From positions 1 to 64,000 of the forward strand of contig JAPKAV010000004.1 in NCBI GenBank assembly GCA_028825115.1: DNA of 64,000 nucleotides, in the 5' to 3' direction. The stretch is from Candidatus Nanopelagicales bacterium. GTDB taxonomy: Bacteria; Actinomycetota; Actinomycetes; S36-B12. A program made the position numbers and the translations under genes. Shown here piece after piece: positions 1 through 64,000 of this stretch (position 1 is its first letter; the number at the start of each line of letters is the position of its first letter). The notes below the pieces were generated by a model. It saw only the letters and a list, made by a program, of their open reading frames with translations, searched no databases and was not told where the DNA came from.

Positions 1-2
1 TA

Positions 3-1139
3 ATTCTGCACGGGAAGGATCTGCTTCCCGTTGCCGGTGAATACACCCCCGCGGCAGTAACCAAAGGAATTACTGCTTTTCTGCGCAAACACTTGCCTGC
101 GTGCATCAACGAATCGCAATTGCCAACTGTTGTGCTCGAGAACGACGACCCGCGCAGCCCGTTTGCTCCACGCATTGATGCAGAACTAGTTCAAGGTAGA
201 CCGCCAGGGTTTTGTACCGGTTGCCCCGAGCGTCCAATTTTTGCGGCTCTTAAGTTAGCGGAGCGCGAAGTCGGCACACACATCGTCAGTGCGGATATCG
301 GCTGCCACCTGTTCTCTATCAATGCCCCTTTTAACCTTGGTGCAACCACAATGGGGTACGGCCTCGGCTCCGCCAGCGGAGCTGCATTTAATGCCAAAGA
401 TGCAGACAAGCGCACCATCGCCTTCATGGGTGACGGTGGCTTTTGGCACAACGGGCTCACGAGTGGAGTCGGAAACGCGGTGTTCAACGAAAATGATCAG
501 CTACTGGTTATTGTCGACAACGACTACAGTGCGGCAACCGGTGGCCAAGACCTTCTATCCTCTCATTCCACCAGTGCCTTACGCTCAACAAAACATCCTA
601 TTGAACGAGCGGTCCGCGGTATCGGCGTGAAGTGGTCGCGCACCATGACCAACACGTACCAAGTTGCTAAAATGCGGGACCTTTTTAAGGAAGCTCTCAC
701 CACCACACAAAAGGGCCCCAAAGTCATCGTCGCCCAAAGTGAATGCACTCTAAACCGTGAACGGCGAGAAAAACCAGCACGGGCCAAGAAGATCAAGGAA
801 GGTAAGCGGGTTATTCGTGAACGTTACGGGGTTGACCCAGAAACCTGCACTGGCGACCGTTCTTGCATTCGAATCTCCGGCTGTCCATCACTCACAATTG
901 GACCCAACCCCGACCCAATGCGTAATGACCCCATTGCAACAGTCCTGGATTCATGCGTGGGTTGTGGTCTTTGTGGGGAGAATGCACATGCGGCTGCCTT
1001 ATGCCCTTCGTTCTACAGCACCGAGGTGATCTATAACCCGAACCGGTGGGACAAGACAAAATTGGTATTTCGGAAAAAATATATTGGTCTTCTTCAGAGA
1101 AGTATTGAGAAACAACGCGTGGGAATCGACGCCGGATGA
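3..1139 (+). CDS. iorA: Indolepyruvate ferredoxin oxidoreductase alpha subunit-like (IorA), 5'-truncated by window edge
   Basis: Frame is open from base 3 through the listed TTG start at 93 (LHGKDLLPVAGEYTPAAVTKGITAFLRKH...). PPGFCTGCPERPIFAAL motif, TPP-binding region (GDGGFWHNGL...DND), C-terminal Cys-rich ferredoxin motif SCVGCGLCGE. Confidence 0.85.
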   Translation: MLHGKDLLPVAGEYTPAAVTKGITAFLRKHLPACINESQLPTVVLENDDPRSPFAPRIDAELVQGRPPGFCTGCPERPIFAALKLAEREVGTHIVSADIGCHLFSINAPFNLGATTMGYGLGSASGAAFNAKDADKRTIAFMGDGGFWHNGLTSGVGNAVFNENDQLLVIVDNDYSAATGGQDLLSSHSTSALRSTKHPIERAVRGIGVKWSRTMTNTYQVAKMRDLFKEALTTTQKGPKVIVAQSECTLNRERREKPARAKKIKEGKRVIRERYGVDPETCTGDRSCIRISGCPSLTIGPNPDPMRNDPIATVLDSCVGCGLCGENAHAAALCPSFYSTEVIYNPNRWDKTKLVFRKKYIGLLQRSIEKQRVGIDAG

Positions 1140-2743
1140 CAACTACCCAGGCGTCGAGACCAGCACCCACTGTCACCCGTCCGATCACCATGGCAATCTT
1201 GGCCATGGGTGGCGAAGGTGGCGGCGTCTTAGCGGATTGGGTCGTCAAAGTCGCCGAGATGAACGACTACTACGCACAGAACACCTCGGTTGCAGGCGTA
1301 GCTCAACGCACTGGGGCAACTGTTTACTATGTTGAAATACTCCCCAAGCCCAACGTGGGCGATCCCATCCAAGAACCAATTCTGAGCACCATGCCCACAC
1401 CTGGACAGGTTGATATTGTTGTGGCTTCGGAGTTGATGGAATCTGGCCGAGCAATTCAACGTGGTTTCTGCACGCCTGAGCGCACTACTCTGATTACGTC
1501 GACAAATCGCGTGTACTCCATGCCTGAGCGCACAGCAATGGGTGACGGTCGGATTGAGTCACAAGAGATTATTGACGCCGGCAAGGTTTCCTGCAAGAGG
1601 TTCATTCGGGCCGACTTCAATAAACTTGCACTCGACCACCGCAGTGTCATTAGTGCTTCACTTTTCGGTGCTATCGCTGCCGCTGAAGTAATTCCCTTTA
1701 CCCGGGAACAATGCGAGGAGGTTATTCGCACGGGGGGCAAGGGCATTGAAGCCAGCCTCGCGGCGTTCAATTCCGGGTTTGATGCTGCACTGGCTTCTGA
1801 ACGCCCTGTAGTTGAAATCACAATCGGTACCCGACCCCCTGAGGCGAAAGAAGACGGGCCAGACCCTGAGTTTGAGCGCGCGGCAATCGAGGACCCGATG
1901 TCTCTGGTTGGTCCAAAACTTCACCAGTGCGCGCAGCGGATTCTTAACGAATTTCCATCACAAGCACGCTACATGCTTGTTGAAGGAATTAGACGGTGCG
2001 CCGAGTATCAAGATGCGCGTTACGCCGAGCAGTATCTGGATCGAGTTGCCCGGGTGTGTGAAATTGACACCACCCCTGACCAAAAGCTCACTTTAGAGTG
2101 CGCTCGCTACACCGCCCTCTGGATGACCTATGAGGACACAATCCGGGTGGCATTCCATAAGACTCGAAAAGTGCGTTTCGACCGGGTCAAAGAAGAATCT
2201 CGCGCGACCGACTCAGAGATGATACAAATTCGCGAGTTCCTTCATCCGCAGGTAGAAGAAATCACCGATACTTTGCCCACTGTATTGGGTCGGTGGTTAT
2301 TGAACTCCAAGCCATTTCAATGGCTTGTCTACAAAATTACCAACCGAGGCATCAAGATTCAGACTTCTTCCGTGTGGGGGTTCACGGTTCTGTTTCTGCT
2401 AGCCAAACTTCGTCCTATTCGCCGCAGATCACTTCGTTTTGGTGTTGAGCAGGAGCGTATTGATTCCTGGCTCACGACAGTTGTGGGTCTTGCCGGATCA
2501 CCAGCAGGGGATCAAGAGCTGGCCTACCAGGTATGTTTGTGTCAACAATTAATCAAGGGATACGGTGCTACTCACGCAAACGGGCTCCGAAACTTCAATG
2601 GGATTATTGGCTACCTTCCCCAGGCCGCAAAATCAGCAGATCCTGCTAAGCGGATCCTCGAATTACGCGGGTCCGCTCTGTATGACGAAACCGGTGCGGC
2701 GTTGCGACAAGACTTGGAAAAACTCCCAGTCAATAATGTATAA
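1136..2743 (+). CDS. iorB: Indolepyruvate ferredoxin oxidoreductase beta subunit-like (IorB) with long C-terminal extension (DUF6537-like)
   Basis: MAILAMGGEGGGVLADWVVKVAE...TSVAGVAQRTGATVYYVEI is the 2-oxoacid oxidoreductase gamma/beta signature; ATGA overlap with iorA. Confidence 0.85.
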   Translation: MTTTQASRPAPTVTRPITMAILAMGGEGGGVLADWVVKVAEMNDYYAQNTSVAGVAQRTGATVYYVEILPKPNVGDPIQEPILSTMPTPGQVDIVVASELMESGRAIQRGFCTPERTTLITSTNRVYSMPERTAMGDGRIESQEIIDAGKVSCKRFIRADFNKLALDHRSVISASLFGAIAAAEVIPFTREQCEEVIRTGGKGIEASLAAFNSGFDAALASERPVVEITIGTRPPEAKEDGPDPEFERAAIEDPMSLVGPKLHQCAQRILNEFPSQARYMLVEGIRRCAEYQDARYAEQYLDRVARVCEIDTTPDQKLTLECARYTALWMTYEDTIRVAFHKTRKVRFDRVKEESRATDSEMIQIREFLHPQVEEITDTLPTVLGRWLLNSKPFQWLVYKITNRGIKIQTSSVWGFTVLFLLAKLRPIRRRSLRFGVEQERIDSWLTTVVGLAGSPAGDQELAYQVCLCQQLIKGYGATHANGLRNFNGIIGYLPQAAKSADPAKRILELRGSALYDETGAALRQDLEKLPVNNV

Positions 2744-2746
2744 AAA

Positions 2747-2776
2747 TCCCCGGCCACTTCGCGCAGGGGCCGGGGA
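2747..2776. terminator. Bidirectional terminator-like hairpin between convergent iorB and cyclase genes
   Basis: TCCCCGGCC / GGCCGGGGA perfect 9-bp arms with 12-nt loop, A-rich on the left side. Confidence 0.75.
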
Positions 2777-2803
2777 CAATTAAATGAGTGGGTGTGACTG
2801 CGG

Positions 2804-3574
2804 CTATTTGCTGACCAGTGCCAACACGCGGCACGGGCTTCCAGAGCCTTTAACAATCGGCAGCGGTGCAACTACGAGCACAGCACCAGTTGTTGGTAAC
2901 TTGTCAAGATTTCTCAATTGGGTCACGCCAACTTTATTGGCTCCCATAAACATGTTGTGGCATGGAAATGGTGGATCGAAAGTCATTGCGCCACCCGCGT
3001 CAGTGCCAACGGTCTCGACGCCCCAACCAAGAATCTTTGACTCGGCGAGGTACTTCGCTGCTGCAGGTGCCACACCTGGGGTGTGTGGCCCATTTTCATC
3101 GGCATTGGCAAATGCTTCGGGATCATCTCCGTAGCGAGACCAGCCTGTGCGAAACAGGACCCAGGAGTGCGGCGGAATTGAACCGTTCTCTGCTTCCCAA
3201 GCTTTCACATCTTCCAGGGTGAGGCAGTAGTCAGGATCTGCTTCAACTTCGGCGACTTTATCAATAATGACGGCTGGTCCCACAAGGCGTTGGACGGGGA
3301 TTTGGCTGACGTCGTCATTATCTTTCCCGGATACCCAGTGAATAGGTGCGTCGACGTGTGTGCCGGTGTGCTCACCGGAGTGGAAGTTGTTCCAGTACCA
3401 GAAAGGCCCACGCTCGTCGTAATGACTGATTTCTTCGAGTTCAAAGACTGCTGTCTGTCCGAATTCCGGTGGCAGCGCCAGTCTCGGAGTTTCTGAGTGC
3501 AGGGGTGAAGTCAAGTCGATGACTTGAACCGAACCATCGACAAGTCCAGCGGCCAATGTATTGAGGTCTGACAT
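2804..3574 (-). CDS. Cyclase family metal-dependent hydrolase, isatin hydrolase/kynurenine formamidase-like
   Basis: VIDLTSPLHSETPRLALPPEFGQ and GEHTGTHVDAPIHWVSGKD (HxGTHxDxPxHW metal motif of the cyclase family), ETVGTDAG. Confidence 0.8.
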   Translation of the reverse strand: MSDLNTLAAGLVDGSVQVIDLTSPLHSETPRLALPPEFGQTAVFELEEISHYDERGPFWYWNNFHSGEHTGTHVDAPIHWVSGKDNDDVSQIPVQRLVGPAVIIDKVAEVEADPDYCLTLEDVKAWEAENGSIPPHSWVLFRTGWSRYGDDPEAFANADENGPHTPGVAPAAAKYLAESKILGWGVETVGTDAGGAMTFDPPFPCHNMFMGANKVGVTQLRNLDKLPTTGAVLVVAPLPIVKGSGSPCRVLALVSK

Positions 3575-3618
3575 AGTTTTTATCCTTCCATTTTCGATGT
3601 GACCATATTGTGTCGGTT

Positions 3619-5976
3619 TTATTGGTTCGGCCGCCAGCGTTTCGGCCGATTGGTCAGTTTTTCTGGTGCCTGTAACTCCAGTCGAGGTTTCGGATCCTCA
3701 TTGCGTCCAGCAGGTGGCTTGCGACTACCCGCCTCGTATTGATTAGGCCACTTGACCCCGTAGTCCTGTTCAGCTGCCGCATGTAAGGTCCAGGCCGGGT
3801 CATAAAGATGTGGTCTCCCCAGTGCGCACAGATCTGCTCGACCGGCAGCGATAATTGTGTTGACGTCATCCCAACTGCTAATCGAGCCGACAGCCATTGT
3901 TGCTACTCCCGTTACGTTACGAATTCGATCAGCAAAGGGGGTCTGAAAGGAGCGCCCGTACGCAGGTCGTGCTTTCGGAGTGGTTTGGCCGGACGATACG
4001 TCGACAATATCAACTCCGTGTTCGGAAAACACCCGTGCAATCTCTACTGATTCCTCAACAGATAAGCCCTCGGGCACCCAGTCTGAAGCTGAGATTCGCA
4101 CGCTCATGGGTTTGGCTTGAGGCCACACGGCTCTGATCGCATCAAAAACTTCGAGTGGGAACCGCATCCGGTTTTCCAAGCTGCCACCGTATTCGTCGGT
4201 GCGGTTATTGCTCACCGGGGTGAGGAAACTCGACATGAGATACCCGTGTGCACAGTGATACTCCAAGAGGTCGAACCCCGCCTCGTCCGCATTCTTGGCG
4301 GAAACCACGAAGTCCGCGAGCACTGCATCCATATCCGACCGGGTCATTTCCCGCGGCACCTGGCTATTTGGGAGATATGGAATCGCAGATGCGCTCATGA
4401 TCTCCCAATTCCCGTCGTCCAGTGGTTGGTCAATGCCCTCCCACATCAATTTGGTTGAACCTTTCCGGCCAGAATGACCAAGTTGCAAACCAATTTTTGA
4501 TTCAGTGGTGTGCACAAAATCAACAATCTTCTTCCAAGCGTTAACCTGTTCGGTGTTCCAAATTCCACCGCAGCCCTGGGTAATCCGGCCCTGCTCTGAG
4601 ATGCACACCATTTCGGTCATGACCAATCCGGCTCCACCTAATGCGCGTGAACCCAGATGCACCATGTGGAAGTCGCCAGGTACCCCATCTACTGAGCAGT
4701 ACATGTCCATGGGTGAGACAACAACCCGATTGGGAAGTTCAAGCCCACGCATGCGAAACGGCAAGAACATGGGGGGCCGGGGAGTTGTTCCTTGCGGGAC
4801 ACGACCTTGTGAAATCTCGTTGCGTAATAGCCAGGAATCGACTTCGTGCACAAATGCTGGGTCTCGTTCTAGGAGGTTGTCGTAGGTGATTCGTCGACTA
4901 CGAGTCATCAGGTTGAATGCGAATTGGACCGGCTCCTGATTGGAGTATTGAGCCATTTCCTCAAACCACTCCATGCTGGCCTGTGCTGAGCGCTGCGTGC
5001 TCTTTACTACCGGTAAGCGCTCCTCGTCGTACGCTTTCAGTGCCGTTTCGATACTGGGCTGCTCCTGAATACACGCAGCTAAGCTCAATGCGTCTTCCAT
5101 TGCGAGCTTGGTTCCTGATCCGATGCTGAAGTGTGCAGTGTGTGCAGAGTCACCGAGAAGCGCCATATTTTCTTTGACGAGAGTTTTGTTTCGGATAGTG
5201 TGAAAAGTAACCCATTTACTGTTATTTACCACAAGTTTATGACCCGCAAGAACATCAGCAAATAGTTCTTCCACGCGTTGGACACTCTCCATGTCGCTGA
5301 CACCCGGAGGCAAAGATTCGGATTCAAATTTGTCGAAGCCAGCATTGTGCCACACGTCTTCATTCATTTCGATAATAAAAGTGCTTGATTTTTCGTCCAT
5401 GGGGTACGCGTGTACTTGCATTACTCCGTACTCGGTGTTGCGGATAAAGAACTCAAACGCTTCAAAAACTAAATCTGTTCCCAGCCACATGAATTTGCAT
5501 TTGCGCGGATCAACGGTGGTTCCGAAATCGGACTCAAATTCAGATCGAATAGCGCTGTTGATTCCATCGCTTGCGAGTACTAGATCGTAGTTCGCCATCA
5601 ATTCACTGACTGGAGGAGCTTCAGTGTTGAAGTGCACGGGAACACCGTGGTCCTTTGCGCGCCTCTGTAATACGTGTAGTAATTCCTTGCGACTCATTGC
5701 CGCAAAGCCATTCCCTCCGATGGCGAATTTGGATCCGTCGATATCAACGTCCACGTCACCCCAATAAGCAAATGATTTTCCCATGTCCTCGAAAACGGAT
5801 TGGTCTGATGCCTTGATGCCGCTCAGCGTTTGATCCGAAAAAACCACCCCAAAACCGAATGTGTCGTCCGGTGCGTTGCGTTCCCAGACTGTTATATCCG
5901 CCTGTGGATCGATTTGCTTGATCAACGATGAGAAGTACAACCCCCCGGGCCCCGCCCCAACTACTGCTATTTTCAC
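3619..5976 (-). CDS. Bifunctional FAD monooxygenase / Old Yellow Enzyme fusion (2-aminobenzoyl-CoA monooxygenase/reductase or salicylyl-CoA 5-hydroxylase/oxidoreductase type)
   Basis: N-terminal [17 protein letters not shown]-binding motif and [26 protein letters not shown]-terminal OYE half [20 protein letters not shown]...[12 protein letters not shown]...RPHLYDP. 785 aa. Confidence 0.87.
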
Positions 5977-6009
5977 AGACTTATTTACCTCTCACGATTT
6001 TCGACATTT

Positions 6010-6033
6010 ATAGTCTTGCGTGTTTTTGACTAT
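6010..6033. promoter_or_regulatory. Possible operator in divergent promoter region
   Basis: ATAGTC-N12-GACTAT inverted repeat between the divergent monooxygenase and SDR genes. Confidence 0.3.
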
Positions 6034-6109
6034 CGCCAATAGTACGATATATCTCACCGTGAGCAACCTTTTCACGAAAATCGCCGACAAACTAGGCAAG
6101 GATACCCCT

Positions 6110-6913
6110 ATGACTACACGATCCCCCTATGTATCCGAGCGATTCACCGACCGGGTGGCGGTGGTCACCGGAGGGGCGGGCGGACTAGGAATGGCGATCG
6201 CGCGGGCTTATAGCTCCGAAGGTGGCCGGGTCGCGATTTTTGATGCCAACCTTGATGCCGTATCGAGCGGGATCGCCTCTCTGCAGAAGGCTGGGGTCTC
6301 ACCCCACAGTCTCTTAGGCCTGCATGTTGATGTGAAAGATTCCAGCGCCGTGCACCAAGCGATGTCCCAAGTCGCCGAAAATTTCGGGCGGATTGATTCG
6401 TTGATCGCTGCGGCCGGCGGCAGCGTAGGAACACCCACGAAACTAGAAGAAATTACGCCAGAGGACCTCGACTTAGTTATCGACGTCAACATTAAAGGGA
6501 CTTATCACTGTAGTGCAGCCATCGTTCCTTTCCTTAAAGCACAGGGCGGTGGTTCGATTGTCACCTTTAGTTCGATTGGCGGCAGGAGCACCAGCCCGGT
6601 CACGGGAATTCCCTACGCAGCGGCCAAGGCCGGGATTCTCGGATTGACCCGCAGATTAGCCCGGGAAGTGGGACCGAACAATATCCGGGTTAATGCAATT
6701 GCACCGGGGTTATTCCTTACCGATCGACTTCAAGGAACATTTGACTCCATGAGTGAGCAGGACCGCAACGAAGTCCTCGATTCAATTCCACTGCACCGGA
6801 TGCCCGATCTGCGCGAATGTGTGGATCCAGTTCTCTTTCTCGCCAGTGACGCTGCTTCCTACATCACGGGAGTGGTTCTTGATATTAACGGCGGAAGATT
6901 TATGTCCGGCTGA
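6110..6913 (+). CDS. SDR family oxidoreductase
   Basis: VAVVTGGAGGLGMAIA, YAAAKAGILGLTR, GVVLDINGGRFMSG. ATG at 6110 gives the usual SDR N-terminus; the 6020 start looks too long. Confidence 0.88.
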   Translation: MTTRSPYVSERFTDRVAVVTGGAGGLGMAIARAYSSEGGRVAIFDANLDAVSSGIASLQKAGVSPHSLLGLHVDVKDSSAVHQAMSQVAENFGRIDSLIAAAGGSVGTPTKLEEITPEDLDLVIDVNIKGTYHCSAAIVPFLKAQGGGSIVTFSSIGGRSTSPVTGIPYAAAKAGILGLTRRLAREVGPNNIRVNAIAPGLFLTDRLQGTFDSMSEQDRNEVLDSIPLHRMPDLRECVDPVLFLASDAASYITGVVLDINGGRFMSG

Positions 6914-7946
6914 GAAACGGGACCCGAAATTCTTTTCCACCCGTTACACCCCTGGGTCTCCAAATCAAAATAACCACCAAAGCGGCCGCTATAACCAACC
7001 CTCGGACACCATTGGGCAGTGTGAATTCGATACTCCCGAGCGTGACTCCGCCTTCAAAGACGAGAAGTACTTGGCCAATTGCCGTCACCAGAATTGTTCC
7101 CACGACCGCCCCCCACACACTCGAAGCTCCGCCAATCACGAGCATCGCCAATGTCGTGAAAGTGAACCCTAGATAAAAATCCCGGGCGCTCACGGCACCG
7201 GCATGGTGGGCGTACATTGCACCGCTGAGCGCCGCGATTCCACCTGATGCGGTGAAGAAAAGTACCCGCAACCGCCAGATACTCGCACCTAAAGCGCGGG
7301 CTGCAAGTGCGTCTTCGCGCGTGGCACGCAACAATCTTCCTCGACGTGAAATGCCAATCAAGTACACAACAATCATGACCAAAACTGCAATCGCAATGGA
7401 TTCGTCAATAAAACCAAACTTGGGAACTTGGGGCATCACCTGCGGACCTGGGCCGATTAACTTCCAGTTGAACAATACGTTGTCTGCAACCATCAATACA
7501 GCGAAAGTTGCTATTCCCGCGGCCAAGCCACTGAGTCGCATCAAGAAAAGTCCAGTAATGAATGCGAGGAACGCCCCAATTGCAACTGCAATGACCAGGC
7601 TGGGGTAGATCCCCATATTGATCATCTTTAGTGGCTCCCAGAGTTCGTCCAACACGTTTTCTTTGATCCGTACGGGCACTGTGAGAAGTCCTGTGGCAAA
7701 TCCACCGACCATAGCGAAGGCAGCTTGTCCAAAAGACAAAACACCACTGTTACCGATGAGAACTTGAAGGGCTAGCACCATGACAAGAAGTGCCAGAGTT
7801 CCTTCAGTGAGAAAAGCAAATGATGCCGACACTGAACTCGCGGCGTAGGCAACAATCACCACGACGACAATCGGTCCGAGCAGTTGCTGCCACTGGAACC
7901 GGGTTACTCCCGGTAGTTGACTTGACGGCAGGAGATCGTTCGACAT
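6900..7946 (-). CDS. livM: Branched-chain amino acid-type ABC transporter permease (LivM family)
   Basis: Hydrophobic LivM-type protein (ALQVLIGNSGVLSFGQAAFAMVGGF...GASSVWGAVVGT); in a livKGFHM-like gene set. Confidence 0.88.
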   Translation of the reverse strand: MSNDLLPSSQLPGVTRFQWQQLLGPIVVVVIVAYAASSVSASFAFLTEGTLALLVMVLALQVLIGNSGVLSFGQAAFAMVGGFATGLLTVPVRIKENVLDELWEPLKMINMGIYPSLVIAVAIGAFLAFITGLFLMRLSGLAAGIATFAVLMVADNVLFNWKLIGPGPQVMPQVPKFGFIDESIAIAVLVMIVVYLIGISRRGRLLRATREDALAARALGASIWRLRVLFFTASGGIAALSGAMYAHHAGAVSARDFYLGFTFTTLAMLVIGGASSVWGAVVGTILVTAIGQVLLVFEGGVTLGSIEFTLPNGVRGLVIAAALVVILIWRPRGVTGGKEFRVPFLSRT

Positions 7947-8818
7947 TACACACGCTCCTTGACTGCTTTATTGGAAATTAAGCCGCCAGGCCTCACCAAT
8001 AAAACGATGATGACCAAAATGAAAAGCCAGGTATATGTGTAAATTCGGTAGTTACCCAAGAATGAGTTCAGCAGACTGATCGTCGTGCCCACAGCGAAGC
8101 CACCCAGTGCAGCTCCCTGCAGGCTTCCGAGCCCACCAATCACGGTCCCCACGAGGGCCAGGATCGTGATGTTCACACCAAATAGTGGGTCGACCGACCC
8201 ACGTTGGGTCACCAAGACGAATGCAACCGCCGCCGCAAGGACACCACTGAATACAAATGCAGCGCCAATTACTCGGTTCGAACGGACACCGAGTAGCCGA
8301 GCTGTCTGAAAATCACTTGACGCAGCTCGAATTTGCAGGCCGAGAGTTGTTTTCTCGATAAAGAACCACATTCCACCAAGGAGCACCAGGGCAAGACCGA
8401 TAGTCACCAAACTTCCGCGCGTGATCGTGGTGTCCCCAAACTCAATGACTCCGGTCATCCACGGAGCGATCTGTCCCGAGAGTGGAAGCGCACCGAAAAT
8501 GACTTCATAGAGGCGCTGAAGGAACACGCTTACTCCGAAGGAAGCAATGAGTAACACGGAGGGTTCGGCTACCCGTAATCTTTTGAAGACACTGAATTCC
8601 ATTAGGAGAGCGAGGATGGCGGTTCCGGTTACGGCGATACTGATACTTATGGGTAAGCCCAAATCAATAGTTACTATTAATAGGTAGGCCCCGATCGCGA
8701 TTAGCTCACCGTGTGCAAAGTTTACCAACCGCATGACACCAAAAACCAATCCAATTCCGAGTGCGGCTAATCCGTACAGTCCGCCGTAACTGAGTGCATC
8801 GAGGATTGTCTGAATCAT
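7946..8818 (-). CDS. livH: Branched-chain amino acid-type ABC transporter permease (LivH family)
   Basis: GLYGLAALGIGLVFGVMRLVNFAHGELIAIGAY, a typical LivH N-terminus. Confidence 0.9.
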   Translation of the reverse strand: MIQTILDALSYGGLYGLAALGIGLVFGVMRLVNFAHGELIAIGAYLLIVTIDLGLPISISIAVTGTAILALLMEFSVFKRLRVAEPSVLLIASFGVSVFLQRLYEVIFGALPLSGQIAPWMTGVIEFGDTTITRGSLVTIGLALVLLGGMWFFIEKTTLGLQIRAASSDFQTARLLGVRSNRVIGAAFVFSGVLAAAVAFVLVTQRGSVDPLFGVNITILALVGTVIGGLGSLQGAALGGFAVGTTISLLNSFLGNYRIYTYTWLFILVIIVLLVRPGGLISNKAVKERV

Positions 8819-9540
8819 TCGAGGTCCTCTCCGGTACCGAAATATGCTGCTGCAAGCCTTGCTTCATCTTGAGCGTCTTCGCGTAAAAGTGTTGCCCGCA
8901 CGTGACCCTCACGGATGACGAGTGTGCGAGCGGCAATACTCATGACTAGGTGGGCGCGTTGCTCGACCACAATAATTGCTGTCCCTTGGTCTTGAATTCG
9001 ATTTAGCACACCGAATACGTCTTGAATAACGGTCGGCGACAAGCCAAGACTCGGTTCATCTAGCATGAGGAGTTTTGGTTCGGAGACCAGTGCGCGGGCA
9101 ATGGCGAGTTGTTGTTGTTGGCCACCGCTGAGCAATCCTGCCTGATGGCTTCGATGGGTGGTAAGAACCGGAAACAAATCAATTACTTCCTCGATTGCCT
9201 TCTGGGCTCCAGATTTTTCTCGCCGACCGGTGAGCCCTAAACGAAGGTTTTCATTGACGGTAAGGTCCGTGAAAATCGCGCGCCCCTCGGGCACTAGGGC
9301 CAGCCCTAATCGAACAATGTCTTCTGGGTTCTTGCTGCGAATCGATTCGCCCCCGAATTCAATAGTTCCGTGGGATGCTTTCACAGCCCCCGCGATCGCA
9401 CCGAGGAACGTTGATTTGCCTGCACCATTGGGCCCAACGATTCCTACGAGCTCACCTGGTTCGACCTTAATGTGTCCATTGAAAAGAACTTGAACTTTGC
9501 CGTAGCCAGCCTGAAGGTCTTTAACATTAAGCAGGCTCAT
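8815..9540 (-). CDS. livF: ABC transporter ATP-binding protein (LivF family)
   Basis: GPNGAGKST Walker A, LSGGQQQQLAIARAL signature, LLMLDEPSLGL. Confidence 0.92.
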   Translation of the reverse strand: MSLLNVKDLQAGYGKVQVLFNGHIKVEPGELVGIVGPNGAGKSTFLGAIAGAVKASHGTIEFGGESIRSKNPEDIVRLGLALVPEGRAIFTDLTVNENLRLGLTGRREKSGAQKAIEEVIDLFPVLTTHRSHQAGLLSGGQQQQLAIARALVSEPKLLMLDEPSLGLSPTVIQDVFGVLNRIQDQGTAIIVVEQRAHLVMSIAARTLVIREGHVRATLLREDAQDEARLAAAYFGTGEDLE

Positions 9541-10283
9541 GCGCGGCCACCGTGCAAGCCCATGGTGGCGTCACCTAGGTAAGCGGTCAAGACTCCTTCG
9601 TCGATTAATGCGTCGTGCGGTGTTCCTTCAAAAAGCATTTCACCTGATGCTAGAACAAATACCCGGGTGCACGCATCAGCAACCAAGCCAACATTGTGTT
9701 CGATCAACAGCATCCCGCAACCAGATTCAACGCGAATACTTTCAAGAGCTGTGAGAAGGACGGGGGTTTCGTGGTCATTCAGCCCGGCGGCTGGCTCATC
9801 CATGATCAAGTAATCAGGGTCGGCTGTCAGTGCACGTGCCAGACCCACGAGGCGAGAAAGCCCGTGGGAGAGCCCGCCAGCAGGTTCACTCGTGACATCA
9901 CCCAATCCCAGTAATTCAATAGCGTCAAGTGCCCGGCGGTTCGCCTTTTTCGTAGATTCACCGACACCAATTCCCCCCAACACAATATTTTCGGCTACAG
10001 AGAGTTCGGGAAAGAGTCGGCCGGATTGAAAAGTGCGTGCTAAGCCTGCGTGTGTACGCGCTTCAGGTGTGAGTCCATCAAGGCTGCGGCTATCCATCGA
10101 AACTGTTCCCGAATTTTGTGATTCGTAGCCGGCAATAATATTGACCAGTGTGGTTTTACCAGCACCATTGGGACCAAGAAGTCCCACTATTTCACCCTTG
10201 TTTACGGTGACGCTTACGTCTTCGAGCACCCGGATTGCTCCAAAAGACTTGACGATCGACACAGCTTCAAGAATCTGTGTCAC
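9537..10283 (-). CDS. livG: ABC transporter ATP-binding protein (LivG family)
   Basis: GPNGAGKTTLVNIIAGYESQNSG, LIMDEPAAGLNDHE; ATGA overlap with livF. Confidence 0.92.
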   Translation of the reverse strand: MTQILEAVSIVKSFGAIRVLEDVSVTVNKGEIVGLLGPNGAGKTTLVNIIAGYESQNSGTVSMDSRSLDGLTPEARTHAGLARTFQSGRLFPELSVAENIVLGGIGVGESTKKANRRALDAIELLGLGDVTSEPAGGLSHGLSRLVGLARALTADPDYLIMDEPAAGLNDHETPVLLTALESIRVESGCGMLLIEHNVGLVADACTRVFVLASGEMLFEGTPHDALIDEGVLTAYLGDATMGLHGGRA

Positions 10284-10350
10284 AAATATCTCCTGATAAT
10301 TATTGGTAAGAAATTAATTTTTCCAATGACGACGGTACCAAATTGTGTAG

Positions 10351-10387
10351 CGGGTTGATGGAGCCTATTTCAGACTCCATCAACCCG
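10351..10387 (-). terminator. Strong intercistronic hairpin between livK and livG
   Basis: CGGGTTGATGGAG / CTCCATCAACCCG perfect 13-bp arms, 11-nt loop, directly after the livK-like stop. No clear U-tract, so it may be an attenuating or RNA-stabilising hairpin. Confidence 0.6.
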
Positions 10388-10396
10388 CCCGTGTAA

Positions 10397-11665
10397 CTAG
10401 TTGAGAATTGGCTGCTCTGCAGCGCGGTACTCAATGAATGAGTGGGCTCCGTCTTGCACCTGCATGACCGCCATCGGACGAGTCACGTTAACGTGCAATT
10501 CGGGTGAGAAGCTCGTTGGTCCAGCAGTCAGATCAACGTTGTCAAATGCTTCCAATGCTGCTGCCAGATCGGCACCATTAGTGGAACCGGCCTGCTCAGC
10601 TGCGAGTGCGAATGCTTCAATGCTTGAAGCTCCCGTGACTAGTCCACTGGTTGCCGCATCATTGCCAGTGAGACCCTTATAAGCCGCCAGCAGTTCGCTG
10701 ACCTTTGGATTGGGATCATCACCGAATACGGATGCATATGTCACGAAGTAGAAATCAGATAGATCCGGAACGGCTCCGAGCCAGAAAGCACCATCCATGC
10801 CGAAACCGGACACGACTGGTGTTTCAACGCCACCTGCGCGAAGTGCTGCTGCTGCTTCAGCGCCGCCACCAGGGTAGGAGCACAGTGCAACAACATCAGG
10901 ATTTGAATCCTTGATTTCTTTGACCTGCGCGGTCACAGGTGCTGCAAGTGAACCCTCAGGTGTTTGGCTAAATTCAGGTGCCGACACGATCTCGCCACCC
11001 AGTTGGGTCCAGCGCTCTTCAAATACTTTGCACTGGTTTTGGGTGTATTTGATTGACATGTCTTTAAATAGTGATGCCTTTGGACCAAATTCTTTAAACG
11101 CCCATTCGGCCATGATCGCTGCTTCACCTGGAACTGCTGAGCCGAGCGAAAAACCCAGTGTCAATCCAGCATCAGGTCCCATGATCGTGTCACCGACACA
11201 GGGAGCGATAACCAAGACGCCGGCGTCTTGAGCAACCTGGGAGGCTTTAGCGTTGATGTCGTAGTCGCACGTGACGAGCATTAGCTGTGCACCCTGATCA
11301 ATCAGATCCGTGGCGATTTGTGCCCCCTTGTCAGGGTCTGTTTCACCATCAACCTCAATGAGTTCTAGTTGGCAGCCAAGAACGCCGCCAGCAGCATTGG
11401 TTGCATCAATTGCAATGCGCGCAGTGTCGAGAGCCGGTACATCGAACGGTGACATGAAACCGGTTTGGGCCATGGCGGATCCGATCAAAATAGGCTCGGT
11501 GCATTCTTCAGCTACTTCTTCAGCCGCTTCTTCAGTTGCTGTTTCTGCGGCTGTTGTCTCTGCCGTGGTTTCCTCTGCAGAGTCTGTGGTTGAGGCGCAG
11601 CCAGCGAGCACAAGGCTCAGGCTTGCCGCGACCGCGAGAATTCCCGCGGCTCTTTTATTCTTCAT
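10397..11665 (-). CDS. livK: ABC transporter substrate-binding lipoprotein (LivK/Peripla_BP_6 type)
   Basis: Signal peptide with lipobox LVLAGCAS; IGSAMAQTGFMSPFDVPALDTARIAIDATNAAGGVLGCQLELIEVD. Confidence 0.9.
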   Translation of the reverse strand: MKNKRAAGILAVAASLSLVLAGCASTTDSAEETTAETTAAETATEEAAEEVAEECTEPILIGSAMAQTGFMSPFDVPALDTARIAIDATNAAGGVLGCQLELIEVDGETDPDKGAQIATDLIDQGAQLMLVTCDYDINAKASQVAQDAGVLVIAPCVGDTIMGPDAGLTLGFSLGSAVPGEAAIMAEWAFKEFGPKASLFKDMSIKYTQNQCKVFEERWTQLGGEIVSAPEFSQTPEGSLAAPVTAQVKEIKDSNPDVVALCSYPGGGAEAAAALRAGGVETPVVSGFGMDGAFWLGAVPDLSDFYFVTYASVFGDDPNPKVSELLAAYKGLTGNDAATSGLVTGASSIEAFALAAEQAGSTNGADLAAALEAFDNVDLTAGPTSFSPELHVNVTRPMAVMQVQDGAHSFIEYRAAEQPILN

Positions 11666-11793
11666 CTGTTCTCCCTAGGTGTCGGTCAAGATAACTATGT
11701 GACCCTTTTTATGCCACAATCCTGCCGTCCGTCAAGAAAACGACATGATTTGATGCCATATTGTCACCTAATTCGGTGCCAAATGGGGGCTTT

Positions 11794-12210
11794 TCACGTT
11801 TTTGCCAGAAAAGACTTGACAGTTGACTCCGGCCAAGGCTGCGAACCGCCACTGGGATCGGGGGAATGAACGGCGGTGTGGCGACCTTCAATACAGACAC
11901 CTCCCTCCAGATTTTCCACCACAAATCCAAAAGACACCGAGGATCGACCCACCGCAATCACACCGACAGTGACATTTACTTCCTGGTTGAACCAGATCCG
12001 TTCGCGGTAATCAACCTCAACGTGCACCCGGGGAATTGAACCGGTCAATTCTGTGGGGAGCTCAATTAATCGTCGGAGTTCATGCTCTACTTCCTCTAAC
12101 CATCGGACGGCGACGGAGAAGTGGTTATGGCCGGCCGCATCCGTATCCGCCCATTCCAACCGTTTAAGCACCGTTATCGACGCCCCGATGATCTCCGTTT
12201 TGACAGACAT
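11794..12210 (-). CDS. Acyl-CoA thioesterase (4HBT/hotdog family)
   Basis: LEWADTDAAGHNHFSVAVRWLEEVEHELRRL...VHVEVDYRERIWFNQEVNVTV; ATG at 12210 gives a standard hotdog protein. Confidence 0.8.
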   Translation of the reverse strand: MSVKTEIIGASITVLKRLEWADTDAAGHNHFSVAVRWLEEVEHELRRLIELPTELTGSIPRVHVEVDYRERIWFNQEVNVTVGVIAVGRSSVSFGFVVENLEGGVCIEGRHTAVHSPDPSGGSQPWPESTVKSFLAKT

Positions 12211-12281
12211 GTCATGAGGGTACCAACAGGTGGCTACGTTCAGTAAGTGAAAAAACCCATACGACCAAGTCCGAATAATGC
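12178..12281. repeat. Left copy of imperfect direct repeat flanking the high-GC island
   Basis: Ungapped alignment to 20068-20171 at constant offset 7890; hand count 87/104 identical. Confidence 0.85.
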
Positions 12282-12461
12282 CACCGGTGAGACGCAGAGC
12301 CTTCAGCTCGATGTCGGGAAACGCCTTTTTCCACGCCCCAACGATCTGGCGCTGGTTGTCTCCACAACGCCGTCGCCGTGGTTGCTGCCGTAGGCCACGG
12401 CTGCTACTAGTGGCACCACGTAACTGAGAGCTGTCAGAAATCACTTCATTGCATACACCTC

Positions 12462-12533
12462 TGATCGTTGACCCACACCCAGATGACTGTGCATTTGATT
12501 TTCACTAATTGCCGAACCATGTGTCAACGATCA
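12462..12533. repeat. Inverted repeat at left island boundary
   Basis: TGATCGTTGAC (12462-12472) and GTCAACGATCA (12523-12533), perfect 11-bp arms. Confidence 0.6.
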
Positions 12534-12556
12534 CGGAGAATCAATTGCAAGAATTC

Positions 12557-13528
12557 TCAGGCGAACCGAAGCACGGTCTTGCCCAGACTCTTTCGCTCGA
12601 GCATCGCGCGCATGGCTGAGGCGATGTCTTCGACCGGGACGATCTGACGGACGTCGGGTCGGACCGCACCCGAGTCAACCAGCGGCATCAGTTCCTCCCA
12701 CTGCTGCCGGGCGAACCCTGGATGTGCGCGCGTCCACGGACCCCAAGCGACACCGGAGACGTCAATGTTCGCGAGCAGCAGGCGGTTTAGCCGGACGGAC
12801 GGAATCTCGCCAGCAACGTACCCCAACGAGAGTAACCGGCCACCTAGTGCCAGCGAGCGCAAAGACTCCAGCACGACCTGGTCGCTCCCGATCACGTCGA
12901 GGACCACGTCCGCACCGAGGCCGCCAGTGAGGTCGCGAACGCGCTCGGCGCTGGCGCCCTCGATAATCTTTTCGGCCCCCATCGCGGTCGCGTATGCGGC
13001 CTCCTCGGCCGAGGACACCATGCCGATCACCCTGCAGCCGAGCCCGGCGGCGATCTGCACGGCGGCGGACCCGACACCGCCGGCCGCGCCGTTGACGACG
13101 ACGACGGACCCCGGACGGACCCGCGCCCGCACGGCCAGAGCGAAATGAGCAGTGAGGTAGTTGAGGGGCATCGCGGCGCCCTGATCAAAGTTGAGCGACT
13201 GCGGGAGCGGGAAGACCCGCTCGGACGGCACGGCAACGACCTCGGCCGCACTTCCGTACGTCGACCAACCGGCCACCCGATCACCGGCAGCGAATCCGAG
13301 CGCTGGGGTGTCCTGGGAAACCACCCCGGCGAAGTCGACTCCAAGGACGAAGGGCACCTCGGGTTTGATCTGGTAGCGACCCTCGCTCATCAGCAGGTCG
13401 GGATAGGAGAGGCCGACACTGTGCACCTCGATCAGGACCTCGTCCTCGCCGGCCGCAGGAGCAGGACCGATCTCGCCGACCCGAACGCCGTCGGGCCCGT
13501 CCAGCGCGACGACCTGGGCAGCCCTCAT
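12557..13528 (-). CDS. NADPH:quinone oxidoreductase/zinc-binding alcohol dehydrogenase superfamily (MDR)
   Basis: MRAAQVVALDGPDGVRVGEIGPAPAAGEDEVLIEVHSVGLSYPDLL, VVVNGAAGGVGSAAVQIA. ATG at 13528 overlaps the upstream gene's stop. Confidence 0.87.
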   Translation of the reverse strand: MRAAQVVALDGPDGVRVGEIGPAPAAGEDEVLIEVHSVGLSYPDLLMSEGRYQIKPEVPFVLGVDFAGVVSQDTPALGFAAGDRVAGWSTYGSAAEVVAVPSERVFPLPQSLNFDQGAAMPLNYLTAHFALAVRARVRPGSVVVVNGAAGGVGSAAVQIAAGLGCRVIGMVSSAEEAAYATAMGAEKIIEGASAERVRDLTGGLGADVVLDVIGSDQVVLESLRSLALGGRLLSLGYVAGEIPSVRLNRLLLANIDVSGVAWGPWTRAHPGFARQQWEELMPLVDSGAVRPDVRQIVPVEDIASAMRAMLERKSLGKTVLRFA

Positions 13529-14622
13529 CGGACCCAGCCGCTGAGCACATCTGAGACCGTCACTGGACGGGCTCCGGGGGGCACCGGTGTGGTGGTGGCG
13601 GACCGGCTGAAGCGGGGTGCCGGCGCCGGTTGCGCTACCCCGTCGAGCTCGACGTAGGCGGACCGGCTGCGGGCATGCACATCCTGGAGGGCCTCGCTGA
13701 AGGTGAGGACCGGAGTCGCGCAAGCGTCGGACCCCTCGAAGATCTGAGCCCAGGCATCACGGGAACGGCCGGCGACAGCGGCGGTGATCCGTTCCCTGAT
13801 CCCCGGCCAGACTGCGCGGTCGTATTGGTCGCCGATTGTGTCGGGATCGATCTCGAGGTTGGCCAGCAGGATCGCGAAAAACTTCCGTTCGATCGCGCCG
13901 ATGGCCAGGTAGCGACCGTCCGAACAGGTGTAGGTGTCGTAAAAGGGCGCTCCTCCGTCCAGGAGGTTGCTTTGCCTCTCCTCCGACCAGGTTCCAGCAC
14001 CGCGCATCGCCCACATCTTCTGGGCGATGATGCCGATCCCGTCAACCATGGCGGTGTCGACGACCTGTCCGTGTCCGGATCGCTCCCGCTCCCAGAGCGC
14101 CGCCAGCAAGCCGGTCACCAGGACCATCGAGCCGCCGCCGTAGTCGCCCAGCAGGGTGAGCGGAACCGGTGGTGGTCGGTCGGCCTGGCCGAGCGCGTGC
14201 AGGACGCCTGTTGCCGCCAGGTAGTTCAAGTCGTGCCCGGCCGACATCGCCAACGGGCCCTCACGCCCCCAACCGGTCATCCGGCCGAGGACCAGCCGGG
14301 GGTTCAGCTCCTGCAATTCCTGCGGCCCCAGACCCATTCGTTCCAGGACGCCGGGTCGGAAGCCCTCGAGGAGGACGTCGGCGCTTCGGCAAAGCTCGCG
14401 CAGGTCCTGCAGTCCCGCCACGGACTTGAGATCGAGGGTCGTCGTGCGCCGGCCGCGCAGGACATGGTCGACAGAGCCGGCCAGTTCGGCCATAGGCGAA
14501 GCTCCTGGACGGTCGATCCGGACGACGTCGGCACCGAGGTCGGCTAGAACCATGGCGGAGTGTGGCACGGGTCCCAGCGCAGCCAGTTCCAAGACGCGGA
14601 GGTCGTTGAGCGGCCCGGTCAT
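13525..14622 (-). CDS. CaiB/BaiF (class III) CoA transferase / alpha-methylacyl-CoA racemase family
   Basis: LNDLRVLELAALGPVPHSAMVLADLGADVVRIDRP, RRTTTLDLKS, DVLLEGFRPGVLERMGLG. Confidence 0.9.
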   Translation of the reverse strand: MTGPLNDLRVLELAALGPVPHSAMVLADLGADVVRIDRPGASPMAELAGSVDHVLRGRRTTTLDLKSVAGLQDLRELCRSADVLLEGFRPGVLERMGLGPQELQELNPRLVLGRMTGWGREGPLAMSAGHDLNYLAATGVLHALGQADRPPPVPLTLLGDYGGGSMVLVTGLLAALWERERSGHGQVVDTAMVDGIGIIAQKMWAMRGAGTWSEERQSNLLDGGAPFYDTYTCSDGRYLAIGAIERKFFAILLANLEIDPDTIGDQYDRAVWPGIRERITAAVAGRSRDAWAQIFEGSDACATPVLTFSEALQDVHARSRSAYVELDGVAQPAPAPRFSRSATTTPVPPGARPVTVSDVLSGWVR

Positions 14623-15479
14623 CGGAGGCCTCCGAAGCAGGCCTGGGCTTGGAGGTGCGTCTGACCGGAAGGTCGGGCCACGTCGATCACGAAGCGGCGG
14701 GCGGCAGGGGCGGGCACCTCGTAAATGCGGTAAGTGAGAGCGTCGCCTGGCCAGGCCTGAGCTTTCCAGCGGCAGACCAGTCGGGTCAGGTGGGCCGTGT
14801 CGTCCAGGGTCGAGAGAAGGGTCCCGACGACGCCGGCAGTCAGCATCCCTACTGCAATAGGACCGGGGTAGCCGCCGGCCTCGGCGAAGGCTTGGTCGTG
14901 ATGGATCGGGTTGAAGTCTCCCGATGCCCCTTGGTACCGAACAAAGTCGGTGACGGTGAGCGGTTCGTCGGTCAACGCGAGGACCAGTTCATGGTCCTCC
15001 GGAGCGGACCAGGTCGGAACCGCTGCCGTCGGGGCAGTCCCGGGTGAACTCTGTTCGAGGAGGATCGAGGTTGCACGCAGACTCGCCACCACGTCACTTC
15101 CACCCAGGGGGACGAAGTCAGTGACGGTCTCTGTGAACTCCATCGTCCCGCGTCCACCGGGCTTTTTGTAGACCCGGTCGATGCGCTCAGTGCCGGTCAA
15201 CTCCGAACCGATTGCGGGCGGGCCGGCGGAAAAGGTGAACTCCTGCTCCCCGTGCAGCACCCGACGGTAGTCGCGATCGATTCCGTGCCAGGCGCTGTCC
15301 TCGGGCGCCAGCCAGAGCCGGGCTGAGGCTAGGAAGGTCACCGGCGAGCAGACCGGGTGAGGATGGTCCTTGGTCCAGGAGGTCGGGCGAGTCGCTCGGT
15401 GAAACTCTCGGCACTTGCCCGGCTCGACCGGCATCCGAAACGGTCGTCCGGTGCGACCGGCTAGGTCGCTCGTCGTCAT
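14619..15479 (-). CDS. MaoC-like double-hotdog enoyl-CoA hydratase (FAS1-like dehydratase N-domain plus MaoC C-domain)
   Basis: CREFHRATRP...SPVTFLASARLW N-domain; VTDFVRYQGASGDFNPIHHDQAFAEAGGYPGPIAVGMLTAG is the MaoC hydratase motif. Confidence 0.82.
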   Translation of the reverse strand: MTTSDLAGRTGRPFRMPVEPGKCREFHRATRPTSWTKDHPHPVCSPVTFLASARLWLAPEDSAWHGIDRDYRRVLHGEQEFTFSAGPPAIGSELTGTERIDRVYKKPGGRGTMEFTETVTDFVPLGGSDVVASLRATSILLEQSSPGTAPTAAVPTWSAPEDHELVLALTDEPLTVTDFVRYQGASGDFNPIHHDQAFAEAGGYPGPIAVGMLTAGVVGTLLSTLDDTAHLTRLVCRWKAQAWPGDALTYRIYEVPAPAARRFVIDVARPSGQTHLQAQACFGGLR

Positions 15480-15549
15480 GCTGCTCTCCGGCGACGGGGT
15501 GGTACATCCGGGCGCCCAGCTGGAAGACGGGCGCCCGGTTGGCTTGATA

Positions 15550-17061
15550 TCAGCGAAGCGGCCACTGGATGTGCTTCACCTGGAAGAACTCGCGGAACCC
15601 ATCCTCGCCCATCTCGCGGCCGAAGCCGCTGAGGCCGAAGCCGCCCCAGGGTCCCTCGGGCCTCATAAAGCCGCCGCCGTTGACGGTGACCGCTCCGGTC
15701 CGCAAGCGCAGAGCAAGCTGATGTGCCTCGGTGGGCTCGCCGAAGACGGCGGCGTGCAGTCCGTAAGGAGAGTCGTGGGCGATGGCGATCGCCTGCTCGA
15801 CGTCGTCGTAGGGGAGCAGCGTTCCAACCGGACCGAAGAGCTCCTCCTGACAGATGAGGTCGGAGTTGTTGACGTTGCCGATGATCGCCGGGTTCATGAA
15901 GTAACCCGGAAGCCCTTCAGGTCGTCCGCCGCCGGCGACGAGTGATCCGCCGCGCTCCAGGGCTCCGTTGAGGTGACCCTCCACAAAGTCGCGCTGCTCG
16001 GCCCGGATCAGCGGTCCGAGGTCGGTGTCTTCGGCCCATGGCGAACCCACCTTCATCTCGGCCATAAATCGGAACGCGGCGTCGGCGTACTCGTCGTACA
16101 TGGCGCGCGGCACCAGGGTCCGGCTCGTGGCGCCGCAGCCCTGCCCGGAGTTCCGGGCGAATCGGTAAATGCTGTTCGCTAGAATCTCGTCCACGTCTGA
16201 GCCCGGCAGAATGATCGAGGCAGACTTACCGCCCAGCTCGAGGACCAGGCGCTTGGTCGTATGGGCCGCGGCCTGCATGATGTGCCGGCCGACCGCCAGT
16301 GAACCGGTGAACATCACCATGTCGACGTTGGGGTGAGAGCTGAGGGTCTCACCCACGTCACCGTCTCCCATGACGAAGTTGACCACGCCCCGGGGGAGGT
16401 CCGCTTGCTCAACGAGCCGCATGAATGCCAAGGTCGCCAACGGCGTCCGCGGGGAAGGTTTGAAGACCAGAGAGCAGCCGGCAGCGAGACCCGGCCCGAG
16501 CTTCCAAGCGACCGAGTTGATCGGGAAGTTGTAGCCGGTGATCCCGGCAACCACCCCGACCGGGATTCGCTGCAGCAGCGAATTGCTGGCCGGTGGACCC
16601 AGGTGCGGCGGGAGGCCTTCTTGGTAACCGCCGTGGGGGCCCTTCAGAGCCATGTCAGCGGCCCATCGCAGGTTGCTGATCGGCATCCCGACCTGCATCG
16701 CCCGGGTGAGCCCGATGGGAGTGCCGACCTCGGTCACGATGATCTCGGCCAGCTCCTCGCGGTGCCGGTCCATAACGTCGGCGATCTGGAGGATCACTTC
16801 CGAGCGCTCCCGGGGAGTGGCGTCCTTCCACGGCCCTGAGTCGAAGGCCCGGCGAGCAGAGGCAACCGCGCGCTCGGCCTGGGAGGTCGTGGCGTTGGCG
16901 ACGGTCCGGATCTCCTCGGTGGTGCTCGGGTTGACGATGTTCAACCGAGTGTCGGCGTCACCGTCCTCCCATGTGCCGTTGATCCAGTTGGTCGGCCCGT
17001 CGATGAGGGCCTGGGCAGCGGGGCTCAGGGTGCGGGCGAGGTCGTTCGTGGTCATGGTCAT
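15550..17061 (-). CDS. Aldehyde dehydrogenase family protein
   Basis: NWINGTWEDGDADTRLNIVNPSTTEEI, FTGSLAVGRHIM, LELGGKSASIILPGSD, NSGQGCGATSRTLVP, EELFGPVGTLLPYDD. ATG at 17061 overlaps the upstream SDR stop. Confidence 0.92.
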   Translation of the reverse strand: MTMTTNDLARTLSPAAQALIDGPTNWINGTWEDGDADTRLNIVNPSTTEEIRTVANATTSQAERAVASARRAFDSGPWKDATPRERSEVILQIADVMDRHREELAEIIVTEVGTPIGLTRAMQVGMPISNLRWAADMALKGPHGGYQEGLPPHLGPPASNSLLQRIPVGVVAGITGYNFPINSVAWKLGPGLAAGCSLVFKPSPRTPLATLAFMRLVEQADLPRGVVNFVMGDGDVGETLSSHPNVDMVMFTGSLAVGRHIMQAAAHTTKRLVLELGGKSASIILPGSDVDEILANSIYRFARNSGQGCGATSRTLVPRAMYDEYADAAFRFMAEMKVGSPWAEDTDLGPLIRAEQRDFVEGHLNGALERGGSLVAGGGRPEGLPGYFMNPAIIGNVNNSDLICQEELFGPVGTLLPYDDVEQAIAIAHDSPYGLHAAVFGEPTEAHQLALRLRTGAVTVNGGGFMRPEGPWGGFGLSGFGREMGEDGFREFFQVKHIQWPLR

Positions 17062-17828
17062 CGTGCGAGGAACCCTCCGTCGACGGGCAGGGCAACGCCA
17101 GTTACCCAACTCGCGTCGTCACTGGCGAGGAAAGCCGCCGCACTGGCGATCTCCTCGGGTGCTGCCGCTCGGCCCATCGGGACCGACGCCTTGTATGTGG
17201 CCTTGAGGTCTTCGATGTCGGCGCCGTTCTCCCGACCGAAGAACTGCGAGAGCATCGGCGTCTCGATCATCGCGGGCAGGATCGCGTTGGAGCGGATCCC
17301 CTCAGGACCGAGCCGGACGGCGAGCGACTTCATGAACAACACGATGCCTCCCTTGGACATCGAGTACAACGGGCTAAACGGCGAGCCGACCACCCCGGAG
17401 ACCGAAGACGTGAACAGGATCGATCCCTTGCCTTCGGCTTTCTGGATCAACGGCAACGCGAACTGGGTCGCGTAGAACGCGCTGCGCTGGTTGACGTTGA
17501 TGAGCTTTTCGAAATCGGCCGGTTCGATGTCGAGCCCGGCCGCACCGGGAATGCCGGCGTGGTTAAAGAGCACGTGCAGAACTTCGAAGTCCCGGGCCAC
17601 CTGATCGATCATCGAGCGAATCTGATCGTTGTCCCCGACGTCGCAGACAACCGCGGTGGCGGCACCGCCGGCTTCCTCGATCTCGGTGACGACAGCCTTC
17701 GCCGCTTTTTCGTCGATGTCGGAGACGACGACGTGCGCACCCTCGCTGGCGAAGCGCACGGCGCTCGCCCTGCCCATCCCCGAGCCACCCGCTGTGATCA
17801 GCGCGACCCGGTTTTCAAGTCGTCTCAC
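17058..17828 (-). CDS. SDR family oxidoreductase
   Basis: VRRLENRVALITAGGSGMGRASAVRFASEGAHVVVSDID; YSMSKGGIVLFMKSLA; GVALPVDGGFLAR. GTG start at 17828. Confidence 0.87.
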   Translation of the reverse strand: MRRLENRVALITAGGSGMGRASAVRFASEGAHVVVSDIDEKAAKAVVTEIEEAGGAATAVVCDVGDNDQIRSMIDQVARDFEVLHVLFNHAGIPGAAGLDIEPADFEKLINVNQRSAFYATQFALPLIQKAEGKGSILFTSSVSGVVGSPFSPLYSMSKGGIVLFMKSLAVRLGPEGIRSNAILPAMIETPMLSQFFGRENGADIEDLKATYKASVPMGRAAAPEEIASAAAFLASDDASWVTGVALPVDGGFLAR

Positions 17829-17886
17829 ACTCTTACTCCTTCGGTTCTCCGTGTCGGGCGCTCTGCCCTGGGTGTGTTCGGTGTGG

Positions 17887-18114
17887 TCAGCGGACCTTGT
17901 AGCCGCCGTCGGCCACCAAGGTGTGCCCGGTGACGTAGGAAGAGTTCTCCGAGCAGAGCCAAGCGACGGCCTGGGCGATCTCGGCAGGCTTGCCGATCCG
18001 GGTGAGGACGCCACCGATCCGGTCGATGTACTCGGCATCGGGCTCGGTGCTGCCCTCCCGGCGGCGAGCAACAATCGGGGTGTCCATCACTCTCCTCTTT
18101 CCTTGGCCGTCCAT
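17887..18114 (-). pseudogene. 5'-truncated SDR remnant (C-terminal ~50 aa only)
   Basis: [43 protein letters not shown] is an SDR C-terminus with no Rossmann N-terminus. Confidence 0.7.
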
Positions 18115-18403
18115 GGAGGCGTCCCACGGTTGAGCCCACTCACAACTTCAGTCTTAGCGTGCCTTATCATTATCATCAATTGTCTCCGCCAAGTCAAGCC
18201 TTTGACAAGTCATCATCGATAACCCATTTCTCATGTCTGAGGATGCTCACCGTTACGCGGACATTCCTTCGTGAGTCACGGAGAGTGTGTTGCGGGCCGT
18301 TTTCGTGGGTCTCGTCGGTGGCTATTCCTAGCACTAATTTCGCGGCTACAGTAACCATGTAATCGCACACTAAAGCAACAGCCGGAACGAGGAGCGCCAA
18401 ACT

Positions 18404-20038
18404 ATGAGGAGCTACCGGGGGCTGATCGTCCCCTTCGAGAATCCCCTCGACTGGACGCTCGCCAAGGTGCTGCGCCACCAGGCCTGCGAACGACCCAACA
18501 AGGTCTACCTTGATGCCCCCGAGGAGGGCGTCACGATGACCTACGGTGAGACGCTCAACGCGGCAGAGGCCGTCGCCCGGTCGCTCTGTGCCACCGGATC
18601 GACATACGGCGACCGCGTGATGATCCTGGCCCAGAACTCCTCGCAGCTGGTGCTCACCTGGTTTGGTACGGCAGTCGGCGGCCTCGTCGAGGTTCCGATT
18701 AACACCGCGTACGAGTTCGACTTCCTCGCCCACCAGATCCGGACCGCGCAACCGACGGTCGCCATCATCGACGACCGATTCGCGCACCGCTTCGTCTCCA
18801 TCGAGGAGGACTGCGCCGGGCTCGAGCGGTTCTGGGTCATCGACAACGGTGAGCTCGACACAGCCCTAAAGACGTTGAGGGACGCCGGCTGGGCAGCAGA
18901 GCCTTGGGACGACCTACTCACCCGTCGGGAGGCAGAGCTGCCTGAGGTCGTGGCTCGTGACCTGGGGGCGATCTTCTTCACCTCGGGCACGACCGGCCCG
19001 TCAAAGGGTGTGGCGATGTCGCACTCGCAGTTCTACTTCGACGCGGTCGAGTGCTACAACCTGACTCGGCTCACCAGCGAGGACACCTACATGGTGACCA
19101 CGCCGCTCTTCCACGGCAACGCTCAGTGGCTCGCCGCGTACCCGGCGCTGGTCGCGGGCGCCCGCTTCGTGCTCCGGCGTAAGTTCAGCGCAAGCCGCTG
19201 GATCGACTGGGTGCGCGAGAGCGGAGTCACGGTCACGAACTTCCTCGGCGTGATGATGGACTTCGTGTGGAAACAACCAGTGCGCGAGGACGACGCCGAC
19301 AACCAACTGCGGTGCATCTTCGCGGCCCCGACGGCCAGCTCGATCGTGGACGGGTTCCGGCAGCGCTTCGGAGTCGAGGCGTTCGTAGAGGTCTTCGGAC
19401 TCACCGAAGTTTCCATGCCGATCCTCTCGCCGTACGGCGAGGACCGGCCGGCCGGAGCCGCCGGGCTCGCCGTGGACGAGTGGTTCGACATCCAGCTGGT
19501 CGACCCCGAGACCGACAAGGAGGTGGCCATCGGCGAGGTCGGAGAGCTCGTCGTCCGATCCAAGTACCCATGGACACTAAGCAGCGGCTACCACGGCGCC
19601 CCAGAGAAAACCCTGGAGGCGTGGCGAAACCTGTGGTTCCACACTGGAGACGCACTGCGCCGGGACGAGGAAGGTTGGTATTACTTCGTCGACCGCTACA
19701 AGGACGCGCTCCGGCGACGCGGCGAGAACATCAGCTCGTACGAGATCGAGCAAGCAGTGCTCGCTCACCCCAATGTCTTGGAGTGCGCCGTGATCGCGGT
19801 CCCGGCGACGATCGAGGCCGGCGAGGACGAGGTGATGGCCTGCGTGGTCACCGATGGGATGATCGAACCGGTAAAGCTCTACGCGTTCTGCTCGACGAAG
19901 ATGCCGTCGTTCGCGCTTCCCCGGTTCATCCGAGTCCTTCCCGAGTTGCCGAAGACGCCCTCGGAGAAGGTGCAGAAGTCCGAGCTGCGCGCAGCTGGCG
20001 TCACCGCCGACACGTTCGATCGGGGGGCCGCCGGGTGA
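18404..20038 (+). CDS. AMP-dependent acyl-CoA ligase (ANL superfamily)
   Basis: AIFFTSGTTGPSKGVAMSH, VFGLTEVSMPILS, WFHTGDALRRDEEGWYYFVDRYKDALRRRGENISSYEIE. Confidence 0.93.
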   Translation: MRSYRGLIVPFENPLDWTLAKVLRHQACERPNKVYLDAPEEGVTMTYGETLNAAEAVARSLCATGSTYGDRVMILAQNSSQLVLTWFGTAVGGLVEVPINTAYEFDFLAHQIRTAQPTVAIIDDRFAHRFVSIEEDCAGLERFWVIDNGELDTALKTLRDAGWAAEPWDDLLTRREAELPEVVARDLGAIFFTSGTTGPSKGVAMSHSQFYFDAVECYNLTRLTSEDTYMVTTPLFHGNAQWLAAYPALVAGARFVLRRKFSASRWIDWVRESGVTVTNFLGVMMDFVWKQPVREDDADNQLRCIFAAPTASSIVDGFRQRFGVEAFVEVFGLTEVSMPILSPYGEDRPAGAAGLAVDEWFDIQLVDPETDKEVAIGEVGELVVRSKYPWTLSSGYHGAPEKTLEAWRNLWFHTGDALRRDEEGWYYFVDRYKDALRRRGENISSYEIEQAVLAHPNVLECAVIAVPATIEAGEDEVMACVVTDGMIEPVKLYAFCSTKMPSFALPRFIRVLPELPKTPSEKVQKSELRAAGVTADTFDRGAAG

Positions 20039-20067
20039 TGGCGTAAAGCCTCGCGTCACCAGAGGAA

Positions 20068-20171
20068 CGACGCCCCGATGATCTCCCCTTTGACAGACAA
20101 GTGGTCAGTGTATCAACAGGTAGCTGCGTTCAGTAAGTAGAAATACGCTTACGACCGAGTCTGAATAATGC
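20068..20171. repeat. Right copy of imperfect direct repeat flanking the island (sbcC 3' end plus truncated thioesterase start)
   Basis: See 12178-12281. Minus-strand reading from 20100 gives LSVKGEIIGAS-FLW-stop, matching the intact gene's MSVKTEIIGAS start. Confidence 0.85.
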
Positions 20172-22890
20172 GGCTTGGTCCATCGATTTCTCGAGAAACG
20201 ACAATCCGGTCTGGGAATCGGTCCTTCATTTCGCTCACGTGGCTAATTACACCGATGGTTCGACCGCCTGATTTAAGTTGATCGAGTTGGTCGAGTACTC
20301 GCTCTAAAGTTTCTGTGTCAAGGGAACCAAATCCTTCGTCAACAAAAAGGGTCTCGAGTGAAACCCCGCCAGTCTCACTCTGAACCACATCAGCCAAACC
20401 TAAAGCCAGCGATAAGGAGGCATAAAAAGTTTCACCACCTGAGAGTGAGGTCGTCGGACGAGGTTCTCCCGTTGATTCATCCATCACACTAATTCCAAGA
20501 CCGGTGTTCCCGCGACGGGTAGCGTCTTCATCAAGAAGAAAAGACAACCGCCCGCTACTCATTTTGCGTAAGTGAATTGACGCCGATTCCAATACGTGGG
20601 CAAATCGAAGTTGTAGCGCGTAACTCTCCAACGTCAATTTTTTTGTATTTACGGAAGACCTTGCGGTAACAATTGCCCCTAAAGAAACTGATTCAGCCAG
20701 GTCAATGGAAAGTTTCTCTACACCTTTTCTTTCTTTCACGAATTTCTTAAGCAGAGTCGATACTGACTTTGCCGTACTTAACGCGATGGTGTGATTATCC
20801 TCGGCTTTTTTAACCATTTCCTGCGCTTGCGTGAGTTCGGCCTCTACTTTGTCGAATTTTGCAGAGAATTCGTGACTATTAATTTCCATGATCTCTGGGG
20901 AAAGCGTCTTGGCCATGGAATCAAATTCGCGTTGCGCATCGAGCCATCGACTCAACTGAGTGTTAATAGTTTCAAGCTCAACGAGAGTGTGTGAAGCATT
21001 TTCATTGACACCTATTAACTTCGCAAGCACTGATTCTTTTTGTCTCACCTCAGCATCGAATTCAGTCAATTGCGTTCGCACAATCTCAAGCTCTTGCTCT
21101 ACTAACCCTCGCGCATCAGCACTATTGTTATATTCGAGATCTAGTTGTGTGAGTTTTGCTTGTAAACGTTCACTTTGTTCCAGTAGATCACGCTTGGCCA
21201 CTATCTCTGCTTCTAATTGAGCCAGTACTGTCGCTACATCGTTGGGTGAAGTACCTGATACTTTTCCGTTCAACGTGGCTAGCTCTATTTTAGTCAACAA
21301 TACCTCAGAATTTCGCGCGTCTACCTTGGCTTTTTGATCGTTTCGCGATTTCTTGGCGATGGTTATCGCATTTTCTAGTGACTCTAATAAACGATCAGTA
21401 GTGAGTTCGATCTCCACTTCGCTGCTTGCAGGTCGCGGGTGGTTAAGGGACCCACACACTGCACAAGGCTTTCCGTCTGCCAATTCACTAGCCAGTACCG
21501 CGACTCGATGCTCAAGTTGTGTGCGCCGCGCTTGAGAAAGTGCGAATTCAGATCGGGTTACCTCATGCTCGCGAATGTGTAGTTCCAATTTGTACTGTGT
21601 GAGTTCTTCATCTAATTGCAAATTATTGGACTCTGCCTTTTCCAACTGAGTGAGTAGTTGGGACATCTTTTCTTGAATTTGCATTTTCTCTTCTAATTTT
21701 TTTATCTGCATATCAGCACCTGTTGCTACTGATATTTCTTCTTTCAGTTCAGAGGCTAAGCGCGGGTAAGCCGCAATAGAGTCAGTGAGTATCGTCCGGC
21801 GCACGTCTTTTTCATTTAATTCCGCAACCAACTTCTCCCGCTCGGATGTGCGCTTTGTCGCCGCGAGTTGCCAATCAACCAACGGCTTTAACTGACCAAT
21901 TAGCTCGTGGTTTGCGACTATAAATCCAGGAACTTTATCTAGTGAGAGTTGCCGCTCAGCAGGTCCTAATTTGTCTCTAGTTTGTTTGACTAGTCCCTCG
22001 AGTTGAATTAATTTCCCAAGTTTTTCCTGGATGTCAGTGAGATCATTAAATTGAATGTGAAGGGGCTCAGCGAACGACCTCCTTTGTTCCATATGTGATT
22101 CCGCATTTTGTGTCGTTAATTCAAAATAGGAATTCACTTCCTGAGTGACGGTAATTGCATCACTCGCTTGCGAATCAACGAGTTCATCAACTCGCTCACG
22201 TAACTCGCTTGGGTCAGAGTCACTCAACATTCCTTGAATCTGGACGGCGATATCCCTGATTGCTAAGTGAGAATTCTCGATCGCGAGCTCCGCTTGTTTC
22301 CCACGTTGGTCCAGCTCGCTCTGCAATTGTGCATAAAAGTTGTCTCCCAGTAGATCTCGTAATGCCTTCAGTCGATCGCTTGGATTCATGCGTAACAGCG
22401 CGGCAAATTCACCTTGGGCTAAGACAACGAGTTGTCGGAACTGCTGGGCATTTAAGTGCAGTAGTTCTGTGAGGTAGCTGCCAATCTCGGTGGCGTGGGT
22501 TAATGAAAAATCTTGCTCCCCGGTGGCATTAAATCTGATTAATGTCTGGGTCGCCGCGCGTTTGGTCTCGCCAGTTCCGTTTTCTTTTATAAATGAGTAT
22601 GGAATCCCACGAATAATTTTGTGCCGAATTCCATTAACCGAAAAATCGAGCACTATCTGTGAACGTTCATGTCCTTCGCTGTAATCACTGCGCATTCGGT
22701 CTTTCGCCGACTCCTCGCCGCTTAAAGTGCTGAACAGTGCGTAGGTGATTGAGTCAATGATCGTGGTCTTACCGGTCGCGGTGGGTCCGTCAATTAGGAA
22801 CAGGCCTGCAGAACTGAGTTCATCAAAATTAATCACTTGTTTGTCACGGAACGGGCCGATCCCGGTAATTTCAAGTGCATGAATCCTCAC
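20149..22890 (-). CDS. sbcC: Exonuclease subunit SbcC (SMC/Rad50-like ATPase)
   Basis: MRIHALEITGIGPFRDKQVINFDEL, GPTATGKTTIIDSITYALF, CAVCGSLNHP zinc-hook, TTSLSGGETFYASLSLALGLAD. Confidence 0.92.
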   Translation of the reverse strand: MRIHALEITGIGPFRDKQVINFDELSSAGLFLIDGPTATGKTTIIDSITYALFSTLSGEESAKDRMRSDYSEGHERSQIVLDFSVNGIRHKIIRGIPYSFIKENGTGETKRAATQTLIRFNATGEQDFSLTHATEIGSYLTELLHLNAQQFRQLVVLAQGEFAALLRMNPSDRLKALRDLLGDNFYAQLQSELDQRGKQAELAIENSHLAIRDIAVQIQGMLSDSDPSELRERVDELVDSQASDAITVTQEVNSYFELTTQNAESHMEQRRSFAEPLHIQFNDLTDIQEKLGKLIQLEGLVKQTRDKLGPAERQLSLDKVPGFIVANHELIGQLKPLVDWQLAATKRTSEREKLVAELNEKDVRRTILTDSIAAYPRLASELKEEISVATGADMQIKKLEEKMQIQEKMSQLLTQLEKAESNNLQLDEELTQYKLELHIREHEVTRSEFALSQARRTQLEHRVAVLASELADGKPCAVCGSLNHPRPASSEVEIELTTDRLLESLENAITIAKKSRNDQKAKVDARNSEVLLTKIELATLNGKVSGTSPNDVATVLAQLEAEIVAKRDLLEQSERLQAKLTQLDLEYNNSADARGLVEQELEIVRTQLTEFDAEVRQKESVLAKLIGVNENASHTLVELETINTQLSRWLDAQREFDSMAKTLSPEIMEINSHEFSAKFDKVEAELTQAQEMVKKAEDNHTIALSTAKSVSTLLKKFVKERKGVEKLSIDLAESVSLGAIVTARSSVNTKKLTLESYALQLRFAHVLESASIHLRKMSSGRLSFLLDEDATRRGNTGLGISVMDESTGEPRPTTSLSGGETFYASLSLALGLADVVQSETGGVSLETLFVDEGFGSLDTETLERVLDQLDQLKSGGRTIGVISHVSEMKDRFPDRIVVSREIDGPSRIIQTRS

Positions 22891-24050
22891 GGTGCGACAC
22901 CATTTAAATTGACGTGTTCAATCGCTTCCTGTACAAGTGATCTCTGAGGATCGGAAATGTGACCCCTGGTCACGTGACCGACAAATCCAGCCGTTATGTC
23001 AATGGGGGGCGTGTTTTGCGGGTCCAACCGCTCGTCAATTGGCCGGGCTCCCAACCCGCCTTGTGGGTGAAACTCAATCTGCTTAAGGTGCGGAAATCTG
23101 TGACTGAGACGCTCCCAGCTCCGTTCTTGACGGACCGGGTCGATCACAATCGCGCGAACCCACGAGCCCTCGTCCCCACTAAAAATCGGGTCGGCGAGCA
23201 AGGCTTCAAGTTCCCCTGTGATGGTCACCAATGGCCCCGGAACTGGGGTCACAATGTTTTCATAGGAGATCGGACCCGATTGTGAGATCTGCACCACTGT
23301 AACGCTTTTATGATGCTTCTCTTCAGAAAATGAATACGGTAGAGGTGAGCCTGAGTACTTCACGATTGTTGCCGAATCTTCCGGGGTTGAGATCACCTGG
23401 GCACCGTGAAGGTGTCCCATGGCGGTGTAGTCAACCCCTGTAAAAATACTCGATGGCGCATCGCCGATTCCACCAATTTCAAGGGAACGTTCCGATTCGC
23501 TTTCACTCCCGCCCGTAATGAACGCGTGAGAAGTAACCATGCTGCGTGCGGCACCCCGAAGCACTAAATCAGATCTCACCTTCGCCATTGCGGCCGTGAG
23601 TACTCCGGCATGCGTACGCTCAGATTCCAATTCGGTAAATACAACCTCGGGTTGCAAGTACGGGATTCCGTAGACAACCAATTCCACTCCGTCTCGTCCC
23701 GTGATTTCTAGCGGTGTTCCAATTTCAGAAATGGTAGAACGAATGTGTACCCCGTTTGCGGACATAAGATCACGACCAAACCCAAGTCGCACTGCTGAAT
23801 CATGATTCCCTGGAGTAATAAACACTTGACATACAGGGCTCAGGCCAGTCAGAGCACGATCAAAGAGTTGAACTGACTCAGCCGGTGGAACTGCCCGGTC
23901 GTAGATGTCTCCAGCAATGACAACCAACTCAACTTTTTGCTCGGCCACGTAGGTAACAAGCCAGTCAATGAAATTTTCCTGGTGAGCGTGCATGCTTTCG
24001 GAGAGAAAGGTGCGCCCTAAGTGCCAGTCAGAAGTGTGCAGAATTTTCAT
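22887..24050 (-). CDS. sbcD: Exonuclease subunit SbcD (Mre11-like)
   Basis: MKILHTSDWHLGRTFLSESM, VIAGDIYDRAVPP, ITPGNHDSAVRLGFG. Confidence 0.93.
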   Translation of the reverse strand: MKILHTSDWHLGRTFLSESMHAHQENFIDWLVTYVAEQKVELVVIAGDIYDRAVPPAESVQLFDRALTGLSPVCQVFITPGNHDSAVRLGFGRDLMSANGVHIRSTISEIGTPLEITGRDGVELVVYGIPYLQPEVVFTELESERTHAGVLTAAMAKVRSDLVLRGAARSMVTSHAFITGGSESESERSLEIGGIGDAPSSIFTGVDYTAMGHLHGAQVISTPEDSATIVKYSGSPLPYSFSEEKHHKSVTVVQISQSGPISYENIVTPVPGPLVTITGELEALLADPIFSGDEGSWVRAIVIDPVRQERSWERLSHRFPHLKQIEFHPQGGLGARPIDERLDPQNTPPIDITAGFVGHVTRGHISDPQRSLVQEAIEHVNLNGVAP

Positions 24051-24073
24051 GGTTCTCCCAAAAAAACGAACAA

Positions 24074-25456
24074 CTAAATAGAGTCGCGGGCCATGTCAAC
24101 AAAGCGCGAATAGTGGCCTTGAAAAGCCACCGTTACCGTCGCCGTTGGGCCATTGCGGTGCTTTGCGACGATGAAGTCGGCTTCCCCTGCGCGGGGTGAC
24201 TCGCGGTCGTAAGCGTCCTCGCGGTGAAGTAGCACCACCATATCTGCATCTTGCTCCAGCGATCCAGACTCGCGCAAGTCAGAAAGCATTGGCCGTTTGT
24301 CTTGACGCTGTTCCGGTCCACGGTTGAGTTGACTGATTGCAATCACGGGAACTTCAAGTTCCTTTGCCAGCAGTTTCAAGGACCTGGAGAACTCAGAAAC
24401 TTCCTGCTGGCGGTTTTCAACGCGCTTACCGCTTGTCATGAGTTGTAGGTAGTCAACAACAACGAGTTGTAAGTTATGGCGTTGCTTCAACCGACGACAC
24501 TTTGCCCGGATTTCCATAAGGTTCATGTTGGGTGAGTCGTCAATGAAAAACGGTGCTTCACTGACAGTGCCCATTTTGTTAGCGAGTTTCGCCCAGTCGG
24601 CTTCACCCATCTGACCCGAACGCATGTGATGTAACGCGACTTGGGCTTCTGCAGAAAGCAGACGCATCACGATTTCGTTGCGACTCATTTCAAGTGAGAA
24701 AATAACGCTCGTTAATCCATTCTTAATGGAGGCGCTCCGGCAAATGTCAAGACCGAGAGTTGATTTACCCAGTGCGGGACGTGCTGCAACAATAATGAGT
24801 TGGCCTGCATGTAGTCCGTTTGTGAGCGTGTCTAACTCAGCAAACCCGGTTGGCACACCAACCATTTCACCATCGCGATTAGAGATCGCTTCAATCTCAC
24901 TGAGGGTTCCCTGCATGATGTCACTCAGAGGTGCGTAGTCCTCGCTTGACCGGCGCTCCGTTACTTCGTAGACCTCGGCTTGGGCGCGGTCAACTGCGTC
25001 ATCAACCTCACCTTGGCCACTGTAACCAAGATGCACAATTCGTGTTCCCGCAGTAACCAGTCTGCGTAATATCGCTTGTTCTCGAACAATGCGCCCATAA
25101 AAATTGGCGTTGGCAGCCGTGGGAACCATGGAAACCAAAGTGTGCAAATAGGAAGGTCCACCGATCCGAGTAATTTCGCCTGACTTGGTCAACTCTGAGG
25201 CCACTGTGACGGCGTCAGCCGGTTCACCTCGACCGTAAAGGTCTAAAATTGTGTCGTAGATTGTTGAATGTGACGGCCGGTAGAAGTCGTCGGCGCGAAT
25301 TAATTCAACTACGTCCGCTATTGCATCTTTACTCAACAGCATTGCGCCCAGCACCGACTGTTCGGCGGCTTCATCATTTGGGGGTGTGCGATCCGGCGCG
25401 GCAGAATAGGCAGAGTCCCGGGGTTCTTCGGGTATATGAAGTTCGGAGACGCTCAA
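24074..25456 (-). CDS. dnaB: Replicative DNA helicase DnaB
   Basis: RTPPNDEAAEQSVLGAMLLSKDAI, ARPALGKSTLGLDI, VVDYLQLM, ISQLNRGPEQR. Confidence 0.96.
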   Translation of the reverse strand: MSVSELHIPEEPRDSAYSAAPDRTPPNDEAAEQSVLGAMLLSKDAIADVVELIRADDFYRPSHSTIYDTILDLYGRGEPADAVTVASELTKSGEITRIGGPSYLHTLVSMVPTAANANFYGRIVREQAILRRLVTAGTRIVHLGYSGQGEVDDAVDRAQAEVYEVTERRSSEDYAPLSDIMQGTLSEIEAISNRDGEMVGVPTGFAELDTLTNGLHAGQLIIVAARPALGKSTLGLDICRSASIKNGLTSVIFSLEMSRNEIVMRLLSAEAQVALHHMRSGQMGEADWAKLANKMGTVSEAPFFIDDSPNMNLMEIRAKCRRLKQRHNLQLVVVDYLQLMTSGKRVENRQQEVSEFSRSLKLLAKELEVPVIAISQLNRGPEQRQDKRPMLSDLRESGSLEQDADMVVLLHREDAYDRESPRAGEADFIVAKHRNGPTATVTVAFQGHYSRFVDMARDSI

Positions 25457-25636
25457 TGGTGTCCTTTCTCAAAGTGAGTGTTCAATTGTCACTGGGCGAT
25501 TATTCGACCACTTGCAGTAAACACCACAGCCCTGACGGTAGAGACCGCGTACCACCGTGTCCATTCACCTTGTGTGTCGTGCTGTGCGCTAACTGTGCAC
25601 TGAGGGACCGTACTGGTGGATTGTCCCGGGATATCC

Positions 25637-25709
25637 TGTGGAAAAAATGAGTATTTTGGATATTTTCTGGATTTTCACTCACAAAATGGTGTCCACACCC
25701 TGTGGACAA
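25637..25709. promoter_or_regulatory. Cluster of DnaA-box-like 9-mers upstream of dnaB
   Basis: TGTGGAAAA at 25637-25645 (rc TTTTCCACA), GTGTCCACA at 25690-25698, TGTGGACAA at 25701-25709 (rc TTGTCCACA). Confidence 0.5.
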
Positions 25710-25733
25710 AAACTTTATTACTATCCTTCGTTA

Positions 25734-26255
25734 GTGCCTGATCTAGGGAATTCGCAGCAATTACGTGTGACTGCCGTGTGCCTGGGCAATATTTGCCGAT
25801 CACCAATTGCTGAAGCTGTACTTCGTGACCGGATCCAAGCGGCCGGGCTCAGCGAAAAAGTAGTTGTTGATTCAGCCGGCACCGGTGATTGGCATCTTGG
25901 CCACGAGGCAGATCCCAGGTCCCAAGCCATCCTTTCCCAAAACGGTTACTTGTTAACCCACTCGGCCCGACAGATTACTTCGAGTTGGATGGCTGAAATC
26001 GACATTATTTTGGTCATGGATTCCAGTAATTACCTCAATGTTGAAGTTTTAGTGCGTGACAGCGGGTTCACACCTGAGCTAAACATGATCCGTAGCTTTG
26101 ACTTAGATCTTGCCCACTATGACAACCTGAGCCCGGAGCTGGACGTGCCCGACCCCTATTACGACCGGGACAATGGGTATGCGCTGGTGCTGAAAATGAT
26201 CGAACGAGCAGCCGAAGAATTTGTTGCCTGGCTACCCGCTCGCTTGAATCAGTAA
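25734..26255 (+). CDS. Low-molecular-weight protein-tyrosine phosphatase
   Basis: VCLGNICRSPIAEAVL P-loop, VPDPYYD motif. GTG at 25734 is a guess; the ORF-track start at 25638 is probably too early. Confidence 0.82.
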   Translation: MPDLGNSQQLRVTAVCLGNICRSPIAEAVLRDRIQAAGLSEKVVVDSAGTGDWHLGHEADPRSQAILSQNGYLLTHSARQITSSWMAEIDIILVMDSSNYLNVEVLVRDSGFTPELNMIRSFDLDLAHYDNLSPELDVPDPYYDRDNGYALVLKMIERAAEEFVAWLPARLNQ

Positions 26256-26258
26256 GTA

Positions 26259-26978
26259 TCAATCGGGATGAACGAGTTCCCCGTCACCTGATAAACGACG
26301 GTACGCCAGCGCATCTGCCAGGTAAGTAAATGCCGCAACAAATACGTTGACCAACAGCACCGAAATAAATGCAATACCGGAAACTATGCTCGTCAACACA
26401 TTAAAGTCATTGGCTCCCCCAATGAGGATCGATTGGCTTACTGCGGCAACTACGGTAAGCGAGACCGTTGCACCGATTAGTACGATTTTGAACCCAATGA
26501 ATCGCCAGAATGACGTAGTAATCAGTTCCCAACTCATGGCGAGAGCAGCAAAACCGGTCATGCCTGCGTTTCCAATAAGTGCATAGGGAAATAGTGCAAA
26601 CATAAAGGCCAAAATTAACCCTGGGATAATGAAAGCAATCAAACCGACAACAACAATGCCGGTATAGACGAGACCTGCCAGAAGGAACCACCAATACCGG
26701 TCAGAGCGCAACAGCACTCTCACAGACGGTTTCGCTCCTTCTGAGGCGTTATAGGCGTTGCGTAAGATTCCAAGAAATGTGTAGAAGAAGCCAAGGATCC
26801 CGAGAAAGATTACAATTGCCCCCAGAGCTGGAACAGCGATTGCGGCGAGCGCACCAACAATAATGATCGCGACGGGAATAGCGATCGCGACAAAAATCAC
26901 CAGCAACCAATGCCAATATTGACGCTTGGTCAAACTCCATGCCTCATCAAGTACGGCAGCGATATCAAATCCGGACAT
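26259..26978 (-). CDS. Multi-pass integral membrane protein of unknown function
   Basis: Several hydrophobic segments; ATG at 26978 (MSGFDIAAVLDEAWSLTKRQYWHWLLVIF). Confidence 0.65.
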   Translation of the reverse strand: MSGFDIAAVLDEAWSLTKRQYWHWLLVIFVAIAIPVAIIIVGALAAIAVPALGAIVIFLGILGFFYTFLGILRNAYNASEGAKPSVRVLLRSDRYWWFLLAGLVYTGIVVVGLIAFIIPGLILAFMFALFPYALIGNAGMTGFAALAMSWELITTSFWRFIGFKIVLIGATVSLTVVAAVSQSILIGGANDFNVLTSIVSGIAFISVLLVNVFVAAFTYLADALAYRRLSGDGELVHPD

Positions 26979-27139
26979 GTTTTTCCTTTCGGTTACCATG
27001 ATTACATGAAACTTTTTGGTCTGATCATGACGCGAAAACTGGTGAAAACTTGACCTTAGCATCTGAAAATTACCAGTATGTCGACATTAAATATTGGAAA
27101 TGAACGTGAATCAAGCCCAATTTCTAAAATCCGAATTAT

Positions 27140-28153
27140 TTACCGAGCGGGTGTTAAGTCTGCAATTACGTATTCCAGAAGTTCACGACCATGATCAGAT
27201 GCGGTCACAATGTCAGCACTGTGTAGGTCGACTCCGTTAAAGGCCTGCAGGCGTAAAACGTCTCCGTGTCGGAGTTGATTGGGGAATATTCCGGCAAAAG
27301 AAAAAGGGAAATCACTTACTTGATTATTCAGAACAATCTCGGTGTGAGGTAGGTCAAGTGGTACATCAAGGTACACCGCATCACGTCGCTTATTTATCAT
27401 CAGAGTTACGCGCGCTCTCTCCACCGACTCGGTGAAATCACGCCCGGGTTCAGTGACATGAATTATTGCCGAATTATGATCTGTTTTTTCTTCGATACAA
27501 AAAATGGTTTCATTAGGAACAGTGACATTGGTGGGTAACTGCGCGATCACGGCATGTAAACCGGATACTTCGAGAATTTTTTGTACCATTTCGTGATATT
27601 TCTTCGGCACATACATATTTCTTAAATCACCTTGGTTCAATTTCAAATAGAACAAAACCACTGATTGCCGGTGTCCCTCCGGATTAACTGCAGCATTGTT
27701 ATGGACTGTGTCCGGGATCCAGCCGAGAAGAATTCCGGTTTCATGTGCACCAAGCTTGATGTTCGCTTTTTGGCTATATGGGTGGGCTGCTGTTGCTTCA
27801 CTAAAAATACCCAAGTACCCGGCTTCGGTTGCCCATTGTGAGCCGAATCGTTTGAGTCTTTCAAAAAGATGGTGTCCGCGGGCCGCGTCTCGCACAACTG
27901 CAATACCTGCATGAATAACCCGCTCGACGCCCTCTTCCACCATGAGCGCCATATGGCCAAGAATAATTCCGTCATTTAATTGACCAATTGTGCTGCGTAG
28001 GGTTTTGTTGCGTATTTTTTCAGCAATTTTCTCGGCGTCATAAACCCACTCAGCGTCATACGAATCCCCATACGACTCTTTGATCAACTCAACGAGGACC
28101 TCGGATTCATGTGGTTCAAGAAATCGGATTATGACATCTGAATCTTCGACCAT
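27140..28153 (-). CDS. GNAT-domain acetyltransferase-like protein with C-terminal extension
   Basis: VIIRFLEPHESEVLVELIKESYG...GHMALMVEEGVERVIHAGIAVVRDAARGHHLFERLKRFG. Confidence 0.6.
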   Translation of the reverse strand: MVEDSDVIIRFLEPHESEVLVELIKESYGDSYDAEWVYDAEKIAEKIRNKTLRSTIGQLNDGIILGHMALMVEEGVERVIHAGIAVVRDAARGHHLFERLKRFGSQWATEAGYLGIFSEATAAHPYSQKANIKLGAHETGILLGWIPDTVHNNAAVNPEGHRQSVVLFYLKLNQGDLRNMYVPKKYHEMVQKILEVSGLHAVIAQLPTNVTVPNETIFCIEEKTDHNSAIIHVTEPGRDFTESVERARVTLMINKRRDAVYLDVPLDLPHTEIVLNNQVSDFPFSFAGIFPNQLRHGDVLRLQAFNGVDLHSADIVTASDHGRELLEYVIADLTPAR

Positions 28154-28186
28154 GGCTCCAGTATCGCTGAGACGCAGCACAACATT

Positions 28187-28248
28187 TAAAAGGGGCCGCC
28201 CGCTGGGAGCGACCCCTTTTACAACGAACTATGAGAAGGAACTAGTCA
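28187..28248. terminator. Terminator copy 1, downstream of the DUF805 gene
   Basis: AAAAGGGG (28188-28195) ... CCCCTTTT (28213-28220); sequence recurs at 28793-28850. Confidence 0.7.
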
Positions 28249-28254
28249 ACAGGA

Positions 28255-28617
28255 CTAATTGACGGCCGTAGTGGTGGGCGGACCAAATCGATTGTCACCT
28301 TCGGTGCCTGGTGTTGCCCAGAAAACAATCAACACGATCGAACCGATTAAAGGAACAAACGCAATGAGTATCCACCACCCGGTGCGATCAACATCATGTA
28401 AGCGCCGAAAATATAGACCGAGCATCGGCAATACAAAGCCCAGCCAAACAAGGAAAAATATGATGATGGGGAGACCGGCGAGGCCCACAATGAAATTGAC
28501 AATGAAGATAACCACCGCATAGAACAGAAAGAACCACCAAAATTCTGATCGACTAGCGCGGCCATTGAATTTGGCATAATTCGAGAGACCTGATTTTATC
28601 GCTTCCATATATGACAT
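28255..28617 (-). CDS. DUF805 family membrane protein
   Basis: MSYMEAIKSGLSNYAKFNGRASRSEFWWFFLFYAVV...YFRRLHDVDRTGWWILIAFVPLIGSIVLIVFWATPGTEGDNRFGP. Confidence 0.85.
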   Translation of the reverse strand: MSYMEAIKSGLSNYAKFNGRASRSEFWWFFLFYAVVIFIVNFIVGLAGLPIIIFFLVWLGFVLPMLGLYFRRLHDVDRTGWWILIAFVPLIGSIVLIVFWATPGTEGDNRFGPPTTTAVN

Positions 28618-28792
28618 GAGTGATCCTCCTATGTAGGTCAAAGGGCTTGAGCAGCCTTGTAACCGCGAGACTACCGGTAAATGAACACAAAACCGGCATC
28701 TTATTATTAAACGGAGATGTTTCGCACCACAGCCAGATTCGTGAACGAGCACGTTGGACCGCTGTGGCGGGAGGGCCCAGATCAGTGAAATA

Positions 28793-28852
28793 TAAAAGGG
28801 GCCGCCCACTGGGAGCGACCCCTTTGCACATCAACTATGAGAAAAAATAATT
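28793..28852. terminator. Terminator copy 2, downstream of rplI
   Basis: TAAAAGGGGCCGCCCACTGGGAGCGACCCCTTTG...AACTATGAGAA, near-identical to copy 1. Confidence 0.7.
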
Positions 28853-28853
28853 G

Positions 28854-29300
28854 TTAGTCAGCTGAAACAACAAACTGCACATTGGCGCTTACACCTGGGT
28901 GCACGTCAACTGTTGCGTTGTGATTTCCCAACGTTTTAATCGCGCCAGCCAAGTGCACCTTGCGCTTATCAATTGAAATGTCGCCGGAAGCCTTCACCGC
29001 TGAGGCGATGTCAGCTGTAGTGATTGAACCGAAGAGTTTTCCGGTCGCACCAGCTTTGGCGGGAACTACAATTACCAATGATTCAAGTGATTGCTTGATT
29101 TCATTTGCATGATCACGGTCACGGACCTCGCGTACCTTACGGGCACGTTTAATTTGGGTCACCTGCTTCTCGCCACCGCGGGTCCAAGAGATTGCGAAAC
29201 CGCGTGGGAGTAAGAAGTTGCGGCCATAACCATCTTTTACTTCGACAATGTCGCCTGCAGCACCAAGACCGCTGACTTCCTGTGTAAGGATGAGTTTCAT
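28854..29300 (-). CDS. rplI: 50S ribosomal protein L9
   Basis: MKLILTQEVSGLGAAGDIVEVKDGYGRNFLLPRGFA. Confidence 0.97.
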   Translation of the reverse strand: MKLILTQEVSGLGAAGDIVEVKDGYGRNFLLPRGFAISWTRGGEKQVTQIKRARKVREVRDRDHANEIKQSLESLVIVVPAKAGATGKLFGSITTADIASAVKASGDISIDKRKVHLAGAIKTLGNHNATVDVHPGVSANVQFVVSAD

Positions 29301-29318
29301 GTTTACGCTCCTGCTTCT

Positions 29319-29579
29319 TTACCGCGTTGCCGCTGAGTAGGGAAGAAGTGCCATTTCACGGGCATTCTTCACAGCCATGGCAACATCACGCTGATGCTGG
29401 GTGCAGTTACCTGTAACCCGGCGAGCGCGAATCTTGCCTCGATCCGAAACGAATTTACGAAGTAGGTTTACGTCTTTGTAGTCCAGACCCTTTACTTCTT
29501 TTTTGCAGAAGGCGCAGGCTTTGGCCTTCACCATCTTGTTCTTGTCCAACACTTGTTGGCGCTTGTTATCGCGTGCCAT
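29319..29579 (-). CDS. rpsR: 30S ribosomal protein S18
   Basis: [60 protein letters not shown]. Confidence 0.97.
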
Positions 29580-29619
29580 TTAATAACTCCTTGAATTTAT
29601 GGTGGGAAATTTAATGTGT

Positions 29620-30090
29620 TTAGAAGGGTGGTTCATCAAAGTTTGCAGTCGGTGCACCAGTTGCCCAGGGATCATCAGCAGGGGCTGCCGATCCACCGCC
29701 GGAGCTAAATCCACCTTCGGAGCGTTGTACCCGAGTGACCTTCGCTGTTGCATAACGCAACGCGGGACCAACGTCCTCGACTTCAACTTCCATAACTGTT
29801 CGTTTTTCACCCTCGCGGGTTTCATAGGAACGCTGCTTCAACCTGCCCGAAACCATTACGCGAGTCCCCTTTGTGAGTGACTCGGCAACATTTTCCGCGT
29901 ACTGGCGCCACACGCTGCATCGCAAGTAAGTCGGGTCCCCGTCTTTCCATTCATTCGTTGCTTTGTCCAAATAACGTGAGTTGGTAGCAACTGTGAATGA
30001 AGCAACAGCGGCGCCGCTTGGGGTGAAGCGCAGTTCAGGATCGTTGGTCAAGTTCCCAATGACCGTCACATTGATATCCCCGGCTGCCAT
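29620..30090 (-). CDS. ssb: Single-stranded DNA-binding protein
   Basis: [36 protein letters not shown]...[18 protein letters not shown] acidic tail. Confidence 0.97.
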
Positions 30091-30398
30091 TAGGAAGCCT
30101 TAACGGGAGTGGACCAGTTGGGGCGAATCACCTTGGTGCGAACGACAGCTTCGTTTAGTGATAGTTGGCGATCCAGTTCGGCGACTGCTTCCGGGGTCGA
30201 GATCAACTCGATTACCGCGTAGTAGCCCTCGGTCTTGTGGTTGATTTCGTAGGAGAAGCGGCGCTTGCCCCAGAAATCTACTTTTTCAACAGTGCCACCA
30301 TCGGCCTTGATCACATTGAGGAATGTATCGAGACTGGGGGCAATTGTTTTTTCTTCGAGTTCAGAGTCCAGAATGACCATGACTTCGTATTTACGCAT
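30090..30398 (-). CDS. rpsF: 30S ribosomal protein S6
   Basis: [30 protein letters not shown]...[23 protein letters not shown]. Confidence 0.96.
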
Positions 30399-30450
30399 GT
30401 ATTAACCCACCTCCTTCGGACTAAACGGCCACGGCATTTCCGTGACAGGA
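30399..30450 (-). promoter_or_regulatory. Possible rpsF leader (S6:S18-type autoregulatory element)
   Basis: Minus strand CACGGAAATGCCGTG hairpin (30430-30444) followed by GTCCGAAGGAGGTGG before the rpsF start. Confidence 0.4.
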
Positions 30451-30662
30451 GGATTAATGCCCCCTTAGAGTAGCCGCTACAGGCTCTAGCTCCACAAGGG
30501 GTCGCTATTCGCTAATGCTGGCGAGATCCCTAATGGTCACACACCCGGTCTGAGAACCGTAATTCTGGACTCCTGGTGTGGGTACCAATGGGAACTGAAT
30601 CCAATTTTCGAAGGGGTTGCGTGTGTAAGGATCGCTTCCACGGGAGGCAATAGGCTGACGGC

Positions 30663-31451
30663 GTGCGTATTGCAACCTGGAATCTGAACTCGGTGGGCGC
30701 CCGACTTGATCGGTTAGTGGAGTGGCTCCACAGCGCTCAACCCGATGTGGTGGCATTGCAAGAGTTAAAATGCACCGACGAGGCGTTCCCACACCTCCCG
30801 ATTCAAGTAGCGGGCTACGAAGCCGTCACCCATGGCACCGGCCGTTGGAATGGTGTTGCGATTCTCTCTCGGGTTGGCGCTACCGACGTTGTTCGCGGTT
30901 TAGTTGGCCAACCTGATTTCGACGGGGTTGCTGAGCCTCGGGCAATTGGAGCCACCTGCAATGGTTTGCGGGTCTGGAGTGTCTACTGCCCCAATGGTCG
31001 CGAACCAAGCCATGATCACTACAAGTACAAGTTAAAATGGTTCACAGCGTTGAATGTAACCATGGAATCTGAAATGGTTACCAGTCCTGATCTACCGTTC
31101 GCTGTGATTGGTGACTACAACATCGCTCCGACTGACGCAGACGTGTGGAACATCGAAAAATTTGTTGATTCAACACATGTGACACCGGCTGAGCGAGCAG
31201 CGTTAACCGATCTTGAAGCTTTGGGTTTGATTGAAACTATGCCGCGATCGCTTAAGGGTGAACCCTACACATTCTGGGACTATCGCAGTGGTTCCTTCCA
31301 CCGTGGTTGGGGGATGCGGATTGACCTTGTCTATGGGAATCAGGTGTTCACGTCCCTAGTGCAGGATTCATATGTTGATCGCGACGCACGTAAGGGAAAA
31401 GGCGCCTCCGATCATGCACCGGTTGTTGTTGATTTGGGTTTCCCCGTATGA
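30663..31451 (+). CDS. xth: Exodeoxyribonuclease III
   Basis: VRIATWNLNSVGARLDRLVEWLHSAQPDVVALQELKC...GDYNIAPTDADVW...RIDLVYGNQ...SDHAPVVVDL. Confidence 0.93.
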   Translation: MRIATWNLNSVGARLDRLVEWLHSAQPDVVALQELKCTDEAFPHLPIQVAGYEAVTHGTGRWNGVAILSRVGATDVVRGLVGQPDFDGVAEPRAIGATCNGLRVWSVYCPNGREPSHDHYKYKLKWFTALNVTMESEMVTSPDLPFAVIGDYNIAPTDADVWNIEKFVDSTHVTPAERAALTDLEALGLIETMPRSLKGEPYTFWDYRSGSFHRGWGMRIDLVYGNQVFTSLVQDSYVDRDARKGKGASDHAPVVVDLGFPV

Positions 31452-32563
31452 GACGTGAAGTCCGGCGGATTAGTGCCGAGCAGCATTCAGAGTTCCTAGA
31501 TGGTGTCATTGCTTCTGGATCCACTTCGGTCTCGTTTTTGCAATTACCCAAATGGGGTAATGTCAAGGTGGGTTGGCGACCAGAGTCGGTTGGTTGGTTT
31601 CAGGACTCCACACTTGTGGGCGTGGCCTTGGTGTTGTATCGCCCGATTCCAAAATTGCCGCAGCGTTCGTTCGCATACATTCCCGAGGGTCCGGTAATTG
31701 ATTGGGAAAGTGGTGATCTTTCTTCGTGGTTGCCACCTTTGGTCTCGCACGTTAAGGGTCGTGGCGCATTTCAATTAAAGATAGGTCCGCCGGTTCCAGT
31801 AAAGCAATGGGATGCGCACACAATTAAGGCCGCAATTGGTGCGAAACCTGTCCTGAGTGAGGTGAATCCGGATCGAAAGTTTGCACATGCTGAGCAAGTA
31901 ATCGAATCATTGGAGTCAATGAGATTCGTCCAAGAGGAAAACGTTGGTTCCGGTTTTGGGGACGTGCAACCACGATATATTTTCCAAGTCCCACTCGCTG
32001 GTCGCACTGAAGAAGATGTCTTCGCCGGATTCAATCAATTATGGCGGAGAAATATCCGTAAGGCCGAAAAATCTGGTGTTGAAGTGAACCTGGGAACTCG
32101 GAAAGACTTGCCTTTTTTTTATGAGATCTATGTGGAAACGGCTGAACGTGATGGGTTCACTCCGCGGGGCTTGGTCTATTTCGAACGCATGTGGGATGAG
32201 CTCGGTGACCACTTCAGTTTGCATGTGGCTCGCTACTCCGGCCATGTCGCCGCGGCCACAATCATGATCACGGTGGGTGGTCATGCTTGGTACTCATACG
32301 GGGCATCCACGACAGCCGATCGGGATGTTCGTCCCAGTAATGCCTTGCAATGGTCCATGATCAAGAGTGCAATTTTTTCGGGTTGCCGGATTTACGATCT
32401 CAGGGGAATTTCTCACACCTTGGACCGCTCAGATCACCTGTTCGGACTGTTGTCTTTCAAATTGGGTTCGGGGGGTTTCGCTCAAGAATATGTTGGTGAG
32501 TGGGACTGTGTGATTCGTAAGTCTTGGGCTCGCGCTTTTTCGATCTACCAGCGGCGAGGCTAG
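31448..32563 (+). CDS. FemAB/FemX-like peptidoglycan bridge aminoacyltransferase
   Basis: FLQLPKWGNVKVGW; RNIRKAEKSGVEV; YGASTTADRDVRPSNALQWSMIKSAIFSGCRIYDLRGI. Confidence 0.85.
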   Translation: MRREVRRISAEQHSEFLDGVIASGSTSVSFLQLPKWGNVKVGWRPESVGWFQDSTLVGVALVLYRPIPKLPQRSFAYIPEGPVIDWESGDLSSWLPPLVSHVKGRGAFQLKIGPPVPVKQWDAHTIKAAIGAKPVLSEVNPDRKFAHAEQVIESLESMRFVQEENVGSGFGDVQPRYIFQVPLAGRTEEDVFAGFNQLWRRNIRKAEKSGVEVNLGTRKDLPFFYEIYVETAERDGFTPRGLVYFERMWDELGDHFSLHVARYSGHVAAATIMITVGGHAWYSYGASTTADRDVRPSNALQWSMIKSAIFSGCRIYDLRGISHTLDRSDHLFGLLSFKLGSGGFAQEYVGEWDCVIRKSWARAFSIYQRRG

Positions 32564-32598
32564 GCAGCAGATTGCTGTGATCCTGACATGATTGTTGA

Positions 32599-33732
32599 GT
32601 GGCTTTCACCCTCAACATAAATGGCGACAAATGGCGCACTCACTTGCGCTCTGTTGTCAATGCAATCACTACCGCTAGCGGCACTTCACCTGTTCCGGTA
32701 GTCAAAGGAAATGGTTACGGAATTGGCCAAGAATTACTAGGTGCAACCGCCATGGAACTTGGTGCTGACACGATTGCGGTGGGAACCGTATTTGAAATTG
32801 AGTCAGTTGTCAGTGTCACCCAAGGTGACATTGTCGTGCTTCAACCATTTGATTCACGTGACGCCGGGGCCGCTGCTAAATGGTCGGAAATCAGCAAGAA
32901 ATTTTATTCCGGTCGCATTATTCGCACCGTTGCAAGTCTTGAGGCGCTTAATGAACTAATCACCGGATCTAGCGGTGTCCGCGTTATCATTGAGGCCCGC
33001 AGTTCTATGGTTCGTTTTGGTCTGACAGAACCCGAACTTATTGGCGCCCTGGGAAACACCGATATTCGAGCCGCACTTGCGACTGGGCAGTTTTTTATCG
33101 AGGGGATTTCAGTCCACCTTCCCATTGAGCGTTCATCCCCTGATTCACATGCCGTTGAAGTCATGCGATGGGCTGGGTTGTGGGAAGCGGAGACCGCAGT
33201 CTGGGAGGGCCACTCGCCCCCAGCCTCTGTTATATGGGTTTCCCATTGCAGTGACGCCGAACTTTCAACTATCCGCCAGAGCGTAAGCGAATTGATCGTT
33301 CGAATGCGTGTAGGAACTCGACTATGGCTCGGTGATCGCTCCGCACTTTCTGCGTCGGGCACGGTGTTAGCTGTCCACCCACTTTCTGAAGGTGTGAAGG
33401 TTGGCTACCGTCAACGAAGAGCCGGAAAAAATGCCACATTGGTTGTGGTGAGTGGAGGTACCGCCAACGGGATTGGTTTAAGTGCGCCTTCTCCCACCAC
33501 TTCCCTGCGCCAACGAGTTACTTCATTTGGAGTTGGTGCACTCGATGCGGCCGGTAGATCGATGTCTCCATTTAGTCTGGGGGGGAAACAAAGGTGGTTC
33601 GCCGAACCCCCACACCAACATGTTTCAATGCTGTGGTTGAACAACGAATCTGTCCTACCGCGTGTTGGTGCTCAGGTGAGCGCTGAGGTTCGATTTACAA
33701 CCTCACGTTTTGACGCTGTCTTTGTTGACTGA
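32599..33732 (+). CDS. Alanine racemase N-domain (PLP fold III) protein
   Basis: PVPVVKGNGYGIGQELLGATAMELGADTIAVGTVFEIE with PLP-lysine context; the C-terminus does not look like classical Alr. Confidence 0.75.
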   Translation: MAFTLNINGDKWRTHLRSVVNAITTASGTSPVPVVKGNGYGIGQELLGATAMELGADTIAVGTVFEIESVVSVTQGDIVVLQPFDSRDAGAAAKWSEISKKFYSGRIIRTVASLEALNELITGSSGVRVIIEARSSMVRFGLTEPELIGALGNTDIRAALATGQFFIEGISVHLPIERSSPDSHAVEVMRWAGLWEAETAVWEGHSPPASVIWVSHCSDAELSTIRQSVSELIVRMRVGTRLWLGDRSALSASGTVLAVHPLSEGVKVGYRQRRAGKNATLVVVSGGTANGIGLSAPSPTTSLRQRVTSFGVGALDAAGRSMSPFSLGGKQRWFAEPPHQHVSMLWLNNESVLPRVGAQVSAEVRFTTSRFDAVFVD

Positions 33733-35009
33733 TCATTCCGCGAGGAAATGTCAAAAACAATCCATAGCGCAAAGTACACAGTTACCGCAATGTGCACGAA
33801 GGTTGCTGCGGCATACCATTCTGGGGTAAGAGTTTTCGCGTCATCGATTCCATAGCCAGCTAGAAACCACCAGATCGCTGCGAAGTAGATAACCTCGCCG
33901 TACTGCCAGATCAGAAAGTCCCGCCAATTTGGTCGGGCCAAGACGGCAAGTGGAACTAGCCAAAGAACGTATTGCGGCGAATAGACCTTGTTGGTGATTA
34001 CGAAAGCAGCAAGAATGAGGAATGAAATCTGTGCAATTGTTGGCACGGTGGGCGCTTTTTTCACCAGGAACATGATCGCTAAAAGTAAAATAGTGAATAG
34101 CGCGGTCGAAGTAAAATTGAGCAGGTTCTCCGGAATTGTAGGCAACCCAATTTGGGTGATGGCGTACCAGAAAGATCCGAAGTCAATTGCTCGACTGAAG
34201 TTGAATGTGTAGAAAGCCGCCCAGCCTTCAAAGTGTGCGATTGCGAATGGGATGTTAATTGCAAGGAAGGTCCCAATTGTTGTCACAATCATGATAAGTG
34301 TGGGCCTCCAGGATGCCGTTCGCCACGCTAAAAACACAAAAGCTACCAGCAAGAAAACCGGATAAAATTTAGAGACAATTGCTAAACCAAGGAAAACTCC
34401 CGTAAAAAGGGCTTTGTCTTTTGACCACGCCAAGAATGCAAGCGCAACCAGAGCAATTGGGACGAGGTCCCAGTTGATTGTTGACGCAAGGATCATGGTG
34501 GGTGCAAGAACCACCATCGCTGCCCGCCACGGATATCTTGGTTGGGTTAACGCGGTTGCAATCACTGTGATCACAAATGGGATAAACAACAACACGATAT
34601 TTACGTCAAAAAATGCTCGGTAGCCATCGGGGTAAAATGAAGTGACCCACCCAGTCAGGACGGCGGCGATATACATGAAGATTCCAGTACCCACTGGATA
34701 CTCCAGATAGATACCGTTTGACCCAGATTGAAGATAAGGAAAGATACCCTCCATAAACCCGCGGTCCCCGTAAAGCGCGGGTATGTCGGAATAGCACAGG
34801 TGCATGTATCGCTGCGGATCTATCCATCCATCCATAACACATGAGAAGTCGAGTAAATAGCCAATTGAATAGGTGACGGCTGCCAAAACAATCAACACGT
34901 AAAGCGGTGGTAAAAGTGTGTAGCCCCTATTCGCGAGCTGACCAAATGGCCCACCCACACGCTCAGAGATTTTTGATTCGCTCACGGGTGGATTATGGTC
35001 TGCCTTCAT
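33672..35009 (-). CDS. GT87/DUF2029-type membrane glycosyltransferase-like protein
   Basis: Multi-pass membrane protein; DRGFMEGIFPYLQSGSNGIYLEYPVGTGIFMY; NKVYSPQYVLWLVPLAVLARPNWR; lies beside the PBP gene. Confidence 0.78.
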   Translation of the reverse strand: MKADHNPPVSESKISERVGGPFGQLANRGYTLLPPLYVLIVLAAVTYSIGYLLDFSCVMDGWIDPQRYMHLCYSDIPALYGDRGFMEGIFPYLQSGSNGIYLEYPVGTGIFMYIAAVLTGWVTSFYPDGYRAFFDVNIVLLFIPFVITVIATALTQPRYPWRAAMVVLAPTMILASTINWDLVPIALVALAFLAWSKDKALFTGVFLGLAIVSKFYPVFLLVAFVFLAWRTASWRPTLIMIVTTIGTFLAINIPFAIAHFEGWAAFYTFNFSRAIDFGSFWYAITQIGLPTIPENLLNFTSTALFTILLLAIMFLVKKAPTVPTIAQISFLILAAFVITNKVYSPQYVLWLVPLAVLARPNWRDFLIWQYGEVIYFAAIWWFLAGYGIDDAKTLTPEWYAAATFVHIAVTVYFALWIVFDISSRNDQSTKTASKREVVNRTSALT

Positions 35010-37194
35010 CAATCGGTTGATCCGTTGGTGCCGGCTCGGGGCCAAACTCGTTTATCGGCTGCTCTACCGGTGCAGGATCTACCGGTGCAGGATCTACCGG
35101 TGCAGGATCTACCGGTGCAGGATCTACCGGTGCAGGATCTGCTCCGGTGTTCTCGGGGCCAAACTCGTTAACAACTTCAGGGATTGGGCAGCCTAGAGGA
35201 ATCTCTTCAAGATCTGTCTCAATAAAGTCCGGGCATTCAATCGGCGTCAGGGCCTCATCCGGTGGTGCTTGGAAGTCAACCACCGGCTGCTTTTTGAGTG
35301 AGTCCCTCATGAAAGCGGTCCAGATTGCGGCCGGGAAGGAGCCACCGGTAACAGTGCTTAATCCACCGGTCCCCGACATTGAGATTGGCATGCCACTTGA
35401 GTCCTCTTTTGCCATGAGGACAGCTGCGGAGATTTGTGGGGTGTATCCGGCAAACCAAGCACTCTTGTTGTCGTCAGTTGTTCCGGTCTTAGCTGCCGCC
35501 GGACGATCAAGGGCGAGAGCGGCTTTAGCTGTCCCACTTGTGACAACTTTGTTCAGACTGTAATTAACTGTATTGGCGACGTCGACACCAAACGCTGTAG
35601 TTAGTGAAGGCTCGTATTGATAAATCAATCCACCGTTGGGACCGAAAACTTGCTTAATGAATGTGGTGCTGCTTCGAACCCCTTCGTTGGCAAATGTCGC
35701 ATACGCGTTCGCCATGTCTAAGCCGGATGGTGATCCTGTACCCAGAACAAATGTGAGGTCGGGTGATTCAAGGTTGAGGCCTGGAGTTGTCTCTGGGATG
35801 CCCGCGGCAAGTGCTGCGTCCGCGACATTACGGACTCCTATTTTCGAGGTGAGTTCAACATAAGCAGAGTTGATGCTCAGTTCGGTTGCTTGTAATAAAG
35901 ACACAACACCATAAGAATTATCTCCGTAGTTATTTAACGTGTAATCATTTACGGTTGTTGGGGAGTTTCCATTCCAAAGCGAATTTAGGGGTAAACCTTG
36001 TTCGAGCGCTGATGCCAGTGCGAATGGTTTGAATGTGGAACCTGCCTGAGCGAACTGTCGCGTTGCGTTATTGATCTGATCGGTAATAAAGTCTGTACCG
36101 CCGTAGATAGCGAGCACCTCACCGCTACCAGGCCTTACGGCCGCGAGTCCTATTCGCAATCCTTCAGTTTGTGAAGTTGGTCCTTGTTTTTTTACCGCGC
36201 GTTGTGCGGAGCGTTGAGCCTTACGGTTAAAGGAACTTACAATTTTCAGGCCTCCTCGTTGAATTTCTGTTTCCGTATAACCTTGGGCCAGTAACTGTTG
36301 CTCAACTGCAGTGAGTAGAAAGCCGACCTGACCGCCAAGTCGGTCTTTTTGCTTAAAAGGAATAATCTCAGGAAAACTTGCCGCATCACGTTGAGCCTGA
36401 GTGATATCACCTAGGCTCAGCATGGAGTCCAAGACGTAGGACCACCGTGCTCTGAGACCACTGATATTTTCTTCGGGGTTAAGACCGGACGGTGATTTAA
36501 TTACTGATGCGAGCACGGCACCTTCTGTGTAATCAAGTTCATTGATCGACTTGTTAAAGTAAGCGACCGCCGCTGCTTCGATTCCATTTGCATTTCTACC
36601 GAAGTAAATCGTGTTGAGATAGTCTTCAAGGATTTGTTCTTTGGAGATTACTGTTTCCAATTTGAAGGCAAGCAGTGCTTCATTTATTTTGCGTTTCCAA
36701 GTGCGGTTCTGGGTAAGGAAAGCGATCTTGGCGTACTGCTGGGTGATTGTCGATCCACCTTGTGTGCTTCCCCCGGTTAAGTTATTGAGTGCGGCGCGAG
36801 CAATGCCAATCGGTGAAATTCCACCGTGGTTATAAAAGTCTCGGTCTTCAGCTGCAAGGACTGCTTGTTGTATATCGACCGGAATGTCCGCTATGAGGAC
36901 TGACCGCCGAGTGGACTCACCCAGTCGCCCGATTTCATTTGACCCGCCCGAGTAATAGACCACAGTGGCTTCGCTTGTGGCCAGGTCATTCGGACTCGGT
37001 ACTTCGGTGCGAGTCAAAACGACGGCTAAGAATGTTGCACCAATGGCTGTAAGGAAGACCAATGTCCACAAGATCCGGCTTATCCAGCGGCGGCGCCACA
37101 AAGGCCTGCGCTGCTCGTTAGAGATGCTCCGCTTAGCCGGCTTCTTTTTTGCCGTCTTCTTGCTCGCGGAGCCCTTTTGTGTAGGGGAGCTCAC
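34993..37194 (-). CDS. ponA: Bifunctional penicillin-binding protein (class A, PonA-like)
   Basis: AAEDRDFYNHGGISPIGIARAALNNLTGGSTQGGSTITQQYAK transglycosylase; GSTFKPFALA, KTGTTDDNKSAWFAGYTP transpeptidase. GTG at 37194. Confidence 0.93.
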   Translation of the reverse strand: MSSPTQKGSASKKTAKKKPAKRSISNEQRRPLWRRRWISRILWTLVFLTAIGATFLAVVLTRTEVPSPNDLATSEATVVYYSGGSNEIGRLGESTRRSVLIADIPVDIQQAVLAAEDRDFYNHGGISPIGIARAALNNLTGGSTQGGSTITQQYAKIAFLTQNRTWKRKINEALLAFKLETVISKEQILEDYLNTIYFGRNANGIEAAAVAYFNKSINELDYTEGAVLASVIKSPSGLNPEENISGLRARWSYVLDSMLSLGDITQAQRDAASFPEIIPFKQKDRLGGQVGFLLTAVEQQLLAQGYTETEIQRGGLKIVSSFNRKAQRSAQRAVKKQGPTSQTEGLRIGLAAVRPGSGEVLAIYGGTDFITDQINNATRQFAQAGSTFKPFALASALEQGLPLNSLWNGNSPTTVNDYTLNNYGDNSYGVVSLLQATELSINSAYVELTSKIGVRNVADAALAAGIPETTPGLNLESPDLTFVLGTGSPSGLDMANAYATFANEGVRSSTTFIKQVFGPNGGLIYQYEPSLTTAFGVDVANTVNYSLNKVVTSGTAKAALALDRPAAAKTGTTDDNKSAWFAGYTPQISAAVLMAKEDSSGMPISMSGTGGLSTVTGGSFPAAIWTAFMRDSLKKQPVVDFQAPPDEALTPIECPDFIETDLEEIPLGCPIPEVVNEFGPENTGADPAPVDPAPVDPAPVDPAPVDPAPVEQPINEFGPEPAPTDQPIDEGRP
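35064..35138. repeat. 15-bp tandem repeat (5 units) encoding a DPAPV repeat in the PBP C-terminus
   Basis: ctaccggtgcaggat x5, contiguous and apparently identical. Confidence 0.95.
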
Positions 37195-37238
37195 TTGTGT
37201 CCTATCGGGGGAAGGGGACAGATTCAGTCTACCAGGAC

Positions 37239-37757
37239 CTAGTCCAACAGATCTTCTACCGGAATGGGCGGCACGGCGCGCCGTGGAGTTCCATCTCCGA
37301 GTGAAAATGCTCTTAGGAGGTAGTTCCAATGGCAGTCCGGACATACTTCTACGACGTACACGCGAAACTCACCGAATTTGCTGCACATGGCGGGTAATTC
37401 ACTGGCTTTGCGGATTCTTCCGGCATAGGGTCCGAGTTCATCACCGTAGATGTAATTTAATTCCACGAGTTTTTTTCCCTTGCAGGCTGGGCAATTGCCC
37501 GTTGCTTTCTCTCCATGGAACTTTGCGGCCTTGAGGAGATATGGGTCAGCCTCACAAAAATCACTGGTCAGAGCACCACCGCGATGCAGCTTTGTAATAT
37601 CCGCGGCCCGGGAAAGTCCATAATCCACCACATTTCGTGGTTTTTTTGGGTCAGAAACGGGTTCAGGCGATGGTAAAGGCCCTCTTTTAGGTATTTTCTT
37701 GCTTGAATCCCCAAGGGCAACTCGACCACGGACACTTTCCCTGCGCACCTGAGCCAT
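37239..37757 (-). CDS. DUF5318 family protein
   Basis: RNVVDYGLSRAADITKLHRGG...CEADPYLLKAAKFHGEKATGNCPACKGKKLVELNYIYGDELGPYAGRI...VYVVEVCPDCHWNYLLRAF. Confidence 0.87.
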   Translation of the reverse strand: MAQVRRESVRGRVALGDSSKKIPKRGPLPSPEPVSDPKKPRNVVDYGLSRAADITKLHRGGALTSDFCEADPYLLKAAKFHGEKATGNCPACKGKKLVELNYIYGDELGPYAGRIRKASELPAMCSKFGEFRVYVVEVCPDCHWNYLLRAFSLGDGTPRRAVPPIPVEDLLD

Positions 37758-37831
37758 GATCTGAGTATAAACCCATTAAACATTTCGGGGTAACCGCACA
37801 TTAGATATATCGATCCGATATATTGCGCAAC

Positions 37832-38401
37832 ATGGGTAGCCGCCGCGATGTGTTGAGCTTCGCCATTCTTGGTGTACTCGGTGATGGCCCCCAGCATGGT
37901 TATGAATTGCGGAAAAGCCTCACCACCATCCTCGGCCCGTTTCGGGCACTTTCCTACGGCTCTCTCTACCCCGCTCTCAAGCGAATGCGTGCCGCGAAAT
38001 TGATTGAGGAAGAATCACTAACTCCCGCCACGCAAAGTAGCGCACCAGTACTTTCCGGTAAGCGTGCCCGAATCGTGTATGCCATCACAGCCGAAGGTAA
38101 AGAGGTTTTTGGTGAATGGGCAAATAAGCCCGGGCCTGAAGCGTGGGAAGACGAAGGATTCGCCGCGCACCTTGCTTTTTTCTCTGCAACCGAAGCACGC
38201 ACCCGTCTTCGAATTCTTGAAGGTCGACGCTCACGGCTTGAGGAGCGAGTAGATGTATTACGTGACTCGCTGACCCGCAGTAAAGAGCGGGTTGACGCCT
38301 ACACACTTCAACTTCAGCAACATGGACTCGAAGGAGCCGAGCGCGAAGTGCGCTGGCTGACCGAATTAATTGATCAAGAGAAAGTAACCCAAGAGAGGTA
38401 A
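37832..38401 (+). CDS. PadR family transcriptional regulator
   Basis: VLSFAILGVLGDGPQHGYELRKSLTTIL...LSYGSLYPALKRMRAAKLIEEE. Confidence 0.9.
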   Translation: MGSRRDVLSFAILGVLGDGPQHGYELRKSLTTILGPFRALSYGSLYPALKRMRAAKLIEEESLTPATQSSAPVLSGKRARIVYAITAEGKEVFGEWANKPGPEAWEDEGFAAHLAFFSATEARTRLRILEGRRSRLEERVDVLRDSLTRSKERVDAYTLQLQQHGLEGAEREVRWLTELIDQEKVTQER

Positions 38402-38404
38402 GAA

Positions 38405-39499
38405 ATGACTGCACAATCCGGCGGAGAAATCCGTGTAGCAATTGTTGGTGTTGGAAACTGTGCTACATCCTTGATTCAAGGTGTGGAGTACTACAAGAAC
38501 GCCAAGGCCGGTGAGTTTGTCCCCGGACTCATGCACGTTCAGTTTGGCCCCTACCACGTGAATAGTGTTAAATTTGTTGTCGCCTTTGATGTTGACGCCA
38601 AGAAAGTCGGCCTCGACCTCGCCGATGCAATTGGGGCATCTGAGAACAACACAATTAAGTTGTGTGACGTCCCCACAACCGGAGTCAAAGTCTCACGTGG
38701 ACACACACTTGATGGACTTGGTAAGTACTACCGGGAAACCATCACCGAGTCTGACGCTGACGAGGTAAACGTCGTTCAAGCTCTCAAGGACGCACAGGTT
38801 GACGTTGTTGTGTGTTACCTACCAGTTGGTTCAGAAGATGCGGCCAAGTTCTACGCGCAGTGCGCAATTGATGCGGGTTGCGGATTTGTTAACGCTCTAC
38901 CTGTCTTTATTGCCGGCACACCCGAGTGGGCCAAGAAATTTGAAGATGCCGGTCTGCCGATTGTTGGCGACGACATTAAAAGCCAAGTAGGAGCGACAAT
39001 TACCCACCGCGTATTGGCTAAATTGTTCGAAGACCGCGGGGTAATTGTCGACCGCACCTACCAACTAAATGTTGGTGGGAACATGGACTTTAAGAACATG
39101 CTCGAACGTGATCGCCTTGAATCTAAAAAAATTTCGAAAACCCAATCGGTGACTTCTCAGCTCGCACATGACCTAGGTGAGAGAAATGTACATATCGGAC
39201 CTTCGGACTACATCGCCTGGCTTGATGACCGTAAATGGGCATTTGTTCGTCTTGAAGGTCGCGCATTCGGTGACGTCCCTTTGAACCTTGAGTACAAGCT
39301 CGAGGTGTGGGATTCACCCAACAGTGCTGGAGTAATCATTGACGCTGTGCGTGCAGCGAAAATTGCTATGGATCGCAAGATTGGTGGACCGGTTCTTTCG
39401 GCTTCCAGCTACTTCATGAAATCACCACCCGTTCAGTACAGTGACTCAGAAGCAAAGCAGGCTGTCGAAGACTTTATCTCCGGGACCATCGAAAAATAG
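38405..39499 (+). CDS. ino1: Inositol-3-phosphate synthase
   Basis: [24 protein letters not shown]...[31 protein letters not shown]...[18 protein letters not shown]. Confidence 0.95.
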
Positions 39500-39527
39500 T
39501 TTCTCCGTAACCGGTAGCGTCGATATC

Positions 39528-40808
39528 ATGCAGGCACTACCGATTGTTCGGCAGCTGCTTCACCGTGCAGATTTTCGGGCGCTCTACAGCACCCGTTTAG
39601 TTGGTCAGTTTGGGGACGGTTTCTTCCAAGCAGCCCTTGCCTCATTCGTTCTTTTTTCACCAGAGCGTGAACCGAATGCCACCGCAATCGCGGTGGCATT
39701 CGGTATTTTACTACTTCCTTATTCCTTGATCGGGCCGTTTGTCGGAGTCTTTTTGGACAGATGGTCGCGTCGCAATATTTTGGTAAGGGCAAACCTGCTC
39801 AAAGCCTTACTTACGCTTCCTGTAATCGTCGCCGTCCTTGCTGGTGACGAATCAATTATTCTTGGGTGTTCTGTTTTGGTGGTTCTCGGTGTGGGTAGAT
39901 TTATTTTGGCGGGCCTGTCCGCATCCCTGCCCCATGTCGTGGCCGGGAAAGCACTTATTACTGCAAATGCTTTGACACCTACTTCAGGAACGATTGCTTT
40001 CGTTGTTGGTGCAACGACTGGTTTAGGAATCCGAGAAATATTTGGTGGTGGTGATCCTGGAAGTGTCGCACTTCTTCTATTTTCAATTGGCACATTTGTT
40101 TCTGCAGCTCTGATTGCCCGAACGTTTGGTGTCCTTGCGTTGGGACCATCTCACCGATTGAGCCCCTCAATGGTGGATTCGCTTCGAGGTGTCACAGGTG
40201 ATCTAGTTTCCGGGGTTCGTACCCTCCACTCACACCCAGACGCTGCCAGGGCCTTAATGCTTGTTGTGATTAATCGTGTGTCGTTTGGGGTGATAATCGG
40301 CGGATCACTCTTGCTCCTGCGCAACACATTCCACCAAAGCATCAACGCCAATGCAGCACTCGCCGACTTTGTGGTTCTTTCCGGTTGCGCGGCAACTGCA
40401 GCGCTCCTCGCTGCGATTTCAACACCGTGGATGACCCGGAAGATTGGGATACCCCACTGGTCGGCACTAACCGTAGGCCAGGCCTCAATCGGTATGTTAA
40501 TATTCGCTTTAGGCGCTACTGGCCAAAACTTTCCGTTGCTGCTCCTCGCCGGATTTAGTCTCGGCTTTGCTGGCCAAGCAGTCAAAGTGTGCTCGGACAC
40601 AGTGATTCAAAAACAAATCCCGGATACCAGCCTGGGTCGGGTCTTTGCGCTATTCGACATGAGTGTCAATGTTGCATTGGTTTTAGGGATTATCGCGGTG
40701 GCACTGCTCTCTCCCATTACTGGTGTTGCTCCACTCCTTTATCTGGGCGTTGGTGCCGGATTGACTGTGGCTAGTTACTGGTATTGGCGCACCGATCGCC
40801 ACAGTTAA
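39528..40808 (+). CDS. MFS transporter
   Basis: FRALYSTRLVGQFGDGFFQAALASFVLF...FVGVFLDRWSRRNILVRANLL; many hydrophobic segments. Confidence 0.87.
   Translation: MQALPIVRQLLHRADFRALYSTRLVGQFGDGFFQAALASFVLFSPEREPNATAIAVAFGILLLPYSLIGPFVGVFLDRWSRRNILVRANLLKALLTLPVIVAVLAGDESIILGCSVLVVLGVGRFILAGLSASLPHVVAGKALITANALTPTSGTIAFVVGATTGLGIREIFGGGDPGSVALLLFSIGTFVSAALIARTFGVLALGPSHRLSPSMVDSLRGVTGDLVSGVRTLHSHPDAARALMLVVINRVSFGVIIGGSLLLLRNTFHQSINANAALADFVVLSGCAATAALLAAISTPWMTRKIGIPHWSALTVGQASIGMLIFALGATGQNFPLLLLAGFSLGFAGQAVKVCSDTVIQKQIPDTSLGRVFALFDMSVNVALVLGIIAVALLSPITGVAPLLYLGVGAGLTVASYWYWRTDRHS
39671..39704. repeat. Perfect 15-bp inverted repeat with 4-nt loop inside the MFS coding sequence
   Basis: ACCGAATGCCACCGC-AATC-GCGGTGGCATTCGGT. 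Confidence 0.95.
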
Positions 40809-40874
40809 ATCGGATTTGGGGTTATCCCTTAACAAGACCACCCAGTTGACTACTAGGTCGTGTAGGATTTTTGT

Positions 40875-42143
40875 ATGTCTCATACAGCTACGGACCAGTA
40901 TCAGCGCAGTCCAGTGACACGAGATCGAATCCGTCCGCGAACTATTTTCTCGGTCATAGTTTTCGTCCTTGCAACGGTTCTCACCCCTGTGGCTGTTGCC
41001 GGGCACTGGGCTCACACCACAATTTTGGATACGGAACGGTACATCGAAACCGTAGGTCCAATTGCTAGCAGCCCTGAAGTACAAGAAGCTTTCGCCGGAA
41101 TTGTCACCGACGCAATTGTGGACCAGATTGATACGGAGTCACTGGTGGGTGAATTCCTCGGTGGAATTCTGCCGAGCAACCCGTTAACAGATCGACTTGC
41201 AGGTCCCCTCGCATCCGGGATTAATGGTTTGATCGGTCAAGCGGTCGACTCTTTTGTTTCTTCCGATTTATTCACCAACGCGTGGATAAAACTCAATACG
41301 GCGGCCCAAAAAGGTTTAGTTGCTATCTTAAAAAATGAGCCAAGCGGTCCAATCGAGATTCAGGGCGACGACGTAGTCTTAAATCTCGACACAATAATTG
41401 ATCTTGCGCAGCAAAGATTAGTCGATGAGGGGCTTTCTTTCGCTGCTAATGTCACCATTCCACCCACGGACAAGCAGTTTGTATTGATGACCGCTCCAGC
41501 TTTAAATCAGGCCCGGACTTTCTATTCGTTCTCGGCACCAATTCTTAATTGGATCGTAGTGATAGTGGCAGCAATGTTCATTCTCGCAATCTTGCTCGCT
41601 CGTCGGAGAGCACGAGCAACGGTTGCCGCGGGAATCGCAGTTTTTGGTTCATCTCTTGTGCTGTACTCCATGATTACATTTGGTGAAGGAGTAGTCACTA
41701 ATCAATTTGAGGGTAGTATATTTAACGGAGCAGTGGTCGTTGTCTACCAAAACTTCTTGAGCTATCTTGTTTCAGGATTACAGGCCTTATTCGCCCTCAG
41801 TGTGATCGTGATTGTGGGCGGTTGGTTGGCTGGTCGAACTAATTCCGCAGATTACGTTCGCGGCCTCTTCACGCGCGGCCTCACAGAGATTGCCGATCTC
41901 ACTGGTTGGGATACGGGAGTGAAACTCTCTCCATACGCCCCGGTTATCCGCTTGGTTGTTGTGTGCGCCTGGTTGCTCGTGCTACTTGGTGGCACTCTCC
42001 TTGGCACCTTTAATGGGGTTTTGTTCACACTACTTTTGGCGGGGATATGGACCGGGTTGGAAATTCTTATCCGCGCTCGGCCCACCACAGAAGAAGCTGT
42101 TCCTGAGCCAGTTGAGGTGCCAGTGGCCCCTGATCAAGTCTGA
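40875..42143 (+). CDS. Membrane protein of unknown function (actinobacterial)
   Basis: Long ORF with N-terminal TM, extracellular region and C-terminal TM helices. Confidence 0.75.
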   Translation: MSHTATDQYQRSPVTRDRIRPRTIFSVIVFVLATVLTPVAVAGHWAHTTILDTERYIETVGPIASSPEVQEAFAGIVTDAIVDQIDTESLVGEFLGGILPSNPLTDRLAGPLASGINGLIGQAVDSFVSSDLFTNAWIKLNTAAQKGLVAILKNEPSGPIEIQGDDVVLNLDTIIDLAQQRLVDEGLSFAANVTIPPTDKQFVLMTAPALNQARTFYSFSAPILNWIVVIVAAMFILAILLARRRARATVAAGIAVFGSSLVLYSMITFGEGVVTNQFEGSIFNGAVVVVYQNFLSYLVSGLQALFALSVIVIVGGWLAGRTNSADYVRGLFTRGLTEIADLTGWDTGVKLSPYAPVIRLVVVCAWLLVLLGGTLLGTFNGVLFTLLLAGIWTGLEILIRARPTTEEAVPEPVEVPVAPDQV

Positions 42144-43509
42144 GGTCCAAGAGGAACTTATACGCTTCCCCCACTTCACGGCCCGGTCCGATTCCTAAAA
42201 TTTCCATAATCTGGGCACCGTTGAGATCAGGTCTGATCGAGTCGAGTTCCTCTCGTTCCTGTAGGTCAGCAATTCGTTGTTCCAAGCCATCATAGGCTTT
42301 TTGTAACGCTTCAGCCCGGCGTTTATTGCGGGTGGTTGAGTCAGCTCGAGTCAGTTTGTGGAGTCGAATCAGAAGTGGTCCGGCATCGCGCACGTATCGG
42401 CGAACAGCGGAGTCACTCCATTCACCGGTGCCGTATCCATGAAAACGTAAATGTAATTCAACCAATTGTGAGACTTCGTCAATTTGTTCGTTACTAAACC
42501 GTAGGAATTTCATGCGCTTCTTTGTCATGCGAGCGCCCACTGTCTCATGGTGGTGAAAAGAAACTCTGCCATCAGACTCAAATTTTCGGGTTTTAGGTTT
42601 TCCGATGTCATGTAGCAGCGCCGCCATCCGCAGGATTAAGTCGCCGGGTAGTTGCGGTTCGTGGCCAGTTTCCAAATCAATTGCTTGCTCCAGAACTTTG
42701 AGTGTATGTTCATAAACATCTTTGTGGTGGTGGTGTTCATCTTCTTCCAATTGCAAGAGCGGTAGTTCCGGTAGTACGTATTCCGCCAACCCTGTTTCCA
42801 CCATGACCGTCAAACCAACTCGGGGGTGATTAGACATAACGATCTTGATCAATTCTTCACGGATTCGCTCAGCCGATACTATGTCAAGCCGCGATGCCAT
42901 CTCGCGCATTGCATCAATTACGTCAGCCGCAATCGAAAACTGCAGCTGGGAGGCGAAACGTGCCGCCCGCAGCATTCGTAGGGGATCATCAGAAAATGAC
43001 TGTACCGGTGTGAATGGTGTGCGTAGGATCTTTTTTTCTAAATCTTTTAAGCCTTCAAATAGATCCACAAACTCCAATGTGGGAAGTATCAATGCCATTG
43101 CATTTACCGTGAAGTCACGGCGGCCAAGGTCAGCCGCTAATTCAGATCCAAACTCGACATCAGGCTTGCGGGAGTCTGGGTTGTAATTTTCACTGCGATA
43201 GGTAGTGATCTCAATTTGGCGATCATCCTTGCTTGCGCTAATCGTGCCAAATGCGATTCCGGTATCCCACGTGTTTTCAGCCCACCCACCCAACAGGTGC
43301 TTAATCTGGGTCGGTTCTGCGCTCGTGGTGAAGTCGAGATCGGCTAACGCAGAGGTTCGGCCTAAAAAAGCATCCCGAACCGGGCCGCCAACCAAGGCAA
43401 TTTCATGGCCGGCATTGTGAAAAAGGGTGCCCAGTTCATAGAGCAGGCCCGCTACTGGGGCCAGGCTCTCGAGCGCTTGACGCTGTAAAGAAGTGGACAC
43501 GGCAGCCAA
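42067..43509 (-). CDS. pcnA: CCA tRNA nucleotidyltransferase / polyA polymerase family
   Basis: GHEIALVGGPVRDAFLGRTSALADLDFTTSAEP, RRDFTVNAMAL, LRAARFASQL, HHHKDVYEHTLKVL HD domain. Confidence 0.93.
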   Translation of the reverse strand: MAAVSTSLQRQALESLAPVAGLLYELGTLFHNAGHEIALVGGPVRDAFLGRTSALADLDFTTSAEPTQIKHLLGGWAENTWDTGIAFGTISASKDDRQIEITTYRSENYNPDSRKPDVEFGSELAADLGRRDFTVNAMALILPTLEFVDLFEGLKDLEKKILRTPFTPVQSFSDDPLRMLRAARFASQLQFSIAADVIDAMREMASRLDIVSAERIREELIKIVMSNHPRVGLTVMVETGLAEYVLPELPLLQLEEDEHHHHKDVYEHTLKVLEQAIDLETGHEPQLPGDLILRMAALLHDIGKPKTRKFESDGRVSFHHHETVGARMTKKRMKFLRFSNEQIDEVSQLVELHLRFHGYGTGEWSDSAVRRYVRDAGPLLIRLHKLTRADSTTRNKRRAEALQKAYDGLEQRIADLQEREELDSIRPDLNGAQIMEILGIGPGREVGEAYKFLLDLRLDQGPLAPQLAQEQLLLWWAERG

Positions 43510-43541
43510 GGTTACCCACCCGATGCGTTTATCCTCACTAC

Positions 43542-45716
43542 ATGGTGTTTTTGAGCGACCGAACCCGCTCTGGGCACAGCTCTGTGTTGGTCATCTCCTT
43601 CTTCGTGTCAACTATTGGATTAATGGGCCTTGGGTCATCCCCGGTGGCAGCTGACCCCACCGGGTCAGTAATTGCTGTTGTGGTCGATCGCATTACTCCC
43701 ATTGCCCCACAACCCGGTGACACGTTGCGTATCTCGGGAAAGTTGCTTAATTCGTCAGATTCGCCCCTGACCAAGGTGTCCGCCCGGTTAGGTATCTCGG
43801 CGAGTCCCCTTGAACAGCGGGCCCAGATCGCACAGCAATCAGAGCTTGAGCTCAACCCGGAAGCCGAGCCGGTTAACTACTTTCTGAACAAAACCAAAGT
43901 CCCCATCAGTGAGGCATTGCTGCCGGGTGATGAAGCAAACTTTGCGGTCAGCATCCCGGTCAACGACCTACCCCTTGGGCGAGACGGTGTCTACACGCTG
44001 ATGGTGGAAGTTCTGGGTACTGATGGCGCGGGACAAATGGGCCGTCAGGGTGGTTTTCGCACCTTCATGCCGTGGATGGGTCCGGACTCAAATCCAATCG
44101 ACTTAGTCTGGCTGTGGCCACTTATCGACTACCCGGCCCAGGAAGCCAATAAAATTTTGTTAAGTGACGAGGTCCCTCGATCGTTGGCTCCTGGTGGTCG
44201 GTTGGATTCCCTTCTCACGGTCGGCGCCAATAATGCCGACAAGGTGAGTTGGGTCGCTGATCCGCAGCTTCTTCAAGTTTCCCAGGACATGGCCCGTGGC
44301 TATCAAGTGCGTAACGGTCAGTCACTTTCGGTCGGTGATCTTTCTGCTGAGTCGGGTCAGTGGATATCCCGGTTGACAGATGCCCTCCTCGCCAGTCAAG
44401 ATCTTGAGTCTGTGAAATCCGGGAAAAATGATCGTTTACCACTGTGGGTGACTCCTTACGCTGACATCGATGCTGGAGCAGTAATCGGAGCCGGCATGGG
44501 AACCAATGTTGTTCGTTCCACCACCATGGCCTCAAGTGTTGCATCCAATGTTTTGGGACAGGCCGTGAGTGAAACTTTGTATTGGGCACCAAGTGGGAGG
44601 CTGAATAAGGACACGGATGACCTACTTGCATCAAGTGGTGTTCGCACGGTAATCCTTCGTGCGAACGCACTGCCTCCATCACAACCCAATACGCTTTCAA
44701 CCGGGCTCGGAGTATTGGGAACAACCTATGGTGGCATGGATGCAGTGCTGGTTGATCCCGGCTTAAGCACAACACTTGGTCTCAATCAGTCTTCTCAATC
44801 AAGTGCAATTTTGATGCGTCAGCGATTCCTTGCCGAAACGGCGTTAATGAGTCAACTGATTCGTGAAGATGCACCTTCACGAATGATCGTTGCCGGACCA
44901 CGGGATATCCGGTGGAATCCTTCTCCCCAAGCCTTGAGCACACTCCTAGGTGCAACGGGGTCTGTTCCTTGGCTGCAATCTGCATCTCTTTCAGACCTAC
45001 TTGCGGAAAACAGCACCGCAATTGCTCGCAAACGCGGTGGCTACGGCACTAAATCTCAAAAAGCCGAGTTACCGACGGCCTATTTGAAAAAAGTCAAAAG
45101 GGCAAGTGGTGAACTTGCCGCGCTTACAGCAGTACTTGATAACCCCCTTGGCATAACGCGCCCATATGCCGAAGCAATCTTACGCGCGCAATCAAGTGCT
45201 TGGCGCGTTGATCCCGCCACAGGTGAGGAATTAATTTCGAGTATTACCACGAGTTTACAAGATCAAACTGACAAAGTTTATGCCCTCTCACAAGGGACCA
45301 TCACCCTTTCGGGTGAAGGTGGTCTAGTCCCAGTGACTATCGCAAATGATCTTGACCGTTCCGTCACAATTGGTGTGCAACTGCGTGGAGATCCCCGTGC
45401 TCGTGTAGAAAGTGATCCACTCTACGAAATCACCATTGAACCGGGAAAAAAGGTCAGTGTTGAACTCGAAGCGACGATTGTTGGGGGTAGCACTTTGAGT
45501 GCTGGTGTCCAACTGCTCACCCCTGAAGGCCAAAAATTTGGCCGTGTGGCCCAGATCGAGTTGGTGTCAACCGCATATGCTCGTGCTGCAGGCTGGGTGA
45601 TCGGCGCCGCTTTCGTTGCCATTTTGCTTTTCGTTGTCGTAGGAATTACCCGGCGAGTTCACAAGGCGGCTACCAAGGCTCTGTCGGATTCACAGAAGAA
45701 TGGTCCACATGTCTGA
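43542..45716 (+). CDS. DUF6049-type exported membrane-anchored protein upstream of murJ
   Basis: N-terminal signal segment, C-terminal TM helix, position directly upstream of murJ. Confidence 0.78.
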   Translation: MVFLSDRTRSGHSSVLVISFFVSTIGLMGLGSSPVAADPTGSVIAVVVDRITPIAPQPGDTLRISGKLLNSSDSPLTKVSARLGISASPLEQRAQIAQQSELELNPEAEPVNYFLNKTKVPISEALLPGDEANFAVSIPVNDLPLGRDGVYTLMVEVLGTDGAGQMGRQGGFRTFMPWMGPDSNPIDLVWLWPLIDYPAQEANKILLSDEVPRSLAPGGRLDSLLTVGANNADKVSWVADPQLLQVSQDMARGYQVRNGQSLSVGDLSAESGQWISRLTDALLASQDLESVKSGKNDRLPLWVTPYADIDAGAVIGAGMGTNVVRSTTMASSVASNVLGQAVSETLYWAPSGRLNKDTDDLLASSGVRTVILRANALPPSQPNTLSTGLGVLGTTYGGMDAVLVDPGLSTTLGLNQSSQSSAILMRQRFLAETALMSQLIREDAPSRMIVAGPRDIRWNPSPQALSTLLGATGSVPWLQSASLSDLLAENSTAIARKRGGYGTKSQKAELPTAYLKKVKRASGELAALTAVLDNPLGITRPYAEAILRAQSSAWRVDPATGEELISSITTSLQDQTDKVYALSQGTITLSGEGGLVPVTIANDLDRSVTIGVQLRGDPRARVESDPLYEITIEPGKKVSVELEATIVGGSTLSAGVQLLTPEGQKFGRVAQIELVSTAYARAAGWVIGAAFVAILLFVVVGITRRVHKAATKALSDSQKNGPHV

Positions 45717-47376
45717 ACGAGCGTTACTCGGTCCCAGCGCCGTTATGGCAGTGGGAACTGTCACCTCACGGGTCACTGGGGTCGTGCGCGACATAACCAT
45801 GACGGCCGCATTGGGGTTCTTTTTAGTATCTGATGCATTTTCACTTGGTAACTCCTTACCTAACATGATTTATATTCTGGTGATTGGTGGTGCTCTTAAC
45901 GCGGTATTCATTCCACAACTCGTCCGTAAAATGAAAGACGATGCAGATGGTGGCCGCGCCTACGCAGACCGTTTGATCACGCTCACCGCAATTGTTCTTT
46001 TTGTTTTGTCAGTTTTAGCAATTGTTACTGCCCCTCTTATTGTCACGCTTTACACGCCAAGTGACTACCCAAAAAATGAATTTGATCTGGCTGTCGCATT
46101 TACGCGTCTATGTTTACCGCAAATATTTTTCTATGGAATTTACACAATGTTCAGTCAAGTATTAAACACCAGAGGAAAATTCGGTGCACCAATGTTCGCA
46201 CCGATCGCCAACAATATTGTCGCGATTTCTACTTTCCTGTTGTTCATCTATTTCGCTGGAACTGCTGCGGCCGCAGAAGGAAACCTGTCATCGGGTCAGG
46301 TGTGGTTGTTGGGATTGGGAACAACCCTGGGTGTTGTTGCCCAAGCATTAATTTTGATACCTGTTCTCATTCGAGCCGGTTACATGTGGCGGCCACGGTT
46401 TGATTTGCGTGGTCACGGTCTAGGTAAAACTGGAAAGCTCGCGGTGTGGACAATTGGACTAGTAATGGTCAATCAATTGACATACATCGTGATCACTCGA
46501 CTTGCTACCCAGGCCAATGTCAACGCGGCGGCCCAAGAAGTTGTTGCTGCCGGGTTCACTACCTACCAAAAAGCACACTTAGTCTTTATGCTCCCACACA
46601 GTGTTATCACAGTTTCTATCGTTACAGCTCTACTTCCCGCGTTGAGTCGAGTAGCACACGCAGGGAAACTTTCGCAGGTTGGTCGTGATATCTCCAGCGC
46701 TTTGCGACTCGTGTCATTTTTTATTATTCCCGTCACTGCCATTCTGTTCGTAGTTGGGATTTCGGTGGCGGTCCTACTCTTCGGATTTGGTGCGGCAACA
46801 ACGCAGCAAGCTGAACTCATGGGTCAAGTAATTTCAATCTTCATGCTCGGCATGATTCCTTTTACACTTTTTTATGTGTTGTTGCGTGGTTATTACTCAT
46901 TAGAGGACACTAAAACCCCTTTCTTCATTACTGTGATTTTTTCCCTTGTTCTTTTGATATTGCTCATTCCTTTCTTTGATAACTTCACTGGTGGTGGTGC
47001 ACAAATTTCCTTTATGGCGGCCTGTTATAGCGGGTCCTACTGGGTTGGATTACTCATCGCTTGGATTGTGTTGGCCCGTAAACTTGGTGGATTGCAATCT
47101 GGCACCACGATTGCGTCGATTACCCGAATGGGGGTCGCTGGACTCTTTTCAGTATTCGTCATGCTGCTCGCCCAAAACCAACTCAATAATGTGATGTTCG
47201 GATCGAGCGAAAGTGTTGATCTGACTGACAAAGTTAGTGTGCTGATTCGCTTACTTGTTGTTGTTTGTGTCGGGGTAATGTCTTATCTTCTCACGGCTTG
47301 GATTTTCCGGGTACCGGAAATCACCCTTACCTACCGTGTCATTCGTGACAAACTAGGAGCTAGGGTGAAATCGTGA
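45700..47376 (+). CDS. murJ: Murein biosynthesis integral membrane protein MurJ (MviN)
   Basis: AVGTVTSRVTGVVRDITMTAALGFFLVSDAFSLGNSLPNMIYILVIGGALNAVFIPQLVR. Confidence 0.95.
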   Translation: MVHMSERALLGPSAVMAVGTVTSRVTGVVRDITMTAALGFFLVSDAFSLGNSLPNMIYILVIGGALNAVFIPQLVRKMKDDADGGRAYADRLITLTAIVLFVLSVLAIVTAPLIVTLYTPSDYPKNEFDLAVAFTRLCLPQIFFYGIYTMFSQVLNTRGKFGAPMFAPIANNIVAISTFLLFIYFAGTAAAAEGNLSSGQVWLLGLGTTLGVVAQALILIPVLIRAGYMWRPRFDLRGHGLGKTGKLAVWTIGLVMVNQLTYIVITRLATQANVNAAAQEVVAAGFTTYQKAHLVFMLPHSVITVSIVTALLPALSRVAHAGKLSQVGRDISSALRLVSFFIIPVTAILFVVGISVAVLLFGFGAATTQQAELMGQVISIFMLGMIPFTLFYVLLRGYYSLEDTKTPFFITVIFSLVLLILLIPFFDNFTGGGAQISFMAACYSGSYWVGLLIAWIVLARKLGGLQSGTTIASITRMGVAGLFSVFVMLLAQNQLNNVMFGSSESVDLTDKVSVLIRLLVVVCVGVMSYLLTAWIFRVPEITLTYRVIRDKLGARVKS

Positions 47377-48968
47377 TCGAAACAGGGACCAAGTTCAATC
47401 GCTACACACTTTTAGAAGTGATCAGCGAGCACGAACCTAGGGTTAAAGGTGAATTCGTAGTCCAATTGTGGCTCGGGCAAGACGAGATTTTGGATCGTAA
47501 TGTCGCGATTCGTTTAGCGAGAACCGAAGACCGGCGCGTGCCTAAGGTGATGGGCGCAGCCCAAGCGGCGGCGATGGTTGACGACCGTCGACTACTACGA
47601 GTCCTCGATATTCTTGATATTAAAAACACGCTGGAACATCCCGCTTACACGGCAATTATTAGTGAGTGGTGTACTGGAACGCCACTTCACGAAGCGGTAA
47701 TGAATGCGGACACATCTGCTTTTGATGCTGAGTTTTCGCTGGATTCTGTTTCTAATCTTGCCTGGGCTTTAAATGCTTGCCTCACGTTTAATCTCGAGCA
47801 TGGACGGTTACGCCCCAGTTGTGTGTTCTTGACCGAAAGCTCGGAAGTATTGATCAGTGGTCTGGCCGTGGACCACGCACTTTTTGGCCCATTATTTGGG
47901 ACTGAGAACGCCTACGATGCCACCGTTAATAAAGACGTGAACGGCTTGGGTTCGTTGCTTTACTGTTTCACAACCGGTCTGTGGCCCTATCCAGAGTCCA
48001 CCACTGAAAATGATTCTGACCCTTTTTTGAGTGTTCATGTGCCCTTTTCACCCAAAGTGGGTAAGGACATCCCACTCCCATCAAGCGTACGGGCCAGTGT
48101 TCCCCGCGCGGTAGATGATCTCGTCAGCAGAAGCGTGATTGGGGTGAGCAAATCGCGTGGTGTTACCCGAATCCAAGATTCACTCGGTTTCGCAAATGCA
48201 ATTGCGTCCGCGAAGGACTACTTCACGCCAGTGAGCACCACCACTGTCCGAGCACCTGCTGGAATTTCCCAGAGCACCTCGCCCACAAGTATCGCTCAGC
48301 GCGCGATCGGAGTCGTAGTCGCTGCGGCTCTTGTACTCGCTACCGCTCTTGTTGGAATCCAACTAATCAACAGTTCCGCCACATCAACTTCACAACTAGA
48401 TTCGAGTGTCAATGGTGTCGACCCTTTGGAAATCTTAACCAGCCCGGCCACCCCTTTTATTGAAGTCGATGTGGGCAACATTGCCGAGGCAGTCTCAATT
48501 ACGTCGGTGCGTTCATTTGACCCTCGCGGTGGTGCCCCGAACGGGGTGTTAGGAAAAGAAAGAGAAAAGGGCGCACCGCTAGCAATCGATGGAGATGCGG
48601 TCACTGCCTGGACCACTAAGGCGTATAAATCTTCCACCTTGGGTAAAAAAGGTGGGGTTGGGCTTATCTTGGATCTTGGCCAAAAAGTAGATGTAACCGG
48701 TGTCTCGCTTGGTCTGGTGGGCTATGGGACCGACCTGCAAGTCCGGGTTGCCAACGAAATCCTCCCTGACCCGGATTTATGGACCAGACTGGTCAGCATC
48801 GATGATGCCGGGCCACAGATCGATTTACGCGCCCCCCGAGCGGTAACGGGGCGTTATGTCTTGGTTTGGCTCACGGGTATCCCACCAAAAGAAACTGGTG
48901 TCCGGTTCCAAGCTGGGATCGCGAGTGTTTCGGTTTTTGGAGCTATCGTGACCGAAGTTCAAAACTAG
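47373..48968 (+). CDS. MurJ-associated pseudokinase with C-terminal TM and discoidin-like domain
   Basis: Kinase-like N-lobe with VAIRLART (no VAIK lysine), no HRD motif; TM near VVVAAALVLATALVGIQL; C-terminal beta-rich domain. Confidence 0.83.
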   Translation: MIETGTKFNRYTLLEVISEHEPRVKGEFVVQLWLGQDEILDRNVAIRLARTEDRRVPKVMGAAQAAAMVDDRRLLRVLDILDIKNTLEHPAYTAIISEWCTGTPLHEAVMNADTSAFDAEFSLDSVSNLAWALNACLTFNLEHGRLRPSCVFLTESSEVLISGLAVDHALFGPLFGTENAYDATVNKDVNGLGSLLYCFTTGLWPYPESTTENDSDPFLSVHVPFSPKVGKDIPLPSSVRASVPRAVDDLVSRSVIGVSKSRGVTRIQDSLGFANAIASAKDYFTPVSTTTVRAPAGISQSTSPTSIAQRAIGVVVAAALVLATALVGIQLINSSATSTSQLDSSVNGVDPLEILTSPATPFIEVDVGNIAEAVSITSVRSFDPRGGAPNGVLGKEREKGAPLAIDGDAVTAWTTKAYKSSTLGKKGGVGLILDLGQKVDVTGVSLGLVGYGTDLQVRVANEILPDPDLWTRLVSIDDAGPQIDLRAPRAVTGRYVLVWLTGIPPKETGVRFQAGIASVSVFGAIVTEVQN

Positions 48969-49029
48969 CTCCCAAAACTCACGACCGGGCACAGCCAGGA
49001 CTCGTCCCCACGCTCATTAGGCTGGATGC

Positions 49030-49671
49030 GTGCCAGTGACGGATTTACGTGAATTTAGCGATCGCGAGCTGATGGCTGCGCACGTAGCCGGTGATTCACA
49101 GTCGTTCAGCGAATTGGTCTCCCGTCACAGTGATCGCCTTTGGGCAGTTGCGCTTCGCACTACCAGTGACCCGGAGGAGGCATCTGATGCACTCCAAGAT
49201 GCCCTCATCTCGGCGTATCGGCGAGCGGATCAGTATCGTGGGGAAGCCGCTGTAACAACCTGGCTACACCGGATTGTCGTGAATGCCTGCCTGGATAGAT
49301 TGCGGCGTAAGGCGGTGCGGCCCACCACGACCTTGCCCGACCACAACGAGAATAACGGCCGCGAAATAATAGAACCGCGTGATGCCATTGCCGAACGTGA
49401 GAACTGGATTGAAATCTCGGCCGCTCTCGCTGAGTTGCCGCGGGACCAAAGAGAGGCCATTATTCTGGTAGACGTCCAGGGGTACTCCGTGGACGCGGCC
49501 GCGAAGGAGCTTGATTGCCCCACTGGGACCATTAAGAGCCGGTGTAGTCGCGGCCGGAGCAAACTGGCCGAGTCTTTGGGACACTTGCGGAACCAAGACG
49601 AGGGCGAGATCGTCACAGCAAGGGAACCAGGCCGAACCTCATACCCCACAGACGCTCGGAAAGAGGAGTAA
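49030..49671 (+). CDS. sigM: RNA polymerase sigma factor SigM (ECF)
   Basis: DRELMAAHVAGDSQSFSELVSRHSDRLWAVALRTTSDPEEASDALQDALISAYRRADQYRGEAAVTTWLHRIVVNACLDRLRR. Confidence 0.92.
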   Translation: MPVTDLREFSDRELMAAHVAGDSQSFSELVSRHSDRLWAVALRTTSDPEEASDALQDALISAYRRADQYRGEAAVTTWLHRIVVNACLDRLRRKAVRPTTTLPDHNENNGREIIEPRDAIAERENWIEISAALAELPRDQREAIILVDVQGYSVDAAAKELDCPTGTIKSRCSRGRSKLAESLGHLRNQDEGEIVTAREPGRTSYPTDARKEE

Positions 49672-49672
49672 C

Positions 49673-50581
49673 GTGAATAGCACAGACGCAGACTCCGAAT
49701 TTCCTGAGCTTGAATTCCCTGAACTTACGGGTGAGCTGAAGGCATTTGGGGAATATTTGAACGCCCAACCGGCGGAGGTAATGCCCCCATATGTTTGGGA
49801 GCAGATTGCTACCTCCCTCTCACTTGAATCTGCTGATCGAGTAGTCCCTGATTCACCTGCGGCCCTTGGCTTAGATCCTGCGGTCTTAAAACTCGATAGC
49901 TACCGCAAACGCCGAATTGGTGGCAAGTGGGCCGGTGGTCTGGTTGCGGCCAGCGTCACTCTCTTCGCAGTCGGAATTGCGGTCAATGTCCTAAATTCAG
50001 AGTCCAGCGACCAAAATTCGATTGTGGCTGACACCCCGATCCCCAAAGATCAAGATGCCGATTCAGGTTCACTCAGTGTCGCCTCGCCCCAAATCATTCA
50101 AGCTGGTTTTGTCCCTCCCGCGATTGAAATCATGGAGAGCGGTAACGATTACGACTCTTTCAATCTAAGAGGAATCATCGACCGGATACTGCGTAAAATC
50201 GGGGTTGAAAAGCCCATGGACATGTTCATGGCCCCGGTTCAGAACATGGAAGCCAAGAAAATGTCAATAGGAACCGGGATGACTGGGAGTGTGGATTCCC
50301 TGCGTAAATGCGTCACCGAGATCACAAATTCGGAGTCTTCTCAAGCCTTATTTGTGGATCGTGCTACTTACCAAGGTATGGACGCCGGGGTAATCGTGAT
50401 CCCTATGGCCATGTTCACGGGGATGGATGCAGCTACAACAAGTGGTGAGCGCGCGCAGCTAGGTCTGGCCCTTGAGTCATTGGGGACGGACCTGAGCGCA
50501 CTCGACGTGTGGGTTGTCGGTCCCGACTGTGGAAATCTCGCACTCGATGTGTATTCCCACGTGAGCCATTCACTCAACTAA
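49673..50581 (+). CDS. Probable SigM anti-sigma/membrane protein
   Basis: Follows sigM, GTG at 49673 with AGGAG upstream; one TM segment (GGLVAASVTLFAVGIAVNVL) splits cytoplasmic and exported parts. Confidence 0.65.
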   Translation: MNSTDADSEFPELEFPELTGELKAFGEYLNAQPAEVMPPYVWEQIATSLSLESADRVVPDSPAALGLDPAVLKLDSYRKRRIGGKWAGGLVAASVTLFAVGIAVNVLNSESSDQNSIVADTPIPKDQDADSGSLSVASPQIIQAGFVPPAIEIMESGNDYDSFNLRGIIDRILRKIGVEKPMDMFMAPVQNMEAKKMSIGTGMTGSVDSLRKCVTEITNSESSQALFVDRATYQGMDAGVIVIPMAMFTGMDAATTSGERAQLGLALESLGTDLSALDVWVVGPDCGNLALDVYSHVSHSLN

Positions 50582-50659
50582 ATTCGGTCAACTCCCAAGG
50601 CGTAGACTCTCATCTCATATCCATTCCTCGTAGCCACCGAATGAAAGTAGTGATGTTTC

Positions 50660-51589
50660 GTGAGTGAAGTTCGCAATGTAATCATCATCGGATCTGGCCC
50701 AGCCGGCTACACAGCAGCAATTTATGCGGCTCGCGCCCAAATCAATCCGTTACTTTTTGAAGGTTCGGTTACCGCTGGTGGTGCGCTCATGAACACTACC
50801 GAAGTTGAGAATTTCCCTGGGTTTGAAAACGGAATCATGGGTCCCCAGCTTATGGAGGATATGCGAGCGCAAGCGGTTCGGTTTGGCAGTGAGATAATTA
50901 CAGACGACGTAACCCAGATTAACGTCGATGGTGATATTAAATCTGTCACGGACGGCGCCGGTAACGTGTACCAAGCCCGTACTTTAATTCTGTCCATGGG
51001 TTCGGGTTACCGTGAACTGGGTTTGCCGGATGAAAAACGCCTCAGTGGTCATGGAGTATCTTGGTGTGCAACTTGTGATGGCTTCTTTTTCCGTGAACAA
51101 GATATTGCTGTTGTCGGTGGTGGTGACTCGGCATTGGAAGAGGCGATATTCCTAACCCGATTTGCTAAGTCTGTAACACTGGTTCACCGTCGAGGGGAAT
51201 TACGCGGCAGTAAAATCATGCAGGAACGAGCCCTCGCCAACCAGAAAATTCACGTGGCTTGGAACAGTGAAGTAGCAGCCATTCACGGTGAGGGGAAACT
51301 TTCCGGGGTCACACTTCGCGACACTGAAAATGGTACCGAGCGTGAACTTGCGATCACTGGTTTGTTTATTGCAATTGGTCACGACCCACGCTCGGAACTT
51401 CTACCAGGGAAGGTTGATCTTGACCCTGAGGGCTATGTTCTCGTTGAGTCCGGATCCACCCGCACCTCTGCCCCAGGCGTGTTTGCTTGCGGCGACTTGG
51501 TTGACCACACGTACCGACAGGCGATCACGGCGGCTGGAACCGGTTGTGCCTCCGCGCTCGACGCTGAACGTTATCTAGCCCACCAGTAG
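50660..51589 (+). CDS. trxB: Thioredoxin-disulfide reductase
   Basis: [65 protein letters not shown]. Confidence 0.96.
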
Positions 51590-51641
51590 TAGTCACCGTA
51601 AGCCTTTTCGCTAAGTTAGACCCCAATCAAAGGAGAATCGC

Positions 51642-51962
51642 ATGGGAGCAACCAAGATCGTCACCGACGCAAACTTCGCAGACGAAGTGCTCATGAGTGA
51701 AAAGCCAGTACTTGTTGATTTCTGGGCCGAGTGGTGCGGGCCATGTAAAATGGTGGCCCCGATCCTTGAGGAAATAGCGGCAAATAATGACGGACTCGTA
51801 ATCGCCAAAATGAATGTTGATGAAAATCCGTCAACCCCAGCCTCCTATGGCATCACTTCGATCCCCACCATGAACGTGTACCAGGGCGGGGAAATTGTGA
51901 AGACGATCATTGGCGCCAAACCAAAGGCTGCTTTACTCGCTGACCTCGCTCCGTACTTGTAG
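51642..51962 (+). CDS. trxA: Thioredoxin
   Basis: PVLVDFWAEWCGPCKMVAPILEEIA. Confidence 0.97.
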   Translation: MGATKIVTDANFADEVLMSEKPVLVDFWAEWCGPCKMVAPILEEIAANNDGLVIAKMNVDENPSTPASYGITSIPTMNVYQGGEIVKTIIGAKPKAALLADLAPYL

Positions 51963-51965
51963 GAA

Positions 51966-53012
51966 ATGCTCCGCCTTGGGTCAACCGGGGCGGCCGTAGC
52001 GGAGGTTTGCGCACGGCTCGCGCACCTGGGTCTACTTACCGACAACAGTGGTACTGCTGTTGCAACGAATATTTACGATGAACATGTCGTAGATGCTGTG
52101 CGCACATTTCAGCAAGAGCGTGGGATTACTGTTGACGGTCTTGTTGGACCGGAGACTTTTCGCAGGCTTGACGAAGCTCGCTGGCAACTAGGTGACCGGG
52201 TCCTTTCATTTACCGCCGGCCACTTAATGGTGGGTGATGATGTCACCGAGCTACAACGACGCCTCAACCAACTTGGTTTTAACGCAGGCAGGCCAGACGG
52301 AATCTTTGGTCCCGCAGCGGACCTTGCCTTGCGTGAGTTCCAACGTGGTGTCGGGGTGAGCGCCGACGGCACTTGCGCCCTTGACACCCTACGCGCATTT
52401 GAACGGCTCTCCCGATCAGTTGTCGGTGGTGACTCGGGCGCATTACGAGAGCATGCATCCCTTGCTTCATTGAGAACTGGTATCGCTGACAAAGTTATTG
52501 TGATTGATCCGGGTGAAAGCGTGCACCCTGAATTGACCTACGCGATTTGCGTGCGCATTGAAGGTCGGCTCGCAGCACTGGGTACACAGGTGCTTCTTAC
52601 CCGACCTGAGGCACCTGTGGAACGAAAAACCCAAACAATGCATGCCAAGTTTGCTAACGATATGGACGCCAACATTGTGATCTCGCTGCACCTAGATCAC
52701 GTCGAAAGCGTAAAACCCAACGGAATTTCGGTCTACTACTTTGGTTCACCCAGCGGTGGGAATCAATCAACTGGTGGGCGAATTCTCGCGGAATTGGTCA
52801 ACGAGGAGCTCACCAAAAGAACAGACCGGAAAGACTGCCTGATTCATCCTAGGACTTGGGATCTTCTCCGTTTTACTCAAATGCCCACCGTTCGCATCGA
52901 GCTTGGTTACATGTCTAATGTTGGAGACGCTAAACGCCTCACCTCAGAAGCTTTCCACGACGCCGTGGCTGAAGGTGTGGTCGCAGCACTTACTAAATTT
53001 TGCTCTCCCTAG
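51966..53012 (+). CDS. N-acetylmuramoyl-L-alanine amidase family protein with two PG-binding domains (CwlM-like)
   Basis: Two PG_binding_1-type repeats (RTFQQERGITVDGLVGPETFRRL; REFQRGVGVSADGTCALDTLRAF) plus Amidase_3-like domain (IVISLHLDH...ELGYMSN). Confidence 0.88.
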   Translation: MLRLGSTGAAVAEVCARLAHLGLLTDNSGTAVATNIYDEHVVDAVRTFQQERGITVDGLVGPETFRRLDEARWQLGDRVLSFTAGHLMVGDDVTELQRRLNQLGFNAGRPDGIFGPAADLALREFQRGVGVSADGTCALDTLRAFERLSRSVVGGDSGALREHASLASLRTGIADKVIVIDPGESVHPELTYAICVRIEGRLAALGTQVLLTRPEAPVERKTQTMHAKFANDMDANIVISLHLDHVESVKPNGISVYYFGSPSGGNQSTGGRILAELVNEELTKRTDRKDCLIHPRTWDLLRFTQMPTVRIELGYMSNVGDAKRLTSEAFHDAVAEGVVAALTKFCSP

Positions 53013-53091
53013 TAGGCCGGAGCAGACGCGCTAAGAACCCTAACCCAGCGCCAATCGAAATTAACAACATTGCCGAGAAGAATCGTTTCAC
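52993..53091 (-). CDS. Small single-TM protein (32 aa), absent from supplied ORF track
   Basis: Minus strand AGGAGGTGCGAG-GTG then (M)KRFFSAMLLISIGAGLGFLARLLRPTRESKI-stop; strong Shine-Dalgarno, one hydrophobic helix, basic flanks. Confidence 0.55.
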   Translation of the reverse strand: MKRFFSAMLLISIGAGLGFLARLLRPTRESKI

Positions 53092-53123
53092 CTCGCACCT
53101 CCTATCCGTGAAAGACTACGCTC

Positions 53124-53558
53124 ATGACAAATTGGAGTGGCTACGACCATCGGGTTCGTTTTAGTGAAGTTGACCCACAGAGCATTGTGTTTAATTCCCG
53201 CTACCTTGAATTTTTTGACGCGGCGAGTATTGAGTTCTTCCGCTTCTTTGGGTATCCCCCAGACCTGATGCAGTCTGCTGGATTGGACCCGGTCCTGGTT
53301 GAAGTCAATCTTCGCTACCACCGATCCGCTCAACTCGATCAGATCATTCACATCGGTGTTACTTGTTCACGGCTAGGAAATTCGAGTTTTGATTTAGATT
53401 TTGAAGCTCGAATTCAAGACCCTGAAAGTGGTTTGCTAGAGAACGATCTAGTCACTTCAGCAAAAATAACCTATGTCAACGTAGATCAGGTAACGAGGGA
53501 ATCAGTGCCGATCCCGATCGCGCTCCGCGGGCTTCTGTCTACAACAATTCCAGAATAG
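53124..53558 (+). CDS. Acyl-CoA thioesterase (4HBT family)
   Basis: HRVRFSEVDPQSIVFNSRYLEFFDAASIEFFRFFG...VEVNLRYHRSAQLDQIIHIGV. Confidence 0.85.
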   Translation: MTNWSGYDHRVRFSEVDPQSIVFNSRYLEFFDAASIEFFRFFGYPPDLMQSAGLDPVLVEVNLRYHRSAQLDQIIHIGVTCSRLGNSSFDLDFEARIQDPESGLLENDLVTSAKITYVNVDQVTRESVPIPIALRGLLSTTIPE

Positions 53559-54677
53559 TTGCATTGGCCATTCCGCCACCTTCGCACATAGTTTGTAACC
53601 CGTATGTGATGTTATTACGCCGCATGTGATGAACCAGGGTTGTCATAATTCGTGCACCTGAGGCGCCTAGTGGGTGTCCGAGGGCAATCGCGCCACCGTT
53701 GGGATAAGTAATCCCGTGATCAGCGGCAGTATCTTTTAACCAAGCACCTACTATGCAAGCGAATGCTTCATTGACTTCGAAGACCCCAATATCACCGAGG
53801 GAAAGCCCTGACTTAGCCAGTACTTTCCCGGTAGCAGGAATGGGCCCGGTCAACATGATCACTGGGTCGACACCGGCCATAGCATTGGTGTGCACTCGGA
53901 CAATTGGGTGCAATCCCAGCTCCTTGGCCTGTTCACTAGTCATCACAAGCAGTGCGGCGGAGCCATCAGAGATTTGTGAAGCGTTTCCTGCAGTGACAAC
54001 ACCCTCAGAACTAAAAGTCGGTTTTAATTCTGACAGGGTTTGAGTAGTGGTCTCGCGGCGAATTCCTTGATCGACACTAACTCCCGCACTAGGTAACGTC
54101 TCAGCATCAAAAAGTCCTTCACTGCTCGCCTTGGTGGCACGTTGCTGGGAAATTGCAGCGATCTCATCGATTTGCTCTCGCGAAAGTCCCCGCTGCGCGG
54201 CAATCATTTCGGCACTTAAGCCTTGGGGGACCAGATGTGGGTAGTGCTTCAGCATCTCGGGACTAAATGGGCCATCCCCACCCGCCATATTGCTAAACAT
54301 TGGTACCCGTGACATTGATTCAACATCACCAGCGATAACAATGTCCGAATTGCCGCTGATGACCGATGCGGCAGCGAAAGCAACGGCCTGTTGGCTGGAA
54401 CCGCACTGGCGGTCAATTGTGGTTCCGGTGACACTTTGTGGGAATCCGGCTGCCAAGGCAGCGTTACGTCCGATATTGGGCTCTGCTCGCCTACTTGACC
54501 CACACAGCCCCAATACACGTCTTCGACCAGGTGGGATTCAATCCCAGCACGGTTAATTACCTCGCGCAGGATCGCCGCGCTGACATCAACTGGATGCATT
54601 CCACTTAAGGCGCCTTTCCCTGGTTTTCCAATCCCCACCGGGGTTCGACCGGCTTCAACAATTACGGCGTCTCTCAT
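53539..54677 (-). pseudogene. Acetyl-CoA C-acyltransferase (thiolase), frameshifted in two ORFs
   Basis: MRDAVIVEAGRTPVGIGKPGKGALSG...VYWGCVGQVGEQ in frame of 54677; continuation EPNIGRNAALAAGFPQSVTGTTIDRQCGSSQQAV...GGAIALGHPLGASGARI in frame of 54513. Break near 54480-54495. Confidence 0.85.
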
Positions 54678-54707
54678 GGTGTTAGTAATCCTTATCCTGA
54701 GTAATTT

Positions 54708-55550
54708 CTAGGCAATAAGTTGGGTTACCGGGATCAGCAGGTAATTTATTTGGTTGGTACGCAGCATGGTGAGTGCGATCAAAATAAAAATCAGGCTCAA
54801 GACGCCTGCAATTTGGACCGGTATCCGGATTCGTTTCGGTGGAAACACCATGATTGTGGCTACTACAGCACCCACAATTAGTCCACCGAAATGTGCACGC
54901 CAATCAACAAGTGGTGAGAAGAAGCCGATTGCCACGTTAATAGCAAGTAGAAACAGCACTTGGCTAATGTCGTAACGCAATCTGCGCCCAGCGACAATTA
55001 ACGCACCCATCAGCCCAAATATCGCACCAGATGCGCCAACGGAAACGGTGTTTAAGTCGGAGAACCAGTAGGAAGCAACTGAGCCTCCCAAAGCGGCTAG
55101 GAGGTAAAGAACAGTAAAGCGAGTGTGACCAAGGATGCGCTCAAGTGTTGATCCAAGAAAAAACAATATGTACATGTTGAACGCGATATGAATAAAGGAC
55201 CCATGTAAGAAGGCACTGGTAAATAGCCGCCACCATTCGCCACCTTGCGCGATTGCTACCGGATACATGCCATATTCCAGGGCGACTTGATTGATTCCTT
55301 CTAGATACTGGATCGCAAAAAAAAGGACATTAAGGCCAATGAGTGAATATGTCACGCGCGGGGTGGTGATCACTGCTCCACCAGCGACCGTTCTTGTTAC
55401 TGGTGGAGCAGTAGCTTTCATGCAGTCTGGGCATCGGTAACCCACGGGTGCTGCGATCATGCAGTCGGTACAAATTGGTTTTTCACACCGTGAACACGAG
55501 ATGCGGGTGGGTCTATCTGTGTGCCGATAACACGAAGGGGAATCTTCCAC
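54708..55550 (-). CDS. Rhomboid family intramembrane serine protease with N-terminal zinc-binding domain
   Basis: CYRHTDRPTRISCSRCEKPICTDCMIAAPVGYRCPDC; GSFIHIAFNMYILFFLGSTLE; SVGASGAIFGLMGAL; DWRAHFGGLIVG. Confidence 0.92.
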   Translation of the reverse strand: MEDSPSCYRHTDRPTRISCSRCEKPICTDCMIAAPVGYRCPDCMKATAPPVTRTVAGGAVITTPRVTYSLIGLNVLFFAIQYLEGINQVALEYGMYPVAIAQGGEWWRLFTSAFLHGSFIHIAFNMYILFFLGSTLERILGHTRFTVLYLLAALGGSVASYWFSDLNTVSVGASGAIFGLMGALIVAGRRLRYDISQVLFLLAINVAIGFFSPLVDWRAHFGGLIVGAVVATIMVFPPKRIRIPVQIAGVLSLIFILIALTMLRTNQINYLLIPVTQLIA

Positions 55551-55555
55551 TTAAT

Positions 55556-56074
55556 TTAGGTGCGGACAGTTTCAATCGACTGCATCACTACGTCAACCTT
55601 GGGGCGATCCTGGGATCCGGTTTCAACTGCGGCAATTACGTCCACAACGTCGCGGCTGGCTTGATCAGCAACTTCACCAAAGATTGTGTGCTTAAAGTTT
55701 AACCACGTGGTTGCTGCAACGGTGACGAAGAACTGGGATCCGTTGGTGCCTGGACCTGCATTTGCCATGGCCAGCATGTAAGGCTTATCAAATGTGAGTT
55801 CGGGGTGTGCTTCGTCCTCGAAGCGGTAACCGGGGCCACCTGTTCCGGTACCCAGTGGGTCTCCGCCTTGAATCATGAAACCGGGGATAATCCGGTGAAA
55901 GACCAGGTCTTTATACAAAGGTGCACTCGACTTTGCGCTCACCCGTGGGTCGGTCCATTCCTTGGTTCCCTCGGACAACCCAGTGAAATTTTCCACTGTT
56001 TTAGGGGCATGGTCAGGGAAAAGATTGCAGTTAATGTCCCCGAGGCTTGTATGAATAATCGCTTGTAGTGTCAT
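55556..56074 (-). CDS. ppiA: Peptidyl-prolyl cis-trans isomerase (cyclophilin)
   Basis: VENFTGLSEGTKEW...LVFHRIIPGFMIQGGDPLGTGTGGPGYRFEDE...GPGTNGSQFFVTVAAT. Confidence 0.94.
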   Translation of the reverse strand: MTLQAIIHTSLGDINCNLFPDHAPKTVENFTGLSEGTKEWTDPRVSAKSSAPLYKDLVFHRIIPGFMIQGGDPLGTGTGGPGYRFEDEAHPELTFDKPYMLAMANAGPGTNGSQFFVTVAATTWLNFKHTIFGEVADQASRDVVDVIAAVETGSQDRPKVDVVMQSIETVRT

Positions 56075-56193
56075 GTGCAGATACTTTCACGCTACTGTCA
56101 AGGATGCTCGCGCGGGCGGTGAATCTGCTCACGCAATAGTCCGCGGGTGCAATGCCCGTGGTCCGGTTCACCAATGAGCGAAACGAGGAGTTG

Positions 56194-56266
56194 TGGAGCT
56201 TAGGAGACTCGAACTCCTGACATCTGCCTTGCAAAGGCAGCGCTCTACCAACTGAGCTAAAGCCCC
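56194..56266 (-). tRNA. tRNA-Ala (TGC)
   Basis: Reverse complement GGGGCTTTAGCTCAGTTGGTAGAGCGCTGCCTTTGCAAGGCAGATGTCAGGAGTTCGAGTCTCCTAAGCTCCA folds as a cloverleaf. Confidence 0.95.
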
Positions 56267-56323
56267 TCATGTTGCGGGTTGTGTACTGAGTGCGCCGAAC
56301 CTGCCTTCAGCGCGAGCGGAATG

Positions 56324-56449
56324 CTAGCGTAGGTCCTGATCGGCTCCGACTTCAGACCAGAGATCGTCGTCATTCTGATCTGCGGTGACCTGTCGGTATA
56401 CCAGGTATCCAACTCCAGCCAAGATCACAAGTAAAAGCAATTTCTTCAT
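56324..56449 (-). CDS. DLW-39 family small membrane protein (41 aa), absent from supplied ORF track
   Basis: MKKLLLLVILAGVGYLVYRQVTADQNDDDLWSEVGADQDLR-stop; contains the DLW motif. Confidence 0.88.
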   Translation of the reverse strand: MKKLLLLVILAGVGYLVYRQVTADQNDDDLWSEVGADQDLR

Positions 56450-56496
56450 ACCGCGAAGATACACGCTGAACAAAGTTGCTCCTCACCTACCTCTCG

Positions 56497-56571
56497 TGGG
56501 CCCAGATGGACTTGAACCATCGACCTCTTCCTTATCAGGGAAGCGCTCTAACCAAGCTGAGCTATGGGCCC
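56497..56571 (-). tRNA. tRNA-Ile (GAT)
   Basis: Reverse complement GGGCCCATAGCTCAGCTTGGTTAGAGCGCTTCCCTGATAAGGAAGAGGTCGATGGTTCAAGTCCATCTGGGCCCA. Confidence 0.95.
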
Positions 56572-56684
56572 GAAATAGCGTGCCGAGACTACCTGACCAC
56601 TCACCCCCGGATACATGGGGAGGTGATTTCACCCGTTAATGCCTATGCCGTCATGGTGATAAGGCTGCCCGGTAACCTTGTCAG

Positions 56685-57548
56685 ATGAAGGGAATAATTC
56701 TGGCTGGTGGGACTGGGAGCCGTTTGTGGCCTGTTACTAAGGGTGTGAGTAAGCAGTTGCTCCCCGTCTACGACAAACCCATGCTGCACTACCCCTTAGC
56801 CACCTTAATGGCAGCCGGTATCCGTGAAGTCCTGGTGATTACGACCCCTGAGGACTCGGAGTCCTTCTCCCGGCTTCTGGGTAACGGTTCAGAGTGGGGA
56901 ATATCGATCACTTTTGCAACCCAGCCACGGCCTGAAGGGCTTGCCCAGGCATTTTTGATCGGTGAAGAATTCTTGGCCGGCGACTCTGTAGCGTTGATCC
57001 TTGGTGACAATCTTTTCTATGGAGCTTCCTTAGGTCGTAAACTCGCGGAGTTGACGTCAATTGAAGGTGCACATGTGTTCGCCTACGAGGTTGCCAACCC
57101 CAGTGAATACGGTGTCGTTGCTTTTGATGACAACGGGGTTGCGCTCTCGATCGAGGAAAAGCCAAAGAACCCTCAGAGTTCTTATGCTGTTCCTGGATTA
57201 TATTTCTACGACAACACTGTTGTTGAGGTGGCCAAGTCGATTAAGCCTTCTGATCGCGGTGAACTAGAAATTACCACTGTTAACGATCATTACTTGCAGG
57301 CTGGGAAGCTAAAAGTGGCGGTTTTGGAGCGGGGAACTGCGTGGTTGGATACGGGGACGTTTCGATCACTGCAAGACGCTGGTGAGTTTGTAAGGGTGAT
57401 GGAAGACCGCACCGGTACCAAAGTGGGTTGTGTTGAGGAAATTTCTTGGCGTAATGGTTGGATCTCTTCCGAACAGCTCTTGGCCTTAGCGCAACCCCTA
57501 TTAAAGAGTGGATATGGTGAATATCTTATCGCGCTTGCCAATAAGTAA
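56685..57548 (+). CDS. rfbA: Glucose-1-phosphate thymidylyltransferase
   Basis: [74 protein letters not shown]. Confidence 0.95.
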
Positions 57549-57564
57549 CCTGCGAAAAATTACG

Positions 57565-57939
57565 TTAAGCGTCTTCGGAGAGCACAACTTCAACACCACC
57601 GGTGATTCCTACCGTTAAGTTGTACAGGATTGTGAAAAGCCCAGCAAACGTTGACACTAAAACTATCTCGACTGAAGCAAGGATAAGGGTAAAACCGATC
57701 ACCTGACCAAATCCTAATGAAGTAATGAGGTCAAGCCCACTGGTACTGCCCACCACGTCGTTGACGGTTCCTGACAAAGATGCGATTACCCCGGTGCGGT
57801 CCAAAATGAACCAGACGGCAGAAACGGCTACAACAAGAACAATGGCGATTGTTAGTGAAAGGATGAAGGCCGCTTTGGTCACCGACCAGGGATCGAACCT
57901 CGTAACGTAAAGACGAACCCGCCGAGGACCCCCGCTCAC
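57565..57939 (-). CDS. DUF3566 domain transmembrane protein
   Basis: [34 protein letters not shown], directly downstream of gyrA. Confidence 0.9.
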
Positions 57940-60530
57940 CCTGTTACCGGACCTTTGGCTGCGTTGGTTGCGTCAACTACCTCGGTGATGTCGGTTAGTT
58001 GGGTTCCATCGCCAACTTCTTCGCCTCCGGTGATCCCTTCATCGTCCTCATTATCGTCATCATCTTCTGCGCCCTTAGCTACGGCTACGACGGTTGTATC
58101 CTCACCTAGACGCATCATTCGTACACCCATGGTGTCTCGACTAGAAGCACGGATTTCATCAACTTTGGTGCGAATCACTACACCGTTGGAGGCAATGGCA
58201 AAGATCTGATCTGTTTGCGAACACACCATGGCGCCAACTAGTTCACCACGCTCTTCAGGGAGCTTCATAGCGCGCACGCCTTTGATCCCTCGACCTTTAG
58301 TTGCCCACTCATCAACTGAGGTCCGTTTGGCGAACCCACCGTCGGTGATAGTCACCACAAAGGTTCCTGGGGTGACTACATCCATTGACAATAGGGCGTC
58401 GTCCTCGCGGAAACGCATCCCAATCACACCGCCCGTTGCTCGCCCCATAGGGCGTAAAGTTGCGTCATTGGCTGTGAAACGAGCCGAAAGACCTTTCTTG
58501 GAAACGAGAAGTAGGTCATCGGTTTCTGATACCAGACGCGCTCCTATGAGTTCGTCACCTTCGTGGAGGTTGATCGCAATGATTCCTCCCTGACGGTTGG
58601 TGTCGTATTCACTTAAGCGTGTTTTTTTCACCATGCCGGTGCGAGTTGACAGTACTAAGTAATCGCTTTCAGCATAGTTGGGAATTGCCAGCACTTGCGC
58701 AATCGTTTCATCAGTTTGAAACGCCAACAGGTTGGCTACATGCTGCCCGCGCGCGTCCCGGCCTGTTTCGGGGAGCTGGTATGCCTTTGCCCGATACACC
58801 CGACCAAGGTTTGTGAAGAACAAAATCCAATGGTGGGTAGTGCTGACGAACATGTGTTCAACTACATCGTCTTGTCGTAGGTTTGCACCCTTCACTCCAC
58901 GACCGCCACGGCGTTGGGAACGGTAAAGATCACTGCGGGTTCGTTTTGCGTAACCACCTGAAGTTATGGTGACGACGACATCTTCGACTGCGATGAGATC
59001 CTCGTCTGTGACGTCGCCGTCCCAGGCCACAATTTCGGTTCGACGTTCGTCACCGAACTTGTCAGAGATCTCGGTGAGTTCGTCACTCACTATTGCGCGT
59101 TGACGCTGGTCCGATGCCAGGATGTCATTGTAGTCGGCAACTTTAACCATGAGATCGTTATATTCGTCGACTATTTTCTGGCGTTCAAGTGCTGCCAGAC
59201 GGCGTAGTTGCATATCAAGAATTGCTATTGCTTGAATCTCATTGATCTCAAGGAGGTCGATTAGCCCGACGCGGGCATCCTCCACTGTGGCACTCGCGCG
59301 AATTAAGGCAATTACCGCGTCTAGCGCATCGAGTGCTTTAAGGTAACCACTCAGGATATGAGCACGCTCCTCCGCTTTACGTAGGCGAAAACGAGTGCGT
59401 CGTTGAATTACTTCAATTTGATGTGACACCCAGTAACTCAGGAATTGCTCCAGCGTCAAAGTGCGTGGTACCGAATCAACAAGTGCCAGCATGTTGGCAC
59501 CGAAGTTGTCTTGGAGTTGAGTGTGCTTGTACAGCTGATTTAACACGACCTGGGCGACAGCGTCACGTTTCAGTTCAATGATCAAACGCATGCCCGTACG
59601 CGATGATGAATCATCACGTACGTCAGAGATTCCGGTGAGTTTTGCTTCACCGACGAGTTCAGCGATCCGAAGGAGGAGATTATCTGGATTCACCTGATAA
59701 GGGAGTGCTGTGACAACAAGAATTTGCCGTCCCCTTTTGTCCTCGTCAACGGTAACCACGGCGCGCATGGTGATTGAGCCACGACCGGTCTTTTGAGCGT
59801 CCTCGATTCCTTTGCGACCGACAATCAAGGCCCCTGTTGGAAAGTCAGGACCTTTGACTAAATCCATCAATGCGATTTGGCGCTCTTCAACTGTTGACTC
59901 AGGGTTGGACAGCAACCACTGAGCACCAGCTGCGATCTCACGTAAGTTGTGTGGAGGGATATTAGTGGCCATGCCAACTGCAATACCTGAACTCCCATTT
60001 ACCAGAAGATTAGGAAATCGACTTGGTAGTACCGAGGGTTCAAGGGTGCGACCGTCGTAGTTTGGCTGGAAGTTGACAGTTTCTTCGTCGATATCGCGCA
60101 CCATCTCCATGGCAAGTGAGGCCATACGGCACTCGGTATAGCGCTGTGCTGCGGGGGGATCATTGCCTGGTGAACCAAAGTTTCCTTGGCCTTGTACAAG
60201 CGGGTAGCGTAATGACCATGGTTGGGCGAGGCGTACCAGTGCGTCGTAGATCGCGCTGTCACCATGTGGGTGGAAGTTACCCATGACGTCGCCCACCACA
60301 CGGGCACTTTTAGAGAAGTTGCGATCTGGACGGTAACCACCGTCGTACATTGCATATAGAACTCGACGGTGAACTGGCTTGAGCCCATCGCGTACGTCGG
60401 GTAATGCGCGGGAAACGATCACCGACATGGAGTAGTCAAGATAAGAACGCTGCATTTCGGTCTGTAGGTCCACTGGTTCAATTCGACCGTGGTTACTGAC
60501 TTCTTCCACTACTTCAATGTCTTCTGGCAC
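57936..60530 (-). CDS. gyrA: DNA gyrase subunit A
   Basis: [84 protein letters not shown]. Confidence 0.98.
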
Positions 60531-60557
60531 GTTGTTCTCCGTTAACTATTTTCTTGA

Positions 60558-62528
60558 TTAAATGTCTAAGAAGCGAACATCGCGGGCGTTCTGCTGAATA
60601 AAGTTTCGACGTGACTCAACGTCTTCACCCATTAGCACACTGAACATTTCGTCGGCTTGCGCCGCGTCATCGAGCGTTACGCGGAGTAAAACGCGGTCTG
60701 CGGGATTCATGGTTGTATCCCACAATTCGTCTGCATTCATTTCACCAAGACCCTTGTAACGTTGAATAGATTCTTCTTTAGGAAGTCGTCGACCTGCTGC
60801 TAGCCCTGCTTCCATAAGAGCATCTTTTTCTCGATCTGAATACGCGAAGTCAGCGGCTTCACGTGACCATTTTATTTTAAACAGTGGTGGTTGCGCTAAA
60901 AATACGTGGCCATGTTCAACAAGTGGTCGCATAAAGCGGAACAGGAAAGTCAACAGCAGTGTACGAATATGCTGTCCGTCAACATCCGCGTCGGCCATCA
61001 AGACCACTTTGTGGTAGCGCAACCTGTTGAGGTCGAATTCGTCCTGAATACCAGTACCGAAAGCCGAGATCAACGCTTGTACTTCAGTGTTTTGTAGTAC
61101 CCGATCAATTCTCGCTTTCTCCACGTTAATGATTTTTCCGCGGATCGGAAGAATTGCCTGCGTGCGCGGATCGCGACCTTGACGAGCCGAACCACCAGCA
61201 CTGTCGCCCTCAACAATAAATACTTCACAATCTTCTGGTTCCCGGCTGGAGCAGTCAATAAGTTTACCGGGCATTCCCGCTCCCCCCAGTAGCCCTTTTC
61301 GATTACGTGCCAGGTCGCGTGCTTTACGTGCTGCCATGCGCGCAGTGGCTGCGTTCACCGATTTACGCGCAATTTCTTTGCCTTCGGCGGGATTCTGTTC
61401 AAACCATGCACCAAGTTGGTCATTGACCACCTTTTGGACAAAGGCTTTCATTTCAGTGTTCCCTAGTTTGGATTTCGTTTGGCCCTCAAACTGGGGTTCA
61501 GCAAGTTTTACACTGACAATCGCGGTAAGCCCCTCTCGGATATCCTCACCGGACAAATTAGTGTCTTTTTCTTTGAGAATATTCCACTCGCGGGAAAATT
61601 TATTGATAAGTGAAGTCAAGGCAGTGCGGAAACCTTCTTCGTGTGATCCACCTTCTGTGGTGTTAATTGTATTGGCGAATGTGTACACCGATTCTGCATA
61701 AGAGTTATTCCACTGCATTGAAATTTCGGCACTTAACGTCTTATCCTCATTCTCAGTCGTAAGATCGATAACAGTTGGGTTGGCAATACCTTTACTCGCA
61801 TTAATATGACGAACGAAGTCAGAGATACCACCTTCGTACATGTAAGACACATGGCGTACCGCTTCGGTGGCTTCCGTTGGGTTTTCAGCGTCAACTATTG
61901 CAATTGAACCTGATCGCTCGTCGGTCAGTTCTAAGGTTAGTCCACGGTTAAGAAAGGCCATTTCCTGGAAGCGACGGGCAAGTGTTGTGAAGTCATAGAT
62001 GGTGGTTTCAAAAATTTTACCGTCAGGCCAGAAAGTAACCGTGGTTCCCGTGTGATCGGTTTTCTCACCTTTTTCAAGTGGCGCTACCGGTGCGCCGTAC
62101 TTGTAGTGCTGTCGGTAAACGAATCCGTCTCGGTGGATTTCAACCGCTAAGTCGGTTGAAAGTGCGTTTACAACCGAGACCCCTACACCGTGTAAGCCAC
62201 CGGACACCGAGTAACCACTGCCCCCAAATTTTCCACCTGCGTGTAAAACCGTTAATACAACTTCAACGGCTGGTTTTTTTTCAATCGGATGCTCGTCGAC
62301 GGGGATCCCTCGACCATCGTCTGTTACCTGGATTGCACCGTCGGGCATAATTGTGACCAAAATTTGGGTGGCGTATCCAGCTAAGGCTTCGTCAACCGCA
62401 TTGTCCACGACTTCGTAGACCAAATGGTGGAGGCCTCGTTCACCTGTTGAGCCGATATACATACCAGGGCGCTTACGCACCGCATCAAGGCCTTCAAGCA
62501 CCTGGATTGCACTGGCGTCGTATGACAT
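60558..62528 (-). CDS. gyrB: DNA gyrase subunit B
   Basis: [72 protein letters not shown]. Confidence 0.98.
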
Positions 62529-62626
62529 ATTGGCCCCTCCTTGGGATGAATCTATTGAGGCAAAAGATCTTAATTCATTCTACCCCGAAGTTCTGACATC
62601 ACCTAGCCTAAAAAGGCTTACGGAGC

Positions 62627-62726
62627 CACAAATGGGCCCAGTGACCCCCTAGTTGCAAGTTGAAGTACGAAAAGATGGGGAAAATCCATCCATTTCCCTT
62701 CTAGGGCCTAAATTCGGCCATTTGTG
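62627..62726. promoter_or_regulatory. Inverted repeat in gyrB upstream region
   Basis: CACAAATGGGCC (from 62627) and GGCCATTTGTG (62716-62726), near-perfect, ~80 bp apart. Confidence 0.35.
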
Positions 62727-62758
62727 TTAACTTCCTACATCTACCCCCAGTCGTAGCC

Positions 62759-63268
62759 CTAGCCGTAGGTGTCGCGGGGTCCTCGGCCGGAAACATGCCA
62801 GGCTCCTTTTTTCCAGGAAGGCCCTTGGGGACCGTAAATTGAGATTTTTAGCACTAGTCCATCGCCGATTTCAGACGCTATTTTTGCCAGAATTTGGCTT
62901 TGGAGAATGCGTAATTGGGTTGCCCAGGCGGTGGACTCCGCGGTGAGACGAAGAGTCCCTTCATCAAACCCTTCGGGGACACAGTGGTCCGCAATTTCGG
63001 CACCCACTATGTCCTCCCATGAGTTCAGAACTTTTGCCATGGCGGTATCCCTCTCCCAACCACTTTCGGTCACGAGTTTGGCTAATGCGCTGCCTAAGAG
63101 CTCCGGGTCTCTTCCACTTCGGGTACTTTTAATAGTCTTTTTTACCGATGCTCCTTTTGTGGCGCGTCGTAAGAGTCGTTCCGCCGCTTGGGCTTGCTCT
63201 TGTGGAGTCACTTCGGGAATTTGTTCAGGATTCACTTTTTCACTCAAGGGAACCACCACTGTGAGCAA
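62759..63268 (-). CDS. DciA/DUF721 family protein; start codon uncertain
   Basis: LGSALAKLVTESGWERDTAMAKVLNSWEDIVGAEIADHCVPEGFDEGTLRLTAESTAWATQLRILQSQIL; between recF and gyrB. Confidence 0.88.
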   Translation of the reverse strand: MLTVVVPLSEKVNPEQIPEVTPQEQAQAAERLLRRATKGASVKKTIKSTRSGRDPELLGSALAKLVTESGWERDTAMAKVLNSWEDIVGAEIADHCVPEGFDEGTLRLTAESTAWATQLRILQSQILAKIASEIGDGLVLKISIYGPQGPSWKKGAWHVSGRGPRDTYG

Positions 63269-64000
63269 CTATGGAATCTGAAGAAATGTGAAACCTTGGT
63301 CCAACGATTTGCGTTGGCACGTCAGACTCCACCGCTGCAGTAATGAAGACTTGGGGCGCGTGTTGAGTCAACTCTAAAATTGTCGTACGACGAAGTAGAT
63401 CGAGTTCAGCAAAAACGTCGTCGAGAATTAAAATAGGCTCGATTCCATCCGCCCTTAGAACATCTGCGCTCGCAACCCGAAGGGCTAATGCCGCTGACCA
63501 ACTTTCGCCATGTGAGGCATAACCCTTTAGTGGAAGTGCGCCCAATTTAATGAAAAGTTCATCACGGTGTGGTCCGACTAATGTTACCCCACGAATTAAC
63601 TCTTCCTTTTTTCGTAGATCTAATTGTTTAAGAATGTGTTCTTTAATTTCATTGTAGGTGAGTGATTCCCGATTGCCTTCCGTGAGATATTTTGACTGAT
63701 AAGTGAGTGAAATATCTGATGCACTAACAGCTTTTGCACCCCCACTAATTTGGTGATACCTCGTACAAATAAATGGTGTTAAGTCACGGATAAATTGAAT
63801 CCTTGAATGGGTAATTTCCGCTCCAAGTTGCGCGAGTTGCTCGTTCCATACCTCCAACGTGCTATGAATGTTTTCGCGATGTGACGACTTCAAGAGGGCA
63901 TTACGTTGGCGTAATACTTTTTCGTAATCTGATTTGACACCCATAAATTTTGGTGTCCGTTGGATGAGGGTTTGATCCATGAAAGTTCGACGTTCGTTGG
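63240..64000 (-). CDS. recF: DNA replication and repair protein RecF, 5'-truncated by window edge
   Basis: Frame stays open to the edge (NERRTFMDQTLIQRTPKFMGVKSDYEKVLRQRNALLKS); GPHRDELFIKLGALPLKGYASHGESWSAALALRVA; ILDDVFAELD. Confidence 0.93.
   Translation of the reverse strand, partial: NERRTFMDQTLIQRTPKFMGVKSDYEKVLRQRNALLKSSHRENIHSTLEVWNEQLAQLGAEITHSRIQFIRDLTPFICTRYHQISGGAKAVSASDISLTYQSKYLTEGNRESLTYNEIKEHILKQLDLRKKEELIRGVTLVGPHRDELFIKLGALPLKGYASHGESWSAALALRVASADVLRADGIEPILILDDVFAELDLLRRTTILELTQHAPQVFITAAVESDVPTQIVGPRFHISSDSIVAHSGGSLE

Follow-up and report, generated by a model that had tools for sequence, protein, structure and literature searches.

A candidate aerobic, CoA-dependent isatin pathway encoded in an actinobacterial genome

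The gene cluster at the start of the analysed DNA probably specifies a pathway that breaks isatin down aerobically in a CoA-dependent manner, a candidate assigned by sequence comparison. Isatin is a breakdown product of indole. In the proposed scheme, an isatin-hydrolase-like cyclase (IH) would open isatin to isatinate (2-aminophenylglyoxylate), and IorAB, a ThDP/Fe-S enzyme of an aryl-glyoxylate clade, would convert isatinate and CoA by oxidative decarboxylation into 2-aminobenzoyl-CoA, CO2 and reduced ferredoxin. IorAB would replace what the other locus type implies, namely an isatinate decarboxylase, oxidation of the aldehyde and CoA ligation driven by ATP. A fused FAD monooxygenase-OYE (2-aminobenzoyl-CoA monooxygenase/reductase type, ACMR) would then hydroxylate the thioester and, by its OYE half, reduce it to the non-aromatic 2-amino-5-oxocyclohexene-carboxyl-CoA. 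Ring opening and shortening would be carried out by an SDR, a RidA-type deaminase (observed in relatives), a BadI-like hydrolase and a thiolase.

Genes, families, conserved linkage, active-site motifs and phylogeny were established directly, and we infer all substrates, the order of the reactions and the source of isatin. The chain from isatin through isatinate and 2-aminobenzoyl-CoA to a dearomatised thioester had been proposed in the initial annotation; as a hypothesis it is supported by the conserved linkage, motifs and phylogeny, and its central IorAB step appears stronger now than when first proposed. The novelty lies in the combination; the component enzyme families are all known.

Gene content of the window and its strain variant

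The window spans the initial 64 kb of contig C7 (G000:C7:1-64000) from a MAG of 2.18 Mb that is 77.5% complete. The host is a freshwater-type actinobacterium. All four core genes of the initial annotation were confirmed at their coordinates (Table 1), and the stretch at 12-20 kb was excluded as compositionally foreign. Given the completeness of the MAG, the ligase, indole monooxygenase and Rieske oxygenase missing from it were treated as weak negatives.

Table 1 Features of the cluster and its flanks in the window
Feature	Coordinates	Strand	Basis
IorA, 2-oxoacid:ferredoxin oxidoreductase alpha, C-terminal 378 aa	3..1139	+	PF02775, TIGR03336 141 bits (cut-off 651)
IorB with C-terminal DUF6537	1136..2743	+	NF006179 628 bits (cut-off 348), PF01558, PF20169
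Isatin-hydrolase-like cyclase (IH)	2804..3574	-	PF04199 141 bits; motif HTGTHVDAPIHW
Fused FAD monooxygenase-OYE, 2-aminobenzoyl-CoA monooxygenase/reductase type (ACMR), 785 aa	3619..5976	-	NF006101 1175 bits (cut-off 1078)
SDR dehydrogenase, divergent from ACMR	6020..6913	+	domain matches; recurs beside ACMR in relatives
LIV-type ABC transporter, two permeases and two ATPases	6900..10283	-	ORF list
LIV-type substrate-binding protein	10397..11665	-	PF13458
4HBT-type thioesterase	11794..12444	-	PF13279; recurs in IorAB loci

Because the window begins at a contig end, IorA is a fragment in which the ThDP domain and the ferredoxin-like 4Fe-4S cysteines are present and the N-terminus lies past the contig end. 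The fragment is 90% identical to a full copy of 725 aa (L003:10280-12457), in which the ThDP motif GDG...VDN was located at 490 and the Cys motifs at 629 and 665. The IorB start codon and the IorA stop overlap by 4 nt (ATGA). The pair combines a ThDP domain and ferredoxin-like cysteines with a beta subunit of POR gamma type, the make-up of an IorAB-type 2-oxoacid:ferredoxin oxidoreductase, and its assignment to the IorA/IorB family held (NF006179 over cut-off, PF02775, PF01558, ThDP and Cys motifs). The full IorA fell below the TIGR03336 equivalog cut-off for IOR alpha (275 bits vs 651), and a structure search returned no solved relative at E <= 1e-5. The ACMR and cyclase genes follow each other on the - strand, ACMR first, with a gap of 44 nt.

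A second contig of the same MAG, C30, carries a strain variant of the cluster that is near-identical to C7 (nucleotide identity of 93% over ACMR/IH/SDR and 84% over IorAB), with two additional genes between IH and IorB that are absent from the window. The part beyond the C7 edge is supplied by C30, namely a full IorA, two FAD oxidoreductases (CrtO/CrtI-like), a BadI/MenB-like hydrolase (a crotonase) and a thiolase; the BadI-like gene and the thiolase considered here sit on this strain variant, outside the window. The BadI-like protein scored 299 bits against a TIGR03210 (BadI) cut-off of 468 and was likewise under the cut-offs of MenB models. The gene set recurs in further genomes.

Flanking genes were compared across these loci. 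SDRs beside ACMR in L041, L098, L102, L105 and L107 are 53-66% identical to the window SDR, which probably belongs to the lower pathway. The same LIV-type transporter set lies beside IH/IorAB in L011, L094, L103 and L106, and identity of the substrate-binding protein was 83% to L011, 65% to L103, 44% to L048/L106 and 42% to L094. In the PDB this protein matched a generic LIV-type protein only; the system is predicted to take up the aromatic substrate, which we regard as probable. The window thioesterase clusters with those of L015, L017, L048 and L094, and a thioesterase gene lies directly 3' of IorB in Caballeronia, Sagittula and Shinella.

The cyclase and the predicted substrate of IorAB

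The window cyclase does not fall outside the isatin hydrolases but is closest to the solved ones (PDB 5nnb, 5nna, 5nmp and 4j0n; 270-274 bits, with the next cyclase at 106), and the isatin hydrolase motifs recognised initially are conserved. The metal motif HxG[T/A]HxDxPxH is present as HTGTHVDAPIH and the aromatic pocket (WXW/FXW) as PFWYWNN; the catalytic D192 and H206 are invariant in the alignment and W80 is conserved. The metal motif, WXW pocket and Asp/His dyad are shared with LaIHA, LaIHB and RsIHA, but identity is about 50%, and the published isatin hydrolase signature GLQC/GLAS (PMC6117287) is replaced in the window protein by GVTQ. At this position the scanned actinobacterial homologues have mostly GLTQ, GVTQ or GLTS. 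Because of the GVTQ, "isatin hydrolase" is used as a working name rather than as an established membership; the predicted function is well supported but not proven.

A cyclase that uses another cyclic amide or imide, and so feeds IorAB a different 2-oxo acid, would also fit the absent GLQC/GLAS signature and the many actinobacteria that have cyclases of the same family without ACMR. Such a substrate is unlikely in view of the wide margin by which isatin hydrolases are closest, the retained pocket, metal ligands and dyad, and the linkage to indole monooxygenase in Embleya, Azospirillum and Nocardia arthritidis.

An IH-alignment scan yielded 80 actinobacterial loci. A ThDP decarboxylase-like gene was the neighbour in 63 of these, IorAB in 11 and both in none (locus and genome counts are not independent, as related genomes share descent). 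Among the remaining six, four come from stretches that are short or truncated, and one has IorAB on another contig of the same genome. The decarboxylase-like gene is usually on the same strand and <=60 nt downstream of IH (measured in 61 cases). In its stead, IorA lies directly downstream of IH, with gaps of 16-181 nt, in Nocardia, Terrabacter and Novosphingobium. Genome-wide searches detected IorA in 13/13 IorAB-type genomes but in no decarboxylase-type genome (0/50 plus 0/4, 0/54), the decarboxylase was absent from 12/13 IorAB-type genomes (the exception being one Pseudonocardia), and ACMR was found in 13/13 IorAB-type versus 21/50 decarboxylase-type genomes. Since the decarboxylase-like gene and IorAB alternate beside IH, the simplest reading is that two differently built ThDP enzymes would handle one 2-oxo acid, the product of IH.

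On a Variovorax boronicumulans plasmid, the genes for a sister IorAB are accompanied by those for a LIV-type transporter, a mandelate racemase (463 bits against the enzyme of solved structure) and an oxidase resembling (S)-mandelate dehydrogenase (302 bits); in a second Variovorax, IorAB lies with a 63% identical oxidase. The sister route would run from mandelate through phenylglyoxylate to benzoyl-CoA. Phenylglyoxylate is isatinate minus the amino group, and this mandelate-linked sister clade suggests that the IorAB substrate is an aryl-glyoxylate. The chemistry would be like that of phenylglyoxylate:acceptor oxidoreductases and mandelate pathways (aryl-glyoxylate and CoA to aroyl-CoA and CO2). 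In contrast to the five-subunit anaerobic phenylglyoxylate enzyme, to which it is likened by chemistry, IorAB has two subunits, a DUF6537 domain and an expected 2-amino substrate. A literature search, with subscription papers mostly outside its scope, found no paper linking IorAB to isatinate.

IorAB could instead be a true indolepyruvate:ferredoxin oxidoreductase that acts upstream (indolepyruvate to indoleacetyl-CoA), with isatinate reaching anthranilate by other means. The library models are named IOR, and in Variovorax the iadC-K2 region without iadAB still suffices for anthranilate (2025 preprint, PMC12633357). This reading is improbable considering the shortfall against the IOR cut-off, the position of IorA or the ThDP decarboxylase-like gene directly downstream of IH, and the mandelate genes linked to the sister clade. 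The decarboxylase-like partner also argues against it, matching benzoylformate decarboxylase (158 bits) and no indolepyruvate decarboxylase model at E <= 1e-40. In addition, iadAB mark the isatin-type iad loci rather than the iac loci, which bypass isatin (PMC9613470).

The distribution of ligases was also compared. A homologue of the anthranilate-CoA ligase is encoded close to ACMR in 5/14 IorA-positive versus 44/51 other loci (Fisher p 4e-4; the test ignores kinship, and IorA absence was search-verified for part of the 51 loci). In Nocardia paucivorans the set is complete, but the ligase kept by N. arthritidis appears to be missing genome-wide, the best homologue being about 33% identical. 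In Caballeronia SBC1 the order is IorA-IorB-thioesterase-ACMR-cupin-FAH-C-N hydrolase-racemase-MarR-IH, with no ligase in the cluster. This distribution, the exclusivity beside IH, the mandelate-linked sister and the occurrence of IorAB in known isatin-route auxin loci lend comparative support to the suggested action of IorAB on isatinate. An anthranilate-CoA-ligase-like gene is, however, retained somewhere in 10/13 IorAB-type genomes (the homologues of G001-G003 sit in a separate conserved locus), so IorAB need not be the sole source of the thioester. The argument from ligase absence to direct formation of the thioester loses force accordingly, and the initial statement that the route runs without free anthranilate goes further than these data.

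Fate of the ring and identity of the fused enzyme

The OYE motif H574-x-x-H577-G-Y579 is intact in the window ACMR (HCAHGY). In five loci a cupin set was found (large cupin, C-N hydrolase, FAH and racemase-family protein) that would cleave 5-hydroxyanthranilate into pyruvate and maleamate, with maleate and fumarate as the next products. The OYE motif is altered in all five (HFAHGF, QAGHGY, HAGHGH twice and QYGHGH). Altered enzymes include those of Caballeronia SBC1, Embleya and Pseudonocardia dioxanivorans. In a first test the cupin set occurred with 5/22 altered versus 0/67 intact enzymes (p 6e-4). In a retest without a deep-branching group (mostly 41-47% identical), 5/5 cupin-set loci were altered and HxxHGY was kept in 60 other fused clade enzymes (0/60 altered, p 1e-7), a result that is post hoc since the group was dropped after the first test.

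For the window lineage, dearomatisation is the better guess, based upon the intact HCAHGY, the BadI-like hydrolase and thiolase on C30, and the RidA-type deaminase present in the loci of relatives. The 2-aminobenzoyl-CoA route could also be right with a fused enzyme that hydroxylates only, to 5-hydroxyanthraniloyl-CoA, with cleavage of the still aromatic ring then left to a thioesterase and a cupin dioxygenase. The cupin set does lie next to IorAB/ACMR/IH in Caballeronia and in a near relative (G002), and a 4HBT thioesterase lies within the window. This outcome is doubtful because the window motif is intact where all five cupin-set loci have it altered, C30 carries the BadI-like hydrolase and thiolase, and the large cupin of the ring-cleavage set was not found in the 77.5%-complete MAG.

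The architecture of ACMR agreed with that initially recognised (NF006101, FAD monooxygenase and OYE, intact motif). The window ACMR is 60% identical over its full length to an Arthrobacter Rue61a pAL1 protein, which adjoins an anthranilate-CoA ligase gene of tested activity (PMC3534580). The NF006101 name, salicylyl-CoA 5-hydroxylase/oxidoreductase, is given equally to the pAL1 protein; because this NCBIfam label extends to Arthrobacter anthranilate enzymes, we discarded it as a pointer to function. In the tree, the fused enzymes of anthranilate-CoA clusters, the window ACMR among them, split from stand-alone hydroxylases with 100/100 support rather than grouping with these salicylyl-CoA enzymes, which are typed by gene context because the tree was built without a characterised salicylyl-CoA or Azoarcus sequence. 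The stand-alone hydroxylases are without the OYE half and cluster with a gentisate-dioxygenase-like cupin and a ligase (FAH in 3/4).

That the fused protein is a salicylyl-CoA 5-hydroxylase in a gentisate pathway unrelated to isatin, as the equivalog name and its score over cut-off would have it, is very unlikely given the separate clade, the same name on the Rue61a protein, the RidA deaminases that recur beside fused members and a gentisate-dioxygenase-like cupin not found in the 77.5%-complete MAG.

The candidate route shares the fused FAD-monooxygenase/OYE enzyme with the Azoarcus evansii / Rue61a pAL1 pathway (PMC3534580), and RidA is present in the window relatives. It differs in that IorAB, in place of or in addition to an AMP-forming ligase, would be the expected source of the thioester, and in that the window lineage has a BadI-like hydrolase and thiolase, not cupin and FAH.

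Relation to iad loci and the source of isatin

As had been anticipated, isatin-route loci for indole-acetate are known in other bacteria: iad loci, with iadA/iadB (IorA/IorB) as markers, convert indole-3-acetate through isatin and isatinate to anthranilate (PMC9613470). The iad loci of Variovorax, Bradyrhizobium and Achromobacter have IorA/IorB and an isatin-hydrolase-type cyclase in common with the window; dioxindole, isatin and isatinate were detected, the published end product is anthranilate and iadA/iadB are given no role (PMC9613470, PMC11630574, PMC12633357). C8H7NO3 and C7H7NO build up strongly only when the whole iadC-K2 region is overexpressed (PMC12633357), which by our inference fits a missing isatinate consumer.

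An iad locus would comprise IorA/IorB, IadCDE and iadFGHI. In the 77.5%-complete MAG neither an IadD-type Rieske enzyme (E <= 1e-20) nor an indole monooxygenase was found; in place of an IadCDE-type Rieske oxygenase there are FAD oxidoreductases of another family. The cluster appears to resemble the isatin half of iad and was not classed as an iad locus, and the indole or indoleacetate source initially suggested was not confirmed.

Elsewhere, such elements occur together. Azospirillum thermophilum has iorAB, Rieske-type iadCDEF, an iadJ-like SDR and ACMR in one run. Among 72,556 plasmid records searched, 50 have this IorA, and on 40 of them it is accompanied by IH; six of the ten without IH (Variovorax, Hydrogenophaga and an uncultured bacterium) scored identically and so resemble a single mobile fragment, which is flanked by IS1071 transposase genes in the one of the six that was inspected. 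In Embleya and N. arthritidis an indole monooxygenase, flavin reductase, SDR and FAD oxidoreductase lie together with IH and IorAB, and in Azospirillum the same four lie with IH. From this context with indole monooxygenase, the conserved FAD oxidoreductases of the window lineage may make isatin.

With less confidence than for the cluster itself, we lean towards a broader proposal: DUF6537-type IorAB would form an aryl-glyoxylate:ferredoxin oxidoreductase family, the isatinate users among them would carry out the iadA/iadB step, giving 2-aminobenzoyl-CoA directly and saving the ligase ATP, and decay of the OYE half of ACMR would switch the pathway from dearomatisation to aromatic-ring cleavage. 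If this is true, iadA/iadB, which are markers of plant-associated auxin degradation, would gain a function, and indole-derived carbon would enter a CoA pathway with no need for separate ligation. The OYE motif would then serve as a sequence marker predicting dearomatisation versus aromatic cleavage in 2-aminobenzoyl-CoA pathways.

Strain variants and composition of the window

The window was compared with C30, a second contig of the same MAG that carries a strain variant of the cluster. Nucleotide identity between the two variants falls from 93% to 84% at a position that coincides exactly with two additional genes present on C30. The genes for the 2-oxoacid:ferredoxin oxidoreductase-type pair IorAB look as if they had been swapped there through recombination. 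Of the two additional genes, the one for a 424-aa protein had no NCBIfam match. Composition along the window also rises from 52% to ~65% GC in a stretch whose genes mostly lack close counterparts in related loci; this stretch is either a foreign island or a chimera from assembly or binning.

Features of the window and of the C30 locus (L003)
Feature	Window	L003	Genes
Identity step	2747-2753	4495-8665	
Additional C30 genes		4495-8665	NodU-like carbamoyltransferase; 424-aa protein
GC-rich stretch	12400-20000		zinc ADH, CoA-transferase III, MaoC, aldehyde dehydrogenase, SDR, AMP-ligase

Cyclase and fused monooxygenase in other genomes

A common two-gene unit in actinobacteria (63 loci, L018-L087) consists of an isatin-hydrolase-type cyclase and, after it, a ThDP 2-oxoacid decarboxylase-like gene, a candidate isatinate decarboxylase; the fused monooxygenase-OYE (ACMR) is often missing from these loci. 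The pair also occurs in Deinococcus psychrotolerans (L112).

The OYE active-site motif of ACMR is altered in all loci with the cupin/C-N hydrolase/FAH/racemase set (L094, L111, L127, L132, and L133). Motifs are highly variable (DLAHGY, DMGQGY, and NMAQGY among others) in a deep-branching actinomycetotal group of fused proteins (L173-L192; 41-47% identical), whose genes are often adjoined by enoyl-CoA hydratase and acyl-CoA dehydrogenase.

Ligase and candidate last-step genes

In freshwater-type relatives (L093, L096, and L097), an anthranilate-CoA-ligase homologue sits in its own conserved locus with an amino-acid permease, an acyl-CoA-dehydrogenase-like protein, a P450, a glutamine-synthetase-like ligase, and a class-I glutamine amidotransferase. 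This gene set is reminiscent of gamma-glutamylated amine catabolism. The ACMR/BadI-like/thiolase region of L092, L098, and L107 also contains an AMP-ligase, an ADP-forming acyl-CoA ligase-like protein, and a methylmalonyl-CoA-mutase-family protein, which possibly act in the final steps of the ring carbons.
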